From contig NZ_CP084931.1 of the NCBI RefSeq assembly GCF_023822065.1, forward strand, positions 372,001 to 436,000: a DNA stretch of 64,000 nucleotides. The letters run 5' to 3'. Positions 1-64,000 of this stretch are shown in pieces. Origin of the DNA: Sphingomonas morindae. Its GTDB lineage: Bacteria > Pseudomonadota > Alphaproteobacteria > Sphingomonadales > Sphingomonadaceae. Each line of letters begins with the position of its first letter. Position 1 is the first letter of the stretch. Under the pieces are notes generated by a model. That model was not told the origin of the DNA, did not search any database, and saw nothing but the letters and a program-made list of their open reading frames with translations. The translations under genes were made by a program, and so were the position numbers.

Positions 1-2275
1 GCAGCGCGGTCCCGCGCGCCGCGCCGCTGGTCACGTCCGCCGCGCGCCGGGGCTCGTCGGCGGCGGCGGTGGGGCTGATCGGCAGCCAGAGCGCGATCCG
101 CGTGCCCGTGCCGGGCGCGCTGCTGATCGTCAGCGCGCCGCCCAGCTGCGCCATCAGCCCGTGCACCATCGACAGGCCGAGCCCGGTGCCCTGGCCCACG
201 CCCTTGGTGGAGAAGAAGGGCTCGACCGCGCGCCGCCGCGTCGCCTCGTCCATGCCGGCTCCGGTATCGGCGACTTCGACACGGAGATAGCGCCCCGCCG
301 GGACCGGCGCCGCCGCGCCCGCCGCCACCGTTTCGCGATGCGCGGCGATGGTGAGCATGCCGCCCTGAGGCATGGCGTCGCGCGCGTTCACGGCAAGGTT
401 GAGCAGGGCCATTTCGAGCTGATGGGCATCGGCCATGGCGGGCGGCAGATCGGCCCCCAGCACCATCCGCAGCTGGATGGTGGGCCCCAGCGTGGAGCGC
501 AGCAGCGCCGCGAGATTGTCGATCAGCCGGCCGACATCCACCGCCGTCGGCTGCAGCGGCTGGCGCCGCGCGAAGGCGAGCAGCCGCTGCACCAGCGTCT
601 TGGCGCGCTCGGCCGATTGCAGCGCCGCGTCGATCAGCCGGCGCTCGCGCGCGCCGCCCAGATCCTTGCGCACCAGCATATCGAGCGAGCCGATGATCGG
701 CGTGAGAAGATTGTTGAAATCATGCGCGACGCCACCGGTCAGCTGGCCCATCGCCTCCATCTTCTGGCTTTGCCGCAGCGCCTCCTGCGCGGCCTCCAGC
801 TCGGCCTGGGCGGCCATTCTGTCGGTGATGTCGCTGGCCTGGTGAAAGGCGCCGATCACCGCGCCGGCTTCGTCGCGCAACGGAGTGTAGCTGATCTCCC
901 AGAGCGGCATGTCCTGGTCGGCGCGCCCGAAGCGCGCCACCGCGGTAAAAGCCTCGCCCGCCAGCGCGCGCGCCATCAGCGCCCGCATCTGCGCGCGCTG
1001 CGTGTCGGCGAAGAGATCGGGAAAGACATCGCCGATCCGGGTCTCGAAGCCATGGACCCGCTCGAACTCGGCATTGTGCGCGCGGTTGAAGGCGATCAGC
1101 CGATAATCGGTGTCGAAGGCGCAGATCGGCGCCGCCGTCGCCTCGACGATCTCGTGGAAGCGGCGCAGCTCGGCGGTGCGCGCGATCACCTGCTGCTCCA
1201 GCGTGTCCTTCATCTCGCGGAGCCGCTGCTCGGCGCGCGCCCGCTCCACCGCCACCTTGACGCGCTCGCCCACCTCCTGGATCAGGCTCTCCTCGGCCGG
1301 GGTCCAGAGCCGCGGCCCGGCATTCTGCACCGCCAGCAGCCCCACCCAGCGCGCTTCCTGGAACAGCACGACATCCACGAAGGCGCCGACCTGGCGCGCC
1401 GTCAGCCCCGCCCGCGCCTCGGCGCTCAGCCGCGGATCGCCGCCGACATCCTGCACCACCACCGGCCGCCCGGCCTCATAGGCGCGCAGCAGATCGGGGC
1501 CGAAGGAGGTCAGCGAATGGACGCCGACGATCGAATCCACGCCGCGCGCATGGTCGCTCTCCACCGTCATCACCCCCTCGGCGATCTCGGCATAGAAGAC
1601 GCGGCTGGCATTAAGCCACGCCCCCACGCGCTCGGCGGTGAGCGCCATGATCTCGGCCGGGGTGGCGAGCCCGCGCAGCGCGTCCGACAGGGCGAGCAGA
1701 AAGGCCGTGCGCCGGCTGGCGGTGACGCGCTCCGTCGTTTCGGTGAGGATGCCGAGCACGCCCACCGGCGCGCCGGTCTCGTCGGGCACGGGCGAGAAAT
1801 CGAGATCGAGCCACACCGGCACGGGCCGGCCATTGCGGATCAGCACCCGCTCCTGATCGCGCAGGCGCAGCGTGCCGCCGGCCAGCCCGGTCGCCAGCAC
1901 CTCATCGACAAAGCCGCGCGCCTCGGGCCAGGCGTCGCGCAACGGCCGACCCAGCGGCGCCGCGTCGCGATCGCCGGCAAAGCCGATATAGGCGTCGTTG
2001 TGCAGCAGGATGCCGCCTTCGCCCCAGAGCAACACCATCGGCACCGGCGCGCGCAGCATGAGCGACACGGCCGCGCGCAGGCTCGCCGGCCAGAGCGGCA
2101 GCGGGCCGAGCGGCGTCGCCCCCCAGTCGATCGCGGCGATGCGCGCGCCGCACAGGCCGCCGTCGCGCAGAAAGGGCGGCGGCGCGTCTTCGTCCTCGCG
2201 CCCGGCGGCGGCGCTTTCCTCGATCTCGATCGAGGCCGGGCCGCGCCGCGCGGGATCGAAGACATCGTCGCTCAT
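1..2275 (-). CDS. PAS/GAF sensor histidine kinase, probably hybrid (C-terminus cut by window edge)
   Basis: A membrane-free sensor kinase of which about 758 residues are visible, starting at the ATG at 2275 (MSDDVFDPARRGP). Order of domains: an N-terminal PAS-like segment (about 50-190), a GAF-like segment (about 195-350), a short coiled coil, a second PAS (about 365-490), then HisKA and HATPase_c. The H-box is GQLTGGVAHDFNNLLTPI, the N-box LLNLAVNARDAM, the G1 box VADTGAGMD and the F/G2 box STKGVGQGTGLGLSMVHGL. The HDFNN form of the H-box is typical of soluble hybrid kinases. The visible end (after residue 735) looks like a linker after the ATPase domain, so a receiver domain beyond the left edge is likely but is inference. 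No transmembrane segment or signal peptide is seen, so the input is probably cytoplasmic (light, redox or ligand). The next gene upstream on this strand ends 48 bases away. Confidence 0.9.
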   Translation of the reverse strand, partial: MSDDVFDPARRGPASIEIEESAAAGREDEDAPPPFLRDGGLCGARIAAIDWGATPLGPLPLWPASLRAAVSLMLRAPVPMVLLWGEGGILLHNDAYIGFAGDRDAAPLGRPLRDAWPEARGFVDEVLATGLAGGTLRLRDQERVLIRNGRPVPVWLDLDFSPVPDETGAPVGVLGILTETTERVTASRRTAFLLALSDALRGLATPAEIMALTAERVGAWLNASRVFYAEIAEGVMTVESDHARGVDSIVGVHSLTSFGPDLLRAYEAGRPVVVQDVGGDPRLSAEARAGLTARQVGAFVDVVLFQEARWVGLLAVQNAGPRLWTPAEESLIQEVGERVKVAVERARAEQRLREMKDTLEQQVIARTAELRRFHEIVEATAAPICAFDTDYRLIAFNRAHNAEFERVHGFETRIGDVFPDLFADTQRAQMRALMARALAGEAFTAVARFGRADQDMPLWEISYTPLRDEAGAVIGAFHQASDITDRMAAQAELEAAQEALRQSQKMEAMGQLTGGVAHDFNNLLTPIIGSLDMLVRKDLGGARERRLIDAALQSAERAKTLVQRLLAFARRQPLQPTAVDVGRLIDNLAALLRSTLGPTIQLRMVLGADLPPAMADAHQLEMALLNLAVNARDAMPQGGMLTIAAHRETVAAGAAAPVPAGRYLRVEVADTGAGMDEATRRRAVEPFFSTKGVGQGTGLGLSMVHGLMAQLGGALTISSAPGTGTRIALWLPISPTAAADEPRRAADVTSGAARGTAL

Positions 2276-2323
2276 GCACGGCCCTTAGCACAGGCACGGC
2301 GCGACGCCATGCGCGGAGCGGCC

Positions 2324-3724
2324 TCAGATATCGAGGGCGAGATCGATAAAGCCGTAATGGCTGTCGCCATCGGCGCGCGCATTGGGAGCGTCGCGCAGGA
2401 AGCGGCCCTTGGCGAGCACGGCGCCGCCCACGTCGACTTTGAGCTGCTTGGCGATGAGCCAGTAGCGCACCCGCCCCTCCACCTGGGTGCCGGCGAACCG
2501 GCCCGAGCGGCCGGTGCGATCGCGCACCGCCGTGGCGGCGAAGGCGTCGGTCGGCTGATCCAGCCAGAGCAGCCGCGTCATGGCGAACATATCGAGCCGC
2601 GGCGTGGGCGTCGTCTCGGCGCGCAGACCCACCGAGCGGAGATTGCTGCGCGTCACCGCGCCATAGAGGCCGGTCGGTCCGAAATCGGCGCGCGAGGCGC
2701 CGAACAGCGTGTCGAAGCGCGTGTAGCGGTGCGGATCGCGATCGTCGCCGGTGGCGAGATCGCCGTGCAGCGACAGCCGCGCCACGGTGCGGATCGGCAG
2801 CCGCCAGCCCAGCTCGCCATGCACCAGCCGCGCGCGCACCGGCAGATCGGTGCGGTCGGTGATCGCGGTGGTGGCGCGCGCGCGGCCCACCTGGTTGGCG
2901 AATTCGAACTCGAAATCGGGGTGGCCCGCGCGCGGCGCCAGCTGCAGGCGCGCGCCATAGGTGGCGAGATGGCGGTTGCGCGTCGGCAGATCCGGACGGT
3001 CGCGCTCGGCGAGCCGGTAATAATAGGCTTCGCCCAGCAGGTGCGGCAGCAGCGCCGCCTTGGTCACGTCGCCGCCGAAGAAGCGCAGCGAGCGATGCGC
3101 CGCGTCGACGGTGATGCGATTGTCGTGAATGCCGGTGCTGTCGTTGGGCAGGCGGCTGCTCGGCTCGTTGGCGAACAGCACCAGCCGATCCTTGGCGGCC
3201 GAGTGCCAGTCCAGCAGCACGCCGGTATAGCTGTTGATGCTGTTCGAGAAATCGGGGCGGCCGATGAGCCGGCCGGCGCCCGTTTCGAGCGTGTAGCGGC
3301 CGGCGATCGCGCGGCCGCCGGCGCCCTGGCCGCCCACGCCTTTGAGCCCTAGGCCGAGATAGGCCTGGAGCGGCTCCAGCGCGTTGATGTCGCTGACGCC
3401 CACGGTAGAATCATGCTTCTCGCCATAGCCGCGCGCGTCGCGCAGCTCGCCGCCGGCGACGATCCGGCCATCGTCGTAATCGACCAGCAGATCGGTGCGG
3501 AAGGAGACGAAATGATCGCTCTCCGGCCCGGTCGGGCGAAACTGCCCCTCCAGCCCTTCCAGCCGCGCCCGGATGCCAAGCTTCACCGTCAGCGCGGCGG
3601 GCAGGTCCAGCGCATCGTGCAGCGTCCAGGGCGTGGCCGCGAGCGCCGGTGCCGGCACGGCGCCGAGCAGCGCCAACAGACCGGCCGCGCCGCGCCCAAG
3701 GCGCTTCGCCTTCTGTGTCACCAT
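2324..3724 (-). CDS. Alginate-export-family outer membrane barrel protein
   Basis: A 466-residue exported protein with a signal peptide (positively charged MVTQKAKRLGRG, hydrophobic AAGLLALLGAVPAPALA, cleavage near residue 29). The mature part shows the alternating aromatic/polar strands of a beta barrel, with segments such as FRTDLLVDYDDGRIVAGGELRD and a C-terminus SHYGFIDLALDI. This matches the Alginate_exp (AlgE-like) porin family, which forms monomeric anion-selective barrels for polysaccharide or small-molecule passage. Members are common in sphingomonads without any alginate genes, so the substrate is not known here. Start ATG at 3724 is preceded by a GGGGGA ribosome-binding site. It is followed on the same strand by the sensor kinase. 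No alginate polymerase or lyase gene is nearby. Confidence 0.8.
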   Translation of the reverse strand: MVTQKAKRLGRGAAGLLALLGAVPAPALAATPWTLHDALDLPAALTVKLGIRARLEGLEGQFRPTGPESDHFVSFRTDLLVDYDDGRIVAGGELRDARGYGEKHDSTVGVSDINALEPLQAYLGLGLKGVGGQGAGGRAIAGRYTLETGAGRLIGRPDFSNSINSYTGVLLDWHSAAKDRLVLFANEPSSRLPNDSTGIHDNRITVDAAHRSLRFFGGDVTKAALLPHLLGEAYYYRLAERDRPDLPTRNRHLATYGARLQLAPRAGHPDFEFEFANQVGRARATTAITDRTDLPVRARLVHGELGWRLPIRTVARLSLHGDLATGDDRDPHRYTRFDTLFGASRADFGPTGLYGAVTRSNLRSVGLRAETTPTPRLDMFAMTRLLWLDQPTDAFAATAVRDRTGRSGRFAGTQVEGRVRYWLIAKQLKVDVGGAVLAKGRFLRDAPNARADGDSHYGFIDLALDI

Positions 3725-3781
3725 CGTCAGAAATCCCCCTATCGTCCTGACGACATTAGGAAGATCTCGCTAAGATGAGGT

Positions 3782-5137
3782 TTACGACGGAACGGTTACA
3801 AGGCCTTCCGGCGTCGCGGCGAGCGCTTCGTCCACCAGCGCACGCACATCCACCCGCGCCTTGAGCCGCGCCGCGAGCAGCGCCGTGCCGCTGATCTTGC
3901 GCTGCGCGAACAGCATGGCGGCGGGCGGCACGTGCCAGGTGGCGCGATCGCCGGCCATAGTGAGCGCCTCGCCCCGCACCTCGCCGAGGAAGCCGCGATC
4001 CCCGAAATCGAAGGGGCCGGGGCGATCCATCTCGCTGACGATGATGGCGACGATGCGATCCACCGCCGCGCGATGGCGCGCCACCGCCGCCGCACCCAGA
4101 AACCCCGCCGCCACCGCCGCGTCCCGCACCGCGTCGCGATCCCCGGCAAGCCCCGCCACGAGCAGCCGGCGATAGGCGGCCGCCGTCTCGGGGGCGACCG
4201 GGCGCGCGGCGCCGAAGTCGAGCAGCACCAGCCGCTCCTCGGCAGCGTTCCAGCGGTAATTGGCGAAATTGGGATCGGTCTGCATCACGCCGAACACGAA
4301 CAGCTCGCGCAGCACCAGCCGCACCAGCGCGCCCGCCACGCGGTCGCGCGTCGCCTGCGGGGCCGAGACCAGGCTCTCGATCGGCACGCCCTCGACATAG
4401 TCCATCGCCAGCAGTCGCGGCGTGGTGAGCGCCGCGTCGGGGCGCGGCACGCGATAGGCGGGATCATCGCCCACCAGCGCGGCATAGCGCGCCATCATCG
4501 CCGCCTCGCGCAGATAGTCCGCCTCCTCGTGCAGCTGGCGCTTGGCCTCGGCGAGCAGCGGCGCGATGTCGAGTTCGCGCGGCACCAGCCCCGAGACGCG
4601 GAGCAGCGTCGCGACATTGTCGACATCGGCATCGATGCTGCGGGCGATCCCGGGATATTGGATCTTGATCGCCAGCTCGCGCCCGTCCGCGCTGCGCGCG
4701 CGATGCACCTGGCCGATCGAGGCGGCGGCGAGCGGGCGGCCCTGGAAGCCGGACAGTCTGTCGCGCCACGCCGCGCCCCATTCGGCGGTCAGCACCTGGT
4801 CCAGCTGGCGTGGCGGCATGGGCTGCGCATCCTCGCGCAGCCGGGCGAGGATCTGCGCGAATTCGGGCGGCAAGATGTCGCCCGCGTCCAGCGACAGCAT
4901 CTGGCCCAGCTTCATCGCCGCGCCGCGCAGATGCGCCAGCTGGTCCGCCAGCCGCAGCGCATTGGCGGGGGTGAGCAGCATCGCGTCGAGCCGCGGGCGC
5001 TCGCCCGCGGCCAGGCGCCGCGCGCCTTCCGCCAGCACGCCGCCGGCGACACCGCCCGCCAGCCGGCCGAAGCGGCCCAGCCGCGCCAGCCGGCCGCCCG
5101 GCACCGCCCGCCCCCGCGCAAACTCCTCGTCCGCCAT
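3782..5137 (-). CDS. ABC1/UbiB-family atypical kinase (AarF-like)
   Basis: Atypical protein-kinase-like protein of the ABC1/UbiB/ADCK family, about 451 residues. Family hallmarks are all present: the KxGQ motif in MKLGQMLSLDAGDILP (about residues 75-90), the alanine-rich loop AAASIGQVHRA replacing the glycine loop, the lysine in LAIKIQYPGI, DPNFANYRWN and the metal-binding LLDFGAARPV. Family members support ubiquinone biosynthesis or act as lipid/isoprenoid ATPases; whether this one is the ubiquinone factor is uncertain because no other ubi gene is adjacent. There is no clear C-terminal membrane anchor, unlike E. coli UbiB, so it is closer to the shorter ADCK-like group. An ATG at 5152 would add five residues, but the ATG at 5137 has a GGAG six to seven bases upstream and is preferred. 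Divergent from the ArsB-like transporter. Confidence 0.88.
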   Translation of the reverse strand: MADEEFARGRAVPGGRLARLGRFGRLAGGVAGGVLAEGARRLAAGERPRLDAMLLTPANALRLADQLAHLRGAAMKLGQMLSLDAGDILPPEFAQILARLREDAQPMPPRQLDQVLTAEWGAAWRDRLSGFQGRPLAAASIGQVHRARSADGRELAIKIQYPGIARSIDADVDNVATLLRVSGLVPRELDIAPLLAEAKRQLHEEADYLREAAMMARYAALVGDDPAYRVPRPDAALTTPRLLAMDYVEGVPIESLVSAPQATRDRVAGALVRLVLRELFVFGVMQTDPNFANYRWNAAEERLVLLDFGAARPVAPETAAAYRRLLVAGLAGDRDAVRDAAVAAGFLGAAAVARHRAAVDRIVAIIVSEMDRPGPFDFGDRGFLGEVRGEALTMAGDRATWHVPPAAMLFAQRKISGTALLAARLKARVDVRALVDEALAATPEGLVTVPS

Positions 5138-5338
5138 GCCGCGCTCCGCCATGATTTCGCCGCGCGCCGATCTGGCCGGGCCGGCCGACGCCGGCTAAGC
5201 GTCGCGACCGCGCCCCCGGTTCCGCCGCGCCGGCCGGGACTGAACTTAATCCATGTGAGCGGGTTTGCGACGCACGCCCGTGGAGACCGGAATGATGCTG
5301 CGCCCGCCCCGCCATGTCCGCCCGGACGCGCGCCGTCC

Positions 5339-6589
5339 ATGAATCTGGCGAGTGGCTGCACCTGGGGCATCTGCGCCGCCGCCACCGCCGGCGTGATCGG
5401 CCGGCCCTGGCGCCTCCCCGAATGGATCTGGGCGGTGGCCGGCGCGGCGGCGCTGCTGCTCTTGGGCCTGATGCCGCTCGCCGCCGCCGCCAGCGCCGTC
5501 GCCAAGGGGCTGGACGTCTATTTCTTCCTGACGGGGATGATGCTGCTCAGCGAAACGGCGCGCGCGCACGGCCTGTTCGATTGGGTCGCCGCCACCGCCG
5601 TCAACGCCGCGCGCGGATCGCGGCCGAGGCTGTTCCTGCTCGTCTATGGCACGGGCGTGATCGTCACCACCTTCCTGTCCAACGATGCGACCGCGGTGGT
5701 GCTCACGCCGGCGGTCTATGTCGCGGCGCGCAAGGCCGGCGCGGAGCCCTTGCCGCTGCTCTTCGCCTGCGCGCTGATCGCCAATGCCGCCAGCTTCGTG
5801 CTGCCCATCTCCAACCCCGCCAATCTCGTCCTCTACGGCGGCCATATGCCGCCGCTGGGACAATGGTTCGCCTCCTTCGCCTGGCCTTCGGTCGCCGCCA
5901 TCGTGGTGACCTATGCGGTGCTGCGCGGCGTGGAGCGGCGCCGCATCGCCGGTGCCTGCGCGCGCGACGTGCCGCGCGATCCGCTGGGCCTGGGCGGCGC
6001 GGCGGCGCTGGCGGCGATCCTGCTCACCGCGCTGCTGCTGCTGGCGCTGTCCGCGCTCGATCGCCCGCTCGGCCTGCCGACCGCGCTCGCCGGCATCGCC
6101 ACCGCGCTGCTGGTTTCGGCGCTGACGAAGCGCACGCCGCTGGCGCTGGCGCGCTGCGTCTCATGGGGGGTGCTGCCGCTGGTGGCGGGGCTGTTCGTGC
6201 TGGTGGAGGCGCTGGACCGCACCGGCATCACCGCCGCGCTCGCCCGGATGCTGGCGCAGGCGGCGCGCGCCGATCCCCAGCGCGCGGGCGCGCTCGCCGG
6301 CACGATCCTCGCCTTCGCGTGCAACCTGATGAACAATCTGCCCGCCGGGCTGATCGCGGCGACCGCGATCACCGATGCCCATGCGCCGCGCGCGCTGGTC
6401 GACGGGCTGCTGATCGGCGTCGATCTCGGGCCCAATCTCTCGGTCACCGGATCGCTGGCGACGATCCTGTGGCTTCAGGCGATCCGCCGCGAGGGCGAGA
6501 GCGTCGGCTTCGGCCAGTTCCTCGCGATCGGCGCGCTCGCCATGCCGACCGCGCTCGCCGCCGCGCTGGCGGCGCGGCTGCTCCTGTAG
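5339..6589 (+). CDS. ArsB/NhaD-type anion transporter
   Basis: A 416-residue polytopic inner-membrane protein with about 10-12 hydrophobic helices, of the ion-transporter superfamily that includes ArsB. Recognisable family signatures are VTTFLSNDATAVVLTPAVYV, a half-helix loop typical of ArsB, and the second-half repeat FACNLMNNLPAGLIAATAI with the matching NN motif; GVDLGPNLSVTGSLATILWL is the conserved C-terminal signature of arsenical pump membrane proteins. It would export arsenite or another oxyanion in exchange for protons. The frame stays open far upstream, but the first ATG giving a membrane-protein N-terminus is at 5339 (MNLASGCTWG). No arsR, arsC or acr3 gene is adjacent, so arsenic specificity is inference. 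An inverted repeat follows the stop codon. Confidence 0.85.
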   Translation: MNLASGCTWGICAAATAGVIGRPWRLPEWIWAVAGAAALLLLGLMPLAAAASAVAKGLDVYFFLTGMMLLSETARAHGLFDWVAATAVNAARGSRPRLFLLVYGTGVIVTTFLSNDATAVVLTPAVYVAARKAGAEPLPLLFACALIANAASFVLPISNPANLVLYGGHMPPLGQWFASFAWPSVAAIVVTYAVLRGVERRRIAGACARDVPRDPLGLGGAAALAAILLTALLLLALSALDRPLGLPTALAGIATALLVSALTKRTPLALARCVSWGVLPLVAGLFVLVEALDRTGITAALARMLAQAARADPQRAGALAGTILAFACNLMNNLPAGLIAATAITDAHAPRALVDGLLIGVDLGPNLSVTGSLATILWLQAIRREGESVGFGQFLAIGALAMPTALAAALAARLLL

Positions 6590-6590
6590 G

Positions 6591-6606
6591 GGTGCGAGCC
6601 CGCACC
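6591..6606. terminator. Possible hairpin terminator after the ArsB-like gene
   Basis: A perfect 6-bp inverted repeat, GGTGCG-agcc-CGCACC, begins one base after the ArsB-like stop codon and lies between two convergent genes. There is no T-run, so it is at best a weak or Rho-assisted terminator. Confidence 0.25.
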
Positions 6607-6673
6607 ATCGTCAAGCCCGCACCCCCCGGCCCGCCGCGTCCCGCCCGCGGATCGGGAATGTCGAGCCCGCGGC

Positions 6674-8266
6674 CTAGATCATCGCATGCGCGGGCGATCG
6701 GGCGATGATCCGCGACAGCGTGTCGAGGAGCAGCGCGCCCGGCGTGTCCGACGCGCCCGGCGAACGCCAGGCAACGATCGCGTCCGGCCGCACCAGGCTC
6801 GCGCCATCTGCGCCGATGCCGAAACAGGCCTCCCGACACCGCTCGTCGGGAAAGACGATGTCGTGGCCCAGCTGCAAAGCCGTTAGCGTCACCGGACAGG
6901 CCCTGGCGACCTGTCGCGCCGCCTCGATCCAGCGCGGATCGGCGCTCACGAGCACCAGATTGCGCGTGAAGAGATCGATCGTGGAGACGGTCTCGCCGCC
7001 GTGCTGGACGAAGAGATGCGGCACCCGCGTCCCCGGCTGTCCCGCCCATTGCGCGGGAGACGCGGCGGGGGGAAGGTCGCGGCCTTCGCCGATCACCGCG
7101 GCCGACAGGACGCGCTGGCCCAATTCCATCGCCTCCGCGCTGAAAAGCGCTTCCCCAGCCAAAGCGTCGCCGACCCAGCGCCGATAGTCCGGACGTGCGA
7201 ATGTCTGCTGGTGGCGCAGCCAGCCGATCGGCTGGCGCTCCTCGCTGTAGGTGTCGAGCAAGCCCGGACCCGCCTCGCCGGCAAGCACCATCTCCAGCTT
7301 CCAGGCGAGATTATAGGCATCGTCGATTCCGGTGTTGGCGCCGAAGCCGCCCCGCGTCGGCGGAAGCTGGTGCGCCGCGTCACCCGCCAGGAACACGCGC
7401 CCGTCCTGATACCGGTCGGCGATGCGGCCCGCCATCTCCCATCGTCCGGTGGCGAGAATCTCGACCGGCAGGTCGCGCCCCAGCGCGCGCATGATCGCGG
7501 CGCGCAGCTCCTCCTCGCTGCGATCGGCATCGTCGCCGAACATCAGCACCCAGCGGCCATCGGGATAGTGGGTCAGGAAGGCCTGGAAGCCCGGCTGCTC
7601 GATCTCGAATTGCTGCACGCCGCGCTCGAGGTAGGGCTCGGCCTCGGCGCAGCGGAACAGGACGCTGCGAATGGTTCGGAGATGGCCGACGCCGCTGCGG
7701 CGAATGCCCAGCGCCTCGCGCACCGGGCTGTCCGCGCCGTCGGCCGCGATCAGATAGGCCGCGCGGATCGTGTATTCCGCCCCGGTCGCGCGCGCGCGCA
7801 CCTGCGCGGTCACGCCGTCCGCGTCCTGATCGAACGACAGCAGCTCGGTGCCCTGCCGCAGGATGGCGCCTTGTTCCAGGGCGGCCTGCCGGAGGATCGG
7901 CTCCAGCACGTCCTGCGCGATGGCCGCCCCGGTGCAGGGAGAGGCCACGCCCTTGTCGGGCTCCTCCTCTCCCGGCGTCCAGGCGGTCTCCTCATGCCAG
8001 GCGCCGGTCAGGCTCTCAACCTTGACGCGCCGCAAGCGCAGGCCGGGCGGCGTCTGGGGAATACGATCCGCGATGCCGACCGCGCGATAATGTTCGAGCG
8101 TCAGCTCGGTGAAGCCGATCGCGCGCGGATGCGGCGCGCTGCCACGATGCCGTTCGACGACGATGGTCTCGACGCCGCGATTCGCCAGGAACAACGCGGC
8201 CGACAGGCCGACGAGGCTGCCGCCGACGATGAGGACCTGGCTGTGCTCCTGAGACGGGATAGACAT
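6674..8266 (-). CDS. FAD-dependent aromatic-ring monooxygenase (PheA/TfdB, polyketide-hydroxylase type)
   Basis: A 530-residue flavoprotein monooxygenase of the class A, p-hydroxybenzoate hydroxylase fold. Visible elements: dinucleotide-binding VLIVGGSLVGLSAALFLANR at 11-30, the DG motif AADGADSPVR at about 174-183, and the GD motif LAGDAAHQLPPTRGGFGANT at about 293-312, which binds both FAD ribityl and NAD(P)H. The C-terminal ~130 residues resemble the thioredoxin-like extension of phenol and polyketide hydroxylases. It would hydroxylate an aromatic or polyaromatic substrate using NAD(P)H and oxygen; the substrate cannot be read from the sequence. No ring-cleavage or other catabolic gene is adjacent, so it could be a stand-alone detoxification enzyme (relatives include tetracycline- and rifampicin-modifying hydroxylases). 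An AAGGA ribosome-binding site precedes the ATG at 8266. Confidence 0.88.
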   Translation of the reverse strand: MSIPSQEHSQVLIVGGSLVGLSAALFLANRGVETIVVERHRGSAPHPRAIGFTELTLEHYRAVGIADRIPQTPPGLRLRRVKVESLTGAWHEETAWTPGEEEPDKGVASPCTGAAIAQDVLEPILRQAALEQGAILRQGTELLSFDQDADGVTAQVRARATGAEYTIRAAYLIAADGADSPVREALGIRRSGVGHLRTIRSVLFRCAEAEPYLERGVQQFEIEQPGFQAFLTHYPDGRWVLMFGDDADRSEEELRAAIMRALGRDLPVEILATGRWEMAGRIADRYQDGRVFLAGDAAHQLPPTRGGFGANTGIDDAYNLAWKLEMVLAGEAGPGLLDTYSEERQPIGWLRHQQTFARPDYRRWVGDALAGEALFSAEAMELGQRVLSAAVIGEGRDLPPAASPAQWAGQPGTRVPHLFVQHGGETVSTIDLFTRNLVLVSADPRWIEAARQVARACPVTLTALQLGHDIVFPDERCREACFGIGADGASLVRPDAIVAWRSPGASDTPGALLLDTLSRIIARSPAHAMI

Positions 8267-8594
8267 GGGAAGACATCCTTTGCTGAGGTCGCGATACGCG
8301 ACGGAAAGGACGTGCCCGTCAGTCTAGCGGCTTTGGCGAACGTGCGACAATCCAACGTCGTACACATCATGTCGATCGACCCCGGCCCAGACAAAAACGG
8401 CACACGCCTGCTTTTGCCGTGGTCCACACCCTGCGGGCTGGATTGGGGCTACCCGAGAGGTAGCTGACCGGGGCTCACCACGTCCGGTCCACCATTTTCG
8501 ACCGGGTCAGAATACAGCCTCACGCTGCATCGTGCAAGGCGCGCCGTCTCGCGGAATGGAGTCGACGTGCCCGCCGCATCGCGGGATCGAACGC
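8267..8594 (-). promoter_or_regulatory. Intergenic region upstream of the monooxygenase, with a candidate operator
   Basis: About 330 bases without a convincing gene, less GC-rich than the flanks. At 8342-8363 lies an imperfect inverted repeat, GTGCGAC-N8-GTCGTAC (one mismatch between the arms), about 75-95 bases upstream of the monooxygenase ATG, in a place that suits a TetR- or MarR-type operator. A second repeat, ACGGCA ... TGCCGT, lies near 8397-8421. No regulator gene sits next to it, so any regulator would be encoded elsewhere. Confidence 0.3.
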
Positions 8595-10478
8595 CTAGCC
8601 GAGCAGCGCCTCCGCCTGATCGAGCAGGGCGCCGAAGCGCGCGATGATCGCCTGATAGGGCGCCGGGCTCGCCATATCGAGCCCGGCCTTTTTCAGGATC
8701 GCATAGCCATAATCCGAGCCGCCGGCCTGGAGCACGCCGAGATAGCGATCGCGCGCGCCCGCCTCTCCGCCGACCAGCTGATCGGCGAAATAGGTCGCTG
8801 CGGTGATCGACGTGGCATATTGGAAGACATAGAAGCCGCCGTAGAAATGCGGCACGAAGCACCATTCGGCGGCATAGGTCGGGTCGATCGTCATGCGCGG
8901 CCCGTGATAGCGGCGCAGCAGATCGAGATAGAGGCTGGTGAAGCGGCCGCCCGACGTGCCCTCGCCCCGCTCCGCCAGATCGTGGATCGCTGCCTGGAAT
9001 TCGGCGAACATCGTCTGGCGGTAGAGCGTGCCGCGGATCGTCTCCAGCTGCTGGCCGATATAGAAGAGCTTCTCCTCCTTGGTGCGCGCGCTGGCCAGCA
9101 TCGCATGGGCGAGCAGCGTCTCGTGACAGGTCGAGGCGATCTCGGCGATGAAGGTGGGGTAGCTGGCGGTCTCGAACGGCTGGGCGGCATTGCCCAGCAG
9201 CGAATGCATCGCATGGCCCCATTCATGCGCATAGGTGGTGAGCCCGTCATATTTGTCCGACAGGTTGAGCAGCAGATAGGGATGCACGTCATAGGCGCCG
9301 GGGTTCATATAGGCGCCGGGGGCCTTGCCGGTGCGCGGGCGCGGATCCATCCAGCGCGCCGCCGTCGCCTTGGCGAACAGCGCGCCGTAGCGCGGGCCGA
9401 GCGGCGCGATCGCGGCGAGCGTCAGCGCGCGCATCTCCTCCAGCGTGAAGCGGCGCGGCAGCGTCACCAGCGGCGGGTAGATGTCGTAATAATGCAGGTC
9501 GGGCAGGCCGAGCATCCGCCGCCGCAACTCCAGATAGCGGTGGAATTGCGGCAGGCCCCGATTCACCTCGGCCACCAGCGTCCGGTAGACGGCTTCCGGA
9601 ATCGCCGGCCCGTACAGCGCCGCCGAGAGCGCATTGGGGAATTTGCGGACGCGGGCGGTGAAGATCTCGGTGCGCACCTGCGTATCGAGATTGGCGCCCA
9701 TGGAATTCTCGAACTGCTTGTAGCTCGCCCAGAATTGGTCGAACACCAGCTTGCGGTCCGCGCGCGACGGGGCGTCGCGGTGCAGCTCATAGCCCTGATC
9801 GTCGAGCCGCACCCGGCTGCCGTCGGACAAAGTGACGGTGGGGCGCGGAATATCGGAGGCGGCGAGCTGCTGCTGGACCGATCCGGGCCCGGCGAAGGGC
9901 ACCGCCGTGGCCGCGATCACCGCCTCCGCCTCGGCATCGAGCGTATGCGGCTGCTGGCGCAGCACATCCTCGATCTGGAAGCGGAATTTGGCGAGGCCGG
10001 GATCGGCGGCGAGAAACGCTTCCAGCCGCGTCCGGCCGATCGCGAGCAGCTCGGGCGCGGTGAAGGCGCTCGCCTCGGCCGCCTGGCCGTACAGCGCGAG
10101 GCCGATCTGCTTGCGCTCCTGATTGGCGGCGATCCGCACATCCTCGTCCGCCTTGAGCGAGGCATAGGTGTAGAGCCGGCCGAGCTGGCGCTGCGCATCC
10201 GATTGCAGCTGCAGCGCCGCGCGCAGCGTGGCGGCGTCCGTGCCCAGCCGGCCGCGATAGCTGCCGATCCGCGCGATCAGCGCCGCCACCGCCTGGCGGT
10301 CCGCCTCCCAGGCCGCGTCGCTGGGATAGAGATCGCGCAGATCCCATTGCGCGGGCGCATCGCTCGCGGGCGGCGCTCCCGGGCCGTCCTGTGTGCCGGC
10401 CTGCGCGGCGGCGCTGCCGGCGCCGGCAAGCGCCAGGGTGGAGACGAGAAGATCGCGGCGGTGAAGATCGGAACGCAT
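8595..10478 (-). CDS. Exported M3-family oligoendopeptidase (PepF-like)
   Basis: A 627-residue zinc metallopeptidase of family M3 (oligoendopeptidase F branch). The zinc site HEWGH is at residues 418-422 in YAHEWGHAMHSLLG, with the third-ligand region FIAEIASTCHETLL about 25 residues later. The N-terminal half is the all-helical lobe that restricts substrates to short peptides. The start at 10478 (MRSDLHRRDLLVSTLALAG) gives a signal sequence with an RRDLL twin-arginine-like motif and an AAAQA cleavage region, so unlike most cytoplasmic PepF proteins this one is probably exported to the periplasm. A longer open frame to 10586 has no signal-like start and was rejected. It is divergent from another peptide/ester hydrolase gene at 10627, which also has a signal peptide; both may process small peptides in the periplasm. 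Confidence 0.9.
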   Translation of the reverse strand: MRSDLHRRDLLVSTLALAGAGSAAAQAGTQDGPGAPPASDAPAQWDLRDLYPSDAAWEADRQAVAALIARIGSYRGRLGTDAATLRAALQLQSDAQRQLGRLYTYASLKADEDVRIAANQERKQIGLALYGQAAEASAFTAPELLAIGRTRLEAFLAADPGLAKFRFQIEDVLRQQPHTLDAEAEAVIAATAVPFAGPGSVQQQLAASDIPRPTVTLSDGSRVRLDDQGYELHRDAPSRADRKLVFDQFWASYKQFENSMGANLDTQVRTEIFTARVRKFPNALSAALYGPAIPEAVYRTLVAEVNRGLPQFHRYLELRRRMLGLPDLHYYDIYPPLVTLPRRFTLEEMRALTLAAIAPLGPRYGALFAKATAARWMDPRPRTGKAPGAYMNPGAYDVHPYLLLNLSDKYDGLTTYAHEWGHAMHSLLGNAAQPFETASYPTFIAEIASTCHETLLAHAMLASARTKEEKLFYIGQQLETIRGTLYRQTMFAEFQAAIHDLAERGEGTSGGRFTSLYLDLLRRYHGPRMTIDPTYAAEWCFVPHFYGGFYVFQYATSITAATYFADQLVGGEAGARDRYLGVLQAGGSDYGYAILKKAGLDMASPAPYQAIIARFGALLDQAEALLG

Positions 10479-10626
10479 TGGCCCAGCCCCTGCCGGCCCG
10501 GAAGTGGCGGCACAGACTGGACTATTCCAGCTTCGCGGCGCCCGCGCCAGCCCTGCCGGCTTGTCAAGCGCGCCCTCGCCCGTCACACCCGCTGCGGGGG
10601 AATGGATCGTCAGTCAGGGATCGCCA

Positions 10627-12549
10627 ATGTCTCGTCTCGCGCTGTATATGCTTGCCCTGTCCGCCGGGTCCGCGCTGGCCGCGCCGCCCAAGCCGGCGGC
10701 CGCGCCCGATGCCTCGGTGCAGCTGGGCAGCGACATTCCGGCCAAATGGGTCGAACCCCAGAATGACTATGATTATGTGAAGCGCGACGTGATGATCCCG
10801 ATGCGCGACGGCGTGAAGCTGCACACGGTGATCGTGGTGCCCAAGGCGGCGCATGGCGCGCCCATGCTGCTCGAGCGCACCCCCTATGACGCCAAGTTCA
10901 ACGCCAAGACCGATGCGCCCCGCATGCGCGACGCGGTCTGGTCGGCCGATCGCGAATGGGTGGACGATGGCTACATCATCGTTTCGCAGGATATTCGCGG
11001 CAAATACGGGTCCGAGGGCAAATATGTGATGACGCGGCCGCCGATCGGCCCGCTCAACCCCAGCAAGACCGACGACACGACCGACGCCTATGACACGATC
11101 GAGTGGCTCTCCAAGCATGTGCCCGAGAGCAACGGCAAGGTCGGCATGATCGGCTCCTCCTATGATGGCTGGACGGTCGCCATGGCGCTGCTCGGCCCGC
11201 ATCCGGCGCTCAAGGTGGCGGCGCCCGAAAGCCCGATGATCGACGGCTGGATGGGCGACGACTGGTTCCATTACGGCGCCTTCCGCCAGGTTAATCTCGA
11301 TTATTTCACGGGCCAGACGAGCAAGACCGGCGAGGGCGCGAGCGTGCCGCGCGTCGGCTATGACGATTATCAGAATTTCCTGGATGCCGGGTCCGCCGGC
11401 GCCTGGGCGGAGACGCACGGCTTCCGCCAGCTGCCCTGGTGGAACCGTCTGTCCGCCCACCCGGCCTATGACGCCTTCTGGCATAGCCAGGCGCTCGACC
11501 GGCTGCTCGCCGCCAAGCCCAGCACCGTGCCGACCATGTGGCTCCAGGGCCTGTGGGATCAAGAGGATATCTATGGCGCCATCCACAGCTGGGAGGCGCT
11601 CCGAGCCAAGGGACTGAACAGCACCAACTATTTGGTCATGGGTCCGTGGTTCCACAGCCAGGTGAACCGCTCGGCCTGGTCGCTCGGGCCGCTCAAATGG
11701 AATGGCGACACCGCCGCCGATTTCCGCCGCACCGTGCTCATTCCCTTCTTCGACACCTATCTGCGCGATCAGCCGCCCGCGACCCCGACGCCCAAGGTGC
11801 TGATCTATAATCCCTCGGAAAATCATTGGGATCGCTTTGCCGATTGGCCGGGCGCCGGGCCCGGCGCGCTGACCCCCTTCTACTTCCAGCCGGCCGGCGG
11901 GCTGGCCGCGCAGGCGCCGGCGTCGGGCGCGGACAGCTATGTCTCCGATCCCGCCAAGCCGGTGCCGTTCGAGCCGCTGCCCGCGCGCTTCGGCGATCAT
12001 GCCAGCTGGACGACCTGGCTGGTGCAGGACCAGCGCTTCGTCTCCACCCGGCCCGACGTGCTGAGCTACCAGACGCCGCCGCTCGAGCAGCCGGTGCGGC
12101 TGGAAGGCGCGCCCTTCGCCGATCTCTTCGTCAAGACCAGCGGCACCGACGCGGATTTCGTCGTGAAGATCATCGACGTCTATCCGCCGACCGATTCCGA
12201 GCAGCCCGAGATGGGCGGCTATCAGCTCCCGATCAGCCTCGATATCTTCCGCGGCCGCTACCGCACCGGCTTCGATACGCCCACCGCCATTCCGGCAGGG
12301 CAGATCCAGGAATATAAGTTCCGGCTGCCGACGGTGAACTATGTCTTCAAGCCCGGGCACCGGATCATGGTGCAGGTCCAGTCCAGCCTGTTCCCGCTCT
12401 ATGATCGCAATCCGCAGACCTTCGTGCCCAACATCTTCTTCGCCAAGCCCGGTGACTATAAGCCGGCGACGATGACGGTGGCGCACGGCGCCGAGGGACG
12501 CAGCGCCGTGCTGCTGCCGATCGTGGCGGCGAGCACGGCGCTGCGCTGA
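10627..12549 (+). CDS. Secreted CocE/NonD hydrolase, alpha-amino-acid ester hydrolase type
   Basis: A 640-residue S15-fold serine hydrolase with a signal peptide (MSRLALYMLALSAGSALAAP). The nucleophile elbow GSSYDGW places the serine at about residue 178. The charge-relay aspartate lies in the stretch WLQGLWDQEDIYGA and the histidine in MGPWFHSQVN. The C-terminal ~220 residues form the jelly-roll X-Pro dipeptidyl-peptidase C-domain (from about YLRDQPPATPTPKVLIYNP). Length and motifs fit the alpha-amino-acid ester hydrolases, which acylate or hydrolyse beta-lactams and amino-acid esters in the periplasm; glutaryl-7-ACA acylase is the older name for such proteins. The natural substrate of the group is not settled. 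The ATG at 10627 has AGGGA upstream; the frame is open further upstream but without a signal peptide. Confidence 0.88.
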   Translation: MSRLALYMLALSAGSALAAPPKPAAAPDASVQLGSDIPAKWVEPQNDYDYVKRDVMIPMRDGVKLHTVIVVPKAAHGAPMLLERTPYDAKFNAKTDAPRMRDAVWSADREWVDDGYIIVSQDIRGKYGSEGKYVMTRPPIGPLNPSKTDDTTDAYDTIEWLSKHVPESNGKVGMIGSSYDGWTVAMALLGPHPALKVAAPESPMIDGWMGDDWFHYGAFRQVNLDYFTGQTSKTGEGASVPRVGYDDYQNFLDAGSAGAWAETHGFRQLPWWNRLSAHPAYDAFWHSQALDRLLAAKPSTVPTMWLQGLWDQEDIYGAIHSWEALRAKGLNSTNYLVMGPWFHSQVNRSAWSLGPLKWNGDTAADFRRTVLIPFFDTYLRDQPPATPTPKVLIYNPSENHWDRFADWPGAGPGALTPFYFQPAGGLAAQAPASGADSYVSDPAKPVPFEPLPARFGDHASWTTWLVQDQRFVSTRPDVLSYQTPPLEQPVRLEGAPFADLFVKTSGTDADFVVKIIDVYPPTDSEQPEMGGYQLPISLDIFRGRYRTGFDTPTAIPAGQIQEYKFRLPTVNYVFKPGHRIMVQVQSSLFPLYDRNPQTFVPNIFFAKPGDYKPATMTVAHGAEGRSAVLLPIVAASTALR

Positions 12550-12552
12550 GGC

Positions 12553-14376
12553 TCAGCGCACCGAGGCCGGGGCGGCGGCGGCCGCCCCCGATGTCGCCGG
12601 GGCCAGGCCGAGCGACGCGACCCGGGTCGTGATCTTGGCGGAAAGCGCGAGGGCATGTTTGCGGTCCGCCTCGGCGGCGGCGGCATCGCCCAGCCGCTGT
12701 TCCGCCAATCCGCGCACATAAAAGCCCAGCGCATTGTCCGGTGTCGCCGGCAGCAGCCGGTCATAATCGGCGCGCGCCTCGGCGAAGCGGCCGAGCCGGA
12801 AGCGGAGGAGCGCGCGGCTGTCGAGAATGGCGGCATCATTGGGGCGACGCCGCAGCGCCGCCGCGCAATCGCTCTCGGCCTCGGCGAGCCCGCTATTGGC
12901 GAGCGCACGCGCCCAGCAGCGCCCGTTCAGCGCCAAGACGCGGCCGCTATCCTCCTTGTGGCTGTCGAGCCAGCGCGTGAAATTGACGATCGCGCGCGGA
13001 TAGTCGCCGGCGCCCGTCAGCAGCGAGCCCAGCAACAGGCGCTGGTCCGCCGTCGCCGGGAGATCGGCATCGGCCGCCTCGAGATCGGCGCGCGCCTCGG
13101 CCTCCTTGTCATCCTTCAGCCGCAGCCGCGCCCGGCTCAGCCGCACCTCGCCATCGTGCGGGGCGAGCCGGATCGCCTCGTCCAGATCGCGCGCGGCCTC
13201 GGCATCGCGGTTGAGCGCGCGCAGCGCATCGGCGCGCAGCACGCGGTAATGCGCAATGTCGGGCGCGAGCGCGATCGCCTTGTCGAGATCCGCCAGCCCG
13301 TCCTTGCGATCCGCCGCCACGCGCACCGCGCCGCGCCGGGCATAGCCGGCGGCGTCCTTGGGCTCGTCCCCGCTCCCCGCCCCCGGTAGCGCGAGCGTGC
13401 CGCCCTTGGCGTCGACCGCGCCCTTGGGATGAAGGCCGAACAGGGGGCCGCCCTCATAGGTGAACCAGAGCCGCCCGACGTCATTATCGACAAAGATCCG
13501 GTGCGTGAGGAAGAAATCGAAGCCGATCAGCATGTCGACATCAAGGCCGGGCGCGTCCGCGAAATCGATCACCGGCCGGGGGATGATCTCGCCGTTCAGG
13601 TCCAGCCGCTCGAACTGCGCGCGCCAGGTGCGGGCAGAGCCTTGCCCGATGCCTGTGGACTCGCCCACCTCGGTGACGCCTTGGCCGCCCGGCACCACGC
13701 CCGCACGGCGCGCGGCGGCACGGGTGAGCAGCGAGCTTTCGGCGCCGGAATCGAAGATGGCGCGGATCGGCACGTCGTTCAGCCGCACCGTCCCGGTCGG
13801 GCTATGCTCGGTCTTATCGGCCGGCTCCAGCTTCAGCATCGTCACCGGGCGCTGCCCCGCCCAATAAGCGAGATTGCCGGTGCCGCAGCCCTGCGTCTTC
13901 ATCAGCCGGACGACGCCGTGCGGCAGATCATATTCGATATCGGCGATGCCGAGAATATTCTGGCCGAGCAGCCCGGCCGTGCCGAAATCGCTGCCGCCCA
14001 CCGCGAACTCGATATTGCGCAGCGGAATACCGGCGAAGACGAAGCGCTTGGCCACCGCGCTGCGCAGCCGGCTCGAGCCGCCAATGCCCGTCATCCGCAT
14101 CTCGGTGCCCAGATCCCTGACGACCATGCCGTAGCGGGCCGCCGCGGCGGGCGCGATGGTGCTGAAAAAAGCGCCGCTATCCAGGATGAAGCGGGCTTCG
14201 GTGTCGTTGATGCTGGCGGTGACGATCGCGCGATTGCCGCTGATCGTCACGGGCAGTTCCACCATCTGCTTGATTTCACATTTGGCCCAGGCCGGCCCCC
14301 CGATCAGGGCCAAAAAGACCATCGCCACCCGGCCGATCAGCGACCGGACAGCGCCCGAACACGTAACCATCCCCAT
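12553..14376 (-). CDS. Secreted protein with two retropepsin-like aspartyl protease domains and TPRs
   Basis: A 607-residue exported protein. After a signal peptide (VAMVFLALIGGPAWAKC, cleavage about residue 31) come two retropepsin-like domains in tandem: the first with the catalytic FILDSGA (Asp66) and a matching GLLGQNILG near 136-143, the second with AIFDSGA (Asp209) and DMLIGFDFF near 271-279. Retropepsins normally work as homodimers with one DSGA/DTGA per chain, so two in one chain could pair intramolecularly as in pepsin; this is inference. From about residue 345 to 590 the sequence is a run of tetratricopeptide-like repeats (for example AARDLDEAIRLAPHDGEVRL). The ATG at 14376 has AAGGGGGA just upstream; a longer frame to 14421 lacks this. 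Convergent with the ester hydrolase gene, whose stop codon is three bases away. Targets are unknown. Confidence 0.82.
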   Translation of the reverse strand: MGMVTCSGAVRSLIGRVAMVFLALIGGPAWAKCEIKQMVELPVTISGNRAIVTASINDTEARFILDSGAFFSTIAPAAAARYGMVVRDLGTEMRMTGIGGSSRLRSAVAKRFVFAGIPLRNIEFAVGGSDFGTAGLLGQNILGIADIEYDLPHGVVRLMKTQGCGTGNLAYWAGQRPVTMLKLEPADKTEHSPTGTVRLNDVPIRAIFDSGAESSLLTRAAARRAGVVPGGQGVTEVGESTGIGQGSARTWRAQFERLDLNGEIIPRPVIDFADAPGLDVDMLIGFDFFLTHRIFVDNDVGRLWFTYEGGPLFGLHPKGAVDAKGGTLALPGAGSGDEPKDAAGYARRGAVRVAADRKDGLADLDKAIALAPDIAHYRVLRADALRALNRDAEAARDLDEAIRLAPHDGEVRLSRARLRLKDDKEAEARADLEAADADLPATADQRLLLGSLLTGAGDYPRAIVNFTRWLDSHKEDSGRVLALNGRCWARALANSGLAEAESDCAAALRRRPNDAAILDSRALLRFRLGRFAEARADYDRLLPATPDNALGFYVRGLAEQRLGDAAAAEADRKHALALSAKITTRVASLGLAPATSGAAAAAPASVR

Positions 14377-14457
14377 GCCATTCCCCCTTGCCCCGGAGCT
14401 TGGTAGCGCGCGTCGACCCAAGGCGTAAATCAGGGAATTCGCAGACTTGATCCTATT

Positions 14458-15621
14458 TCAGCTCGGCCAGGCGGTGCGATCGACGGGCGGCAGCGCCGCG
14501 CCGGCATCGGCGAGCAGCGGCGCCAGCGTCGGCGGCGCATAGCGGCGGCGCGGCGGCGCGGGACCGGCCTCCCGCGTCAGCGTCGCCACCGCCGCGCCCC
14601 AGCGCGCCACCACGCTGGCGTGGATCGCCTCGTTCACCGTCGGCAGCGTCTGGCCATCGGGATCGCGCGGCACATAGAGGCGCCGGCCGAAGCCGAGCGC
14701 AACGCCGCGCTCGCAGACGCGGCGGTACACGGGCGCGAGGCGGCTATAGGCGAAGCTGCCACGGCTGGACTGGTGCTGGGGCGCGTGCGGATCGAGCGTG
14801 GCCGGGCTCGGCAGGCAGGCGGGATCGAGCACCAGCCCCGCCGCCGCCGCGCGCGTCGCCATCCACAGCAGCGGGATATCGGCCAGCGCGCGATCGCCAT
14901 AGCCGCCGCCGACATCGGCATGGGCGCCGGCGAACCAGGTCTGATCGATGCTCTGGCCCGGCAAGGCGCGACCGGTCCAGAAGGTCGGCACGAAGGCGCC
15001 GCGATGCTCGTCGATCGCCAGCGCATGGGCGGCGCGGCGCACGATCGGGCAGGCGCTGGTATCGTGAAAGCCATAGAGGCGGCGATTGACGGGCGCGAAC
15101 AGGCTGCCGGGAAAGCCGAGCGCGCCCACAGTGTCCCACACGCCGAGAAACTGCACCGGCACCGCCTGGTGCGTCGCCGCGCCCGGGTTCGCGCGCAGGA
15201 AATCGGCCGGGCCGCGCGGCGGCGGGGTGCGGTAATGGCGCCAGGCCGCGCCGAGAAAGCCCAGCGCCTGGCGCTTGAGCAGCCCCGCCGCCGCGATCAG
15301 CCCGACCAGGCTGCGCGCGCTGAACGCCCCGCGCGAGAAGCCGAACAGGAACAGCTCGTCGCCCGGCAGATAATTCTGCGCGAGAAACATATAGGCCGAG
15401 CGGATCGCATCATCGACGCCGAGGCCGGTGCCGCCCTCGACAATCTCGCCCGCGCGCAGCCCGGTGGTGCCCACCCCGCGCAGATACAGCACGGATTGCA
15501 GCACGCCGCCCGTGCCGGTGGTGGCGTGGATCGAGCGGGCGAGGCGCACGACATTGGTATCGGCGCCGCCGACATCGGCATTGTTCCAGGTGCCGTCGAA
15601 ACACACCACCAGCCTTTTCAT
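14458..15621 (-). CDS. DUF2235 alpha/beta hydrolase (Tle1-like phospholipase fold)
   Basis: A 387-residue protein whose first ~270 residues are a DUF2235 domain: start MKRLVVCFDGTWNNADVGG, glycine-rich YLRGVGTTGLRAGEIVEGG, and the nucleophile elbow LFGFSRGAFSARSL with the GxSxG serine near residue 97. DUF2235 is the catalytic fold of the type VI secretion phospholipase effectors of the Tle1 group, and is also found in uncharacterised soluble hydrolases. A catalytic-type aspartate is seen in WFAGAHADVGGGY. There is no signal peptide and no membrane helix. The gene starts 17 bases after the stop of the muramidase gene, and the two are probably one transcript. No VgrG, Hcp, PAAR or adjacent immunity gene is present, so an effector role is only a hypothesis. 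It may equally be a housekeeping esterase. Confidence 0.8.
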   Translation of the reverse strand: MKRLVVCFDGTWNNADVGGADTNVVRLARSIHATTGTGGVLQSVLYLRGVGTTGLRAGEIVEGGTGLGVDDAIRSAYMFLAQNYLPGDELFLFGFSRGAFSARSLVGLIAAAGLLKRQALGFLGAAWRHYRTPPPRGPADFLRANPGAATHQAVPVQFLGVWDTVGALGFPGSLFAPVNRRLYGFHDTSACPIVRRAAHALAIDEHRGAFVPTFWTGRALPGQSIDQTWFAGAHADVGGGYGDRALADIPLLWMATRAAAAGLVLDPACLPSPATLDPHAPQHQSSRGSFAYSRLAPVYRRVCERGVALGFGRRLYVPRDPDGQTLPTVNEAIHASVVARWGAAVATLTREAGPAPPRRRYAPPTLAPLLADAGAALPPVDRTAWPS

Positions 15622-15638
15622 CGCGCGCGCCGCGCGGA

Positions 15639-16433
15639 TCAGGCGGCGGCGGCGAGCGGCGCGGCCTCGCCCGACAGCGCCGCCAGCGTCGCCGCATCGG
15701 GCGCGCCGGTCTGCGGCAGGCCCGCCGATTTCTGGAAGGCCTTGAGCGCGGAGATGGTCAGGCGGCCCTTGATGCCGTCGATCCCGCCCGTCTCGGCACC
15801 GCGATAGCTGAGCCAGAGCTGCGCCGCGCGCAACACCACATCCGGACAGCCGCGCGCCTCGAACTGGGCGCAGGCGAGTTGCAGCCGCTCGTCATAGCGG
15901 TTCCGCGCATAATCGGCGCCATTGTAGATGCGGGCATAATCGGCCCAGCGCTTGGCGGTGACGGCCGCGCGCAGCCCGCTCGCGGCGATGAAGCGCGCCA
16001 TGCCGGCGAGCTGCGCATCCTCGCTGGCGACGAACGCCTCCACCATCGCGGCGGCGGACTCGAAGCCCGCCTTGGCATGGTTGAGGCCGAGGATCTGGCC
16101 CAGCCCCCAGGAGGCGCTGGCCAAGGCCGCGTCCTCGTCAAGCTGGAGCGCCGCCTGCAGCCGCACATATTGGTGCGCGCCGCCCGCGCCATAGCCGCCC
16201 GCCGTGGGCGCGCTGACGTCCGGATCATGGGCATCGAAGCGCCCGCCGGTGAGGCGGTGGAAAATATGCCGCTCGAACAGGATTTTGGGCCGCCGATCGG
16301 GCTGGAAGCCGGCACCCGCCGTCTCCACCGCGAGCAGTGCCCAAAGGCTGGCCGGCGTGGCGCCGATCGTCGCGCAGGCCTCGTCCAGCGCGGCCTGGCC
16401 GAGCGGCGTTCCGTGTCCGGTGAACCTGTCCAT
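15639..16433 (-). CDS. N-acetylmuramidase (phage-endolysin type) with C-terminal peptidoglycan-binding domain
   Basis: A 264-residue protein with an N-acetylmuramidase domain (PF11860/DUF3380 type, about residues 15-190) and a short peptidoglycan-binding domain at the C-terminus (about 205-255, GRLTISALKAFQKSAGLPQT). The catalytic domain shows LWALLAVETAGAGF, KILFERHIFHRLTGGRF, ASWGLGQILGLN and YARIYNGADYARNRYDERL, all family hallmarks of the endolysins that cut between N-acetylmuramic acid and N-acetylglucosamine. No signal peptide is present, so export would need a holin, another secretion route or lysis. The ATG at 16433 is preceded by GGGGAGGTGAG, one of the best ribosome-binding sites in the window; a longer frame to 16751 is not supported. 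It heads a two-gene unit with the DUF2235 hydrolase. A stable hairpin lies about 50 bases upstream. No other phage gene surrounds it. Confidence 0.85.
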   Translation of the reverse strand: MDRFTGHGTPLGQAALDEACATIGATPASLWALLAVETAGAGFQPDRRPKILFERHIFHRLTGGRFDAHDPDVSAPTAGGYGAGGAHQYVRLQAALQLDEDAALASASWGLGQILGLNHAKAGFESAAAMVEAFVASEDAQLAGMARFIAASGLRAAVTAKRWADYARIYNGADYARNRYDERLQLACAQFEARGCPDVVLRAAQLWLSYRGAETGGIDGIKGRLTISALKAFQKSAGLPQTGAPDAATLAALSGEAAPLAAAA

Positions 16434-16482
16434 CTCACCTCCCCTTTGCTGTGCTGTGGCGACAGGCGGAGGGGACCGTTGC

Positions 16483-16500
16483 CAGGCATTCGCATGCCTG
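16483..16500 (-). repeat. Perfect hairpin CAGGCAT-N4-ATGCCTG in the muramidase leader
   Basis: Seven-base arms separated by four bases. Read on the muramidase strand the loop is GCGA, a GNRA tetraloop, so a very stable RNA hairpin could form if transcription starts upstream. It ends 50 bases before the muramidase ATG. It could be an operator or a leader structure; neither is proven. Confidence 0.4.
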
Positions 16501-16770
16501 CCCGGCGTATCGAGTCGCGTCCGTGTGTCGTGCCGATAGTAGAGAAGTGGCGGACTGAAACAAGTCGTGCCGAGGCGGCGGAATCGGTTTCTCGCCATGA
16601 TGGCAGGAATACAGTCGCCGGACGATCCATTCTTCATAGGTACTTGATTGCGACCGGATCTTTTGAAAGCTGCTGCTAGGCAGGTGCCCCGCGCCTGTGT
16701 GGAACCGGCGCATCGGCCGCAGCCCGTGCCGGCGGCGAGGCGTTTGCGCAAAGCCAGGCCGGCTTTATGC

Positions 16771-16785
16771 TAAACCATCGGTTTA
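16771..16785. repeat. Inverted repeat TAAACC-ATC-GGTTTA upstream of the glycosyltransferase gene
   Basis: A perfect 6-bp palindrome with a 3-base spacer in an AT-rich pocket, followed by a pyrimidine run (CTTTCTTTTCC). It sits 82 bases upstream of the glycosyltransferase ATG, so it is more likely an operator or promoter element than a terminator. Confidence 0.3.
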
Positions 16786-16866
16786 CTTTCTTTTCCTACA
16801 AAGGCGCCACCTGCCGCACGCGCCGATCCGCGTCCGCGCGCGATGCGGGCCACGGGAGGTTGACCG

Positions 16867-18243
16867 ATGATTCCCAAGATCCTGCACTTCATCTGGGTGG
16901 GCGACGAGAGCAAGCGTCCGGACAATTGCATCCAGACCTGGGTGCGGCAGCACCGCGACTGGGATATCCGGTTGTGGGGCAATGAGGAATTGGCGGGAGA
17001 CCCGTGGGTGAACCGGGCGCACATGGCCGCCATGGCGCCGCGCGAGCTGAACGGCGTCGCCGACATGATGCGCTGGGAGATCCTCCACGCCCATGGCGGC
17101 ATCGTGCTGGATGCGGACAGCATCTGCCTGCGCCCGCTCGATCCCGCACTGCTCGATTGCCCCGCCTTCGCCTGCTGGGAAAGCGAGATCGCGCGGCCGG
17201 GGCTGATCGCCGCCGGCTATTTCGGCTGCGAACCCGGCAATCCCTTTGTCGCGCAGATCATCGAGGATATCGCCGCCGCGCCGAGCGTGGTCCACGACAT
17301 GGCGTGGAAAACGGTCGGCCCGCAGCGGCTCACCGATGCCTATCGCACGCATCGCTACACGCCGCTGCGCATCTATCCGAGCCATTATTTCATCCCCGAG
17401 CATTTCACCGGCATCGCCTATGAAGGAAGCGATCCCGTCTATGCGCATCAGCTCTGGGGTTCGACCCGGCGCGCCTATGACGTGATCCACCAGCATGATC
17501 TCGGCGCCGTCGCGCCGGTTTCCGCGCCGGCCGAGGCCGCGCCCGTGGCGACGTCGCCCGACGCCGCGCCGGCGGAAACCGTGGCCGAGGCGGTGGCGGC
17601 GCCGGCGCCGGCGCCCCGCGCCTCCCCGCTCGAGGCCGCGCATGCCCCCTATTTCGTCCAGCGCGTCGAAGTGGATGACAGCCTCGCCCGGGTCAATCGC
17701 GTGGAGGTCTTCCGCCAGATCTGCGCGGGCAAGCGCGTGCTCCATATCGGGTGCGCGGACTGGCCGATCACCGATCCGGCGACCTCGCTGCACCTCGCGC
17801 TGGAGCCGCATTGCGCGCTGCTCGACGGATTCGACGTGCATGAGGAGGCGCTGGCGCAGCTCGCCCCGCTCACCAAGGGGCGCCTCTTCTCACGGATCGA
17901 GCAGATCGCGGACCGCTACGATGTCGTGCTCGTGCCCGAAGTGATGGAGCATGTGCCCGATGTGCCGACCTTTCTCGGCCAGCTCGAGGCGATCGACGCG
18001 GAGCTTTTCTTCCTCACCGTGCCGGACGCCTTCCAGTGCGGCAATCGCCACTTCGATTATCTTTCCGACAGCAAGACCTTTGTCGAGGTGGTGCATCCCG
18101 ACCATAATGTCTGGTACACGCCCTACACCTTCGCCAACTCGGTCCGGAAATATAGCGGCTTCAATGTCGAGAAGCTGTGGTTCTTCAACGGCATCTCGCT
18201 GCTCGCCCTGCTCTCCAAGCCGCGGCTGGCGCTGGCCGCCTGA
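16867..18243 (+). CDS. Glycosyltransferase (GT32-like, DXD) fused to a class I methyltransferase
   Basis: A 458-residue two-domain enzyme. Residues 1 to about 205 are a DXD-sugar-binding glycosyltransferase of the GT32/capsular type: MIPKILHFIWVG at the start, ADMMRWEILHAHGGIVLDAD with the metal-binding D-x-D, and a C-terminal YAHQLWGSTRR. Residues 215-260 are a flexible Ala/Pro linker. The rest is a SAM-dependent methyltransferase-like domain with motif I KRVLHIGCADWPI, then YDVVLVPEVMEHV, but the motif I is less glycine-rich (HIGCADW rather than GxGxG), so its activity is uncertain. It probably adds and modifies a sugar on a cell-surface polysaccharide or a glycolipid. No other glycan-biosynthesis gene is near, so the acceptor is unknown. 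A GGGAGG ribosome-binding site precedes the ATG. No signal peptide; cytoplasmic. Confidence 0.82.
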   Translation: MIPKILHFIWVGDESKRPDNCIQTWVRQHRDWDIRLWGNEELAGDPWVNRAHMAAMAPRELNGVADMMRWEILHAHGGIVLDADSICLRPLDPALLDCPAFACWESEIARPGLIAAGYFGCEPGNPFVAQIIEDIAAAPSVVHDMAWKTVGPQRLTDAYRTHRYTPLRIYPSHYFIPEHFTGIAYEGSDPVYAHQLWGSTRRAYDVIHQHDLGAVAPVSAPAEAAPVATSPDAAPAETVAEAVAAPAPAPRASPLEAAHAPYFVQRVEVDDSLARVNRVEVFRQICAGKRVLHIGCADWPITDPATSLHLALEPHCALLDGFDVHEEALAQLAPLTKGRLFSRIEQIADRYDVVLVPEVMEHVPDVPTFLGQLEAIDAELFFLTVPDAFQCGNRHFDYLSDSKTFVEVVHPDHNVWYTPYTFANSVRKYSGFNVEKLWFFNGISLLALLSKPRLALAA

Positions 18244-18252
18244 GCCGGCTCA
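18241..18252. repeat. 12-bp palindrome joining the stop codons of two convergent genes
   Basis: TGAGCCGGCTCA is perfectly self-complementary. Its first three bases are the stop of the glycosyltransferase-methyltransferase gene and its last three, read on the other strand, are the stop of the GH27 gene. It continues into a further GAGCCGG copy. There is no T-run. Confidence 0.5.
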
Positions 18253-19593
18253 GCCGAGCCGGTACAGGCCGGCGCCGTGCGGCGGGAGGTGCGCCTCCAG
18301 CCGCCCGGCGGCGGGCGGCAGCATGGCGCCGCTCCACAGATCGCGGACCGGCTGCGGCCCGTCCAGTCCGAGCGCGGCGAGCGGAAGCCCGACGGTGCGC
18401 GCCGTCTTGCCGGTGTTGAACAGGCCGACATAGCGGCCGCTCCCCGCGTCGGGCCGGGCGGACCAGATGCGCGTCTCGTCCTCCACGAAATGGGGCCGGT
18501 TGTCGCTGCTCGCCTGGTTGACCGCGAGCACCGCGCGGTTGGTGAGCAGGGCCAGCGTCGCGGCGTCGAGATGGCGCAGATCGCCGCCCATGATCAGCGG
18601 CGAGCGGGTGATCGCCCACAGGCTCATCAGCGTCTTCTGCTCGTCGGGCGTGAAGCGGCTGTCGCGCGCGCCGAGCGCGAGCCGACCGAGCGGCAGCATG
18701 TCCGCATCGGGCCAGGCGCCGGGCGCGCGCCACGGCGTCCAATTTTCGAGCCGCGTGAACTGCGCCTCGAGCATCGGCCATTCGTCCCAGAAATCGTCGC
18801 TGATCCGCCACATCTGCGCGAACCGGCGGACATGATCGCCCCGCAGCACCGGCGTCTCGCCCGGCGAGAGGCTGAGCGTGATCGGCCGGCCCGAGGCGCG
18901 GATCGCCTTGTGCGCCGCCTCGATCTCGGGCGCGTGCGCATCATAGGGGCGGCTCATATCGTCCATCTTGACGAAATCCACGCCCCAGCCGGCATAGAGC
19001 GCGAAGACGCTGTCATAATAGGCCTGGGCACCGGGCTTGCGCATGTCCACGCCGAACATGTCCGGGTTCCACGGACAGCGGCTGTCGGTGTCGGCGATGT
19101 CGGCGGCGCGATAGGGCGTGCCCAGCACCGGCAGGTTGCGCTTCACCGCCAGCCGGGGAATGCCGCGCATCAGATGAATGCCGAAGCGCATCCCCATGGC
19201 GTGGATATCGGCCGCCAGCGGCGCGAAGCCCTTGCCGCCGGCGCTAGATGGAAAGCGGTTGGGCGCGGGCAGCAGCCGGCCAAAGCCGTCCATCGCCGGC
19301 ACGGGATTGGGCGTATAGGCGTAGCTCGAGGCTTCGGGCTCGTACCACTGGATGTCGATGGTGAAGATCGAATAGCCGAACGGCAGCAGCTTGGCGCGCA
19401 TGATCGCGGCGGTCTCGCGCGCCTGCGCCTCGGTGATGGTGGTGCCGAAGCTGTTCCAGCTGTTCCAACCCATCGGCGGGGTGGGGGCGAGCGCCGCGCC
19501 CGGCGCCGGGGCGCCCGCGCGGACGGCGGCGGGCAGCGCGGCGGCCGCCGCCAGCATGGCGCGACGATCGATGCGCATGGCGCCGCCCGCCAT
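18250..19593 (-). CDS. Glycoside hydrolase family 27 alpha-galactosidase-type enzyme
   Basis: A 447-residue exported GH27 enzyme. The fold starts with the family signature PPMGWNSWNSFG (about 39-50). The nucleophile is the first aspartate of VDFVKMDDM (Asp211), and the acid/base lies in WRISDDFWDEW (about Asp266/267), both in the positions expected for a retaining (beta/alpha)8 alpha-galactosidase; a C-terminal beta domain follows. The N-terminus carries a twin-arginine-like IDRRAMLAAAAALPAAVRA sequence. The ATG at 19593 overlaps the stop of the GH43 gene in a TAATG, so translation is likely coupled; an ATG five codons later (19578) is the alternative. As third gene of a TBDR-GH43-GH27 operon it probably removes terminal alpha-galactose (or beta-L-arabinopyranose, known for some GH27 members) from arabinan or arabinogalactan fragments in the periplasm. 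Confidence 0.9.
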   Translation of the reverse strand: MAGGAMRIDRRAMLAAAAALPAAVRAGAPAPGAALAPTPPMGWNSWNSFGTTITEAQARETAAIMRAKLLPFGYSIFTIDIQWYEPEASSYAYTPNPVPAMDGFGRLLPAPNRFPSSAGGKGFAPLAADIHAMGMRFGIHLMRGIPRLAVKRNLPVLGTPYRAADIADTDSRCPWNPDMFGVDMRKPGAQAYYDSVFALYAGWGVDFVKMDDMSRPYDAHAPEIEAAHKAIRASGRPITLSLSPGETPVLRGDHVRRFAQMWRISDDFWDEWPMLEAQFTRLENWTPWRAPGAWPDADMLPLGRLALGARDSRFTPDEQKTLMSLWAITRSPLIMGGDLRHLDAATLALLTNRAVLAVNQASSDNRPHFVEDETRIWSARPDAGSGRYVGLFNTGKTARTVGLPLAALGLDGPQPVRDLWSGAMLPPAAGRLEAHLPPHGAGLYRLG

Positions 19594-20630
19594 TAATCCA
19601 CCGCCTCGGGCCAGCCATCGGCGGTCCAGCGCACCGGCGAGATGCGCAGCGTCGGCGCCCCGTGCGCCGCCTTGTCATAGGCGTGGTAGACCAGATAGTC
19701 GCGGCCATCGGCATCGTGCAGAAAGCCGTTATGCCCCGGCCCGCGGAAGCGCTGCTGCTCGCGCAAATCGCCGCGCAGTATCACGGTGCCTCCGCCCTCC
19801 AGCATGCGGCTGCCATCCTTGCCGAGATAGGGCCCGGTCACAAGGCGCGCGCGGCCGACCACGGTGTAATAGGTGCTGTTCACGCCCTTGCAGCAATAAT
19901 CATAGGAGGCGAACAGATAATAATAGTCGCCATGCCGGATCAGGAACGGCGCCTCGATCGGATCGGGCGCGCCCGCCGGCACCGGACGCCGCGCCAGCGC
20001 GATCGGCGGCGCGGCCGGATCGCGCGGCTTGCCGGTCTGACCATCGAGCGCGAACAGCTTGATGCCCGACCAGAAACTGCCGAGCGCCAGCCAGTGGCGT
20101 CCCGAAGCGTCCTCGATATGCGCGGGATCGATGGCGTTGAAATCGTCCGCCGGGGTGGATTGCACCGCCAGCCCCTCGTCGCGCCAGCCATAGCCGGGCT
20201 TGGCGGGATCGAGCGTGGGGCTGGTCATCAGACCGATCGCGGAGCGGTTCGAACCGAAGCTCGAAACGGCATAATAGAGGTGCCAGCGGCCATTCCAGAA
20301 GGAGAGGTCGGGCGCCCACATGCTCTTGGCGTCGGGAATGGCGCGCACCGCCCAGCCGGGCAGCGTGACCGCCGGCGGCGCTACCGTCCAGCGGCGCAGA
20401 TCGGGCGAGCGCCGGCCCGACAGGATCTGCCCGCCGGCGCCGCCCAGGCCGGTGCCGAACACATAATAAGTGGAGCCCTCGCGCACCAGCACGGGATCGT
20501 GAACGGGCGCGATCGCGCCGCTGAGCACGCTGTTGATCGGGCCGCTCTCGGCGGGCCCGGCAAGCGCGGGCGCCGCCGCCGCCGCGAGCAACGCCGCCAG
20601 CCCCGCGCCCCTGCGGATCGCGCCCGCCAC
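19593..20630 (-). CDS. Glycoside hydrolase family 43 arabinanase-type enzyme
   Basis: A 345-residue exported GH43 five-bladed propeller enzyme. After a signal peptide (GLAALLAAAAAPALAG) the three catalytic acids are visible: the base in PVHDPVLVR (Asp45), the pKa modulator in NAIDPAHIED (Asp168) and the acid in PIEAPFLI (Glu226). The spacing and the APDLSFWNGRWHLYY and DYYYLFASYDYCCKG segments resemble endo-1,5-alpha-L-arabinanases rather than beta-xylosidases. It would cut the alpha-1,5 arabinan backbone, feeding oligosaccharides to the TBDR encoded just upstream. Its start lies two bases after the TBDR stop region and its stop overlaps the GH27 start, so the three genes form one tight operon. 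No arabinose catabolic or transport gene is in the window. Confidence 0.9.
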   Translation of the reverse strand: MAGAIRRGAGLAALLAAAAAPALAGPAESGPINSVLSGAIAPVHDPVLVREGSTYYVFGTGLGGAGGQILSGRRSPDLRRWTVAPPAVTLPGWAVRAIPDAKSMWAPDLSFWNGRWHLYYAVSSFGSNRSAIGLMTSPTLDPAKPGYGWRDEGLAVQSTPADDFNAIDPAHIEDASGRHWLALGSFWSGIKLFALDGQTGKPRDPAAPPIALARRPVPAGAPDPIEAPFLIRHGDYYYLFASYDYCCKGVNSTYYTVVGRARLVTGPYLGKDGSRMLEGGGTVILRGDLREQQRFRGPGHNGFLHDADGRDYLVYHAYDKAAHGAPTLRISPVRWTADGWPEAVD

Positions 20631-20632
20631 GA

Positions 20633-23374
20633 TCAGAACTTGAACCGCGCGCCGAACTCGAAGGTCCGGTCATAGGTGCGCGTGTCGCGCGGCGTGGTGG
20701 AATAGACGCCGGTGGCGCTGTTCAGCCCCTTGAACTCGTCGTGATAGACGCGGTCCGTCAGGTTGGTGGCGTCGAAGGTGATGGTGGCGAAGGGGGTGAT
20801 GGCATAGTTGACCGACAGATCGAGCTGTCCGGTCGGCCGTGCGACCACGCTGCCCGCCTGGAGACCGCCCGAATTATAGGCCGCCGCGAAGCTCGACCGC
20901 CAATTCCAGGCCAGTCGCGCCGAGACGCCGTATTTCTCGTAGATCGCCACCGCATTGTACGAATATTTGGACACGTTGACGAGCCGCTGCTTGCCGCCGT
21001 TGATGGGATCGTCGTTGCGGCCGATGATGTAGGTGCCGTTCAGCTGCGCGCCCAGCCCGCTCAGCGGCCCCGGCAGGAAATCGAAGAATTGCTGATAGGC
21101 GAGTTCGAGCCCTTTCAGCGTGCCGTCCACGCCGCGCGGACGGCTGACCAGCGCGGTCTGCCCCTGATAGGGCTCGATCGCCGAATAGACCTGAATATAG
21201 CCCTTGATCGTCTTGTAGAATCCCGCCGCCGTCAGGCTGGTGGTGGGGGTGAGATACCATTCCAGCGAGGCGTCGTAATTGTCCGCTTTGATCGGGCCCA
21301 GGCCGGGATTGCCGCCCGATCCGGTATAGGCGGTGCCGGTGCCGCCCGTGACGCCGTTGCTGGCATAGCCGACCAGCGGGTTGAGATCGGAGAAGTTCGG
21401 CCGCGTCAGCGTCTTGGCATAGGCGAGGCGGAACTGGAGCTTGCCGGTGAGCTTGGCGCGCAGCGTCGCGCTCGGCAGCGCGTTCAGATAATTCTCCCGG
21501 CTGGACACGCCATTGCCCTCGAGATCCTCGACGGTGTTGACGACACGCACGCCCGCCACGCCATCCACCGCGATGCCGCCGATATCGAAGCGATAGCCGG
21601 CCTGGCCGTAGAAGGCATAGGTCTTCTCGCTGTCGAAAAAGGCGAGATTGGGATCGAACGGCCGGTCCCCCGCCGGCTGCGAGAAGATGCCGCGGATCTG
21701 ATCGGCGTGGCTCAGCAGATAATCCGCGTCGGACAGAGCGAAGCGGTCGATGCCCGCTCGGCCCTGGACGAGATCGCCCGGCGACAGCGTGGCGAGCCCG
21801 TCCACGCTGCTGAGCAGCACCGGATTGGTGATGCCGATCGGGGTGGACACCGTCGCCTGCGATTCCGCGCGGCGATCGGTATAGCGCACGCCGAACTTGA
21901 AGTTGGAGAGCAGGCCGCCATCGAAGCTGTGCGTCACATCGGCGCGATAGGCCCATTGCCGGCTGGTTTCGAGCGAGTGGTTGTCGAACAGCGTGCGCAG
22001 CGTGAAGTTGGCGGGATTGGTAAGATCGACCCCGCCGATGTTGATCAGCGGCGTACCGTTATTGTCGAAATTGTAGCTTGCCGTCGGCGCGTTGAACGAG
22101 GTGTCGACGATCAGGTTGCGGTTCGGCAGCTTGCTGTGGTTGTACACGATCTCGGCGGTGATCACGTCATGCTCGCCGGGGTTCCACTTGGCGCCCACAT
22201 CGCCCTGGATCGTCGTCGTCTTGTTCTGGTAGGCCTGCATGCTGGACAGGGTATAGGCGTTGGTTTCCGTCACGCCGTTGGCCAGGGCCGGATAGGCATC
22301 ATAGGTGGTGACGTTGGTCACCACGCCCGTCTTGGGCAGGCCCACGAAGAAGTTCGTGTCGATCCGGTTCTTATATTGCGTATAGAGGCCGTCGGCATAG
22401 AATTCGAGATTGTCCGCCGGCTTCCACTGGAGCGATCCGTTGAAGGCGAGCCGCTGCCGCTGCCCCACCGTGTAGAGGCCGCCCACCGTATCGGGAATGC
22501 CGATGCCCTGCCCCGCGCTGTTGCCGAAGGGCGGCGTGGTGAGGCAGGCGCCGGTCGGTCCGGTCACGCAGTTGGAGATGAAGTCGAACGCCGTGTCGTC
22601 GCGGTAGATGCGCCGATTGAAGGAGAAGCCGGCGAGCGCGCCGAATTCGCCCAGCCCGGTCTGCCAGCGGTCGCTCACCAGCGCATTGGCCAGCCCGCTC
22701 CACTTTTTGGACTGATCGGAATAGACCGCGCGGCCGCCGCCCGCGATCTGCAGGCCGTTGAAATCGAACGGGCGCCGCAGCCGCACATCGATCACGCCGA
22801 CGACGCCGCCCTCGACGATGTCGGGCGTCGCCGTCTTGTACACGTCGACGCCGGCGATCAGCTCGGCGGGAATGTCCTGAAGCGCGATGCCGCGCGCCGC
22901 GCCGGTAAAGGCCTCGCGTCCGTTGAGGAGCGTGGCGGCGTTGGGCAGGCCGCGCACCAGCACCGCCGTCGCCTCGCCGCCGCCGCGGATGATCTGCACG
23001 CCCGTCACGCGCTGGAGCGCGTCGGACACGGTGTTGTCGGGCAGCTTGCCGATATCCTCGGCGACAATCGAGTCGACGATCTGCGGCGCCTGGCGCTTGA
23101 TCGTCGCGGCCGAGGAAAGGCTGGCGCGCAGGCCGGTGACGATGATCTCGTTGCTGCCGGCGGCGGGATCGGCCGCAACCTGGCTGTCGAGCGGCGCGGC
23201 GGCGCCCGGCACCGGCGCGGCGCTGTCCGCCGGGCTTTGCTGCCGCGCGGGCGTGGTCAGCTGGGTCGCGCCCGGCGCGCCGGCGACGCTGGCGTTCGGA
23301 TCCTGCTGGGCGAGAGCGGGCGTGGCGACGGCGATGGCAAGCGCGGACACGGCCGCGAGAGCATGGCGCTTCAT
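20633..23374 (-). CDS. TonB-dependent receptor, arabinan/galactoside locus
   Basis: A 913-residue outer-membrane receptor. Signal peptide MKRHALAAVSALAIAVATPALAQ; a low-complexity segment; the plug domain starts at about residue 75 with NEIIVTGLRASLSS and contains LPDNTVSDALQRVTGVQI; a 22-strand barrel follows, ending with the phenylalanine-terminated FEFGARFKF needed for outer-membrane assembly. There is no N-terminal STN signalling domain, so it does not report to an ECF/FecR pair. It is of the large sphingomonad/Xanthomonas sub-group used for uptake of plant oligosaccharides. It leads the operon with GH43 and GH27, which points to arabino-oligosaccharides. A good GGGAGG ribosome-binding site precedes the ATG at 23374, with a small hairpin upstream of it. 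Confidence 0.93.
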   Translation of the reverse strand: MKRHALAAVSALAIAVATPALAQQDPNASVAGAPGATQLTTPARQQSPADSAAPVPGAAAPLDSQVAADPAAGSNEIIVTGLRASLSSAATIKRQAPQIVDSIVAEDIGKLPDNTVSDALQRVTGVQIIRGGGEATAVLVRGLPNAATLLNGREAFTGAARGIALQDIPAELIAGVDVYKTATPDIVEGGVVGVIDVRLRRPFDFNGLQIAGGGRAVYSDQSKKWSGLANALVSDRWQTGLGEFGALAGFSFNRRIYRDDTAFDFISNCVTGPTGACLTTPPFGNSAGQGIGIPDTVGGLYTVGQRQRLAFNGSLQWKPADNLEFYADGLYTQYKNRIDTNFFVGLPKTGVVTNVTTYDAYPALANGVTETNAYTLSSMQAYQNKTTTIQGDVGAKWNPGEHDVITAEIVYNHSKLPNRNLIVDTSFNAPTASYNFDNNGTPLINIGGVDLTNPANFTLRTLFDNHSLETSRQWAYRADVTHSFDGGLLSNFKFGVRYTDRRAESQATVSTPIGITNPVLLSSVDGLATLSPGDLVQGRAGIDRFALSDADYLLSHADQIRGIFSQPAGDRPFDPNLAFFDSEKTYAFYGQAGYRFDIGGIAVDGVAGVRVVNTVEDLEGNGVSSRENYLNALPSATLRAKLTGKLQFRLAYAKTLTRPNFSDLNPLVGYASNGVTGGTGTAYTGSGGNPGLGPIKADNYDASLEWYLTPTTSLTAAGFYKTIKGYIQVYSAIEPYQGQTALVSRPRGVDGTLKGLELAYQQFFDFLPGPLSGLGAQLNGTYIIGRNDDPINGGKQRLVNVSKYSYNAVAIYEKYGVSARLAWNWRSSFAAAYNSGGLQAGSVVARPTGQLDLSVNYAITPFATITFDATNLTDRVYHDEFKGLNSATGVYSTTPRDTRTYDRTFEFGARFKF

Positions 23375-23776
23375 GCGAGAACCTCCCCTGTGCGCGACGG
23401 GTTCAATCCCGTGCTTTCAAAACTCGTACAATTGAATATCGCCGCTTCGCGCGGCTTGCAACGGCTTTGTAGCCTTGCCTTGCAGATCCGCGCCGCCGCC
23501 GGATCGCCTTGCGTTCGGTCACGGAAAGCCGATCCAAATCAGCCCGGCCCGGCGCACAAGTCGGGCGCGAGCCGGCCGCACCCGCCCGCAGCGAAGCCCC
23601 CGCGTTTCGGCCTCCGAATTGTCCAACAAGTCTGCGGGATCGGCAGTCGGCAGCCGGACACGGACCCTCTCCTCCCGCCGGCCTCGGGGTTCTTCCGTGT
23701 CCGTTTCTTGGCGTTATGCACGCTCGCCGCACGGCGAGGCCGGGTGGCGCCGGTGGCGGGCGGCTGCGCCCGCGGC
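23375..23776 (-). promoter_or_regulatory. Intergenic region upstream of the arabinan-locus TBDR
   Basis: About 400 bases without a supported gene. A candidate promoter reads toward the TBDR: TTGCAA at 23456-23461, a 17-base spacer, then TATTCA at 23438-23433; this is a moderate match only. A half-site TTGTAC overlaps the downstream side. I see no LacI-type ANCGNT palindrome here, unlike the region at 34.7 kb. Confidence 0.3.
23397..23412 (-). repeat. Leader hairpin just upstream of the TBDR ribosome-binding site
   Basis: ACGGG-attgaa-CCCGT on the TBDR strand is a perfect 5-bp stem with a 6-base loop ending about eight bases before the GGGAGG site. It could affect translation start. The loop resembles a tRNA T-loop by chance but has one base too few. 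Confidence 0.3.
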
Positions 23777-24724
23777 TCAGCGCGGCGGCGGGCTGGCCTG
23801 GGACGCGGCGGGCGTCGGGGCGGCCGCCGGAGCGGTGATCGCGCGCCGCACCTGCGCCGCGATATAGTCCATCTGGCCCGTGCCCGTCGCGTTCGCGTCG
23901 CTGCGGTACAGGCCGTTCAGATAGGCGCGGTCGAACGCCGTGAGCCCCTCCGGCGCGGGTTGCCGGGTGAAGAGCGACAGGATCGAAGGAACGCCCTGCG
24001 GCGCGCCGTCCGGGCTGAGCTGGGCGAGCGACACCAGCGCGAGATAATCGGCGAGTTGCTGATATTGGATGCCGTCGAGCCGGCGCGTGTCGACGAGGAT
24101 GGTCTCGCGGATCAGCCGTGTCTGCGTGCTGGCGATGAGCCGCGAGCCGCCATCGAACCGCGCCGTCTGGGTGATGCCGTGCCCGCCCGAGCCCATGCCG
24201 CTGTCCGAGACCGGAGTGCCGAACTGGCCGGTGAAATCGGAGAGGCCGATCCACCGCACCGCATCGTGGCTGCGGCGCACCTGATCGAGCACCGCGCGAT
24301 CATCGGCCGAGACCAGCCCCTGACGCTTGATCCGCAATCGGTCGATCAGCTTGGTCGGATCGTTGGAGGCGAGGATGAAGATGGAGGGCGCGCAGCCCGG
24401 CCCCCCGACGCGCAGCGCCAGCCCGCGCGCGATCACGCCGATGCGATCGGCGACGAACTGCGCCGCATCCTTGGGCAGGCCCGCCACCAGCACGCAGATA
24501 TCGCCCGCCCAGCGCGCATATTGGCTTTCGAACCCACCCGTCTCGGTCGGCCGCGATAGCGCGCGCACCGCATGGTCGATCTCGCCCGCCGTCAGGCGAT
24601 GCGCCTGCACGATGATCTCGGCGGGTTCCTGCTTCGGCGGCGGCGGCGATGGCGGCGCCGCGCGCGCAGGGGCCAGCGCCAGCGCCGAGGCGAGCGCGAC
24701 CAGGATCGTGCGACCGGCTTTCAT
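23777..24724 (-). CDS. Secreted protein of unknown function
   Basis: A 315-residue protein with a signal peptide (MKAGRTILVALASALALAPARA) and a Pro/Ala-rich end that may be disordered. The body starts after EPAEIIVQAHRLTAGEIDHA and holds YARWAGDICVLVAGLPKDAA and a conserved-looking GITQTARFDGGSRLIASTQT. The stretch EIIVQA is reminiscent of the TonB-box region of TBDRs, but no plug or barrel follows. I do not recognise a catalytic motif. A GTG at 24739 would add five residues, but the ATG at 24724 follows a GAGAGGA ribosome-binding site and is preferred. It lies downstream of no clear operon partner; the next gene upstream on the other strand starts 177 bases away. Confidence 0.75.
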   Translation of the reverse strand: MKAGRTILVALASALALAPARAAPPSPPPPKQEPAEIIVQAHRLTAGEIDHAVRALSRPTETGGFESQYARWAGDICVLVAGLPKDAAQFVADRIGVIARGLALRVGGPGCAPSIFILASNDPTKLIDRLRIKRQGLVSADDRAVLDQVRRSHDAVRWIGLSDFTGQFGTPVSDSGMGSGGHGITQTARFDGGSRLIASTQTRLIRETILVDTRRLDGIQYQQLADYLALVSLAQLSPDGAPQGVPSILSLFTRQPAPEGLTAFDRAYLNGLYRSDANATGTGQMDYIAAQVRRAITAPAAAPTPAASQASPPPR

Positions 24725-24901
24725 CCCGTCCTCTCCCACGCGCAGCTACGACACAGCCGCTTGATGGTACGGGAGAAAATGCGTTGCACAACAGGATTAT
24801 CAGCCATTGCGGCGCGACCGCGCGCGGCGCGCGACGGGCCTGCTTCGCTCCCGTTCATCCGGCGCGGGCTAGGCGGGGGCAGGAGTGTCAGGAGTATCGT
24901 C

Positions 24902-25324
24902 ATGCGTTTCGTCCCGATTGCCGCGCTGGCCGGACTGGTCGCCACCGCCGCCACCGCCAGCGTCGACACCACGCCGCCGCCGGGCGGCGTCTACCGGCTC
25001 AAGCCCGGCCTCTATGTCGCGCAGGGGACGCCGTGCAGCGATCCGCCCAATGCTGCGATCCGCAGCTATGACGGGCGCGGCCTGTCGACGCCGCACAGCC
25101 ATGCGTGCCGCGTGCGCATTCTCGCGCGCCACGGCCAGCGCTTCACCGTGGCGCAGACCTGCCTCGATACCGGCACGGGGCCCGGCGCGCGCTTCGTCGA
25201 GCGGCAGGAGGTGACGGTGCCCGATGCGCTGACCGTTTCGATCCGCACGCGCGGGCCCGCGACGACGTACCGTTATTGCCCGATCGATCAGCTGCCCGCC
25301 AGCCTGCGCCCGTCGACGCGCTGA
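24902..25324 (+). CDS. Small secreted protein of unknown function
   Basis: A 140-residue exported protein: signal peptide MRFVPIAALAGLVATAATAS, then a compact domain with four cysteines in the mature part (GTPCSDPP, HACRVRIL, AQTCLDTG, YRYCPIDQ), enough for two disulfide bonds. The pattern suggests a small periplasmic fold; no family is recognised. The start is set by an AGGAGT ribosome-binding site six to seven bases upstream of the ATG. The open frame extends upstream but without a signal peptide. Confidence 0.7.
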   Translation: MRFVPIAALAGLVATAATASVDTTPPPGGVYRLKPGLYVAQGTPCSDPPNAAIRSYDGRGLSTPHSHACRVRILARHGQRFTVAQTCLDTGTGPGARFVERQEVTVPDALTVSIRTRGPATTYRYCPIDQLPASLRPSTR

Positions 25325-25399
25325 TCGCGGCGCCGCCCCGTGCGCGAGGGAGCCCAAGCGCCTGATAAATGTTAGTGCCGCCACAGGGGAGGCACCAGC

Positions 25400-27277
25400 A
25401 TGTGGCGGGCGGTTGAAACGGGCGGACGGTGGGGCCGCTGGCTGGCGGCGGCCGCGCTGCTCGTCGCGCTGGTGCTGCTGCTCGTGGCGGCGCTGCCCTG
25501 GGGGCTGGTCGCGCGCCATGCCGACCGGCCGCTGGCGGCGGTGCTCGGCCGATCGGTGGAGATTGGCGGCGCGCGCCGGATCGACTGGCTGTCGCTCACG
25601 CCCAGCATCGCCTTCACCAATGTGCGCATCGGCCAGGCCGAGGGCGACGGCCGCGCGCCGCTGGCGGTGATCGACCATGCGACGCTGCGCGTGGCGGCGC
25701 TACCGCTGCTGATCGGCCAGGTCCGCCCCCGCGCGCTCGAGCTGGACGGCGTGCGGGTGCATCTGGTGCGCGATGCGCAGGGCCGGACCAATTGGCGGCG
25801 GCCGGGCAAGGCGGGCGGCGGAGGCGGCGCGCCCGCCATCGGCCGCGTGACGGTACGCGCGATGCGCGTTCGGCTCGACGATGCGCGGCGCGGCCTCGTC
25901 CTGCTCGCCCGCGTCTCGGCGGATGCGACGGGCGTCGCGGTGCGCGGCCGCGGCACGCTGCGCGGCGCGCCGCTAGGTCTCGCGCTCCGCGCCGCGCCGC
26001 TCGATGGCGGAAACGCGCCCTGGCCGGCCCGGATCGCGCTGCGCTCGTCGCGCGCCACGATCGATGCGGCGCTGCGCCTCGATCATCCGCTCGATACCGG
26101 CCATTTCGACGCGCGGCTCGCCGCCGCCGGCCCGGACCTGCACGCGATCGACGATATATTCGAGATCGGCCTGTTCCACACGCAGCCGGTGCGGCTCACC
26201 GCGCGGCTGCGGCATGACGCACCGGCGTGGCGCATCGCGCATCTGGAGGCGCGGCTGGGCCGCACCGCGCTCGAGGCGGCGCTGCGCGTCACCCGCCCCC
26301 AGGGCCGGACCCGGCTGGAGGGCGAAGTCACCGCCACCACGCTCGATTTCGACGATTTCGCCTCGGACGCGCAACGCGCGCGCGGCGCCGCCGAGCAGGC
26401 GCGGATCGGCCCGCGCGTCGTGCCCGATACGCGCATTGTTCTCGCCCGGCTGCATTTCGATGGCGTGCTGCGGGTGCGCGCGCACCGCCTTCTGGGGGCG
26501 CCCGACAGCCCGTTCCGCAGCCTCGCCGCCACCGCCACGCTCGACGATCGGCGGCTGACGCTGGCGCCGCTCGCGATCGGCCTGCCGCACGGCGGCATCA
26601 CCGGGCGGGCGCTGGTCGACCATCGCGGGCCGTCACCCAGGCTCGCGCTCGCGCTCCGGCTCGCGGGCGGCCGGGTCGAGGATATGCTGCCGCACCAGCA
26701 GGCGGTGCGCGGTCCGCTGCGCGCGGTGCTGCGGGTGAATGGCACCGGCGAGACGGTGCGGGCGGCGCTGGCGCGCGGCACCGGCCTGTTCGGCTTCGCG
26801 GTGGAACAGGGCCAGATCGATCGCGCCTATGCGACCTTTCTCGGCGGCGATGTTCTGAAGGGGTTGGGCGCGGCGATCGGCGGCGGCGGCGCGGCGGCGG
26901 CGCTGCCCTGTCTGGTCGGCCGGTTTCCGATCCGGGCCGGGCTGATGACCGCGCAGCCGCTGCTCGTCGCCACCGGCGTGTCGCGCGGCGATGGCGCGGG
27001 CACGATCCGGCTCGGGCCGGAAACGCTCGCGCTGCGCGTCCAGGGTCGCCCGGTGCGGCCGGGGCTGCTGCTCTCCACCGCGCCCGTGCGGCTGACGGGC
27101 ACGCTGTCGCAGCCGCATCTCGATATCCGCCCGCCCCGGGCCGAGGGCGCTAAGAAGACCGGACTGCTCGATCGCGTCGGCTTCTTCCTCAAGAAGCTGC
27201 GGCTGCGCGGCGATGCGGGCGCGCCGCCGGCGGCGCCGGTGAACTGCCCGGCCGAGGCGACGCGCGCCCTATCCTGA
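25400..27277 (+). CDS. AsmA-family inner-membrane-anchored protein
   Basis: A 625-residue protein with one N-terminal transmembrane helix (WLAAAALLVALVLLLVAALPWGL, about 15-37) and a long periplasmic beta-rich domain. The N-terminal segment ADRPLAAVLGRSVEIGGARRIDW and the LELDGVRVHLVRDAQGRTNWR repeat unit are typical of the AsmA N-terminal domain, and the AsmA-like C-terminal region includes RGTGLFGFAVEQGQIDRAYA. Family members are bridge-like or chaperone-like proteins that move phospholipids or help assemble outer-membrane components. Start ATG at 25400 is close to AGGGGAGG. The stop overlaps by nine bases the convergent stop of the GH9 gene. No partner genes nearby. Confidence 0.88.
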   Translation: MWRAVETGGRWGRWLAAAALLVALVLLLVAALPWGLVARHADRPLAAVLGRSVEIGGARRIDWLSLTPSIAFTNVRIGQAEGDGRAPLAVIDHATLRVAALPLLIGQVRPRALELDGVRVHLVRDAQGRTNWRRPGKAGGGGGAPAIGRVTVRAMRVRLDDARRGLVLLARVSADATGVAVRGRGTLRGAPLGLALRAAPLDGGNAPWPARIALRSSRATIDAALRLDHPLDTGHFDARLAAAGPDLHAIDDIFEIGLFHTQPVRLTARLRHDAPAWRIAHLEARLGRTALEAALRVTRPQGRTRLEGEVTATTLDFDDFASDAQRARGAAEQARIGPRVVPDTRIVLARLHFDGVLRVRAHRLLGAPDSPFRSLAATATLDDRRLTLAPLAIGLPHGGITGRALVDHRGPSPRLALALRLAGGRVEDMLPHQQAVRGPLRAVLRVNGTGETVRAALARGTGLFGFAVEQGQIDRAYATFLGGDVLKGLGAAIGGGGAAAALPCLVGRFPIRAGLMTAQPLLVATGVSRGDGAGTIRLGPETLALRVQGRPVRPGLLLSTAPVRLTGTLSQPHLDIRPPRAEGAKKTGLLDRVGFFLKKLRLRGDAGAPPAAPVNCPAEATRALS

Positions 27278-29767
27278 CGGCTTGTGCGCGTAGAGCTGCC
27301 GCGCGGCCAGCACCAGGAACATATAGTTGGTCTCGCCGCCGCCCAGCACATATTCGGTCTGTTGCCAGAAATAGGGCCAGACCTTGAGCTCGGGGAGATC
27401 CGGCCGGATCAGCGCGGTGCCGGACACCACGCCGCCGGGCACATAGCTCCAATCGGCCCGGTTGAAGCCATAGGCGGTCGTCACCGAGCGCGCGCCGACC
27501 CCGCTGGCGAAGGCGGCGGTGTTGCTGCCGGGATGCACGCCCAGCACGAAATCCAGCGCACGCACGAAGCGGCTGGTGGGCACCAGCTGCGGCCAGGCCT
27601 TGTGCAGCAGCCATTGCTGCACGCCGAATTCCTGGATCGTCCAGCCCGCGCCCCAGATATCGGGCTTGTAGGGGACGCCATAAGGGCTGTCCGCTCGCGC
27701 GGCCTTGTCCAGCCCCGCCTCATAGGTGGCGACGGCGGCGGTCACATCGGCGCGGAAGCCGGCATCGTCGATCCGGGAGAAGACCGGGGCGAGCATCCAG
27801 CCCGTGTCCGCGATCGCGTTGACGATACGCGGCTTGAGCGCCACCAGCCGCTGGAGATAGGGCTTTTCGCCCGTGGTGGCGGCGAGTTCGGCGAGCGCGA
27901 AGACGCGCGGGCCGATCTCGTCCGTCCGGTCGATCGCGCGATCGAACAGCGTGCGCGCCGTGGCGAGCGCATCGGCCGCCACGGCGGGGCTCGATGCGCG
28001 CAGCACCCGCGCCACCGTGGCGAGCTGCGCCGCGACGGTCAGCTCGCGCGCGGGATTGTCCTCGGTGAAGACGAGCCGGTCGTCGGCGCGGATCGCCACG
28101 CCATTGTTGAGCGTGCCCAGCCCCGGCACCGGCTTGCCGACGATATTGTCGGTCGCGTTGGCGGCCTCGCCGAGCAGCGTATATTGCGCGAGCGTGGCAT
28201 CCTGGATGCCGCGATAGAGCCGGCCCATGGCATGGTAGCCGCCCAGCACCGAGAGCAGGCCATGCTCGATCTGCTGCACGGCATCGTTGCGGCCGTCGGG
28301 CTGGTGGATCAGCACGCGCTTGTGCGTCTCGTCGATCGTGGTCGCGTCATAATCGAGGCCGAATTCCTCGATCATCTTCGCCAGCAGCCACACCGTGCCC
28401 ATCTGCGATTCGATGCGCAGATCATAATCGCCGGCATCGTGCCAGCCGCCGGCATCCAGCCCCGGCACATGATCGAGCGGCTTGAACCGAGTGAGCGTGC
28501 TCGGCCCCTGCGCATAGCCATCGAAATGGTTGAGGTTCACCGGCGCCATCAGCGCATCGTCGACATGGTCGAGCCCGTGCCAGACCCGGTATTTCTCCTC
28601 CACCCGCATGTGGCACATCTGGATCGGCAGGAAATAGTCCAGCGTCGGCTGCCACACGCCGCGATCATAGATATCCGCGCCGATCCGGAACGGCTCGGAC
28701 AGCGCGCCGCGATAGCGGATGCGGTAGAGGCCGGGCTCGCGCACGCTGGAGAAATCCCAGGTGGCATAGCCGTAGCGCAGGAAGCGGCCCCAGGCCGCAG
28801 GCGCGCCGCTCTCCACCGGCTGCGGGCCGTCGGCGGTGATCCGCAGCAGCTGCACGGGATCGAACCGGGTATCGGCGGCGTCCTGCTCGATCACCAGCGT
28901 CTTGGGCTGGTCCGGCGCATAGCCGACCTGCGACACCTGGAGCACCGGCGGCGATGTCCAGCCGGGCACGACATGGGGCGTGATCGTCCATTCGATCGCG
29001 TTCTTGGTGGCACCGGCGGGGACCAGCTCGCGCACCACGAACCAGCCGTTATTGACCGTGCCGCGCGCATCGATCAGCCGCAGCGCGCCGGTCTGGCTGG
29101 TGATGCCCAGCCGCTGGAGATCCGTTTCGGGCGCGACCGTCAGGCTGTGCCCGGTGGCGAGCGGGGCGGCGATGGTGGCGCCCTGATCGGCCGTCATCGG
29201 CCCGCTCGGCTGCCGCGCGAACACGCCGGCCGTCTTGTCCATCAGCCAGGTCTTGCCGAACAGATCGCCGGGGAACAGCTCCAGGTTGAAGCCGAGCTTG
29301 CCGACATAGCGGGCCGGCAGCGGCTGATCGAGATCGACGCGCACATGCACGCTGTCGCCCGGGCCGGGCGTGACGGTGACGCTGTAGCCGAGCTTGAGAT
29401 CGGGATAGACGATCGGGTTGAAGCCGGTCCGATCCTTGGCGGGATCGGGGAAGGAGAGATGGCGGCTGATGCTGTTGTGCGCGGGATCGACGAGGCGCGC
29501 GCCCGTCGCCGGCATCGGCGACCATTGCCCCGGCGCCGCCTCCAGCCGCAGATCGCCATTGGCGGCGACGCGCACGCCATGCTGGATGATCGTCACCCCG
29601 GTCTGGTGGCCATCGGGATAATAGTCGCTGAACGCCATCACGTTCAGCCCGGGCTCGGCGAGATAGCCGGCGGGATCGAGCCGCAGGCCGGGGCCGGCCG
29701 CCAGCGCCTGGCCGGCCAGGGCGAGGAGCGCGGCGCCGCTCAGCGCGGCGACATGGCCGCGCTTCAT
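27269..29767 (-). CDS. Glycoside hydrolase family 9 enzyme, secreted (copy 1)
   Basis: An 832-residue exported GH9 protein. Signal peptide (HVAALSGAALLALAGQALA), then about 245 residues of an N-terminal domain that I do not recognise, an Ig-like cellulase N-terminal domain (about 272-365, starting PPVLQVSQVGYAPDQPK), and the (alpha/alpha)6 catalytic domain. The catalytic aspartates are in GGWHDAGDYD (Asp444, Asp447), the conserved histidine region is VLGVHPGSNT, and the acid Glu is in QQTEYVL (about 805). GH9 enzymes invert beta-1,4 glucan or, in some groups, cut beta-glucosamine or xyloglucan-type links. The ATG overlaps the halogenase-like gene stop by ATGA, so the two are translationally coupled, downstream of a TBDR. 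A second full GH9 gene lies 7.6 kb away. Confidence 0.88.
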   Translation of the reverse strand: MKRGHVAALSGAALLALAGQALAAGPGLRLDPAGYLAEPGLNVMAFSDYYPDGHQTGVTIIQHGVRVAANGDLRLEAAPGQWSPMPATGARLVDPAHNSISRHLSFPDPAKDRTGFNPIVYPDLKLGYSVTVTPGPGDSVHVRVDLDQPLPARYVGKLGFNLELFPGDLFGKTWLMDKTAGVFARQPSGPMTADQGATIAAPLATGHSLTVAPETDLQRLGITSQTGALRLIDARGTVNNGWFVVRELVPAGATKNAIEWTITPHVVPGWTSPPVLQVSQVGYAPDQPKTLVIEQDAADTRFDPVQLLRITADGPQPVESGAPAAWGRFLRYGYATWDFSSVREPGLYRIRYRGALSEPFRIGADIYDRGVWQPTLDYFLPIQMCHMRVEEKYRVWHGLDHVDDALMAPVNLNHFDGYAQGPSTLTRFKPLDHVPGLDAGGWHDAGDYDLRIESQMGTVWLLAKMIEEFGLDYDATTIDETHKRVLIHQPDGRNDAVQQIEHGLLSVLGGYHAMGRLYRGIQDATLAQYTLLGEAANATDNIVGKPVPGLGTLNNGVAIRADDRLVFTEDNPARELTVAAQLATVARVLRASSPAVAADALATARTLFDRAIDRTDEIGPRVFALAELAATTGEKPYLQRLVALKPRIVNAIADTGWMLAPVFSRIDDAGFRADVTAAVATYEAGLDKAARADSPYGVPYKPDIWGAGWTIQEFGVQQWLLHKAWPQLVPTSRFVRALDFVLGVHPGSNTAAFASGVGARSVTTAYGFNRADWSYVPGGVVSGTALIRPDLPELKVWPYFWQQTEYVLGGGETNYMFLVLAARQLYAHKPSG

Positions 29768-31317
29768 ACCGCCTGCATGCCGTGCGTGTGGATCTTGCGC
29801 AGCAGATCGCGGTTGCGCGGCAGCTGCTGCCGCATCGAGCGCGTCGCCGCCTGGTTCTCGCGCACCATCCGCGCCGCGATGCGCGCGCCATCCGCCATGT
29901 CGAGCGGATCGACCTCGGTGCGGAAGCCCATGCCATAGAGCACATATTGATAGGAGGCGGCGGGAAAGACTTCTTCCAGCCGGTCGAACTCGTCGAAGAA
30001 CCAGGGCGATTGGTGCCGCCACAGGGTGAGCAGATCGCGCAGGCGCGGCGGGATCGTGTCGGGATCGACATTGTCGCGCCAGAAGGCGGTGTCGGTGCGC
30101 TTGGTCAGCACATAATGGAGCTTGAGGAAGTCGATGATCCGGCCCCAGCGATAGCGCGTCACCTCGTTGAAGCGGCGCGAGACGATGTCCATCACGCCGC
30201 GCGTCGCCGGCATCTGCTCGGCGATCAGCTTGGCGGACAGCTCGATCAGCACGATCGCCGAGGCTTCGAGCGGCTCGAGAAAGCCCGCCGCCAGTCCGAC
30301 GGCGACGCAGTTGCGCTGCCAGAAGGTCTCGCGATGGCCCGAGCGGATCGGGATGCGGCGGATCGCCAGATCCTGGTGCTTGGGCCCGATATAGGCGCGC
30401 AGCTCGGCCTCGGCGCTGTCCGGATCGCTGTGCCGGCTGGAATAGACATAGCCGACCCCGCGCCGCGTCGGCAGGCCGATATCCCAGATCCAGCCCGATT
30501 TCTGCGCGGTGGAGATGGTGTGCGAGGCGATCGGATCGTCCGGCGTGTCATAGGGCAGCTGCACCGCGAGCGCGGTGTCGCAGAACAGCACGTCGCTGCA
30601 ATCGCGGAACGGCACGCCCAGCGTCTCGCCCAGGAGCAGCGCCTTGAAGCCGGTGCAGTCGACAAAGAGATCGCCCGCGATGCGGCCGGCCTGTTCGGTG
30701 TGGACGGCGGCGATATCGCCATCCTCGCGCTGCTCGACCGAGCGCACATCGGCCAGGATGTGGCGCACGCCCAGCACTTCGGTGCAATGCTCGCGCAGGA
30801 AGGTGGCGAATTTGCCGGCATCGAGATGATAGGCGTAGTTGGCCACCGCATCATATTCGCGCGTGGCGATCGTCTTGGGCGCGAGGCCCTCGTCGCACAG
30901 CACGCCCTGCGGGCACACCGTGTCGCAGAAGCTCGATCCCGGCGCCGCCGCGCCCGCCAGCCAGTGCGGCACGAGATTGAGCTGGGTGAAGCCCTGCGGC
31001 ATCATCAGCGGGTGGTAATAGGCGTCGTCCGCGGCGCCCGTCGTCCATTTGGCGAACTTGGCGCCCTGCTTGAACGCGGCATCGCAGCGGCGGAAGAATT
31101 CCGTCTCGGAGACGCCCATCTTTTCCAGCGTCGAGCGCAGCGTGGGCCAGGTGCCCTCGCCCACGCCGATGATCGGCACATTGGGGCTTTCCACCAAGGT
31201 GACCGAGAAGCGGCCGGCGGCGATCCGGCCCTTGTGACGGGCGGCGATGATCCCCGCCGCCAGCCATCCGGCGGTTCCCCCGCCCACGATCACCACGTCG
31301 CGTACCGCAGCGCTCAC
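29764..31317 (-). CDS. Tryptophan-halogenase-family flavoprotein in a glycan-uptake locus
   Basis: A 517-residue flavin-dependent halogenase-family protein: FAD-binding VVIVGGGTAGWLAAGI at 8-23, the PNVPIIGVGEGTWPTL segment, and the lysine of FRRCDAAFKQGAKF (Lys83) at the place of the active-site lysine that carries hypohalous acid in PrnA/RebH. The glutamate-containing GFLEPLEASAI is also kept. The W-x-W-x-I-P signature is changed: GWIWDIGLPTRRG has Gly where Pro is expected. This sub-group is repeatedly found with TBDRs, SapC and cupin-like genes in Caulobacterales, Sphingomonadales and Xanthomonads, where its substrate is unknown; tryptophan is unlikely. No flavin reductase gene is adjacent. 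It lies between a TBDR (91 bases upstream) and the GH9 gene (ATGA overlap). Confidence 0.88.
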   Translation of the reverse strand: MSAAVRDVVIVGGGTAGWLAAGIIAARHKGRIAAGRFSVTLVESPNVPIIGVGEGTWPTLRSTLEKMGVSETEFFRRCDAAFKQGAKFAKWTTGAADDAYYHPLMMPQGFTQLNLVPHWLAGAAAPGSSFCDTVCPQGVLCDEGLAPKTIATREYDAVANYAYHLDAGKFATFLREHCTEVLGVRHILADVRSVEQREDGDIAAVHTEQAGRIAGDLFVDCTGFKALLLGETLGVPFRDCSDVLFCDTALAVQLPYDTPDDPIASHTISTAQKSGWIWDIGLPTRRGVGYVYSSRHSDPDSAEAELRAYIGPKHQDLAIRRIPIRSGHRETFWQRNCVAVGLAAGFLEPLEASAIVLIELSAKLIAEQMPATRGVMDIVSRRFNEVTRYRWGRIIDFLKLHYVLTKRTDTAFWRDNVDPDTIPPRLRDLLTLWRHQSPWFFDEFDRLEEVFPAASYQYVLYGMGFRTEVDPLDMADGARIAARMVRENQAATRSMRQQLPRNRDLLRKIHTHGMQAV

Positions 31318-31408
31318 GCTGAAACTCTCCGAGAAGCTATTGTTATACAGCTAGTATCCCGCAACGGGCGGGAATCGTCCAGTACGATCCCCGCCCGTCC
31401 GCCCCGGC

Positions 31409-34400
31409 TCAGAGCCGGAAGTGCGCGCCCACCGTGAAGCGGCGGCCATAGCGGAAGGCATCCAGCAGCTGGTTGCTGTACCGGCCATGGGTGCTCAGCG
31501 TTTCATCGTTGAGGTTGAGAGCCTCGAAGAAGACGCTGATCTGCTTGTTGATGTCATAGCTGGTCGAGAAGTCGACCTGGGTGCTGGCATTGACGAAGGT
31601 CGGCTCGGTCCCGAAGGCCGAGTTGTTCTGCGTCTGACCGAACCGGTCCAGATACTCGTCGCGCCAGTTGACCGCGACGCGCGCCTGGAAGCCATGCTTG
31701 TCGTAGAAGCCGACGAAGTTCGCCGAATTGGCCAGACCCGTGACGGCGAAGCCGCTGATCGAGATGTCCGACGGATCATACTTCTTGTTGGTGCCGACGA
31801 AGGTGGCGTTGGCGGTGAAGCCGAAGCCGGTATCGGCGAAGACATGCTGCACCGCGAGCTCGACGCCCTTGATCACCGCCGACGGGCCATTGACCTGCTG
31901 GGTGACGGTGAAGGACGCCGCCGCGCCGGTGGTGGGATCGACCACGCCGTTGATCGCCTGGCGGGTGGAGCCGCCGACCACGAAATTGGTCACGCGCTTC
32001 ACGAAGAAGTCCACCGAGGCATAGGAGTTGCGGCGGTAATACCATTCCGCGCCGACGTCGAAATTGTCGGCGAGATAGGGATTGAGCCGCGGATTGCCGC
32101 CGGTGGCGACCAGCGCGCCGACCCGCTGCGTGTTGGGCACGTTGAGCACGGGCGTCAGCACGTTGAGCGCCGGCCGGGTGAGCGTGCGCGAGGCGTCGAA
32201 GCGCAGCTTCAACTTGTCGGTCACGTTCAGGCCGAGATCGAGGTTGGGCAGCAGATAGCTGTAGGTGTGGGTGGTGGACACCGGCGTGGTGCCGGTGAAG
32301 CTCACCAGGAAGGCGGTGAGATCGCCCGTCTGGACGGTCAGGCCGGTCGGCAGCTGGCCGAGGCCCTCGGACGTGACCTTGGTCACTTCCTCGCGCAGAC
32401 CCGCATTGATGTGGAACGGCATGTCGCCGATCTTGGTCTCCTGGTGCAGGGTCAGATAGCCCGACCAGACGCGCTCGGTGATCTTCTGGAAGCTCGCCGG
32501 GTTCAGCACCGAGTCGTAGGTGCCGGTGAAGCCGTTGACCGAGCCGTAATTATAGCCGGGGATATTCTGCGTCTGCGGATTGCCCAGGCCCTTGATGTAG
32601 TTCAGCACGGCATAGGGATCGAACACCAGGACCCGCGGCGGCAGCGCGCCCGCACCCGAGAAGCCCGGGATGAAGTTGGCGGTGCTGAAGCTGTTGGTGA
32701 AGAGGTTCTGCGGCAGCGCCAGGCCGGTGGCCGAGCCGCTGGCCGGACCATAGCCCGAATAAGCCTGCCAGAAATTGTTGGTGAAGGTGTCGTAGTTGGA
32801 GAGCTGGAACTGATCGCGCACATATTGCGCGCCGATCCGGATCTTCAGATCATCGCCATTATAGGCCGCCTCGAACTTGGCCTGATCCACCGTATCCTTG
32901 TTGCGCTGGCTGGTGATCGGCACGACGTGCGAGCCGATGATGCCGTTGCCGAGGAAGTTGGCGGAGTCGCCCGCCGGGCCATAGCCGGTCGGCGCCGGAA
33001 TGGAGTTGGTGCCGATGTTGGTGAGGCCGACCGAGGTCGCGTTCGGGCCGCCATAGCCGACATCGACGTCGAGGCTGCTGAACTGGCCCCCCGGATTGAG
33101 CCAGGAGCGCGCATGGCTGCCATCGAAGTTCAGGCTGACGCGATCGCTGACGTCCCACTTCAGATTGCCGCCCAGCTGGTTGTTCTGGAGAACCTGCTGG
33201 TTGATCTGGCCCTGGAAGTCGGTCGGCGAGGCCGGCTGGGTGAAGCTGGTGACGGTGCCGTTCTTGTCGAAGGTGATGTCGCGCAGATTGCTCTGGTTGA
33301 ACCAGACGCTGTAGCCCGACTGGTCGGCGCGGATCTTCTGGCGCGAGAAATTGTCGTCGATCGTCAGCAGCACCGCTTCGGACGGCTTCCACTGCAGCGC
33401 GATGCGCCCGTCGATGCGGGTGTCCTTGGTGTCCTCGCGATAGATGCCGTAATCCTGGGAGTAGAAGCCCGGGATGGTCTTGTTCGCGTCGGTGAGCTGG
33501 GCGTCGGTGCAGGTCGCGGTCTGCTGGCAGGGCGCGAAGAAGGCGCCGTTCCAGCCCTGGTTGTTGATGTGGTTCGTCTGGGTCTTGTGCTGGGTGTAGA
33601 TGACGTCCGCCAGCACGCCGATGGTGTCGTCGGCGAAGGTGTCGCTCAGCAGCAGGCCGCCAGCCGGCGCCGCCTTGCCCGCCCCATCGTTGATCGAGCC
33701 CGAGGCCGAGGCCGCCAGGCGGAAGCCCGGATGATCGAACGGCTTGGGGAACTTGATGTTGATGGTGGCGCCGATGGCGCCGGCGGCGAGGCCGGCATCG
33801 GGCGTCTTCAGGATGTCGAGTTCGCCGACGAAATCGGCGCCGACGGTGCTGAAGTCGAAGCCGCGGCTGCTGGTGCCGCTCGAGATCGGGCGGCCGTCAT
33901 AAAGGGTTTCGTTGAAGGCGGGGCCGAAGCCGCGCACGGTGATGGCCACCGCGTCGCCGGTCGTGCCGGGCAGGCCGCCCAGGCTGCTGGTGCCGCGGCT
34001 GACCGAGACGCCGGGCACGCGCTGGAGCGCGGCGGCGACGTTCGAATCGGGGAATTTGCCGATATCCTCGGCCGAAATGGCATCGACGATGCCCGGCGAG
34101 GCGCGCTTGATGTCCATGTTGCGCTGGAGCGATCCGCGCAGACCGGTGACGATGATCTCCTGGCTGCCGGTGCCGTTGGTGACATTGCCGGCGCCATTCA
34201 CCTCATTGTCGTTGTGCGTGCCCGCGACCGGATTGGTCTCCGGCGCCTTGGGCGCGGACGAGGCCTGGGCCGAGGTGCTGTCGGTGGCGGCGCCGCCATC
34301 GACGGGCGCGACATTGGTGGTGGTGGGCGGCGCGGCCTGGATGGCGGCATCGCTGGCCGGCGCCTGGGCGCGCGCGCCGGCGCCGATCACCGCGAGGCCG

Positions 34401-34480
34401 GACACGCCGACCATGAGGGCCGTGCGCGCGAGCGCCCCGGCCGGACGACGCATTCCATTCGATTTAGTGTAAAGCGACAT
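31409..34480 (-). CDS. TonB-dependent receptor, GH9/halogenase locus
   Basis: A 1023-residue receptor. The signal region is MRRPAGALARTALMVGVSGLAVIGAGARAQ; a long Ala/Thr-rich linker follows; the plug begins near residue 108 with QEIIVTGLRGSLQRNMD and holds DSNVAAALQRVPGVSVSRGT and IKFPKPF; the barrel ends FGRRFTVGAHFRL with a C-terminal hydrophobic strand ending Leu. There is no STN domain. It belongs to the large sugar-type sphingomonad TBDRs. The ATG at 34480 follows GGGGAGAG; a frame extending to 34513 has no better start. It leads an operon with the halogenase-like and GH9 genes, suggesting import of oligosaccharides released by GH9. The promoter probably overlaps the LacI-type operator at 34711-34724. 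Confidence 0.93.
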   Translation of the reverse strand: MSLYTKSNGMRRPAGALARTALMVGVSGLAVIGAGARAQAPASDAAIQAAPPTTTNVAPVDGGAATDSTSAQASSAPKAPETNPVAGTHNDNEVNGAGNVTNGTGSQEIIVTGLRGSLQRNMDIKRASPGIVDAISAEDIGKFPDSNVAAALQRVPGVSVSRGTSSLGGLPGTTGDAVAITVRGFGPAFNETLYDGRPISSGTSSRGFDFSTVGADFVGELDILKTPDAGLAAGAIGATINIKFPKPFDHPGFRLAASASGSINDGAGKAAPAGGLLLSDTFADDTIGVLADVIYTQHKTQTNHINNQGWNGAFFAPCQQTATCTDAQLTDANKTIPGFYSQDYGIYREDTKDTRIDGRIALQWKPSEAVLLTIDDNFSRQKIRADQSGYSVWFNQSNLRDITFDKNGTVTSFTQPASPTDFQGQINQQVLQNNQLGGNLKWDVSDRVSLNFDGSHARSWLNPGGQFSSLDVDVGYGGPNATSVGLTNIGTNSIPAPTGYGPAGDSANFLGNGIIGSHVVPITSQRNKDTVDQAKFEAAYNGDDLKIRIGAQYVRDQFQLSNYDTFTNNFWQAYSGYGPASGSATGLALPQNLFTNSFSTANFIPGFSGAGALPPRVLVFDPYAVLNYIKGLGNPQTQNIPGYNYGSVNGFTGTYDSVLNPASFQKITERVWSGYLTLHQETKIGDMPFHINAGLREEVTKVTSEGLGQLPTGLTVQTGDLTAFLVSFTGTTPVSTTHTYSYLLPNLDLGLNVTDKLKLRFDASRTLTRPALNVLTPVLNVPNTQRVGALVATGGNPRLNPYLADNFDVGAEWYYRRNSYASVDFFVKRVTNFVVGGSTRQAINGVVDPTTGAAASFTVTQQVNGPSAVIKGVELAVQHVFADTGFGFTANATFVGTNKKYDPSDISISGFAVTGLANSANFVGFYDKHGFQARVAVNWRDEYLDRFGQTQNNSAFGTEPTFVNASTQVDFSTSYDINKQISVFFEALNLNDETLSTHGRYSNQLLDAFRYGRRFTVGAHFRL

Positions 34481-34549
34481 TATGGCTCTCCCCGTGTGCC
34501 GTCTCGCGAGCACACGCCACCGACCGCTCCCGCGCCCGTATCGCGCAGT

Positions 34550-34577
34550 GCGTATACTTTATCGGCAGGCGCATACT
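34550..34577. repeat. Direct repeat GCGTATACT / GCGCATACT upstream of the TBDR
   Basis: Two nine-base copies with one difference (34550-34558 and 34569-34577), spaced 19 bases start to start, close to two helical turns. They lie 70-97 bases upstream of the TBDR start, in its expected leader. Direct repeats at this spacing can bind a dimeric activator, but this is only a suggestion. Confidence 0.3.
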
Positions 34578-34710
34578 CTCCAGCCTCAACTCCCCCTTTT
34601 CGAGGTAAATTGAGGCGGCCTTCTGCTTTTGCTTGCTAAACCCCGAGCATCCCCCTTTGACGGTGTAGCTCTTCTCCCGTCTTGCTTGCGATTCTTGAAT
34701 TAGCCGAGCC

Positions 34711-34724
34711 GGTTAGCGCTATCA
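34711..34724. promoter_or_regulatory. LacI-family operator candidate
   Basis: GGTTAGCGCTATCA matches the LacI/GalR-family consensus TGNNANCGNTNNCA at all defined positions but the first. The core TAGCGCTA is a perfect 8-bp palindrome with the central CG typical of this family. It sits between the divergent TBDR-halogenase-GH9 and SapC-cupin genes, so one repressor could control both. No lacI-type gene is in the window. Confidence 0.6.
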
Positions 34725-34753
34725 ATAGCAATCAGCAAAATGGGGGAAATATT

Positions 34754-34782
34754 TTGACAAGGCTGTCGTCAGTCGATTGTAT
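34754..34782 (+). promoter_or_regulatory. Promoter candidate for the SapC-cupin operon
   Basis: A perfect TTGACA at 34754-34759 is followed after 17 bases by TTGTAT at 34777-34782, 71 bases upstream of the SapC start. The -35 is strong and the -10 weak. The LacI-type operator lies 30 bases upstream of the -35. Confidence 0.45.
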
Positions 34783-34853
34783 CGCGCAACGGACCGCCGG
34801 CGCGGCGGCGAGATCGGCCGCATGACAGGGCGGCCAAGGAGAGGAAGACGGGC

Positions 34854-35543
34854 ATGGCGCGGGTAGAGTTGCTGGATCCAAAAGTCCATGGCGAGCTGCG
34901 TTACGACGCGCGCCGCGCCGCGCGCGAAAACCGCGATCGTTTCGTCCAGATCGCGCCAATCGAGTTTCCGCTCGTCGCGGTCCGGTATCCGATATTCCTT
35001 AGCAAGGATGCCGAGACGGGCGGCTTCTATTTCGGTGCGATGCTCGGCATCGATCCCGATGAAAATCTGTACGCCGGCGATGATGCGATCGCCGCGCCCT
35101 ACCGCCCGCTGCAACTCCAGCGCCTGCCCTTTTTCCTCGCCGCCGAAGGGCTGGCCGCCGATCTGGAAAATCCGTATCTTTCAGAAACGGGACCGGGCGA
35201 AACCCTGTTTGATTTCACCGGCGAATATAGCGACTATCTGCAAACGGTACGAACCGCTCTGGTTGCGTTGCATAACGGAATGGATAGTGGCCGCGCGCTC
35301 GCCAGGACGCTGCTTGAGCATGATCTGGTCGAATCGGTCGAGATCGAGCTGAGCTTCGATGATGGCAGCACGCGCACGCTGGAGGGCCTGTACAGCGTGT
35401 CGCGCGACAGCCTCTCGGCGCTCCCCGATACTGTCGTCACCAGCCTGTTCCGTTCGGGCGATCTCGAGCGCATCCATCTGCTGCTCGCGTCGCTCAAGTG
35501 CGTGCCGATGGTGGCCGCGCGGAAAAATGCGCGGTTGGGCTGA
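34854..35543 (+). CDS. SapC-family protein
   Basis: A 229-residue soluble protein of the SapC family (name from the Campylobacter S-layer locus). Hallmarks: HGELRYDARRAARENRDRFV near the start, FPLVAVRYPIFLSKD, TGGFYFGAMLGIDPDENLY, and the conserved RLPFFLAAE. The C-terminal half contains a helical, Asp/Glu-rich segment and the conserved LYSVSRDSLSALPD. There is no signal peptide. Its biochemical role is unknown; in alphaproteobacteria and xanthomonads it is regularly encoded with a halogenase-like flavoprotein, a cupin-like protein and a TBDR, as here. The ATG follows AGGAGAGG. The cupin gene starts three bases after its stop, so both are on one transcript. Confidence 0.88.
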   Translation: MARVELLDPKVHGELRYDARRAARENRDRFVQIAPIEFPLVAVRYPIFLSKDAETGGFYFGAMLGIDPDENLYAGDDAIAAPYRPLQLQRLPFFLAAEGLAADLENPYLSETGPGETLFDFTGEYSDYLQTVRTALVALHNGMDSGRALARTLLEHDLVESVEIELSFDDGSTRTLEGLYSVSRDSLSALPDTVVTSLFRSGDLERIHLLLASLKCVPMVAARKNARLG

Positions 35544-35546
35544 GCC

Positions 35547-36545
35547 ATGGCGGCGCTGATCGAGGCGCGCGACGGCGCCGGGCTCGACGCCGCCGGCTTC
35601 GATGCGATCGCCGCCGCCTGCCGGCCGGTGGTGCTGCGCGGCCTGGTGCGGCACTGGCCGCTGGTGGCCGCGGCCGAAACACCGCACGGGCTCGCCGCCT
35701 ATGTCGACCGCTATGACAGCGGCGGCATGGTCGAGGCCTTTGTCGGCGATCCCGCCATCGCGGGCCGCTATTTTTATGGCGACACGCTCGACGGCTTCAA
35801 TTTCGAGCGCCAGCGGATGACGCTGCGCGAGGCGGTGGCGGCACTGGCGGCGCCACGCACGCCCGGCGTGCCCAGCCTCTATATCGGCTCGCTGCCGATC
35901 GACGCCTATCTGCCCGGGCTGGCCGAGCAGGTGCGCGTCCCGCCCCGCCCCGGGCTCACCGGCGGGCGGCTGTGGATCGGGCATGAATCGCTCGTCTCCA
36001 CCCATCACGACATGCTGGACAATCTCGCCTGCGTGGTGGCGGGGCGGCGGCGCTTCACTCTGTACCCGCCCGAGCTGATCGGCGATCTCTATGTCGGCCC
36101 GCTCGATCGCACCATGGCGGGCCAACCGGTCAGCCTCGCCGCCTCGGCGCCGCCGGGCGATCCGCGCTATCCGCGCTTCGCCGCCGTGGCGGATCAGGCG
36201 CTGGTCGCCGAACTCGAGCCGGGCGACGCGCTCTATATGCCCAAGCTCTGGTGGCATCAGGTCGAAGGGCTCGCCCCGTTCAACGCGCTGCTCAATTTCT
36301 GGTGGGACGGGTTCGCAGCGGGCGGCGATCCGCCCTTCGCCTCGGTCCTGCTGGCGATGATCAGCATCGCCGAGCGCCCGCCGGGGGAACGCGCGGCGTG
36401 GCGCGCGCTGTTCGATCATTATGTCTTCCGGCCGGACCGCCATCCGCTCGAGCATCTGCCGGCCGCCGATCATGGCGTGCTCGGCCCGCTGCGGCAGACC
36501 TATGGCCGGCTGCGCGCGCAGGTGATGCGGATGCTGCGGGGCTGA
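35547..36545 (+). CDS. Cupin-like (JmjC-type) iron/2-oxoglutarate dioxygenase
   Basis: A 332-residue cupin_8/JmjC-type protein. The iron facial triad is visible: the H-x-D at STHHDMLDNL (His153/Asp155) and the distal histidine at LWWHQVEGL (His237). RPVVLRGLVRHWPLV near the start and RRRFTLYPPE are the family signatures. Such enzymes hydroxylate amino-acid side chains of proteins or small molecules using Fe(II), oxygen and 2-oxoglutarate; the target is unknown. The gene follows SapC by three bases and ends seven bases from the convergent MarR gene. Presence with SapC, a halogenase-like flavoprotein and a TBDR is a recurring association. Confidence 0.87.
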   Translation: MAALIEARDGAGLDAAGFDAIAAACRPVVLRGLVRHWPLVAAAETPHGLAAYVDRYDSGGMVEAFVGDPAIAGRYFYGDTLDGFNFERQRMTLREAVAALAAPRTPGVPSLYIGSLPIDAYLPGLAEQVRVPPRPGLTGGRLWIGHESLVSTHHDMLDNLACVVAGRRRFTLYPPELIGDLYVGPLDRTMAGQPVSLAASAPPGDPRYPRFAAVADQALVAELEPGDALYMPKLWWHQVEGLAPFNALLNFWWDGFAAGGDPPFASVLLAMISIAERPPGERAAWRALFDHYVFRPDRHPLEHLPAADHGVLGPLRQTYGRLRAQVMRMLRG

Positions 36546-36552
36546 GCCACGC

Positions 36553-36993
36553 TCAGTGCGACAGAGAGAGCCGCTCCAGCCCGAGCCGGCGATCGCTTTC
36601 GGCGGCGGCGTCGAGCGCCTGATGGATTTTCCACAAGGCCTTTTCCAGCAGCAGCACGTGCGAGCGGCGCGCATCGCGCGGATCGGGCTGGCGCCGCACC
36701 ATGTCGGCGGTCTCCAGCGCCGCGATCCAGCGCAGCGCCGTCGTCATCGGCGCGCCCGAGGCACGGCAGACATCCGAAACGCCCAGCGGTCGCGCCGCGG
36801 AATATGTGTGGATATAGAGTTCCAGCAGCATCGACCAGGCGGCATTGCCGGTCATTTCCCAACCGATAAAGTCACCGACGATGCGGTTGGCGCGCAACCA
36901 GGCGCGCGCCGTGGCAAGCCGGCGGGCGGTCTCGCGCTCGTCCCCTGCCAGGCTTGGGGGCGCCACCGGCCGGTCCTTACTTATGTCAGTCAT
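36553..36993 (-). CDS. MarR-type winged-helix transcriptional regulator
   Basis: A 146-residue DNA-binding protein with a MarR-like winged helix: the recognition region GVSDVCRASGAPMTTALRW, then IAALETADMVRRQPDPRDAR with the wing typical of MarR (RRQPDPRDARRSHVLL). The N-terminus is longer than usual with a helix bearing WLRANRIVGDFIGWEM. It faces the SapC-cupin operon tail to tail and may control itself and nearby genes; a short inverted repeat upstream (37109-37122) is a candidate site. Ligand and targets are unknown. Confidence 0.75.
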   Translation of the reverse strand: MTDISKDRPVAPPSLAGDERETARRLATARAWLRANRIVGDFIGWEMTGNAAWSMLLELYIHTYSAARPLGVSDVCRASGAPMTTALRWIAALETADMVRRQPDPRDARRSHVLLLEKALWKIHQALDAAAESDRRLGLERLSLSH

Positions 36994-37351
36994 TACTCTT
37001 GCTCAAGATCAATCGCCATGAACCGATGATAGCGAGTAAACCATCTTTTTGCCGGTTAGAGCCGGATCGGCGATTTTTGCGAGTGCTGCATCACCATCCC
37101 CGCTGATTTAGACCATTGTCTAGGGATCGGTGCCGCAAGCCGGCGCCGTCGGCAAGCCCTCTTACGGGGGCCGAGGGTGAAAGCCGAAGCGTTGACGCGC
37201 GGCGATGCTCTGGATCTGCTTGGCGCCGCCCTTCTCGGCGGACGCGATCGGCGGACGGTGCGAGCCGGTCGGCGGCGCCCGTCCTGTCACGCCGCCGGCC
37301 CGATGCCGCGCGCATCGGGTCCGCGCCGCACGAGGGCGGCGCGGTCCGGCG
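36994..37351. promoter_or_regulatory. Region upstream of the MarR gene
   Basis: About 360 bases with no supported gene. The first ~130 bases next to the MarR start are AT-rich and hold its likely promoter; the rest, nearer the GH9 stop, is GC-rich and shows nothing clear. An inverted repeat at 37109-37122 is listed separately. Confidence 0.4.
37109..37122. repeat. Inverted repeat TAGAC-CATT-GTCTA
   Basis: A perfect 5-bp palindrome with a 4-base spacer, 116 bases upstream of the MarR start. Size and symmetry fit a small MarR-type site, but chance is not excluded. Confidence 0.25.
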
Positions 37352-39859
37352 TTACCGGGCGGCGCCCGCGCCCGGTGCGGCGGCCGGCGTCTGGGTGAGG
37401 CTGATCGCCGCGTTGGCGGCCAGGATATAGGCGGAGGTGGTGCTCACCGTATATTCATTCTCGAACCACAGGAACGGCCAGTCGGTCTTGAGTTCGGGGA
37501 AATCGGGCTTGATCACGATCACGCCCGGCACCATTCCGCCCGGAATGAAGCTGTAATCGGCCCGATTATGACCATAGCCGATCAGTTTGGACTGGGTGCC
37601 GACGGTGGAGACGAGCGACAGCGCGTTGGCCGGGTGCCGTCCCAGGATATAATCGAGCGCGTTGAGCGTGTAGTCCGGGCCGACAATGTCCGGGAAGGCC
37701 GTGTGCAGCATGTACATGGCGGTCGCGAAGGTGGCGACCTGGTTGGAGCCTGCCCAGCTGCCCAGGCTGATCGGCACGCCAAAGGGATTGGCGGCGAGAT
37801 CGCGATCCACCTTCTCCTTCACCGCGCGCGCCAGCGGCGCCAGCGCCGCGCGATACTCGGCGCCCATGAAGGGCAAGGCGCGCACCGCCGCCGCGCCCAC
37901 CCAGTCGAAATGCTTGGCCACCACGGGCATCAGCGCGGTCAGCCGGCGCGTGTAGAGCGGCTCGCCCTTGGTGGCGAGGATCAGCTCCACCGTTGCCATC
38001 ACATCGGCGACATCGGGCGCGCGCGGCGCGAAGGCATTGTCGCGCGCGGCCGCGCTGTCCACCAGCCGATCCTGCTGCTTGGCCCAGAGCGTGCGCGCGG
38101 CGGCGAGCGCCTCCTCGGCCATGGCGGGATCGCTGGCGCGCAGCGCGCGGCTCGCGCCCGCCAGCGCGCCCGCGACATAGAGATCATTGGCCGGAAGATC
38201 GGTGGTGAAGGCCCAGCGATCGTCGGGCTTGCCCGAGCGATCGCCGCTTACCGCATTGGCCGGCAGCGACGGATCGTAGAGCCGGCCATCGGTTTGCGAG
38301 CCGGCGTCGCCCAGATGCGCATATTGCCGCTGCACCGGATCGATGATGCCGACAATGGCGTGGCCGAACACCTTGTACTGGGCGAGCAGCTGGAGCGTGC
38401 CGTGGCGGATCTGCTGGATCGCGTCGGGCACGCCGTCGGGCTTGCGGATCTCCACCGCCCGCGCCGCCTCGTCCACGCTGGTCTCGTCCCAATCGAGCCC
38501 GAACATCTCGCGCGCCCAGACGAGATCGCGCACCACCCAGGCATTGTCCGGGGTCTGGATGTCGTAATCGCCGGCATCCTGCCAGCCGCCCACCGCGAGG
38601 CCGGGAATATGCTCGCCCGCCTTGAACGGCGAATCCAGCGAAGGCCCCATCTTATAGCCGTCGAAATGGATGTGGTTGGGCGGCGCCTGGCGCGCATCGT
38701 CGAGATGCGAGGGCGATTGCCAGACGCGGTACTGCTCGCGCACGCCGACATGATCCATCTGCTCGGCGAGGAAGCTGTCGAGCGATGTCTGCCAGATATG
38801 GGCATAGGCATCGGCGGCGATGCGGAACGGCGCCGTGGTGGTGGCGCCATAGCGGATCGCATAGATGCCGGGCGCGCGCACGCTCGAGAAATCGAAGGCG
38901 GCATAATCGTAGCGCATCCACCGGCCGCGCGGCTGCACGCGGGCGCGCAGCACCGGCTGACGGCTGCCATCCGCCGCAAGCCGCACCAGCTCCGCCTCGG
39001 CGGGCGCCTTGTCGTTCGGATCGCTCTCGATCAGCGCCACCTTGGCGCGATCGGGTGTATAGCCCGCCTGATTGTAGGAGACGACCGGGGGCCGCACCCA
39101 GCCGGGGATGCGATGCGGGCGCACGTGCCACACCACGGCATTGTCCTTGGCGCCGGCCTCGATCAGCGAGCGGACCACGAACCAGCCATTCTGCGCGCGC
39201 GCCCGCGCATCGTAGAGCGCCAGCGGCGCGGCGTCCGAGGTGATGGTGACGCGCGTCGCCGGATCCTCGGGGGCGAGCGTGATGCTGTGGCCGCCCGCCG
39301 CCAGCGGCAGCGGATCGCCCGATCCGTCCTTGGCCATCGGGCCGGTCGGGTGGCGCGGGAACAGGCCGGGCGCGTCGTCTAGCAGATAGGTCTTGCCGAA
39401 ATAGGCGGTCGGCAGGAAATCGAGGTTGAAGCCGGCCTTGCCCGCAAGCGCCGGCGGCAGCGGCGCATCGAGATCGACCGCGATGCGGAACCCCTCGCCC
39501 TCGGCCGTCACCGTCACCTTGTAGCCGAGCTTCTCCTCCTTGAAGGCCGAGCGCACCACGATCTGGTCGGGCGCCGCGCCGAGCGTGCGGCTGACGAAGA
39601 GCGGCACCGGGCTCCATTGTTCGGGGGTGGGGCTCAGCCGCAAAGCGCCGTCGGTGGCGATGCGATCGCCGTGCAGCACCATCTGGATGCCGGCATTCTT
39701 CTCGTCGAAGAAGATCGGGCTGAACTGGTTCTGATCGACGATCACGCTGAGGCCCGGCGCCTCGAGCGTCTGCGCCGGGCCGAGCCGGAGCGCGGCGGCC
39801 TGCGCCTGCGCCGAGATCATGCACCCCGCCAGCAATACCGCAACCAACGTCCTGCGCAT
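37352..39859 (-). CDS. Glycoside hydrolase family 9 enzyme, secreted (copy 2)
   Basis: An 835-residue exported GH9 enzyme with the same plan as the one at 27269-29767: signal peptide MRRTLVAVLLAGCMISAQAQA, a ~240-residue N-terminal domain, the Ig-like domain (from about PPVVSYNQAGYTPDRAK), then the catalytic domain with GGWQDAGDYD, ILGRHPANA and FENEYTVS carrying the acid Glu. The two copies are clearly diverged, so this is an old paralogue pair rather than a recent duplication. It may act on a different linkage. It is alone in its transcription unit. An inverted repeat CTTTC-ccga-GAAAG at 39953-39966 lies upstream. A TTG at 39865 would add two residues; the ATG at 39859 has GGGAGG seven bases upstream and is preferred. 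Confidence 0.87.
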   Translation of the reverse strand: MRRTLVAVLLAGCMISAQAQAAALRLGPAQTLEAPGLSVIVDQNQFSPIFFDEKNAGIQMVLHGDRIATDGALRLSPTPEQWSPVPLFVSRTLGAAPDQIVVRSAFKEEKLGYKVTVTAEGEGFRIAVDLDAPLPPALAGKAGFNLDFLPTAYFGKTYLLDDAPGLFPRHPTGPMAKDGSGDPLPLAAGGHSITLAPEDPATRVTITSDAAPLALYDARARAQNGWFVVRSLIEAGAKDNAVVWHVRPHRIPGWVRPPVVSYNQAGYTPDRAKVALIESDPNDKAPAEAELVRLAADGSRQPVLRARVQPRGRWMRYDYAAFDFSSVRAPGIYAIRYGATTTAPFRIAADAYAHIWQTSLDSFLAEQMDHVGVREQYRVWQSPSHLDDARQAPPNHIHFDGYKMGPSLDSPFKAGEHIPGLAVGGWQDAGDYDIQTPDNAWVVRDLVWAREMFGLDWDETSVDEAARAVEIRKPDGVPDAIQQIRHGTLQLLAQYKVFGHAIVGIIDPVQRQYAHLGDAGSQTDGRLYDPSLPANAVSGDRSGKPDDRWAFTTDLPANDLYVAGALAGASRALRASDPAMAEEALAAARTLWAKQQDRLVDSAAARDNAFAPRAPDVADVMATVELILATKGEPLYTRRLTALMPVVAKHFDWVGAAAVRALPFMGAEYRAALAPLARAVKEKVDRDLAANPFGVPISLGSWAGSNQVATFATAMYMLHTAFPDIVGPDYTLNALDYILGRHPANALSLVSTVGTQSKLIGYGHNRADYSFIPGGMVPGVIVIKPDFPELKTDWPFLWFENEYTVSTTSAYILAANAAISLTQTPAAAPGAGAAR

Positions 39860-40074
39860 GCCCAAGCCTCCCTCTCCCGGTCGTGCTGCCCACGACTCGG
39901 CGTAGTGGCCTGCAATAGAGGCTTGCCGGTTGCGTTAATAGATGGATCTGGTCTTTCCCGAGAAAGTCCTCCGCTTGCCGATCGCGCACGGTTTATTCAT
40001 CAGGATCAATAATCGTCTGTCGCTTGAGGCTGCATTGCCTCTGCTGTTCGGGCACGGCCCCGCCCGGATAGCCG

Positions 40075-40947
40075 CTAGCCCCGGCCCCGTCGCTGGCGGA
40101 CGGGTTGGACGAGATGCTCGAGAAAGTTGCGGATCTCGATGCTGCGGCGGCGCGGATCGGTGACTTCGGCGTCGAGACCGAGCCGCCAGGCGAGATCGGC
40201 GCGATCGGGTGCGTGGTGCAGCGCCTCGATCCAGGCGGCGTGCGCGCGCACCGCCGCCGGACCGCGCGCCAGCCCCTGCTCGATCAGCGTCCCGGCCTCG
40301 CGCCGGAGCGCGGCCGCCACCTCGAACAGGCTGATCTCGGGATGATATTGCACGCCCCAGAACAGCCCCGCGCCGCACCGGATCGCGGCCGCCTGGACGG
40401 TGCTGACGCCGTTGGACGCGAGCAGCACGGCGCCCTCGGGCAGCGCCTCCACCTCGTCGCCATGGATGGCGGGCGCATCGAAGGCCGGCGGACGACCCGC
40501 GAGCAGGGGATGATCCCGCCCCTCGGCGGTGGGGTGGATGCGGCGCGCGAAGCCCGCCTCGCGCCGCGCCGCCATCGCCCGCACCCGCCCGCCGGCGGCG
40601 ACGGTGGCGATCTGGAGCCCCGCGCACGAGCCGAAGCTGGGCGTGCCGGACGCGAAGACGGCGCGCATGAAGTCGATGACGCGGCGGTTTTCCGGGCGGT
40701 CCTCGTAGAGATGGAGCGGCGAGCCGGTGAGCAGCACGCCATCCACGGCGTCCAGCCCCAGGCCCGGCGGCAGGGCGGCGTCGCCATCGGTGGGCGCGAC
40801 GCGGATCAGCCGCGCGTCGGGCGCGATCGCCGCCAGCTGCGCTTCATAGGTTTCGCCGGCGCTGCGGCCGACGGACTGGCGCCGCTTCTCGCGCGCCTGG
40901 GCGGGGCCGGTCTCGGCGATGAGCAGGGTAAGCGTCTTGTCGGGCAC
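40075..40947 (-). CDS. Class I glutamine amidotransferase (GATase1) domain protein
   Basis: A 290-residue protein with a class I GATase fold. The nucleophile cysteine is in FGSCAGLQ, and the catalytic His-Glu in GVQYHPEISLFE. It is similar to the stand-alone GMP-synthase-like GATases that hydrolyse glutamine or gamma-glutamyl compounds. The C-terminal 60 residues are a charged extension. It has no partner synthase next to it. It could be a gamma-glutamyl hydrolase of unknown substrate. The gene is followed after a 215-base gap by the second GH9 gene on the same strand. Confidence 0.82.
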   Translation of the reverse strand: MPDKTLTLLIAETGPAQAREKRRQSVGRSAGETYEAQLAAIAPDARLIRVAPTDGDAALPPGLGLDAVDGVLLTGSPLHLYEDRPENRRVIDFMRAVFASGTPSFGSCAGLQIATVAAGGRVRAMAARREAGFARRIHPTAEGRDHPLLAGRPPAFDAPAIHGDEVEALPEGAVLLASNGVSTVQAAAIRCGAGLFWGVQYHPEISLFEVAAALRREAGTLIEQGLARGPAAVRAHAAWIEALHHAPDRADLAWRLGLDAEVTDPRRRSIEIRNFLEHLVQPVRQRRGRG

Positions 40948-40997
40948 GCACGGTCTCGCGCTGGGAGGAGGAAGGTTTTGGGGCAGGCTGCGGACGA

Positions 40998-41246
40998 TCA
41001 GCGCGGCGGTCGCAATCGCGCAGCGAGCGCGAGACCGGCGGCGAGCTGCACCGCGCCATAGAGGCGCCGGCGCCCGGGCTTGCCGGCAAAGGGGCGGACC
41101 AGCGCATCCACCGCCGCGCTGCGCGAACGCCAGAGATCGACATGGCGGCGCGGCTGGGCGAGGCCGAGCAGCCCATCGCCGATCATGAACAGCGCGGCCA
41201 TCTCCGCCGTGCGGCGAAGCGCGGTGCTGCGATCCTGTGCGGTCAT
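40998..41246 (-). CDS. Small conserved-looking protein with a hydrophobic helix
   Basis: An 82-residue protein, MTAQDRSTALRRTAEMAALF at its start, with the motif MIGDGLLGLAQPRRHVDLW and a hydrophobic C-terminal helix (LYGAVQLAAGLALAARL). Similar short proteins, with a GDGxLGL...PRRHxxLW pattern, occur in sphingomonads, as far as I recall. Function unknown. The ATG at 41246 follows AGGAG by six bases; the in-frame ATG at 41252 has no spacing to it. It ends 51 bases upstream of the glutamine amidotransferase start, likely the same transcript. Confidence 0.6.
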   Translation of the reverse strand: MTAQDRSTALRRTAEMAALFMIGDGLLGLAQPRRHVDLWRSRSAAVDALVRPFAGKPGRRRLYGAVQLAAGLALAARLRPPR

Positions 41247-41446
41247 GTCCATCTCCTGCTGCCGCGCGCCAACGCGCGAGATGGCCCGAGCGGTGCGGAT
41301 GGGCGTGCGCGCGCCGCCGCCGCCGCGCGGAGGAGCGCCGACGCGGCGGATCCGGTCAACCTCGTGGCTTTTCGGCAACACACCTCGTTCAAAGCTCCGT
41401 AGCCGTGCCGGATAAGCTTTACGAAGGATGAATGAAGCGCTTCGGT

Positions 41447-41468
41447 CCCCCCATCGTCCGCTGGGGGG
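41447..41468 (+). repeat. Inverted repeat CCCCCCA-N8-TGGGGGG upstream of the third TBDR
   Basis: A perfect 7-bp palindrome with an 8-base spacer, 49 bases upstream of the TBDR start, so in the likely leader or promoter. A nearby GAAGCGCTTC palindrome (around 41435-41444) has the CG-centred core of a LacI-type site but matches only weakly. Confidence 0.35.
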
Positions 41469-41516
41469 CAGGCCAAGGGTTCATGGCTTGAGCGGACTGC
41501 GTAGGGAGTAGCCGCC

Positions 41517-44500
41517 ATGTTGCGTTTTCGTTCAAGTTTCGGCCGCCGTGCGCGGCTGATCGTCGCCGCCTTGCCGCTCGTCCTGCCGGTCGTCGTCCAC
41601 GCCCAGGCGCCGGCGCCGGACCCGCAATCGCTGGATGCGCCTGCCCCGGCGGCGCCCGCCGGCACGACGCCGACCCAATCGACCCCCGGCGTCGCGGCGG
41701 GGATCACCGGGCCGGCCGTGCAGCAGCAACAGGCCGAGACCAGCGGGCGCGATCAGGAGATCATCGTCACCGGATCGCACATCGCGCGGCCGACGCTGCG
41801 ATCCCCGATCCCAGTCACCACCCTGTCCGCCGCCGATCTCACGCGCAGCGGCAACACCAATCTCGGGGACGCGCTGGTGCGGCTGCCCGCGCTCAGCACC
41901 AGCTTCAACCAGGCCGGCTCCACCGCCTTTATCGGCACCTCGGGGCTCAACATCCTCGATCTGCGCTCGCTCGGCCAGTCGCGCACGCTGGTGCTCGTCA
42001 ACGGGCATCGCCACATCACCTCGCAGGAAGGCGAGTTCCTCGTCGACATCAACACCATCCCCAATGATCTGGTGGATCGCGTGGATGTCGTGACGGGCGG
42101 CAGCTCGGCCGCCTATGGCTCCGATGCCATGGCCGGCGTCGTCAACTTCGTGCTCAAGCAGAATTTCGACGGCCTCAGCGCCAACGCGCAGGGCGGCGTC
42201 TCCAGCCACCATGATCGCGGCAACTACAAGCTGTCCGTCACCGCCGGCAAGAATTTCGCCGAGGGGCGCGGCAACATCGCCGGCTCGTTCGAATATGACA
42301 GCTCCAGCCTCGTCACCTATGCCGATCGGCCGGGCCTGACCGGCGCCTTCGCCGGGCGGCGCCAGTTCCAGCTGGTCGACGATCCCACCGCCGACAACAC
42401 CAATCCGGATCGCGTCTTCCTCCAGGGCGTGCGCAGCCTCGGCTATGCCGATGGCGGCAATTTCACCGCCTATAACGGATCGAGCATCCGCTCCTGCGCG
42501 GGCGCGCCGAGCACGGCCTGCCTGCCCAACGGCTTCCCGCGCATCTTCCTGTTCAACTCGGACGGCTCGCTGCGCGAGGCCAATTACGGCACCGATTTCC
42601 GGCCGGTCGGCTCGGGCAACACGCTGGGCGGCGACGGCTCGACGCTGAACAACACCGGCACGCTCCAGCCCTCGTACAAGCGCTACATCGCCAATATTCT
42701 TGGCCATTTCGACGTGTCGGAGGCGTTCCGCCCTTATTTCGAGGGGAAGTTCGTCCGCACCCAGAGCTTCAACCAGGGCACGCCGACCTTCTCGCAGGGT
42801 GGCGACCAGGGCCTGGACGCGGACGGCATCCCCTTCGCGCCCACCAACTATCTGAGCTACACGCCGATCGCGCTCGACAACGCCTTTCTCACGCCGCAGG
42901 CGCGCAGCGTCATCAGCGGGCTGTTGCCGGCCGGCGCCAACTACTTCAACCTCAACCGCAACAATGTCGATCTCGGCACGCGCGACGAGGCGGACCGGCG
43001 CGATACCTGGCGGGTCGTGGTGGGTGCGCAGGGCACGTTCAACGACGACTGGCACTATGACGTGGCCTTCAACTACGGCCATCTGAAGACCCGCAGCACC
43101 TTCTACAACAACCGCATCGAGCAGAATTTCTACAATTCCATCGATGCGGTGCGCAACGCCGCCGGCGATATCGTGTGCCGCATCAATCAGGCCAGCGTCA
43201 CCGATCCGGCCTGCGCGCCGATCGACCTGCTCGGCGCGTTCGGCAGCCAGCAGACGGCGGCGCAGCGCCAGGCCGCGCTCGACTATTTCAACACCACCTC
43301 CTACCGGCGCGGCGCGGCGAGCGAACTCGACATCACCGCCAACATCACGGGCGACAGCTCGCAGCTGTTCGAGCTGCCGGGCGGCCCGGTGCGCTTCTCG
43401 ATCGGCGGCGAATATCGCCGCGAGAAGGCGCATTATGCCTATGACGAGCTGGTCTCGAGCGGGCAGACCTTCCTCAACGCCATTCCGGACTTCCGGCCCC
43501 CCGCCTTCGCGGTGAAGGAGGCCTATGGCGAGCTGGATCTGCCGGTGCTCAAGAATATCCGCTTCGTGGACGAGCTGTCGCTGAACGGCGCGGTGCGCGT
43601 ATCGGACTTCAAGGGCTCGGCCGGCACCGTCTACGCCTATAATGCCGGCGGCATCTATGCGCCCGTGTCGGACGTCCGCTTCCGCGTGAACTATTCACGC
43701 TCGGTCCGCGCGCCCACCTTGGGCGATCTCTACGCCTCCAACTCGATCAACTATGCGGGCGTCGACGACCCCTGCGACGTCAACTTCATCAACAAGGGCT
43801 CGAGCACCCGCGCGGCCAATTGCGCGGCGGCGGGCGTTCCGGCGGGCTTCGAGAATGCGGTCACGCGCTCGAGCCGGCTGCAGATCCTCTCCGGCGGCAA
43901 TCCCGACCTGCAGGTCGAGAAATCCCGCAGCTGGACCTATGGCGTGATCCTGCAGCCGCGCATGATCCCGGGCCTGGTGGTGACGGTCGATTACTACGAC
44001 ATCAAGATCAACCAGGTCATCTCCTCGGTCGACGCGCAGACCATTTTGAACGGCTGCTACGACGCCGCCTCGCTGAGCAACGCCTTTTGTTCGCTCATCA
44101 ACCCGCGCAATGGGGATGGCAGCTTCCAGCAGCCGGCGCTGCTCCAATCCTCGCTCAACTTCGCCGCCGAGCGCGCCAAGGGCATCGATCTCGATGTCGC
44201 CTATAATCATCGCTTCGGCGCGGACGACAATCTCGCGCTGCGCTTCATCGGCAATTGGAACCGCTTCCGCACCGACTATCCCTATGTCGACGATCCCAGC
44301 CGGCCCAGCCCGGTCAAGGGCACGCTCGGCCAGCCGGCGTTCCAGTTCAACGCCAACGCCGACTACACGCACAAGAAGGTGACGATCGGCTATACGCTGC
44401 GCTTCCTCGGCAAACAGTCGATCGCCAGCTACGAGACGCAGCATGTCGTCGCCGGGCTGGATGGCACGCCCTATGATCCCTATTATGCGGATCGCGTGAA

Positions 44501-44702
44501 CTATCCGAATGTCTTCTACCATGATATCCGGGCCACGGTGCAGGTGGACCGGCGCTTCAGCCTGTATGGCGGCGTCGACAATGCCACCGATCGCAAGCCG
44601 CCCTTCGGGCTGCTCGGCAATGCAACGGGCTATAATAACTTCGATACGATCTACGACAATGTCGGCCGCTTCTTCTATGTGGGCGCGCGCGTGAAGATCT
44701 GA
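41517..44702 (+). CDS. TonB-dependent receptor, esterase locus
   Basis: A 1061-residue receptor. Signal peptide ARLIVAALPLVLPVVVHAQ, a Pro/Ala/Gln linker, and a plug beginning about residue 80 with DQEIIVTGSHIARPTLRSP and containing LDLRSLGQSRTLVLVNGHRH and YGSDAMAGVVNFVLKQNFDG. The barrel ends in RFFYVGARVKI. No STN domain. The plug group differs from the other sugar-type receptors here: the LRSPIPVTTLSAADL start belongs to a branch with wide substrate range. Its cargo is unknown; the convergent esterases suggest an esterified ligand. The ATG at 41517 follows GGGAG. Confidence 0.92.
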   Translation: MLRFRSSFGRRARLIVAALPLVLPVVVHAQAPAPDPQSLDAPAPAAPAGTTPTQSTPGVAAGITGPAVQQQQAETSGRDQEIIVTGSHIARPTLRSPIPVTTLSAADLTRSGNTNLGDALVRLPALSTSFNQAGSTAFIGTSGLNILDLRSLGQSRTLVLVNGHRHITSQEGEFLVDINTIPNDLVDRVDVVTGGSSAAYGSDAMAGVVNFVLKQNFDGLSANAQGGVSSHHDRGNYKLSVTAGKNFAEGRGNIAGSFEYDSSSLVTYADRPGLTGAFAGRRQFQLVDDPTADNTNPDRVFLQGVRSLGYADGGNFTAYNGSSIRSCAGAPSTACLPNGFPRIFLFNSDGSLREANYGTDFRPVGSGNTLGGDGSTLNNTGTLQPSYKRYIANILGHFDVSEAFRPYFEGKFVRTQSFNQGTPTFSQGGDQGLDADGIPFAPTNYLSYTPIALDNAFLTPQARSVISGLLPAGANYFNLNRNNVDLGTRDEADRRDTWRVVVGAQGTFNDDWHYDVAFNYGHLKTRSTFYNNRIEQNFYNSIDAVRNAAGDIVCRINQASVTDPACAPIDLLGAFGSQQTAAQRQAALDYFNTTSYRRGAASELDITANITGDSSQLFELPGGPVRFSIGGEYRREKAHYAYDELVSSGQTFLNAIPDFRPPAFAVKEAYGELDLPVLKNIRFVDELSLNGAVRVSDFKGSAGTVYAYNAGGIYAPVSDVRFRVNYSRSVRAPTLGDLYASNSINYAGVDDPCDVNFINKGSSTRAANCAAAGVPAGFENAVTRSSRLQILSGGNPDLQVEKSRSWTYGVILQPRMIPGLVVTVDYYDIKINQVISSVDAQTILNGCYDAASLSNAFCSLINPRNGDGSFQQPALLQSSLNFAAERAKGIDLDVAYNHRFGADDNLALRFIGNWNRFRTDYPYVDDPSRPSPVKGTLGQPAFQFNANADYTHKKVTIGYTLRFLGKQSIASYETQHVVAGLDGTPYDPYYADRVNYPNVFYHDIRATVQVDRRFSLYGGVDNATDRKPPFGLLGNATGYNNFDTIYDNVGRFFYVGARVKI

Positions 44703-44722
44703 CGCGCGCACCCCCGCGCCAC

Positions 44723-44753
44723 GCCGCCCGCTCCGATCGGGGGTGGGCGGCGC
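44723..44753. terminator. Possible bidirectional terminator between TBDR and carboxylesterase genes
   Basis: CGCCGCCC ... GGGCGGCG is a perfect 8-bp inverted repeat with a 15-base loop that itself contains CCGATCGG. It lies 20 bases after the TBDR stop, between convergent genes. No T-run follows, so it is a candidate only. Confidence 0.35.
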
Positions 44754-44783
44754 GGCCGGGGACCCGCCATCGGCCGCGCCGGA

Positions 44784-46337
44784 TCAGCGCGGCGGCGGCA
44801 GCAGCGCGTCGAGCCGACGCAGCCGATCGAGCGCCAGCGGCGCGGCCGGCCGCGCCAGGCCCGCCCGGAACAGCAGCGCCGCGCCGTTCGCCCGATAGGC
44901 GGGCCAGCGCGCCAGCCCCGGCGCGTTCGGATCGCCGGTGCGGGCGAACTGCACCCAATAGCGTTGCATCCGCTCGGCCTGCGCGCGATCGGCGGCGGGC
45001 CAGCGCCCGGCCGGATCGTTATTGCCCCAGACATAGCCAAGCTCGTCCGAATGGATGGCGCCGGGCGTGCGGCGGCCATCCAGGCCGGGGGGCGGATTGT
45101 CGAACTGGTAGAGCCAGGCCGGCGCCGCGCCCGGGCGCCGCCGCGCCTCGGCGACGCTCCAGCTGCGCCAGCCGAAATCGGTATCGCTCAGCAGCGCGCG
45201 GGCGGCGGCGGTGGCATCGGCGCCGGCGGCGGGATAAAGCCGCGCCCAGGTGGCGGCGCGCGGCCCGAAGCGCGCGCGCAGCTGCGCGGCGAAGGCGGCG
45301 GCGCCGGTGCGCGGCACGAAGCGCGCCGCCTCGTCGCTGTTCCAGCCGAGCAGGATCGGCACGCCGAGATCGCGCCCCTGCCGGTAGCGCGCGGTGATGT
45401 CGCCGGGCACCAGCACGCCATCGATGCCGGGCGCGGTGACGCGGCGCGGCGCGGTGACGCTGGCGGCGACGATCGCGCGCACCGGCAGCGCGCGCAACGC
45501 CGCCGCCGTCGAGGCGCCGAGCCGCCGTCCGAAGGCGAGGCCGGCGGCCTCGGCGGCGGCGCGCGCGGCGGCGGGGCTGGCGCCATCGGGCAGATCGAGC
45601 GCCGAGGGGCTTTCGAAGATCGCTTTGGCGACCAGGCCGCGCGCCGCCGGCGCGGTGGTGACGAGCAGCGCCGAGCCCCCTCCGGCGGACTGGCCGAACA
45701 CGGTGATGTTGGCGGGATCGCCGCCGAAGCGCGCGATATTGGCGTGGACCCAGGCGAGCGCGGCGATCTGATCGCGCAGCCCGTAATTGCCGGAGACATG
45801 ATCCGCCGCCTCGGCGCTGAGCGCGGGATGGGCGAGATAGCCGAGCGCGCCGAGCCGGTAGTTGATCGTCACGATCACCACGCCGCGCCGCGCGAGCGCG
45901 GTGCCTTCATAGGTGGATTGCGAGCCGGCGCCGGCGGTATAGCCGCCGCCGTGCAGCCACAGCATCACCGGCAACCGCGCCGCCGGCTGGGCGCGCGGGG
46001 TCCAGATGTTGAGGGTGAGGCAATCCTCGCTCGTGGAGTCGAGATCATGGCCCGCCCAATCGACCGGCGCCTGCGGGCAGACCGGGCCGAAGCGCGTGGC
46101 ATCCCGCACGCCCGGCCAGGATGCGGGCGGCGCCGGCGGCCGCCAGCGACGCGCGCCGATGGGCGGGGCGGCATAGGGAATGGCCTTGAAGCGCAGCACG
46201 CCGCCGGCCGCCGTGCCGCGCACCAGGCCCTGCGCCACGCGCACGATCGGCGCGGCGGCGGCGGCGGGCGGCGCCGGTGGCGGCGGCGGGGCGGCGCCGG
46301 CCAGCGTGCCGGCGGCGAGCAGCAGCACGGCCTTCAT
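44784..46337 (-). CDS. Type-B carboxylesterase, secreted
   Basis: A 517-residue exported carboxylesterase (alpha/beta hydrolase, family related to acetylcholinesterase). Signal peptide MKAVLLLAAGTLAGAA then a proline-rich segment. The oxyanion motif LHGGGY is at 129-133, the nucleophile elbow FGQSAGGGSA with Ser217, the glutamate in LGWNSDEAAR, and the histidine in IHSDELGY. The EDCLTLNIW stretch is the type-B signature. It hydrolyses carboxyl esters in the periplasm or outside the cell. The ATG overlaps the preceding esterase stop by ATGA. A longer frame to 46367 is not used because the ATGA start gives the signal peptide. Confidence 0.88.
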   Translation of the reverse strand: MKAVLLLAAGTLAGAAPPPPPAPPAAAAAPIVRVAQGLVRGTAAGGVLRFKAIPYAAPPIGARRWRPPAPPASWPGVRDATRFGPVCPQAPVDWAGHDLDSTSEDCLTLNIWTPRAQPAARLPVMLWLHGGGYTAGAGSQSTYEGTALARRGVVIVTINYRLGALGYLAHPALSAEAADHVSGNYGLRDQIAALAWVHANIARFGGDPANITVFGQSAGGGSALLVTTAPAARGLVAKAIFESPSALDLPDGASPAAARAAAEAAGLAFGRRLGASTAAALRALPVRAIVAASVTAPRRVTAPGIDGVLVPGDITARYRQGRDLGVPILLGWNSDEAARFVPRTGAAAFAAQLRARFGPRAATWARLYPAAGADATAAARALLSDTDFGWRSWSVAEARRRPGAAPAWLYQFDNPPPGLDGRRTPGAIHSDELGYVWGNNDPAGRWPAADRAQAERMQRYWVQFARTGDPNAPGLARWPAYRANGAALLFRAGLARPAAPLALDRLRRLDALLPPPR

Positions 46338-47368
46338 GCGCCCGCCCCGCGCGGATAATCGCGCCACAGCCAGGCCAGCGCATCGGGCAGGGTCTGCGCG
46401 ATCACATCGCCATCGACATGGCCGGCATCGGCGGCGAGCAGCGCGCGCACGTCATAGCCCCGCGCGCGCAGCGCCGATACCAGCCGGGCATTGGCGAGCG
46501 GCCAATTATGGTAGGTCTCCTCCGGATCCTGCCAGTGGAGATCGCGCTCGCCCACTTCCATCCAGATGCGGATCGGCTTGCGCGGCTGGCCCGGCACGAG
46601 CCGCGCGGCATAGTCCCAGGCGCCGTGCGGGGTCGCGGGATCGGGCGGCGACGCCTGGTTCACGAAGGTGCCCGAATAGCTCAGCACCTTGCCGAACCAT
46701 TCGGGGTGGAACCAGGCCATGGTGAAGGCGGCGGCGGCGCCCGAACTGCCGCCCATGGTGGCGCGCCCGGCGGGATCGTCGGTGAAGCGCACGCCATAGA
46801 GGCGGGTAACGCGCGGCAGCACCTCCTGCTGCACGAATTCGGCGTAGCGCGGCGAGACGCTGTCATATTCGAGCCCGCGCTCTGAGCCCTGCGCATCGCC
46901 CCCGCCGGACTGGATCATCACCGCCACGATCGGCGGCACCCGGTGCGCGGCGATCAGCCCGTCGAGCGCGGCGGCGACGCGGGCGGCATAATCGCGCCCG
47001 TCCTGCACCACCAGCAGCGGCGCCGCCACGCCGGGCCGATAGCCCGCCGGAATATAGACGAAGACCTCGCGGCGATAGGGCCCCGGCACCGAGGTGTCGG
47101 CGAGCGGCGCGGCGACGCGATTGCCATAGGGGTCGCGGCGGCGGGTCGCCTCGCTGTCGCGCTGGCGGATGCCCGGAAAGAGGCGGCTCTCCTCGGATCG
47201 CATCAGGAAGCTACGCAGCACGCCGCGCGGCGCGGTGGCGCGCGGCGCCATCTCCGGCGCATCGCGATAGGGCGGCGCGATCCGCTCCATGATCGGCGGC
47301 GGCGGCGCGGCGGCGATCAGCCCCGCGCCGAGCAGCAGCATCCAGTCCGGCCGCGCGCCTGATCGCAT
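46334..47368 (-). CDS. Alpha/beta hydrolase esterase (esterase D / enterochelin esterase type)
   Basis: A 344-residue exported esterase of the putative-esterase fold that includes Fes, feruloyl esterases and mycolyltransferases. After a short N-terminal hydrophobic stretch (LLLGAGLIAAAPPPP) come VFVYIPAGY, PLLVVQDGRDY, and the nucleophile elbow ATMGGSSGAAAA (Ser208). The acid is in MEVGERDLHW and the histidine in DAGHVDGD. Two esterases coupled by ATGA and convergent with a TBDR suggest that the TBDR brings in an esterified ligand, such as a siderophore or an acylated oligosaccharide. The ATG at 47368 has GGGAGAGG upstream. Confidence 0.85.
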   Translation of the reverse strand: MRSGARPDWMLLLGAGLIAAAPPPPIMERIAPPYRDAPEMAPRATAPRGVLRSFLMRSEESRLFPGIRQRDSEATRRRDPYGNRVAAPLADTSVPGPYRREVFVYIPAGYRPGVAAPLLVVQDGRDYAARVAAALDGLIAAHRVPPIVAVMIQSGGGDAQGSERGLEYDSVSPRYAEFVQQEVLPRVTRLYGVRFTDDPAGRATMGGSSGAAAAFTMAWFHPEWFGKVLSYSGTFVNQASPPDPATPHGAWDYAARLVPGQPRKPIRIWMEVGERDLHWQDPEETYHNWPLANARLVSALRARGYDVRALLAADAGHVDGDVIAQTLPDALAWLWRDYPRGAGA

Positions 47369-47490
47369 CCTCCGCCTCTCCCCTTGGCCGCGTGGCGCGG
47401 CTGCGGGGATCATCCTGCGCGCCCGCGCGCCTTCTGCCAAGTGGTTGCGAACACATGAGAATGCGAAGGCACGCGGGGGGGCGGCGCCGG

Positions 47491-48591
47491 TCAGGCGAAA
47501 TCCTCGAAATCGGTCCGCAGCGCCGCCGCCGCCGCGCGCACCGGCGCGCGCAGCCAATCGGCATCGCGGCCCGCGACATCGGCGCGCACCGCCTCGAGGC
47601 GCGCGGCATCGCCGGCGTGGCAGCAGGCGATCTCGGCGCCCATCAGCCGCAGCATCGGCGCCGAGAAGAGCAGATCGCCGGCATCGCCGACCTCGACCTT
47701 GCGGCTGTTGGGCGAGAGGCGGCGCACCACCAGCCCATCCGCGACGCGGTAATGGGGATCGACCGCGCGGGTGGCGGCGCCCGCGATCGCCGCCGCGCGC
47801 GGCGGCTCGGTGCGCGCCTCGGCGAATTGCGTCCAGGCGGAGGGCAGGATCGGCTTGCACTCGCGCACCACCGGCGCGCCGCGCCACAGCGCGAGCGCGG
47901 CATAGCGCGGGCGGCCGAGACTGCCGGTGCCGGCGGTACGCGCGAAGGCGGCGAAGGCGAGGCCGGGCTCGGGCATGGCGGCGGCGAGGGCCGCGCGGTA
48001 GTGCGGCGGCACCGGCTCGTCGGCGCGGTCGAGCCGCGCCCACCATTTGGCGCGCGCCTTTTCGGGCAGGAGGATGGCTTCGCGCAGCCAGCCATGGTCG
48101 CGCTCGAGGATCACCGGCGCCGGCGCCGCCAGCCCTTCGGCATAGCCCTGCCAGATCGCCTTGCAGACCGGCCCCGCCGAGCCGGAGCCGTGGCCGAGCA
48201 GCGCGGAGACGGCGAGGCGGACCAGATCGAGCGGATAGGGCATGACCGCCGCCTCGTCGAAATCATTGACGCCCCAGACCAGGCGCCCCTCGGCGTCGCG
48301 CCAGGTGCCGAAATTCTCGAGATGCGTGTCGCCGATGGCGAGGATGGGGGGCGCGGTCATCAGCTCGGGCAGCAGCGTCGGCGCGCGTTCCGCCCAGCGC
48401 CAATAGCTGGCGCGCAGAAAGGGAAAGGCACCCTCGCGCATGCGATCATGCTTGGCGGCGAGATCGGCCGCGACCACCGCGCCCGGCAGCTGCGCCGCCA
48501 GCCAGGCTTCGTAGCGCCGCACCGATTCCGCGATCGGCGGCACGCCATCCGCCGCCGCCCGCCGTTCCTGGCCCGATCCGTCCACGCTCAT
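47491..48591 (-). CDS. DUF2252 family protein (aminoglycoside-phosphotransferase-like fold)
   Basis: A 366-residue soluble protein of the DUF2252 family, with the kinase-like fold: the FRASYWRW segment, then LAIGDTHLENFGTW and VNDFDEAAVMPYPLDLVRL, which match the catalytic loop HxxN and metal DFD of phosphotransferases (Asp-Thr-His-Leu-Glu-Asn; Asn-Asp-Phe-Asp-Glu). The function is unknown; the fold predicts ATP-dependent phosphorylation of a small molecule. The ATG at 48591 follows GGAGG with four bases spacing; an upstream frame start at 48627 is not supported. It is divergent from the entericidin-like gene 47 bases away. Confidence 0.85.
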   Translation of the reverse strand: MSVDGSGQERRAAADGVPPIAESVRRYEAWLAAQLPGAVVAADLAAKHDRMREGAFPFLRASYWRWAERAPTLLPELMTAPPILAIGDTHLENFGTWRDAEGRLVWGVNDFDEAAVMPYPLDLVRLAVSALLGHGSGSAGPVCKAIWQGYAEGLAAPAPVILERDHGWLREAILLPEKARAKWWARLDRADEPVPPHYRAALAAAMPEPGLAFAAFARTAGTGSLGRPRYAALALWRGAPVVRECKPILPSAWTQFAEARTEPPRAAAIAGAATRAVDPHYRVADGLVVRRLSPNSRKVEVGDAGDLLFSAPMLRLMGAEIACCHAGDAARLEAVRADVAGRDADWLRAPVRAAAAALRTDFEDFA

Positions 48592-48638
48592 GCAACCCTC
48601 CGCCGGCTCGCGCTTTTCACAGATCAAGGAGATTGAAG

Positions 48639-48779
48639 ATGCGCAAGACCAAGATGCTCACCCTCGGCCTCATGCTCGCGCCCGCGCTGCTCGCCGGGTG
48701 TAACACCGTGGCCGGCGCCGGCAAGGACGTGTCGTCGGCCGGGCGTGCCGTGACCGGCGCCGCCGAGCCGGTGCGCTGA
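48639..48779 (+). CDS. Entericidin-like small lipoprotein
   Basis: A 46-residue lipoprotein: MRKTKMLTLGLMLAPALLAG followed by the lipobox cysteine and NTVAGAGKDVSSAGRAVTG, the pattern of the EcnA/EcnB family. Family members are membrane-acting lipoproteins of a stress or toxin-antidote kind in enterics, but in sphingomonads they are usually single and stress-related. The ribosome-binding site AAGGAG is well placed. The PRC-barrel gene follows 36 bases after the stop. Confidence 0.85.
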   Translation: MRKTKMLTLGLMLAPALLAGCNTVAGAGKDVSSAGRAVTGAAEPVR

Positions 48780-48815
48780 CCCCCGCCCCCCGACCCTTCT
48801 AACCCGCGAGAGACC

Positions 48816-49202
48816 ATGGACGCCACCAGCGAACCCACCAGCCTGCTCGTCAATGCCCGCACCGACGGGCTCAAGGTGCGCACCCGCGACGGCGACGCGC
48901 TGGGCAGCGTGCATGCGCTGATGATCGACAAGCGCGCCGGCCAGACCCGCTTCGCGATCCTCGCGATCGGCGGCTTTTTGGGCATGAACAAGAGCTTCTA
49001 CCCACTGCCCTTCGAGCTGATGCGCTATGACGGCGCGGCCGACGATTATGTCGTCACGACCGATCGGCGGGTGTTGGAAGGCGGGCCGAGCTGGGCGAAC
49101 AACGCGCCGGACTTCAACCAGGCCTATGCCGACCGGGTCTCAAGCTATTACGGCGTGGCCTCCACCAACGTGGATGCCAGCGAGCCCGGTCCGACGCTCT
49201 AA
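48816..49202 (+). CDS. PRC-barrel domain protein
   Basis: A 128-residue cytoplasmic PRC-barrel protein, with the barrel at about 15-75 (VRTRDGDALGSVHALMIDKR, LAIGGFLGMNKSFYPLPFEL) and a tyrosine-rich tail. The PRC barrel is found in photosynthetic reaction-centre H subunits and RimM and binds RNA, proteins or pigments; stand-alone small forms are often stress-induced in alphaproteobacteria. It probably shares a transcript with the entericidin-like gene. Confidence 0.82.
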   Translation: MDATSEPTSLLVNARTDGLKVRTRDGDALGSVHALMIDKRAGQTRFAILAIGGFLGMNKSFYPLPFELMRYDGAADDYVVTTDRRVLEGGPSWANNAPDFNQAYADRVSSYYGVASTNVDASEPGPTL

Positions 49203-49292
49203 GCCACTCGAAAAGCACGATTATATCGCGGCTTGACGAATAGGATTGCGGCCGCCATCTCACCCCCCGGGCACAATTCCGGGGGGAATGGG

Positions 49293-49808
49293 ATGCGCGG
49301 CGGCTTCTGGGTGATGGCGATCTTCGCGACCGGCTGGGCGGTGGCGGGGCTGCACGCGGCGGGCTTTCCGCCGATCGCGCTGGCGGTGCCCGTGCTGATC
49401 TCGCTGCTGATCCTCGCCGCCGCGCATGCGCGCCCCCAGCCCGCGACCCAGGGCACGCCGCAGCGCGGCCGGACGATCGCGCGCTGGAGCCTGGTGGAGG
49501 GCGCGGCCATCGCCGCCGCCGCCATGCTCCTGCCGCGCCTGCACCATCGCGACGCGCTCTTCCCCGTGGTGGCGCTGATCGTGGGCGCGCATTTCCTGCC
49601 GCTCGCGCGCGCGCTGCCGGTGCGGCTCTACTATGCCACGGGCTTGGGGCTGATGCTGATCGGCCTGATCGGCTTCGCGCTGCCCGCGCCGATGCGGCCG
49701 CTGGCGGTGGGGCTGGGCGCGGCGGCGATGCTGTGGGGCACGGGGCTGGCGCGGCTGATCGCCCCCGCCGCCCCGACCGCGACCCAGGCCCCGACTGCGC
49801 CGGCCTGA
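49293..49808 (+). CDS. Small polytopic membrane protein of unknown function
   Basis: A 171-residue protein with about five hydrophobic helices (FWVMAIFATGWAVAGLHAAG, IALAVPVLISLLILAAAHA, EGAAIAAAAMLLPRL, LFPVVALIVGAHFLPLA, LGLMLIGLIGFALP). No conserved motif recognised. The ATG at 49293 has a GGGGGG upstream; a TTG at 49233 gives an unlikely N-terminus and is rejected. It stands alone. Confidence 0.6.
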   Translation: MRGGFWVMAIFATGWAVAGLHAAGFPPIALAVPVLISLLILAAAHARPQPATQGTPQRGRTIARWSLVEGAAIAAAAMLLPRLHHRDALFPVVALIVGAHFLPLARALPVRLYYATGLGLMLIGLIGFALPAPMRPLAVGLGAAAMLWGTGLARLIAPAAPTATQAPTAPA

Positions 49809-49845
49809 GCGCCGCCTGGCGCCCGGGCGCCGCGGGCGTGGCGGC

Positions 49846-50214
49846 TCAGCCCCGGCCGACCAGGGCGGCGAGGCGGCGCACCAGGGCCATCAGCACCAGC
49901 GGCTTCTGGAGGTGCGGCGCATCGCGATGGCGGGGATCGCGCTCCTCGGGATCATAGCCGCTGGCGAAGAGAAAGGGGATGGCGCGCAGGGCGAGCGCAT
50001 CGGCGACGGGATAGACCGGCTCGCCCGCGAGATTGACATCGAGCACCGCGACATCGGGCGCCGGGCCGGCGGCGAGGCAGGACAGGGCCGCCGCCACCGA
50101 GGGGGCCGCCGCGATCACCTCCGCGCCCTGCTCGACAAGCGCGCGCGACATCTGACGCGCGAGGATGAACTCATCCTCCACGATCAGCACGCGCACCCCG
50201 GCGAGCGCGCTCAT
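49846..50214 (-). CDS. Single-domain response regulator
   Basis: A 122-residue receiver with no output domain: acidic pocket VLIVEDEFILARQM, phosphoacceptor in VAVLDVNLAGEPVYP, switch threonine/serine region FLFASGYD, and the lysine in LQKPLVLM. It is encoded by a start codon that overlaps the stop of the HWE kinase gene (ATGA), so it is likely the partner of that kinase. Single-domain regulators of this type relay phosphate in alphaproteobacterial general stress or light pathways. The partner output is not in the window. Confidence 0.88.
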   Translation of the reverse strand: MSALAGVRVLIVEDEFILARQMSRALVEQGAEVIAAAPSVAAALSCLAAGPAPDVAVLDVNLAGEPVYPVADALALRAIPFLFASGYDPEERDPRHRDAPHLQKPLVLMALVRRLAALVGRG

Positions 50215-51803
50215 GCCGGCGCATCCGGCGCGGTGGCGGCGCGCGAGAGCGGCAGCTCGATGACGCAGCGCAGCCCGTCGGCGGCGAAGCCGAACTGGAC
50301 GCGCGCGCCCAGCTGATAGGGCACCGCCTCCTCGATCAGCTCGCGGCCCTGGCCGCTGCGGCCGGCATGATCGGGAATGCGCACGCCGCGCTCCGTCCAG
50401 CTGATGCGCAGCCAGGCGCGGGTGTCGCCGGCCGGCCGGAGCAGCTGCCAGGCGATGGCGAGCCGCGCGCCGGGCTGGCTGAGCGCGCCATATTTGGTGG
50501 CGTTGGTGATAAGCTCGTGGAGCGCGAGCGCGAGCGTCTGGATGCCGCTGGAGCGCAGCGCCACCGCCGGCGGACCATCCAGCGAGACGCGGCCATCCTC
50601 CTCGGGCAGCGCGCCGAAGGCGCTGAGTTCGGAGCGGAGCAGCTCGTCGAAGCCGATCCGCTCCAGCCCCTCGAGCCGGGAGAGGAGATTCTGCACGCGC
50701 GACAGCGCTGCGATCCGCGCCGAGAAGCTGGCGGCGAACGCCTCGAGCCCCGTGCTCGAGGCCAGCGTGCTCTCGGCGATCGCCTGCACCACGCCCATCA
50801 GGTTGCGCGTGCGGTGCTGAAGCTCGCCGATCAGCATCTGCAGCCGCTGCGCCGTCTCGCGCTCCTCGGTGACATCCTGGGTGATGCCGCCGATGCGGCG
50901 GACCACGCCATCGGCGTCGCGCAGCGGAAAGGCGGTGTTGCGGAACCAGCGCGTGCCGGTGCGGCCGGGCAGGCGGACGCGAAAGCTGTGCGTGCGCTGA
51001 TGGCCCTGGCGCACCTCGCGGATCGCATCGGCGGCGGCGGCGCGATCCTCGGCGACGATGGCCTCGATGATCGCCTCGATCCGCGCGGGATCGGACACGT
51101 CGCCGCCGCCGGCATCCTCGCCGAACAATTTGCGCAGCGGCGCGCCGAGAAACTCGAACTCGCGCGTCTCGACATTGCGCAGCCACAGAATGTCCGACGA
51201 CGCCTCGGCGAAATCGCGCAGCCGCGCCTCGCTGGCGCGGAGCGCGGCTTCCATGCGCCGGCGCTCGGTCGTCTCCTCCACCACCGCGCCGATGCCGACA
51301 ATCTCCGCGCCCGAGCGGATCGGGAAGAAATGCTCGGTCCAGCTGCGCGCGCGCGAGGGCGCGGCCGGGGTCTGGCCGAAGACCTCGACATCGTGCCAGG
51401 CCTCGCCGGTGGCGAGGATCTCGCGCCAGCGCGCCATCAGCGCGTCGAGCCCCTCGATCCCGGGCAGAAGCTCCTTGGGCGTGCGGCCGATATGCGCCTC
51501 GGGGCTGAGGCCGTTCATCTCCGCGAGGCTGGCATTGACGCGCACGAAGCGCAGATCGCGATCCCAGATGGCGAGGCCGAGCGGCGCGGCGCTGAACAGC
51601 GCATCGAGCGCGGCGGCGGGGCTGGGGGTGGTGGCGACCCGGCGATCGCGCAGCGCGTCGGTGACGGCGGCGCGCAGCGGCTCGGACCAATGCTCGACGG
51701 GGCCGAGCGGGGTGTGCGACCAATCGAACGCGATCACTGATCCGGCCCCGGCCGCTGCACGCCACACCCCTTGCGCGCCGAATGGCCGGCGCTTTTGTGC
51801 CAT
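50211..51803 (-). CDS. HWE-family PAS sensor histidine kinase
   Basis: A 530-residue soluble kinase. Two PAS domains (about 65-185 and 195-310), then an HWE-type kinase domain with the H-box MLIGELQHRTRNLMGVVQAI and the altered N-box LALHELITNATKYGALS plus the WTERG motif that defines the HWE group. HWE kinases lack the usual F box and are typical of alphaproteobacteria. The first PAS carries the segment VRVNASLAEMNGLSPE. No transmembrane helix. It ends in ATGA overlap with the receiver gene. Blue-light or redox sensing is possible, but the flavin-binding NCRFLQ motif of LOV domains is not seen. Confidence 0.9.
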   Translation of the reverse strand: MAQKRRPFGAQGVWRAAAGAGSVIAFDWSHTPLGPVEHWSEPLRAAVTDALRDRRVATTPSPAAALDALFSAAPLGLAIWDRDLRFVRVNASLAEMNGLSPEAHIGRTPKELLPGIEGLDALMARWREILATGEAWHDVEVFGQTPAAPSRARSWTEHFFPIRSGAEIVGIGAVVEETTERRRMEAALRASEARLRDFAEASSDILWLRNVETREFEFLGAPLRKLFGEDAGGGDVSDPARIEAIIEAIVAEDRAAAADAIREVRQGHQRTHSFRVRLPGRTGTRWFRNTAFPLRDADGVVRRIGGITQDVTEERETAQRLQMLIGELQHRTRNLMGVVQAIAESTLASSTGLEAFAASFSARIAALSRVQNLLSRLEGLERIGFDELLRSELSAFGALPEEDGRVSLDGPPAVALRSSGIQTLALALHELITNATKYGALSQPGARLAIAWQLLRPAGDTRAWLRISWTERGVRIPDHAGRSGQGRELIEEAVPYQLGARVQFGFAADGLRCVIELPLSRAATAPDAPA

Positions 51804-51929
51804 CCTAGCAGGTCCGCCGCCGCTGCCAAGCTAAGTGGCTATGATCTTGTCTTAATCAGCATCAGCGCCGGCGCGCTCGGGCGGCGCCGACGCTTGACCG
51901 TGGCGGCGGTCCGTATACGATATATCGCC

Positions 51930-53315
51930 ATGACGCACGTCGCGCCAGAGGCCCGGGCGGCCTCCCCGCTCCCCGCCCCGGCGCCCGCCGGGGGCCACCC
52001 GCCGGGCCTTGCCGTGCTGGCGCTGACCGAGACATGGGAGCGTTTCTCCTTCTACGGCATGCAGGCGCTGCTGCTGCTCTACCTCGCCACCGAGCTGCTG
52101 CCGGCGCGGCAGGACGCGCGCGTGCTGGGGCTGGCGACGCTGCGCCGCGCGATCGGCGCGGTGGCGGGCCCGCTGCCCGACGCGGCGCTGGCGGCGCAGA
52201 TCTTCGGCCTCTATGCCGGGCTCGTCTATCTCACGCCGCTGGCGGGCGGGGCGATCGGCGACCGCTGGCTGGGGCGCCGCGCCACGGTGACGCTGGGCGC
52301 GCTGCTGATGGCGGCGGGGCATATGCTGCTGATCGCGCCCGCCGGCGTGCTGATCGGGCTGGGGCTGCTGATCCTCGGCTCGGGGTGCCTCAAGGGCAAT
52401 ATCGCCACCCAGCTGGGCGCGCTCTACCCGGCCGCCGATCCGCGCCGCGAGCGCGCCTTCCTGCTCTTCAACCTCGGCATCAACGCCGGCGCCTTTGCCG
52501 GCCCGCTGCTGTGCGGCGCGATCGCCGCCGCCGCCGGCAGCCATGCCGGCTTCGGCGCCGCCGGTGTCGCGATGCTGATCGGGCTGGCCGTCTACCGGCT
52601 CGGCGGCCGCGCGCTGCCGCCCGACGCGCCGCGCCGCCCCGCGCCGGCGCGGCGGCCGCCGATCGGCGCGGCGGGCGATGGCCGGCGCATCGCCGGGCTG
52701 ATCGCGCTGATGGCGCTCGCCCTGCTCTACAATATCCCGTTCGGCCAGGGCTATGCCATGCTGCCCCTGTGGGTGGCCGAGGCGGTGGACCGGCGCGTGG
52801 GCGGCCATGACGTGCCGATCGCCTGGTATCTGGCGAGCGACGGGCTGGTGACGATGGCGGCGACGCCGCTGGTGCTGGCGCTCGTGAAGGCGCAGGCGGC
52901 GCGGGGCCGCGCGCCGGGCGCCGCCGCGCGGATCGCGACCGGCTGCGCGCTGCTGGCGGCGGCCGATCTGCTGCTCACCGCGCTCGCCGCCGCGAGCGGC
53001 GGCGCGCACCGCCTCGGCGCCTTCTGGCCCTTCGGCTATTTCCTGCTCGCCTCGACCGGCTATCTGTTCGTCATGCCGGTGCTGCTGGCGGAGGTTTCAC
53101 GCGCGGCGCCGGCCCGCGCGACGGCGACGCTGATGGGGCTGGCCTATGCCGGCCTGTTCGTCGCCAATCTGGCGGCCGGCTGGCTGGCGCGATTCTATGC
53201 GCCGCTCGGCCCCGCGCGCTTCTGGGCGCTGCAGGCGGGGCTGGCGGCGGCGGGCGCGCTGATCGGCGGCGCCATGGCGCTGGCACGGCGGTATCGCCCG
53301 CGCCGCCCGGGCTGA
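51930..53315 (+). CDS. POT/PTR2-family proton-coupled oligopeptide transporter
   Basis: A 461-residue transporter with about 12-14 helices. The proton-coupling ExxERF-type motif is LTETWERFSFYGMQALLLLY, and the POT signature YLTPLAGGAIGDRWLGRRAT follows, with NLGINAGAFAGPLLCG (PTR2 motif). Family members import di- and tripeptides, nitrate or other substrates with protons. The ATG at 51930 has no strong ribosome-binding site; the frame is open further upstream. It is divergent from the HWE kinase gene. Confidence 0.87.
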   Translation: MTHVAPEARAASPLPAPAPAGGHPPGLAVLALTETWERFSFYGMQALLLLYLATELLPARQDARVLGLATLRRAIGAVAGPLPDAALAAQIFGLYAGLVYLTPLAGGAIGDRWLGRRATVTLGALLMAAGHMLLIAPAGVLIGLGLLILGSGCLKGNIATQLGALYPAADPRRERAFLLFNLGINAGAFAGPLLCGAIAAAAGSHAGFGAAGVAMLIGLAVYRLGGRALPPDAPRRPAPARRPPIGAAGDGRRIAGLIALMALALLYNIPFGQGYAMLPLWVAEAVDRRVGGHDVPIAWYLASDGLVTMAATPLVLALVKAQAARGRAPGAAARIATGCALLAAADLLLTALAAASGGAHRLGAFWPFGYFLLASTGYLFVMPVLLAEVSRAAPARATATLMGLAYAGLFVANLAAGWLARFYAPLGPARFWALQAGLAAAGALIGGAMALARRYRPRRPG

Positions 53316-53395
53316 GCACCCGGGACCACGGTCCGGCTTGCGGGCGGCGGCGGCGCTTGTCATGCACCCCCGCCAGGCATCGGGAGACGGACTAG

Positions 53396-54724
53396 GTGAT
53401 AGTGGGGGCGATCGGCGCGGCGATCGGGCTGCTGGTGCTGCTGGTGGTGGGGGTGCGCGCGCCGCCCTTCATCGCCTTCGTGCTCGCCGCGACGCTGGCG
53501 GCGCTGCTGCTCGGCATTCCCCCCGCCCATATTCCCGCCGCGATCGAGAAGGGCATTGGCGACATGATCGGCCCGATCGTGGTGCTGATCGTGCTGGGCG
53601 CGCTGTTCGGCCGGCTGATCGCCGACAGCGGCGCGGCGCGGCGCATCGCCGATGCGCTGATCGCCCTGTTCGGCCAGCCGCGCCTGCCGCTGGCGATGGC
53701 GGCGACGGGGCTGCTGGTGGGCATTCCGCTGTTCTACAATGTCGGCTTCGTGCTGATGGTGCCGCTGATCTTCTCGGTGGTGCGGCGCGCGGGGCTGCCC
53801 GCCGTCTATGTCGGAGTGCCGCTGCTCGCCGGGCTCTCGATCGCGCACGGCTTTCTCCCGCCCCATCCCTCGCCGACCGCGCTGGTCGCGCAATTCCATG
53901 CGGATTTCGGCCGGACGCTGATCCTGGGCCTGATCGTGGGGGTGCCGACGCTGGCGATCGCCGGACCGCTCTTCGCGATGACCCTTAAGCGGATCGCGCC
54001 CGCCGGGCCGGTGGCGGGGCTGACCGAGGCGGGCGGCGCGGCGGCCGAGGCCGAGGCGCGGCCGCTGCCGGGGCTGGTGGCGAGCTTCGCCTGCGCGCTG
54101 CTCCCGGTGGTGCTGATCGCGGGCGCGACCGCGCTGGCGGCGCTGCCGCTGGCGCCCGGCACCCAGGCGGCGATCGCCTTTCTCGGCCATCCGGACATTG
54201 TGCTGCTCGTCGCCATCCTCGTCGCCATGGCCGCGCTCGGCCCCGCCTCGGGCCTGTCGCTGGCGGCGATGATGGAGGGCTTCACCGCCGCGATCCGCGA
54301 CATCGCGCCGATCCTGCTGATCATCGCGGGCGCGGGCGCGCTCAAGGAGGTGCTGGTCGAGAGCGGCGCCGACAAGAGCCTGGCGGCGGGGCTGATCGGC
54401 CTGCCCGTCTCGCCGCTGCTGCTCGGCTGGCTGCTGGCCTGCGTGATCCGCGTCGCGCTCGGCTCGGCGACGGTGGCGGGGCTGACCGCCGCCGGGCTGA
54501 TCCAGCCGGCGCTGGCGGGCAGCGGCGTCGATCCCAGCCTGATGGTGCTGGCGATCGGCGCGGGCAGCCTGATGTGCAGCCATGTGAATGATTCGGGCTT
54601 CTGGATGTTCAAGGAATATTTCGGCCTCAGCCTGCGCGACACTTTCCGCTCCTGGTCGCTGATGGAGACGCTGGTCGGGCTGTTCGGGCTGGTGTTCGTG
54701 CTGCTGCTCTCGGCCTGGCTCTAG
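53396..54724 (+). CDS. GntP-family gluconate-type permease
   Basis: A 442-residue permease with many helices; typical GntP segments are GLLVGIPLFYNVGFVLMVPL, LSIAHGFLPPHPSPTALVAQ and SLMCSHVNDSGFWMFKEYFG. Family members import gluconate or related sugar acids with protons. It begins with a GTG at 53396, preceded by GGAGA. It ends with a stop that overlaps the convergent membrane-protein stop in a shared CTAG. The gene neighbours a POT transporter but no gluconate kinase. Confidence 0.9.
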   Translation: MIVGAIGAAIGLLVLLVVGVRAPPFIAFVLAATLAALLLGIPPAHIPAAIEKGIGDMIGPIVVLIVLGALFGRLIADSGAARRIADALIALFGQPRLPLAMAATGLLVGIPLFYNVGFVLMVPLIFSVVRRAGLPAVYVGVPLLAGLSIAHGFLPPHPSPTALVAQFHADFGRTLILGLIVGVPTLAIAGPLFAMTLKRIAPAGPVAGLTEAGGAAAEAEARPLPGLVASFACALLPVVLIAGATALAALPLAPGTQAAIAFLGHPDIVLLVAILVAMAALGPASGLSLAAMMEGFTAAIRDIAPILLIIAGAGALKEVLVESGADKSLAAGLIGLPVSPLLLGWLLACVIRVALGSATVAGLTAAGLIQPALAGSGVDPSLMVLAIGAGSLMCSHVNDSGFWMFKEYFGLSLRDTFRSWSLMETLVGLFGLVFVLLLSAWL

Positions 54725-55512
54725 AGGCGGGGCGCCGGCCTGGCCCAGGGCGGGGGCGGGAAGGCCAGCGGCGGCTGCGCCGCGCCGGGTGATCCGGCGG
54801 TGACCGCGCGGTAGAGGGCCGGCCCGAGCGGGCTGAAGCTGATCGCGTTGGCGGCCACCACCATCGCCAGCATCGCCCCGACGCCCCATCGCCAGGCGGG
54901 GTGGATACGGCCATGCGCGCGCGCGTCGTGGATCATGCCGGCGAGCGGGAAGAGCAGCGCCAGCCCGAACACCGCCTCGCCCGTAAAGGGGATCAGCAAG
55001 GGGCTGGGGATGAGCCTGCCGATCGCCGGCGCGAGCAGGATCGACATGCTGCAGAACATCAGCCGGCGGTGCCACAGCGTCCTGCGCCGCATCGCGATCG
55101 CCGCGGCGGCGAGCGCGGCGGACACATAGAGGGAGAGCGGGTTCATCACGGTGAAATAGGCGGGCTGGAAGAAGAAGGGCACGTGCAGCGTCCGGACCGA
55201 GACGATGGTGACATAGGTGCCCATGACCAGCATCGCGGGGATCCAGACGAGCGCGATCCAGCCGAGCCGCCGGTGCAGCGCGAGGCGATCGGAACCGGCG
55301 AGCAGAGTCTGCACCAGATAGAGAAGTGTCCAGCCGAAGAAGAAGAAGGCGTGGATATGGAGGAAGATGGGAACGCGGAAGCTCGACCGTCCCATGGCCA
55401 GCTGGAAGGAGAAGCCGGCGAAGACCAGCAGCGTCATGATGATCGCCGAGGCGACGAAGAAACGCTGTTCGCCGCGCCATGTCGATCGGTTTTCGAGCGC
55501 AATCGTTGCCAT
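54721..55512 (-). CDS. Polytopic membrane protein of unknown function
   Basis: A 263-residue protein with about six to seven hydrophobic helices, starting MATIALENRSTWRGEQRFFV. Histidine-containing helices HIHAFFFFGWTLLYLVQ and LHRRLGWIALVWIPAML, and MRRRTLWHRRLMFCSM, are a repeating arrangement often seen in haem- or metal-binding membrane proteins, but I recognise no named family. The start at 55512 (ATG) is preferred to a TTG at 55515. Its stop shares CTAG with the GntP gene stop. Confidence 0.65.
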   Translation of the reverse strand: MATIALENRSTWRGEQRFFVASAIIMTLLVFAGFSFQLAMGRSSFRVPIFLHIHAFFFFGWTLLYLVQTLLAGSDRLALHRRLGWIALVWIPAMLVMGTYVTIVSVRTLHVPFFFQPAYFTVMNPLSLYVSAALAAAAIAMRRRTLWHRRLMFCSMSILLAPAIGRLIPSPLLIPFTGEAVFGLALLFPLAGMIHDARAHGRIHPAWRWGVGAMLAMVVAANAISFSPLGPALYRAVTAGSPGAAQPPLAFPPPPWARPAPRL

Positions 55513-55663
55513 CAAACCAGCCCCCCGCTGATGGAGGGCGATGCATAGCAGTTTCTTGGCGGCCGGGCATCTGCTTTTGGCGCGCGCGGCGCCGGGACGT
55601 GCGGACTGTGTCGGCGCCGGCGAACGACTAGGGAGATGAGCGGGTTACGCCTTGCGCCCCGGT

Positions 55664-55981
55664 TCAGGCGGCGGCCGCGGCGGGAGGGGCGGCGGCGTAG
55701 GCGGCGAGGATGGCGTCGAGCAGGCCGGGGAAGCGGCGATCGAGATCGGCACGGCGCAGCGTGTTGACATGGCTGGTGCCGGCGGTGCGCGTATGGACCA
55801 GCCCGGCGCCGCGCAGCACGCGAAAATGGTGCGACATGCTCGATTTGGGGCGATCGCCGTTGAGCGCGGCGCAACTCGCCTCGCCCTCCGCGAGCTGCGC
55901 GACGATGGCGAGGCGCACCGGATCGCTGAGCGCCTGGAACAGGAGATCGAGCCCGACCGTCTCGATCGCGGGGTGCTGCAT
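55664..55981 (-). CDS. ArsR-family winged-helix repressor
   Basis: A 105-residue regulator with the ArsR fold: LLFQALSDPVRLAIVAQLAEG, then GEASCAALNGDRPKSSMSHHFRVLRGAGLVHTR, where the helix-turn-helix carries the KSSMSHHFRVL recognition region. It lacks a clear CxC metal motif, with one cysteine only, so it may respond to a small molecule rather than a metal. It faces the Old Yellow Enzyme gene across 107 bases, a standard arrangement in which the repressor controls a flavin reductase. The ATG at 55981 follows GAGG; a GTG nine bases upstream is the alternative. Confidence 0.85.
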   Translation of the reverse strand: MQHPAIETVGLDLLFQALSDPVRLAIVAQLAEGEASCAALNGDRPKSSMSHHFRVLRGAGLVHTRTAGTSHVNTLRRADLDRRFPGLLDAILAAYAAAPPAAAAA

Positions 55982-56088
55982 GGTCCTCACCCGCGCGGGC
56001 GTAGCACGGATCGCGCGGTCGCGCTATTGTACGGTGGTATTCGAACTATTAAACTGGTAGGACGCGCGTCGATCCCCAAGGAGGCTCC
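55982..56088. promoter_or_regulatory. Divergent promoter region of the ArsR and Old Yellow Enzyme genes
   Basis: Only 107 bases, with an AT-rich core around 56038-56058 (TATTCGAACTATTAAACTGG) where a promoter and an ArsR operator would be expected. TTCGAA is palindromic, but a full symmetric operator was not found by eye. The strong AAGGAGG at 56079-56085 serves the reductase. Confidence 0.35.
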
Positions 56089-57189
56089 ATGTCCGCCCTC
56101 TTCTCTTCCTACACGCTCAAATCCGTCACGCTGCGCAACCGCATCGCCGTCTCGCCCATGTGCCAATATATGGCCGAGGGAGACGGGCTGGTGAACGACT
56201 GGCACCGCGTCCATTACGAAGGCCTCGCGCGCGGCGGCGCCGGGCTGGTGGTGGTGGAGGCGACCGGCGTTTCGCCCGAGGGCCGCATCACCCCGGGCGA
56301 TCTCGGCCTGTGGACCGACGCGCAGGGCGCGGCGCTGCGGCCGATCGTCGCGGCGATCAAGCGCTGGGGCGCGGTGCCCGGCATCCAGATCGGCCATGCC
56401 GGACGCAAGGCCAGCGCCAACCGCCCCTGGGAGGGCGACGATCATATCCCCGAGGACGATCCCCGCGCCTGGCAGCCGATCGCCCCCTCCGCCCTGGCCT
56501 TTGGCGGTGGCCTGCCGCGCGTGCCCCGGGCCATGACCGAAGCGGATATTGCCCGCGTCCAGGCCGATTTCGTCGCCGCCGCCACGCGCGCGCGCGACGC
56601 CGGCTTTGAATGGCTGGTGCTGCACTTCGCCCATGGCTATCTGGCCCAGAGCTTCTGGTCCGACCATTCCAACCAGCGCGCGGACGGCTATGGCGGCAGC
56701 GCCGAGGCGCGGGGCCGCTTCCTGCGCGAGACGCTGGCGGCGGTGCGCGCGGTGTGGCCGCAGGACAAGCCGCTGACGGCGCGCTTCGGCGTGCTCGAGT
56801 TCGACGGGCGCGACGAGGCGCAGCTCGCCGAATCGATCGCGCTGCTGGGCGCGCTCAAGGCCGGCGGGCTCGACTTCATCGATGTCAGCATCGGCTTCTC
56901 GACGCCGCAGGCGACCATCCCCTGGGGCGCGCATTTCCTGGCGGACATCGCCGCGCGGGTGCGCCGCGAGACCGGCCTGCCCGGCGCCACCAGCTGGTAT
57001 ATCAGCGGCGCCGAGGAGGCCGAGCAGCTGATCGCGGAAGACCGGCTGGATCTGGTGATGCTCGGCCGGCCGCTGCTCGCCGATCCGCACTGGCCCTATG
57101 CCGCCGCGCGGACGCTGGGGCTGGAGGAGGCGGCGTGGACGCTGCCCGCGCCCTATGCCCATTGGCTGGCGCGCTATCGCACCGCCTGA
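56089..57189 (+). CDS. Old Yellow Enzyme family ene-reductase (YqjM/XenA class)
   Basis: A 366-residue NAD(P)H:flavin oxidoreductase. The thermophilic-like YqjM class is shown by the SPMCQY motif with Cys25, IQIGHAGRKAS with His103, and the substrate-binding H-x-x-H in LVLHFAHGYLAQSF (His179 and His182). FMN-binding IGFSTPQATIPWG and VMLGRPLLADPHW (glycine-rich phosphate loop) follow. It reduces alpha,beta-unsaturated carbonyls, nitro-compounds or quinones. A very good AAGGAGG precedes the ATG. Probably repressed by the divergent ArsR regulator. Confidence 0.93.
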   Translation: MSALFSSYTLKSVTLRNRIAVSPMCQYMAEGDGLVNDWHRVHYEGLARGGAGLVVVEATGVSPEGRITPGDLGLWTDAQGAALRPIVAAIKRWGAVPGIQIGHAGRKASANRPWEGDDHIPEDDPRAWQPIAPSALAFGGGLPRVPRAMTEADIARVQADFVAAATRARDAGFEWLVLHFAHGYLAQSFWSDHSNQRADGYGGSAEARGRFLRETLAAVRAVWPQDKPLTARFGVLEFDGRDEAQLAESIALLGALKAGGLDFIDVSIGFSTPQATIPWGAHFLADIAARVRRETGLPGATSWYISGAEEAEQLIAEDRLDLVMLGRPLLADPHWPYAAARTLGLEEAAWTLPAPYAHWLARYRTA

Positions 57190-57198
57190 GCCCGGCGG

Positions 57199-57387
57199 TC
57201 AGCGCCCGGGGCGCGGCGGCGGGCCCTCCACCTGCGCCGCCGCCGGGCGCGGGCCGGGCGCCGCCGTCGCCGCCGCCGCCGGCCGGACAGGGGGGCGTCC
57301 ACCCTCGCCGGCGCGCGCGCCGCGCCGCTGCAAAAGCTCGCGACGCATCCGATCCTCGGTTGCGGTGTCGTGCTGGTTCAAGCGCAT
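57199..57387 (-). CDS. Small Arg/Pro/Ala-rich ORF, possibly a gene
   Basis: A 62-residue frame: MRLNQHDTATEDRMRRELLQ, then an Arg/Gly- and Pro/Ala-rich tail. The start at 57387 is preceded by GGAG with six bases spacing. The tail is low-complexity and may be a GC-driven open frame; the first 25 residues look more like a real protein. It lies in the gap between the reductase and lactonase genes, with no homologue recognised. Confidence 0.35.
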   Translation of the reverse strand: MRLNQHDTATEDRMRRELLQRRGARAGEGGRPPVRPAAAATAAPGPRPAAAQVEGPPPRPGR

Positions 57388-57518
57388 GATCGTCTCCATC
57401 GACAGGCCCGGAGGCTGGGCTCGCGGCGCGGGAGTCGCACTCACCTAGGTCAGGCGCAGGGCGCTGGCCTCGTCGCCCCGGCCATGGCATGAGGCCAGCC
57501 GAGTTCGGGGAGAATGGA

Positions 57519-58562
57519 ATGGCGCATCAAGGACTTGACCGGCGGTCGCTGATCGCCGCCGCGGCCGCTTCGGCGCTGCTGCCGGGCGCCGCCACGGTGC
57601 GCGCCGCCGCCCCCGCCGCCGCGACGCGGCCCCGCATCCGCCGCCTCGCCGCCGGGCTCGACCGCATCCTCGCCGCCGACGCGCCGGTGACGCTGGTGAT
57701 GGACAAGATCGCCTGGGCCGAGGGGCCGCTCTGGATCGACGAGGCGGGCGCGCTGCTTCTCTCCGATCCGCCCGCCAACATCCTGCGGCGCTGGCGGCCG
57801 GGCGGCGGCGTCGAGATCCTGCTCCAGCCCTCGGGCGCCGGCGGCACCGATCCCACGCTGGTGCGCGAGCCCGGATCGAACGGGCTGGCGCGCGACGCCG
57901 CCGGACGGCTGCTGATCGCCAATAGCGGCGGCCGCTCGGTGGACCGGATCGCGATCGACGGGCGTGGCCCGCGCACCGTGCTGGTGGATCGCTACCAGGG
58001 CCGGCGCTTCAACAGCCCCAACGACATCGCGGTCGCGCGCGACGGCGCGCTCTATTTCACCGATCCGCCCTATGGCTTTGTCGATCCGGACCATTCGCCG
58101 CTGCGCGAACTGGCGTGGAACGGCGTCTACCGCTGGCGCGCGGGCGGCGAGGCGGTGCTGATCGACAAGGCGCTGACCCGGCCCAACGGGATCGGCCTCT
58201 CGCCCGACCAGACGCGTCTCTATGTCTCGGTGTCGGATGCGGCGGCGCCGCGGCTGATGGTGTATACGCTGGATGCGCGCGGCGGCGCGGGCGACCGGCG
58301 CGTGCTGGTGGCCGAGGCGGCGATGCCCGGACGCGGCGGCCCGGGCCTGCCCGACGGCCTCAAGGTGGCGCGCGACGGCACGCTGTTCTGCGCCATGCCG
58401 GGCGGCCTCACCATCCTCAGCCCCGAGGGCGAGCCGCTGGGGATCATCGCGCATGACCGCGCCATCGCCAATTGCGCGATCGGCGAGATGGGCCGCGCGC
58501 TGTTTCTGGCCGCCTCGGACAGCGTGTTCCGCGTGCCGCTGGCGCCCGGCTATCGCGGCTGA
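57519..58562 (+). CDS. Exported SMP-30/gluconolactonase-like lactonase
   Basis: A 347-residue six-bladed propeller of the SMP-30/gluconolactonase/LRE family: AEGPLWIDEAGALLLSDPPA (strand with the first metal-ligand Glu), FNSPNDIAVARDGALYFTDP with the N/D ligands, TRPNGIGLSPDQTRLYVSVS and LPDGLKVARDGTLFCA. The calcium/zinc ligands Glu, Asn and Asp expected in the family are present. A twin-arginine-like start (LDRRSLIAAAAASALLPGAA) indicates periplasmic location. It hydrolyses aldonolactones or related lactones. It is 59 bases upstream of the acetylesterase gene and probably co-transcribed. The ATG at 57519 follows GGGGAGA. Confidence 0.88.
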   Translation: MAHQGLDRRSLIAAAAASALLPGAATVRAAAPAAATRPRIRRLAAGLDRILAADAPVTLVMDKIAWAEGPLWIDEAGALLLSDPPANILRRWRPGGGVEILLQPSGAGGTDPTLVREPGSNGLARDAAGRLLIANSGGRSVDRIAIDGRGPRTVLVDRYQGRRFNSPNDIAVARDGALYFTDPPYGFVDPDHSPLRELAWNGVYRWRAGGEAVLIDKALTRPNGIGLSPDQTRLYVSVSDAAAPRLMVYTLDARGGAGDRRVLVAEAAMPGRGGPGLPDGLKVARDGTLFCAMPGGLTILSPEGEPLGIIAHDRAIANCAIGEMGRALFLAASDSVFRVPLAPGYRG

Positions 58563-58621
58563 GCCTTGCGCGGGGCGCTGGCGCGGCTAGCGTCTGCAAG
58601 AACAAATCTTTGGGAGGACGC

Positions 58622-60145
58622 ATGAAATTCGGCCTGTTCACGGCGCTGGCGGCAGCGCTTTCGGCGCCTGCGGCGGCCGAGCTGCGCGTGCCGCATCTCT
58701 TTTCCGATCATGCCGTGCTGCAGCGCGACCGGCCCCTCCATGTCTGGGGCTGGGCGACGCCGGGCGCGCAGGTGACGGTTTCGCTCCACACGCAGCAGAG
58801 CCGCGCCACCGCCGACCGGCTGGGCCGCTGGGACGGCTGGCTGATGCCCGAGCCCGCCGGCGGCCCCTATGACCTCACCATCACCGGCGACGGCGCCGAG
58901 GGCAGCCGCCATTTCGCCGACATCATGATCGGCGATGTGTGGTTCGCCTCGGGCCAGTCCAACATGGAGATGCCGCTGGCCGGCTTTCCGCCCTCGGCCC
59001 ATGTCGCCCATGCGGCGGAGGAAATCGCCCATGCCGGCAATCCGCGCATCCGGCTGCTGCGGATCGATCATCGCAGCAGCCCCTTCCCGCTCGACGATAT
59101 CGAGGCGGGCTGGACGCCAAGCACGCCGGACACGGCCAAGAGCTTTTCCGCGATCGGCTATTTCTTCGCCCGCGAGATCGCGGCGCGCGAGCATGTGACG
59201 GTGGGCGTGATCGATTCCGCCTGGGGCGGCACGCCGGCGGACAGCTGGGTCTCGATGGAGGCCTTCGGCGCCGATCCGCGCCTGCTCCCCGCCTTCGCCG
59301 CCCGCGCGCGGCTTGCCGAGGACGAGACGCGCAAGGACGCGCTGCTCGCCGCCGAGGCGCGCGAGGACGCCGCCGCGCGCCAGGCCGGCCGCCCGGTGCC
59401 CGCGCATGACTGGCATCCGCCGCAGGAAAGCTGGACGCCGGCCGGCCTGTACAACGCCATGGTCGCGCCCTTCACCGGCTATCAGATCAAGGGCGTGCTC
59501 TGGTATCAGGGCGAGACCAACAGCAAGGTCGACCGCGCGCCCTTCTATGCCGATCTGTTCCAGGGGCTGATCACCGACTGGCGCCATGGCTTCGGCCAGG
59601 GCGATTTCCCCTTCCTGTTCGCGCAAATCTCCAGCTTCGATTCGCCGCGCGAGAATTGGGGCATGGTGCGCGACGCGCAGCGCCGCGCGCTCGGCCTCGC
59701 CAACACCGCCATGGCGGTGACGACCGATGTCGGCGATCCCACCAATGTCCATCCCAGCGACAAGCAGACCGTGGCCGCGCGGCTGGCGCGCGCCGCGCGC
59801 GGCCTCGCTTATGGCGAGGCGATCGCCTACCAGCCGCCGCTCTATCGCCAGCTGAGCGGGGTGCCGGGCGGGCTGCGCGTGTGGTTCGACCATGGCGAGG
59901 GGCTGACCAGCCGGGGCGCCCCCGTGACGGGCTTCGAGATCGCCGGCGCCGACCATCGCTTCGTGCCCGCCACCGCCCGGATCGAGAAGGACAGCGTGGT
60001 GGTGACGGGCGCCGTCCCCGAGCCCGTCTATGTCCGGTACAATTGGAGCAATGTGACGCCGGGCGCGCTCTACAACGCCGCCGGCCTGCCCGCCTCCACC
60101 TTCACCTCCGAGGAGCGGATCGCCGGCCATCTCGCTTTTCCATGA
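58622..60145 (+). CDS. Secreted SASA-domain acetylesterase (sialate O-acetylesterase type)
   Basis: A 507-residue exported SGNH-like esterase. Signal peptide MKFGLFTALAAALSAPAAA. The nucleophile is in VWFASGQSNMEM (Ser113), GVIDSAWGGTPADSWVS and VLWYQGETN are the next blocks, and TTDVGDPTNVHPSDK holds the Asp372/His377 pair. The C-terminal ~110 residues are a beta domain (FDHGEGLTSRGAPVTGFEIA). The architecture matches sialate O-acetylesterase / polysaccharide acetylesterases, some of which work on acetylated xyloglucan or xylan in TBDR loci of xanthomonads. It likely deacetylates a plant polysaccharide before uptake. The ATG at 58622 follows GGGAGGA. The sigma factor module starts 64 bases downstream. 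Confidence 0.88.
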   Translation: MKFGLFTALAAALSAPAAAELRVPHLFSDHAVLQRDRPLHVWGWATPGAQVTVSLHTQQSRATADRLGRWDGWLMPEPAGGPYDLTITGDGAEGSRHFADIMIGDVWFASGQSNMEMPLAGFPPSAHVAHAAEEIAHAGNPRIRLLRIDHRSSPFPLDDIEAGWTPSTPDTAKSFSAIGYFFAREIAAREHVTVGVIDSAWGGTPADSWVSMEAFGADPRLLPAFAARARLAEDETRKDALLAAEAREDAAARQAGRPVPAHDWHPPQESWTPAGLYNAMVAPFTGYQIKGVLWYQGETNSKVDRAPFYADLFQGLITDWRHGFGQGDFPFLFAQISSFDSPRENWGMVRDAQRRALGLANTAMAVTTDVGDPTNVHPSDKQTVAARLARAARGLAYGEAIAYQPPLYRQLSGVPGGLRVWFDHGEGLTSRGAPVTGFEIAGADHRFVPATARIEKDSVVVTGAVPEPVYVRYNWSNVTPGALYNAAGLPASTFTSEERIAGHLAFP

Positions 60146-60164
60146 CCGCGCGCCGCCGCCTGGG

Positions 60165-60191
60165 TGACGGAAAAGTCTTTCCGGTGCATCT
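60165..60191 (+). promoter_or_regulatory. Bipartite ECF-type promoter candidate upstream of the sigma gene
   Basis: TGACGGAA (60165-60172), 13 bases, GCATCT (60186-60191). The same two boxes with the same 13-base spacer recur upstream of the STN-TBDR. The sequence between them is not the same in the two copies. The GGAA core is typical of ECF -35 elements. A predicted start would leave a leader of about 10-15 bases before the ATG. The first box also overlaps a perfect palindrome CGGAAA-AGTC-TTTCCG (60168-60183), which is absent in the other copy. Confidence 0.6.
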
Positions 60192-60209
60192 GCTTGGCCA
60201 GAGGTGTGG

Positions 60210-60797
60210 ATGGACGCGAACAAGCGGTTGATCGGCTGGGTGGGGCGGCATGTGCTGCCCCATGAACGCGAGCTGCGCGGCTGGCTGCGCGCCGCCTTCC
60301 CCCAGGCCGATATCGACGATGTGGTGCAGGAGGCCTATTGCCGCCTCGCCGCGCTCGACGCGGTCGATCATATCGACGATCCGCGCCGCTATTTCTTCCG
60401 CACCGCGCGCAACGTGGTGCTGGAGCAGGTGCGCCGCACGCGCGTGGTGGCGATCGACACGGCGAGCGGCCTCGCCGAGTTCGAGACCGCGCTGGCCGAG
60501 GACAGCGTCTCGCCCGAGCGGATCGTCGCCGGCCGGCGCGCGCTCGCCCGGGTCGAGGCGCTGATCGCCGGCCTGCCCGACCGCGCGCGCCAGATCCTGC
60601 GCTGGCGCAAGATCGACGGCCTCGCCCAGCGCGAGATCGCCGAGCGGCTGGGGCTGACCGAGCATGTCGTCGAGAATGAGGTGGCGCGCGGGCTGCGGCG
60701 CGTGCTCGACGCGATGACCGCCGAGGAACGCGCCGAGCTGCCGCGCCGCACCCGCCGCCGTCCCGCCCGCCCCCAGCTGCGAGAGCATCATGATTGA
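60210..60797 (+). CDS. FecI-like ECF sigma factor
   Basis: A 195-residue ECF sigma factor of the FecI type. Region 2 is at about 15-85 (PQADIDDVVQEAYCRLAAL, YFFRTARNVVLEQVRRTR), region 4 at about 115-170 (LIAGLPDRARQILRWRKIDG, then the helix-turn-helix LAQREIAERLGLTEHVVENE). It directs transcription of the TBDR and its own operon when the TBDR-FecR signal is received. The ATG at 60210 follows AGAGGTG closely; a GTG at 60204 is the alternative. The stop overlaps the FecR start by eight bases, so translation is coupled. Confidence 0.9.
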   Translation: MDANKRLIGWVGRHVLPHERELRGWLRAAFPQADIDDVVQEAYCRLAALDAVDHIDDPRRYFFRTARNVVLEQVRRTRVVAIDTASGLAEFETALAEDSVSPERIVAGRRALARVEALIAGLPDRARQILRWRKIDGLAQREIAERLGLTEHVVENEVARGLRRVLDAMTAEERAELPRRTRRRPARPQLREHHD

Positions 60798-61740
60798 CGA
60801 ACGCGCCTGTCTCTGGGTCGCGCGGCTGGACCGGGGCCTGAGCGCCGCCGAACGCGCCGCGCTGGAAAGCTGGCTGGCCGCCGATGGCCGGCATCGCGGC
60901 GCCCTGCTGCGCGCCCAGGCGGCGATGAGCCTGCTGGATCGCGGCCGCGCGCTCTCCGGCGGCGAGGCCGAGCCCGAAGCGGGCGCGGGCGCGGGCGCGA
61001 TCGCCCGGCCCGATCGCCGCGCCGCGCTGCGCCTCGGCGGCGGCGCGCTCGCCGCCTCCTTGGTCGCGGCCCTGGGCTGGCGCGCCTGGCCGCGCGGCCG
61101 CCGCATCACCACCGCGATCGGCGAGATCCGCCATCTGCCGCTCGACGACGGCTCGGTGGCGGTGGTGAACAGCGGCAGCCGGCTCGTCGTCGCCTTCCGG
61201 CCGGAACGCCGCGCGATCGCGCTGGCGCGCGGCGAGGCCTGGTTCCAGGTCGCGCACAACCGCGCGCGGCCCTTCGTGGTGCGCGCGGGCGATGCCGAGA
61301 TCGAGGCGGTGGGCACCGCCTTCGATGTCCGCCGCGACGGCGACGCCACGGAGGTGACGGTGACCGAGGGCGTGGTGCGGATCACCGCGCCGGGCGCCGC
61401 GCCGCGCCTGCTGGCGGCCGGCGATCAGGCGCGGATCGGCGCCGATGGCGTGGCGATCGCCGCGCTGGCGCCGGGCGCGAGCGATCGCCGCCTCGCCTGG
61501 CGCGAGGGGCGGATCGTGCTCGACGACACCAGCCTCGCCGCCGCCGCCGCCGAGTTCAACCGCTATCATGACGATCAGCTGGTGGTTGACGAACGCCTCG
61601 CCGCGCGCCGCGTGGTCGGCTGGTTCCAGACCGACGATCTCGAGGGCTTCGCCCGCGCCGGCGCGGCGATGGTCGGCGGCCGTGTCGACCGCGTGCCGGG
61701 CGGCTGGCGGATCGTTCCGAAAAATTCTTCTCCCGGCTGA
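60790..61740 (+). CDS. FecR-like anti-sigma / sigma regulator
   Basis: A 316-residue inner-membrane regulator. The cytoplasmic N-terminal domain (LDRGLSAAERAALESWLAAD) binds the sigma factor; a transmembrane segment follows at about 78-97 (LRLGGGALAASLVAALGWRA), then a periplasmic FecR domain (EIRHLPLDDGSVAVVNSGSR, EAVGTAFDVRRDGDATEVTV) and a C-terminal STN-like region (LDDTSLAAAAAEFNRYHDDQ). It couples the outer-membrane receptor to the sigma factor. Overlaps the sigma gene by eight bases, and its TGA is part of the TBDR promoter motif. Confidence 0.9.
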   Translation: MIDERACLWVARLDRGLSAAERAALESWLAADGRHRGALLRAQAAMSLLDRGRALSGGEAEPEAGAGAGAIARPDRRAALRLGGGALAASLVAALGWRAWPRGRRITTAIGEIRHLPLDDGSVAVVNSGSRLVVAFRPERRAIALARGEAWFQVAHNRARPFVVRAGDAEIEAVGTAFDVRRDGDATEVTVTEGVVRITAPGAAPRLLAAGDQARIGADGVAIAALAPGASDRRLAWREGRIVLDDTSLAAAAAEFNRYHDDQLVVDERLAARRVVGWFQTDDLEGFARAGAAMVGGRVDRVPGGWRIVPKNSSPG

Positions 61741-61764
61741 CGGAAGTCCGCCGGCCCCGCATCT
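61738..61764 (+). promoter_or_regulatory. Bipartite ECF-type promoter candidate upstream of the STN-TBDR
   Basis: TGACGGAA (61738-61745), 13 bases, GCATCT (61759-61764), same boxes and spacer as upstream of the sigma gene. It starts at the stop codon of the FecR gene and would give a leader of about 40 bases before the ATG at 61810. Confidence 0.6.
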
Positions 61765-61809
61765 TACCGGTACGCGTCATGAGAATGCGCGATCGATCGA
61801 AGGGGAGAG

Positions 61810-64000
61810 ATGATGCGCCTGTCCGGCACGCCCGTTTTCGGGCTGGTTTCCGCTACCGCCCTGGCCATGGCCAGCCTCGCGCCCGGCGCGGCCCAGGCCC
61901 AGGCGCCCGCCGCGCGGCGCAGCTTCAACATGGCGCCCCAGCCGGCGGACAAGGGGCTGGTGCGCTTCGCCCAGCAGGCCGGCATCCAGATCCTCGCGCC
62001 CGCCACCGCCACGCGCGGCGCGCAGCTGGGCGGCCTGCGCGGCCAGTTCACCGTGGAGGAAGGGCTGCGGCGGCTGATCGCGCCGAGCCGGCTCCACCTC
62101 GTCTCGTTCGACGGGCGCACCGCCGTGCTGACCGGCGACGACAGCGCCGCCGCGCGCCCGGCGCCGGGCTTCCGCACCGTCGCCTTCCAGAACGCGACGC
62201 CGCCGGTGGCGGCCCCCGCGGGCGCCGGCGCCAGCCCCGCGCCCACCAGCCCGCCCGGCGCGGAGCCCGCCGCCGAGGCGCCGGCGCCGATGGAGGAGAT
62301 CATCGTCACCGGCAACACCTCGGGCCGCCGCACCGTCTTCACCTCCTCGTCCAACGTCACGCTCGCCAACACCGCCGACATCCAGCGCAAGGCGCCGCGC
62401 TCGACGGCGGACGTGCTGGAGCTGGTGCCCGGCGTGTTCGTGGAAGGCACGGCGGGGCCGGTCTCCAACAATTATTCGGTGCGCGGCCTGCGCGGCGGCG
62501 GCCAGACCTTCATCGCGCTGGAAGAGGACGGCATGCCGATCCTCTATGGCGGCGCGGGCGCGGACATCTATTTCCAGAACGACATCACCATCGACCGCGT
62601 CGAGGCGGTGGAGGGCGGCACGTCGGGCGTGCTGGCGGTGAACGGCGCCGCCGCGACGATCAACTTCATCTCGCTCAAGCCCAGCTTCACCAAGCCGGTG
62701 GCCTCGGTGCGCTTCACCGGCACCACTTATGGCGATTACCGCGCCGACGGCTATTTCTCGGCGCCGCTCACCGACAGCCTCGCCTTCAGCCTGGGCGGCT
62801 ATGTCGACAGCACGCGCGGCGTGCGTAGCTCGCCCTTCATCTACAATACCTATCATGTGAAGGCGATGCTGGAGAAGCGCTTCGCCGGCGGCGGCTTCGT
62901 GCGGCTGACGGCGCGGCGCGGCGACGAGCATGATCCCTATTATGCCGACATGCCCTTCGCCGTCTCCTCGAGCGGCAAGATCGGCGGCGTGCCCGGGCTC
63001 GATCCCAAATATGCCAATATCGGCGGCCCGGGCTTCGCCAATATCCTCGTGCCCGACAGCTGCGCGACCGGCGCCTGCCAGCGCCGCTTCAGCCTGAGCG
63101 AGGGCATCCACACCCGCACCAACCAGATTCGGCTCGATCTCGAGGCGCCGGTGACCGACGGCGTGACGCTGTTCGCGCGCGCCCGCTATCTGGACGCCTA
63201 TTTCGATTTCAACGGCATCTTCGCGGGCAGCGGCGCGGGCACCGCCGGCCTCGCCAGCGCCAGCGCCTATCTCGATCCCGCCCGCTCGCCGATCGCCGGC
63301 TTTCTCGGCCAGGGGCTGGTCGCCTTTCCCGGCACCACCCAGTTCGGCATTCGCGACACGCGCACCGGGCGGATCATCCCCGCCTCCGACACGGCGACGC
63401 TGAACGCGCTCAACGGCAACGGCCTGCTCCAGCAGACGGTGCTCAACCACCAGACGGTGAAGACGCGCGATTTCGGCAGCGACTTCGGCGCGCGCTGGGA
63501 CGCGGACATGGGCGCGCTCGACAATTCGCTGACGGTCGGCGGCATGGTCTACAATGTCCGCCGCTACAACGACCAGTCCGGCGTGGCGACGCTGATCAAC
63601 GACGTGACCGACCAGTCCAACATCTACGACATCGTGGCGCTCGGCGCGAACGGCGCGCCGCTCGGCCAGCTCTCGAACAACGGCATGATCAGCTACGGCA
63701 ATTGGGGCCAGGGGGTGTTCAAGGACGAGGTCACCTCGGTCTCGGGCTATTTCAACGACGAACTCAAGATCGGCACGCGCCTGCATGTCGATTTCGGCGC
63801 GCGCTACGAGCGCCAGCATGTCCGCGTGGATATCGGCGACACCGCGCCGGTGAACCAGCCCGTGCCGGCGGGCACGCCCGGCATCGTCGCCGATGTCGGC
63901 AGCACCTTCGCGGGCACCTATACCCGCCAGTCCGCCACCTATGACGATTGGGCCGCGACCGCCGGCGTCAACTATACGCTCACCGACAATATCGCCCTCT
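61810..64000 (+). CDS. STN-domain TonB-dependent receptor (transducer), cut by window edge
   Basis: About 730 residues visible of a FecA-like TBDR. Signal peptide (VFGLVSATALAMASLAPGAAQAQ); secretin/TonB short N-terminal (STN) domain about 38-110 (FNMAPQPADKGLVRFAQQAG, GQFTVEEGLRRLIAPSRLHL); Pro/Ala-rich linker; TonB-box region at about 162-168 (MEEIIVTG) and plug (KAPRSTADVLELVPGVFVEG, NYSVRGLRGGGQTF); barrel runs past 64000. The STN domain is what contacts FecR, so this TBDR both imports a ligand and signals to the sigma factor upstream. The ligand is unknown; the adjacent lactonase and acetylesterase suggest an acetylated glycan rather than iron-siderophore. The second ATG (61813) is an alternative start. 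Ribosome-binding site AGGGGAG. Confidence 0.92.
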   Translation, partial: MMRLSGTPVFGLVSATALAMASLAPGAAQAQAPAARRSFNMAPQPADKGLVRFAQQAGIQILAPATATRGAQLGGLRGQFTVEEGLRRLIAPSRLHLVSFDGRTAVLTGDDSAAARPAPGFRTVAFQNATPPVAAPAGAGASPAPTSPPGAEPAAEAPAPMEEIIVTGNTSGRRTVFTSSSNVTLANTADIQRKAPRSTADVLELVPGVFVEGTAGPVSNNYSVRGLRGGGQTFIALEEDGMPILYGGAGADIYFQNDITIDRVEAVEGGTSGVLAVNGAAATINFISLKPSFTKPVASVRFTGTTYGDYRADGYFSAPLTDSLAFSLGGYVDSTRGVRSSPFIYNTYHVKAMLEKRFAGGGFVRLTARRGDEHDPYYADMPFAVSSSGKIGGVPGLDPKYANIGGPGFANILVPDSCATGACQRRFSLSEGIHTRTNQIRLDLEAPVTDGVTLFARARYLDAYFDFNGIFAGSGAGTAGLASASAYLDPARSPIAGFLGQGLVAFPGTTQFGIRDTRTGRIIPASDTATLNALNGNGLLQQTVLNHQTVKTRDFGSDFGARWDADMGALDNSLTVGGMVYNVRRYNDQSGVATLINDVTDQSNIYDIVALGANGAPLGQLSNNGMISYGNWGQGVFKDEVTSVSGYFNDELKIGTRLHVDFGARYERQHVRVDIGDTAPVNQPVPAGTPGIVADVGSTFAGTYTRQSATYDDWAATAGVNYTLTDNIAL

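Follow-up and report, generated by a model that had tools for sequence, protein, structure and literature searches.

The window, a stretch of 64,000 nucleotides from Sphingomonas morindae, contains two divergent gene groups that face each other across a single intergenic region. The first-pass annotation had described a divergent locus here, and each of its parts was confirmed by Pfam or NCBIfam profile scans, with N-termini read by eye: a GH9 enzyme, a PF04820 flavoenzyme (called FDH-A below) and a TIGR01782 receptor on one side, and SapC with a JmjC/Cupin_8 protein on the other. The features, in window positions, are as follows.

27269..29767, minus strand: GH9-like glycoside hydrolase, 832 aa (PF00759 and PF02927, or CelD_N, above cut-off)
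29764..31317, minus strand: FDH-A, PF04820 flavin enzyme (Pfam, 415.7 bits)
31409..34480, minus strand: TIGR01782 TonB-dependent receptor (575 bits, cut-off 310)
32759..32761, minus strand: codon of Tyr552 in the receptor
33302..33304, minus strand: codon of Trp371 (motif YSVWFN) in the receptor, proposed target of FDH-A/SapC
33854..33856, minus strand: codon of Asp187 in the receptor plug, at which the JmjC protein is proposed to act
34481..34853, no strand: divergent intergenic region between receptor and SapC (sequence reading)
34854..35543, plus strand: SapC (PF07277), 229 aa (148.3 bits, cut-off 28.9)
35547..36545, plus strand: Cupin_8/JmjC 2-oxoglutarate oxygenase, 332 aa (PF13621, 204.8 bits)

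The FDH-A and GH9 genes share a 4-base overlap, SapC and Cupin_8 are separated by 3 bases, and the divergent starts of the receptor and SapC lie 373 bases apart. A consensus sigma-70 site and a terminator were looked for in the intergenic region (34481..34853), and neither was found. The receptor start, the ATG at 34480, is our choice from sequence reading; receptor residues are numbered on a 1001-aa gene model starting at 34414, to which 22 is added for the ATG at 34480. By inspection, GH9 and the receptor have a signal-peptide-like N-terminus, and FDH-A, SapC and the JmjC protein have no signal peptide; ahead of the FAD motif of FDH-A there is no room for one.

The FDH-A of the window matches the PF04820 profile over its full length (positions 1-451 of 458), and the closest PDB sequences are 2pyx, 9ltb, and 9lu2. 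It contains the motifs GGGTAGW, GVGEGTWP, FK....F..W, and FLEPLEAS, conforms to the FAD-binding pattern GxGxxG, and has WxWxIG at the place where WxWxIP, a motif typical of PF04820 flavin-dependent halogenases, is expected. The halogenase lysine to which the first-pass annotation had drawn attention is a general trait of this enzyme type: an FK....F..W-type motif and EPLE are both found in 103/103 FDH-A sequences, a set that includes a few duplicates. The lysine and glutamate of these motifs would be the counterparts of the catalytic K79 and E346 of PrnA. The WxWxIP motif occurs in 0/103 FDH-A versus 41/47 FDH-B, the second type into which the PF04820 genes split, and 93/103 FDH-A have WxWxIG. 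Because WxWxIP is never present in FDH-A, this enzyme might be a hydroxylase rather than a halogenase. FDH-A is 2pyx-like, and one FDH-B (L041) has 6y1w, 9luq, and 6frl as its nearest PDB entries. Receptor loci with SapC and two halogenases have one FDH-A and one FDH-B each; loci without SapC may hold two FDH-B.

The gene set had been said to recur in other bacteria, and a neighbourhood analysis of SapC with halogenase and cupin genes had been proposed; the association proved to be conserved across genomes, and strongly so. A search of named genomes with the FDH-A alignment supplied the loci for this analysis, the best 80 of 571 relatives; they belong to Sphingomonadales, Caulobacter, Alteromonadales, Cellvibrionales, Lysobacter, Duganella, and further taxa. 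Six-frame HMM searches up to 7 kb from each of these FDH-A genes detected SapC at 79 of the 80 loci, a receptor at 77, Cupin_8 at 47, and FDH-B at 16; the sole locus without SapC is a 3.1-kb contig. The association is not due to chance: FDH-A, SapC, and a TIGR01782-type receptor make up a conserved unit that is often extended by Cupin_8 and FDH-B.

SapC is present in 67 of 118 genomes of the order. The source genome has three SapC genes, four PF04820 genes, and one Cupin_8 gene; three of the PF04820 genes adjoin a receptor gene, and a single gene separates the fourth from one. Its second SapC (L008) is divergent from a receptor, and for the third (L007) the receptor HMM found no receptor within about 10 kb on either side. 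The 96 regions fetched around SapC matches, together with the loci of the source genome and the window, gave 93 SapC genes by local gene calls (the caller missed some, e.g., that of L076), which were classed by their neighbours within five genes. The contexts were receptor, FDH, and Cupin_8 (25), receptor and FDH (8), receptor (3, of which two are fusions), FDH (1), receptor and c7 (1), c7 (28), two other contexts (8 and 6), and none of these (13), where c7 is a FAD-linked oxidase family, so named by Pfam for one scanned member.

Two natural single-frame fusions join FDH-A to a shortened SapC core, each beside a receptor (L125, 8080-10083, 667 aa; L126, 8275-10239, 654 aa). Both are without the central SapC segment, approximately model positions 72-143. 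Such fusions point to SapC as a physical partner of FDH-A. The AF2 structure predicted for SapC (pLDDT 96.7, pTM 0.90) had no match in the PDB with Foldseek or VIA-align, an absence that is no proof of a new fold.

In the JmjC protein the Fe triad is H153-x-D155...H237, and HxD...H is kept in 74/74 aligned sequences. Its nearest PDB sequences are FIH (E 2e-11), JMJD5, and JMJD7, all of which are protein hydroxylases.

Receptors beside the module were compared with TIGR01782 receptors without it. The rank of Trp371 among the discriminating columns rose from sixth in a quick initial alignment to first in a better one (112/116 linked vs. 1/21 unlinked receptors), and this residue was invariant in an alignment of 49 receptors with 27-61% identity to that of the window. 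The final set consisted of 165 receptors, newly aligned, with neighbours checked in six frames within 5.5 kb. In this set Trp371 was found in 111/113 receptors with SapC/FDH-A vs. 4/52 without, its assignment being alignment-dependent for a few rows; Trp552 in 49/72 with FDH-B vs. 7/93 without; and Asp187, among linked receptors, in 67/69 with Cupin_8 vs. 4/44 without. Sorted by enzyme content, the 165 receptors are distributed as follows.

FDH-A and SapC, 33 receptors: Trp371 in 32, Trp552 in 4, Asp187 in 3
FDH-A, SapC, and Cupin_8, 30 receptors: Trp371 in 30, Trp552 in 1, Asp187 in 28
All four (FDH-A, FDH-B, SapC, and Cupin_8), 24 receptors: Trp371 in 24, Trp552 in 21, Asp187 in 24
FDH-B, SapC, and Cupin_8, 15 receptors: Trp371 in 14, Trp552 in 15, Asp187 in 15
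FDH-A, FDH-B, and SapC, 8 receptors: Trp371 in 8, Trp552 in 0, Asp187 in 0
FDH-A only, 2 receptors: Trp371 in 2, Trp552 in 1, Asp187 in 0
SapC only, 1 receptor: Trp371 in 1, Trp552 in 0, Asp187 in 1
FDH-B only, 21 receptors: Trp371 in 2, Trp552 in 9, Asp187 in 1
FDH-B and Cupin_8, 4 receptors: Trp371 in 0, Trp552 in 4, Asp187 in 0
None, 27 receptors: Trp371 in 2, Trp552 in 1, Asp187 in 5

The window locus, which has FDH-A, SapC, and Cupin_8 and no FDH-B, encodes a receptor with Trp371, Asp187, and Tyr552, the combination expected from this pattern. Two loci deviate at position 371 despite the presence of SapC, L076 with Phe and L100 with Tyr, and Trp552 is missing in 23/72 FDH-B-linked receptors, including all 8 of the class with FDH-A, FDH-B, and SapC. 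Ten genomes were searched with the FDH-A alignment, and five of them (G005, G019, G025, G056, and G108) had no FDH-A-grade match. Each of these five has a SapC-Cupin_8-FDH-B locus with Trp371 (L114, L107, L110, L074, and L109, respectively), and L100, the second such locus of G056, is the one with Tyr at this position. Trp371 tracks SapC no worse than it tracks FDH-A, which suggests that SapC is a specificity factor; since five genomes keep Trp371 without an FDH-A-grade match, the enzyme that would act on this residue is not fixed.

In a weighted scan over all columns and residues, the top-ranked column was Trp552 for FDH-B (difference 0.58, next 0.41) and, among linked receptors, Asp187 for Cupin_8; for SapC/FDH-A, Gly108 came first and Trp371 second. 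Among receptors without SapC or FDH-A, Trp552 was outside the top ten for FDH-B. Traits were also simulated on the receptor tree, matched in prevalence and number of changes, 1000 times each, for residue columns that had been picked from the data beforehand. A Trp column that performed as well as Trp371 was produced by 0/1000 simulations, and one that performed as well as Trp552 by 35/1000 (9/1000 when it had also to be the top column). An Asp/Asn column equalling Asp187 for Cupin_8 arose in 29/1000 (7/1000 as top column as well), the choice of Asp/Asn being taken from the action of FIH after Asp187 had been seen. Receptor traits and their correlations follow clades, and independent-pair tests of the residue-enzyme correlation were never significant. 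The linked receptors form a main clade and a separate clade, both with Trp371; on a quick tree of 75 rows, the AU test rejected their union in a single clade (p 0.001).

Further sets were examined after the Trp371 idea had been formed, although some of their loci had been fetched earlier. Trp371 was found in 0/7 and then 0/17 receptors linked to FDH-B without SapC/FDH-A (one non-partner dropped), in 0/6 receptors without any FDH that score over the cut-off and 0/4 below it, and in 2/2 FDH-A-linked receptors; upon realignment, Trp occupied column 371 in 2/25 receptors with FDH-B and without SapC/FDH-A, and in 2/27 unlinked receptors. The last set comprised 16 loci, of which 8 were usable. The exclusions were five loci with SapC and no receptor, one of them with a weak FDH-like match; two loci with an intermediate FDH and no receptor-HMM match, although the record of one (L342) annotates a TonB receptor; and L341, where the sole receptor scores weakly and lies at a distance of 4 kb. 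By the SapC-or-FDH-A rule, 5/6 linked receptors had Trp371 (L333, L335, L336, L339, and L340); the miss, L337, has an FDH intermediate between the two types and no SapC, and receptors with SapC had Trp371 in 4/4 cases. Of the two loci without SapC or FDH-A (L343 and L344), L343 had Trp371. In the same set Trp552 was present in 2/5 receptors with FDH-B and 0/3 without, and Asp187 in 1/1 with Cupin_8 and in 1/5 linked receptors without it.

The AF2 model of the receptor (pLDDT 88.5) matches solved TonB receptors. Trp371, residue 296 of the modelled fragment, is the last residue of a long strand (273-296) that is preceded by a two-residue turn, and because the strand ends there after this turn, Trp371 should be located at the extracellular tip. 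In the secondary structure of the model, position 552 (fragment 477) falls in a long loop after strand 448-467, and Asp187 (fragment 112) in a plug loop.

The GH9 gene (PF00759, 35.1 bits, cut-off 27.7; CelD_N, 28.6 bits, cut-off 24.6) is on the strand of the receptor and FDH-A and downstream of both, so that a TonB receptor and a glycosidase occur together as in CUT-type loci. The first-pass annotation had seen the module as coupled to a polysaccharide hydrolase. GH9 in particular is incidental, variable cargo: a relative of the window GH9 was found no farther than 7 kb from FDH-A at 7 of the best 80 of 571 loci. A scan of 77 module-adjoining proteins of at least 380 aa, which represent 44 of the 80 loci with at most two proteins per locus and none from the end of the list, gave 66 Pfam families, and the matches listed include GH3, a GH27-type melibiase, sialate esterase, arabinofuranosidase, GH43, GH115, GH95, and sugar transporters. 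In addition, a second-clade receptor locus (L065) carries GH20, and on plasmids annotated agarase, beta-galactosidase, and alpha-galactosidase genes lie beside TonB receptor-FDH-SapC operons. Because the neighbouring glycosidases vary, it is the receptor and not any one glycan that the module accompanies.

The best single explanation, to which we give slightly less than an even chance, is that this locus serves glycan uptake and encodes, together with its receptor, the enzymes that modify that same receptor. The earlier proposal of an oxidative modification in uptake had left open a surface protein, the receptor, or a glycan as substrate. Its protein or receptor part gains indirect support from the residue-enzyme correlations and the FDH-SapC fusions; the glycan part fits less well, because the neighbouring glycosidases differ while the module stays. 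Receptor modification is also favoured by the absence of signal peptides from FDH-A, SapC, and the JmjC protein, by QhpG as a precedent, and by the closeness of the JmjC protein to protein hydroxylases. In the cytoplasm, SapC would bind the new receptor precursor and present the extracellular-loop Trp371 to the flavin enzyme, and FDH-A would halogenate or hydroxylate this residue before Sec export. Where present, FDH-B could act on a second loop tryptophan (position 552), and the JmjC protein could hydroxylate the plug residue Asp187. The modified residues would then be on the ligand-facing side, where they might tune glycan capture or plug gating, and GH9 would cut the imported glycan in the periplasm. 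The fully specified version, a dedicated enzyme set encoded with the receptor in which SapC is the adaptor, each enzyme has its own residue (FDH-A one Trp, FDH-B a second Trp, the JmjC protein the plug Asp), and locus content predicts the residues, is put forward tentatively, as somewhat more likely wrong than right.

The same residues could instead mark a class of ligand. If the enzymes acted on a small aromatic or glycan-linked molecule entering via the receptor, Trp and Asp would be ligand-binding residues; they are on the predicted ligand side, and ligand binding alone could conserve them. For most characterised PF04820 members the halogenated substrate is free tryptophan or another small molecule, and BrvH is reported to brominate indole (PMC5945002). 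However, the glycosidases beside the module differ from locus to locus, and a small-molecule substrate leaves unexplained why the discriminating residue is Trp in the case of either flavin enzyme and Asp in that of the JmjC protein. This explanation is rather unlikely. Less probable again is that the modified protein is a different member of the uptake pathway, whether a regulator, a surface protein, or a client bound by SapC, and that the receptor residues merely mark lineage. The clade structure of the receptor traits would fit this, as would the occurrence of SapC away from receptors, with 28/93 SapC genes near the FAD-linked oxidase family, and the name SapC itself, which comes from the S-layer locus of Campylobacter fetus. 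Yet 77 of the best 80 of 571 FDH-A loci include a nearby receptor, no other family looked as constant in the gene maps by eye, and Trp371 is common to two separate receptor lineages. Ordinary co-regulation, in which a glycan locus happens to include redox enzymes with no joint biochemical task, could account for the observed variation in gene order and for the 33 of the best 80 of 571 loci in which Cupin_8 was not found, but the near-obligate FDH-A-SapC pairing across classes and the two fusions make it very improbable.

If modification of the receptor by its own enzymes is correct, it would constitute a new class of protein modification, with a modified tryptophan at the ligand face of a receptor, and a new way to equip a nutrient receptor. 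It would also provide a function for SapC and a rule that links gene content to the modified residue.

Among known systems, the TonB-dependent glycan receptors MalA and NagA of Caulobacter and the carbohydrate-utilisation (CUT) loci of Xanthomonas share with this one a glycan receptor, and the loci of relatives add glycosidases, sugar transporters, and LacI-type regulators. A text search of the CUT-locus paper gave no occurrence of halogenase, SapC, Pass1, or cupin (PMC1790865), and one of a 2024 receptor review gave none of halogenase or SapC (PMC11658791). The JmjC protein resembles FIH, JMJD5, and JMJD7 in sequence and in its Fe triad; it differs in being a bacterial Cupin_8 protein, likened to them at the sequence level. 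QhpG is a halogenase-like flavoprotein that dihydroxylates Trp inside a protein, the quinohemoprotein amine dehydrogenase (PMC7876137), whereas the window FDH-A scores 31.4 on the NCBIfam QhpG equivalog model, for which the cut-off is 240. With the flavin-dependent tryptophan halogenases of PF04820 (PrnA, RebH, and BrvH), FDH-A shares the full-length match and the FAD, lysine, and EPLE motifs. BrvH is reported to act weakly on indole, to have no known natural substrate, to offer space for larger substrates, and to be encoded next to a second halogenase gene (PMC5945002). Unlike these halogenases, FDH-A is without WxWxIP and is tied to SapC and a receptor rather than to a biosynthetic cluster.

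Besides the main receptor-FDH-A-SapC locus, the window also contains:

37352-39820, minus strand: a second GH9 gene (PF00759, 61.4 bits, with CelD_N)
18250-23374, minus strand: a further glycan-uptake gene group, comprising a TIGR01782 receptor, a GH43 and an alpha-galactosidase
41571-47341: a TonB receptor gene in convergent orientation to genes for a carboxylesterase and a putative esterase

The second GH9 gene adjoins the main locus. Of the FDH, SapC and Cupin_8 matches in the S. morindae genome, none falls within 18250-23374.

SapC is also encoded away from receptors, as in another locus of the same genome, L007:

L007 8976-11831, minus strand: SapC flanked by an FAD-linked oxidase (PF02913/PF01565) and a cytochrome b561 (PF01292)

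The FAD-linked oxidase family is found close to 28 of the 93 SapC genes, and in the L007 context SapC may be the partner of a different flavoenzyme. In five other members of the phylum (G236, G208, G224, G228, and G197), SapC matches lie inside open frames of approximately 480-660 aa; these are possible further fusions, frame length by itself being no proof of fusion.

Cupin_8 adjoins FDH-B pairs, without SapC, in four loci (L309, L313, L320, and L328), where all four receptors carry Trp552 and both Trp371 and Asp187 are absent. In L340, a locus on a Pseudoalteromonas megaplasmid, the record's gene table omits the FDH-B:

L340 8028-9522, plus strand: FDH-B, which appears split into two pieces that overlap and lie in different frames

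The window itself ends within a locus that continues in L005:

60210-63999, plus strand: an ECF-type sigma factor, a FecR protein and a TonB receptor

Beyond the window end, this receptor is followed by a 670-aa protein, which has no Pfam match, and then by an FDH-B gene. Together, these genes form a regulated receptor-halogenase locus of a type other than the main locus.
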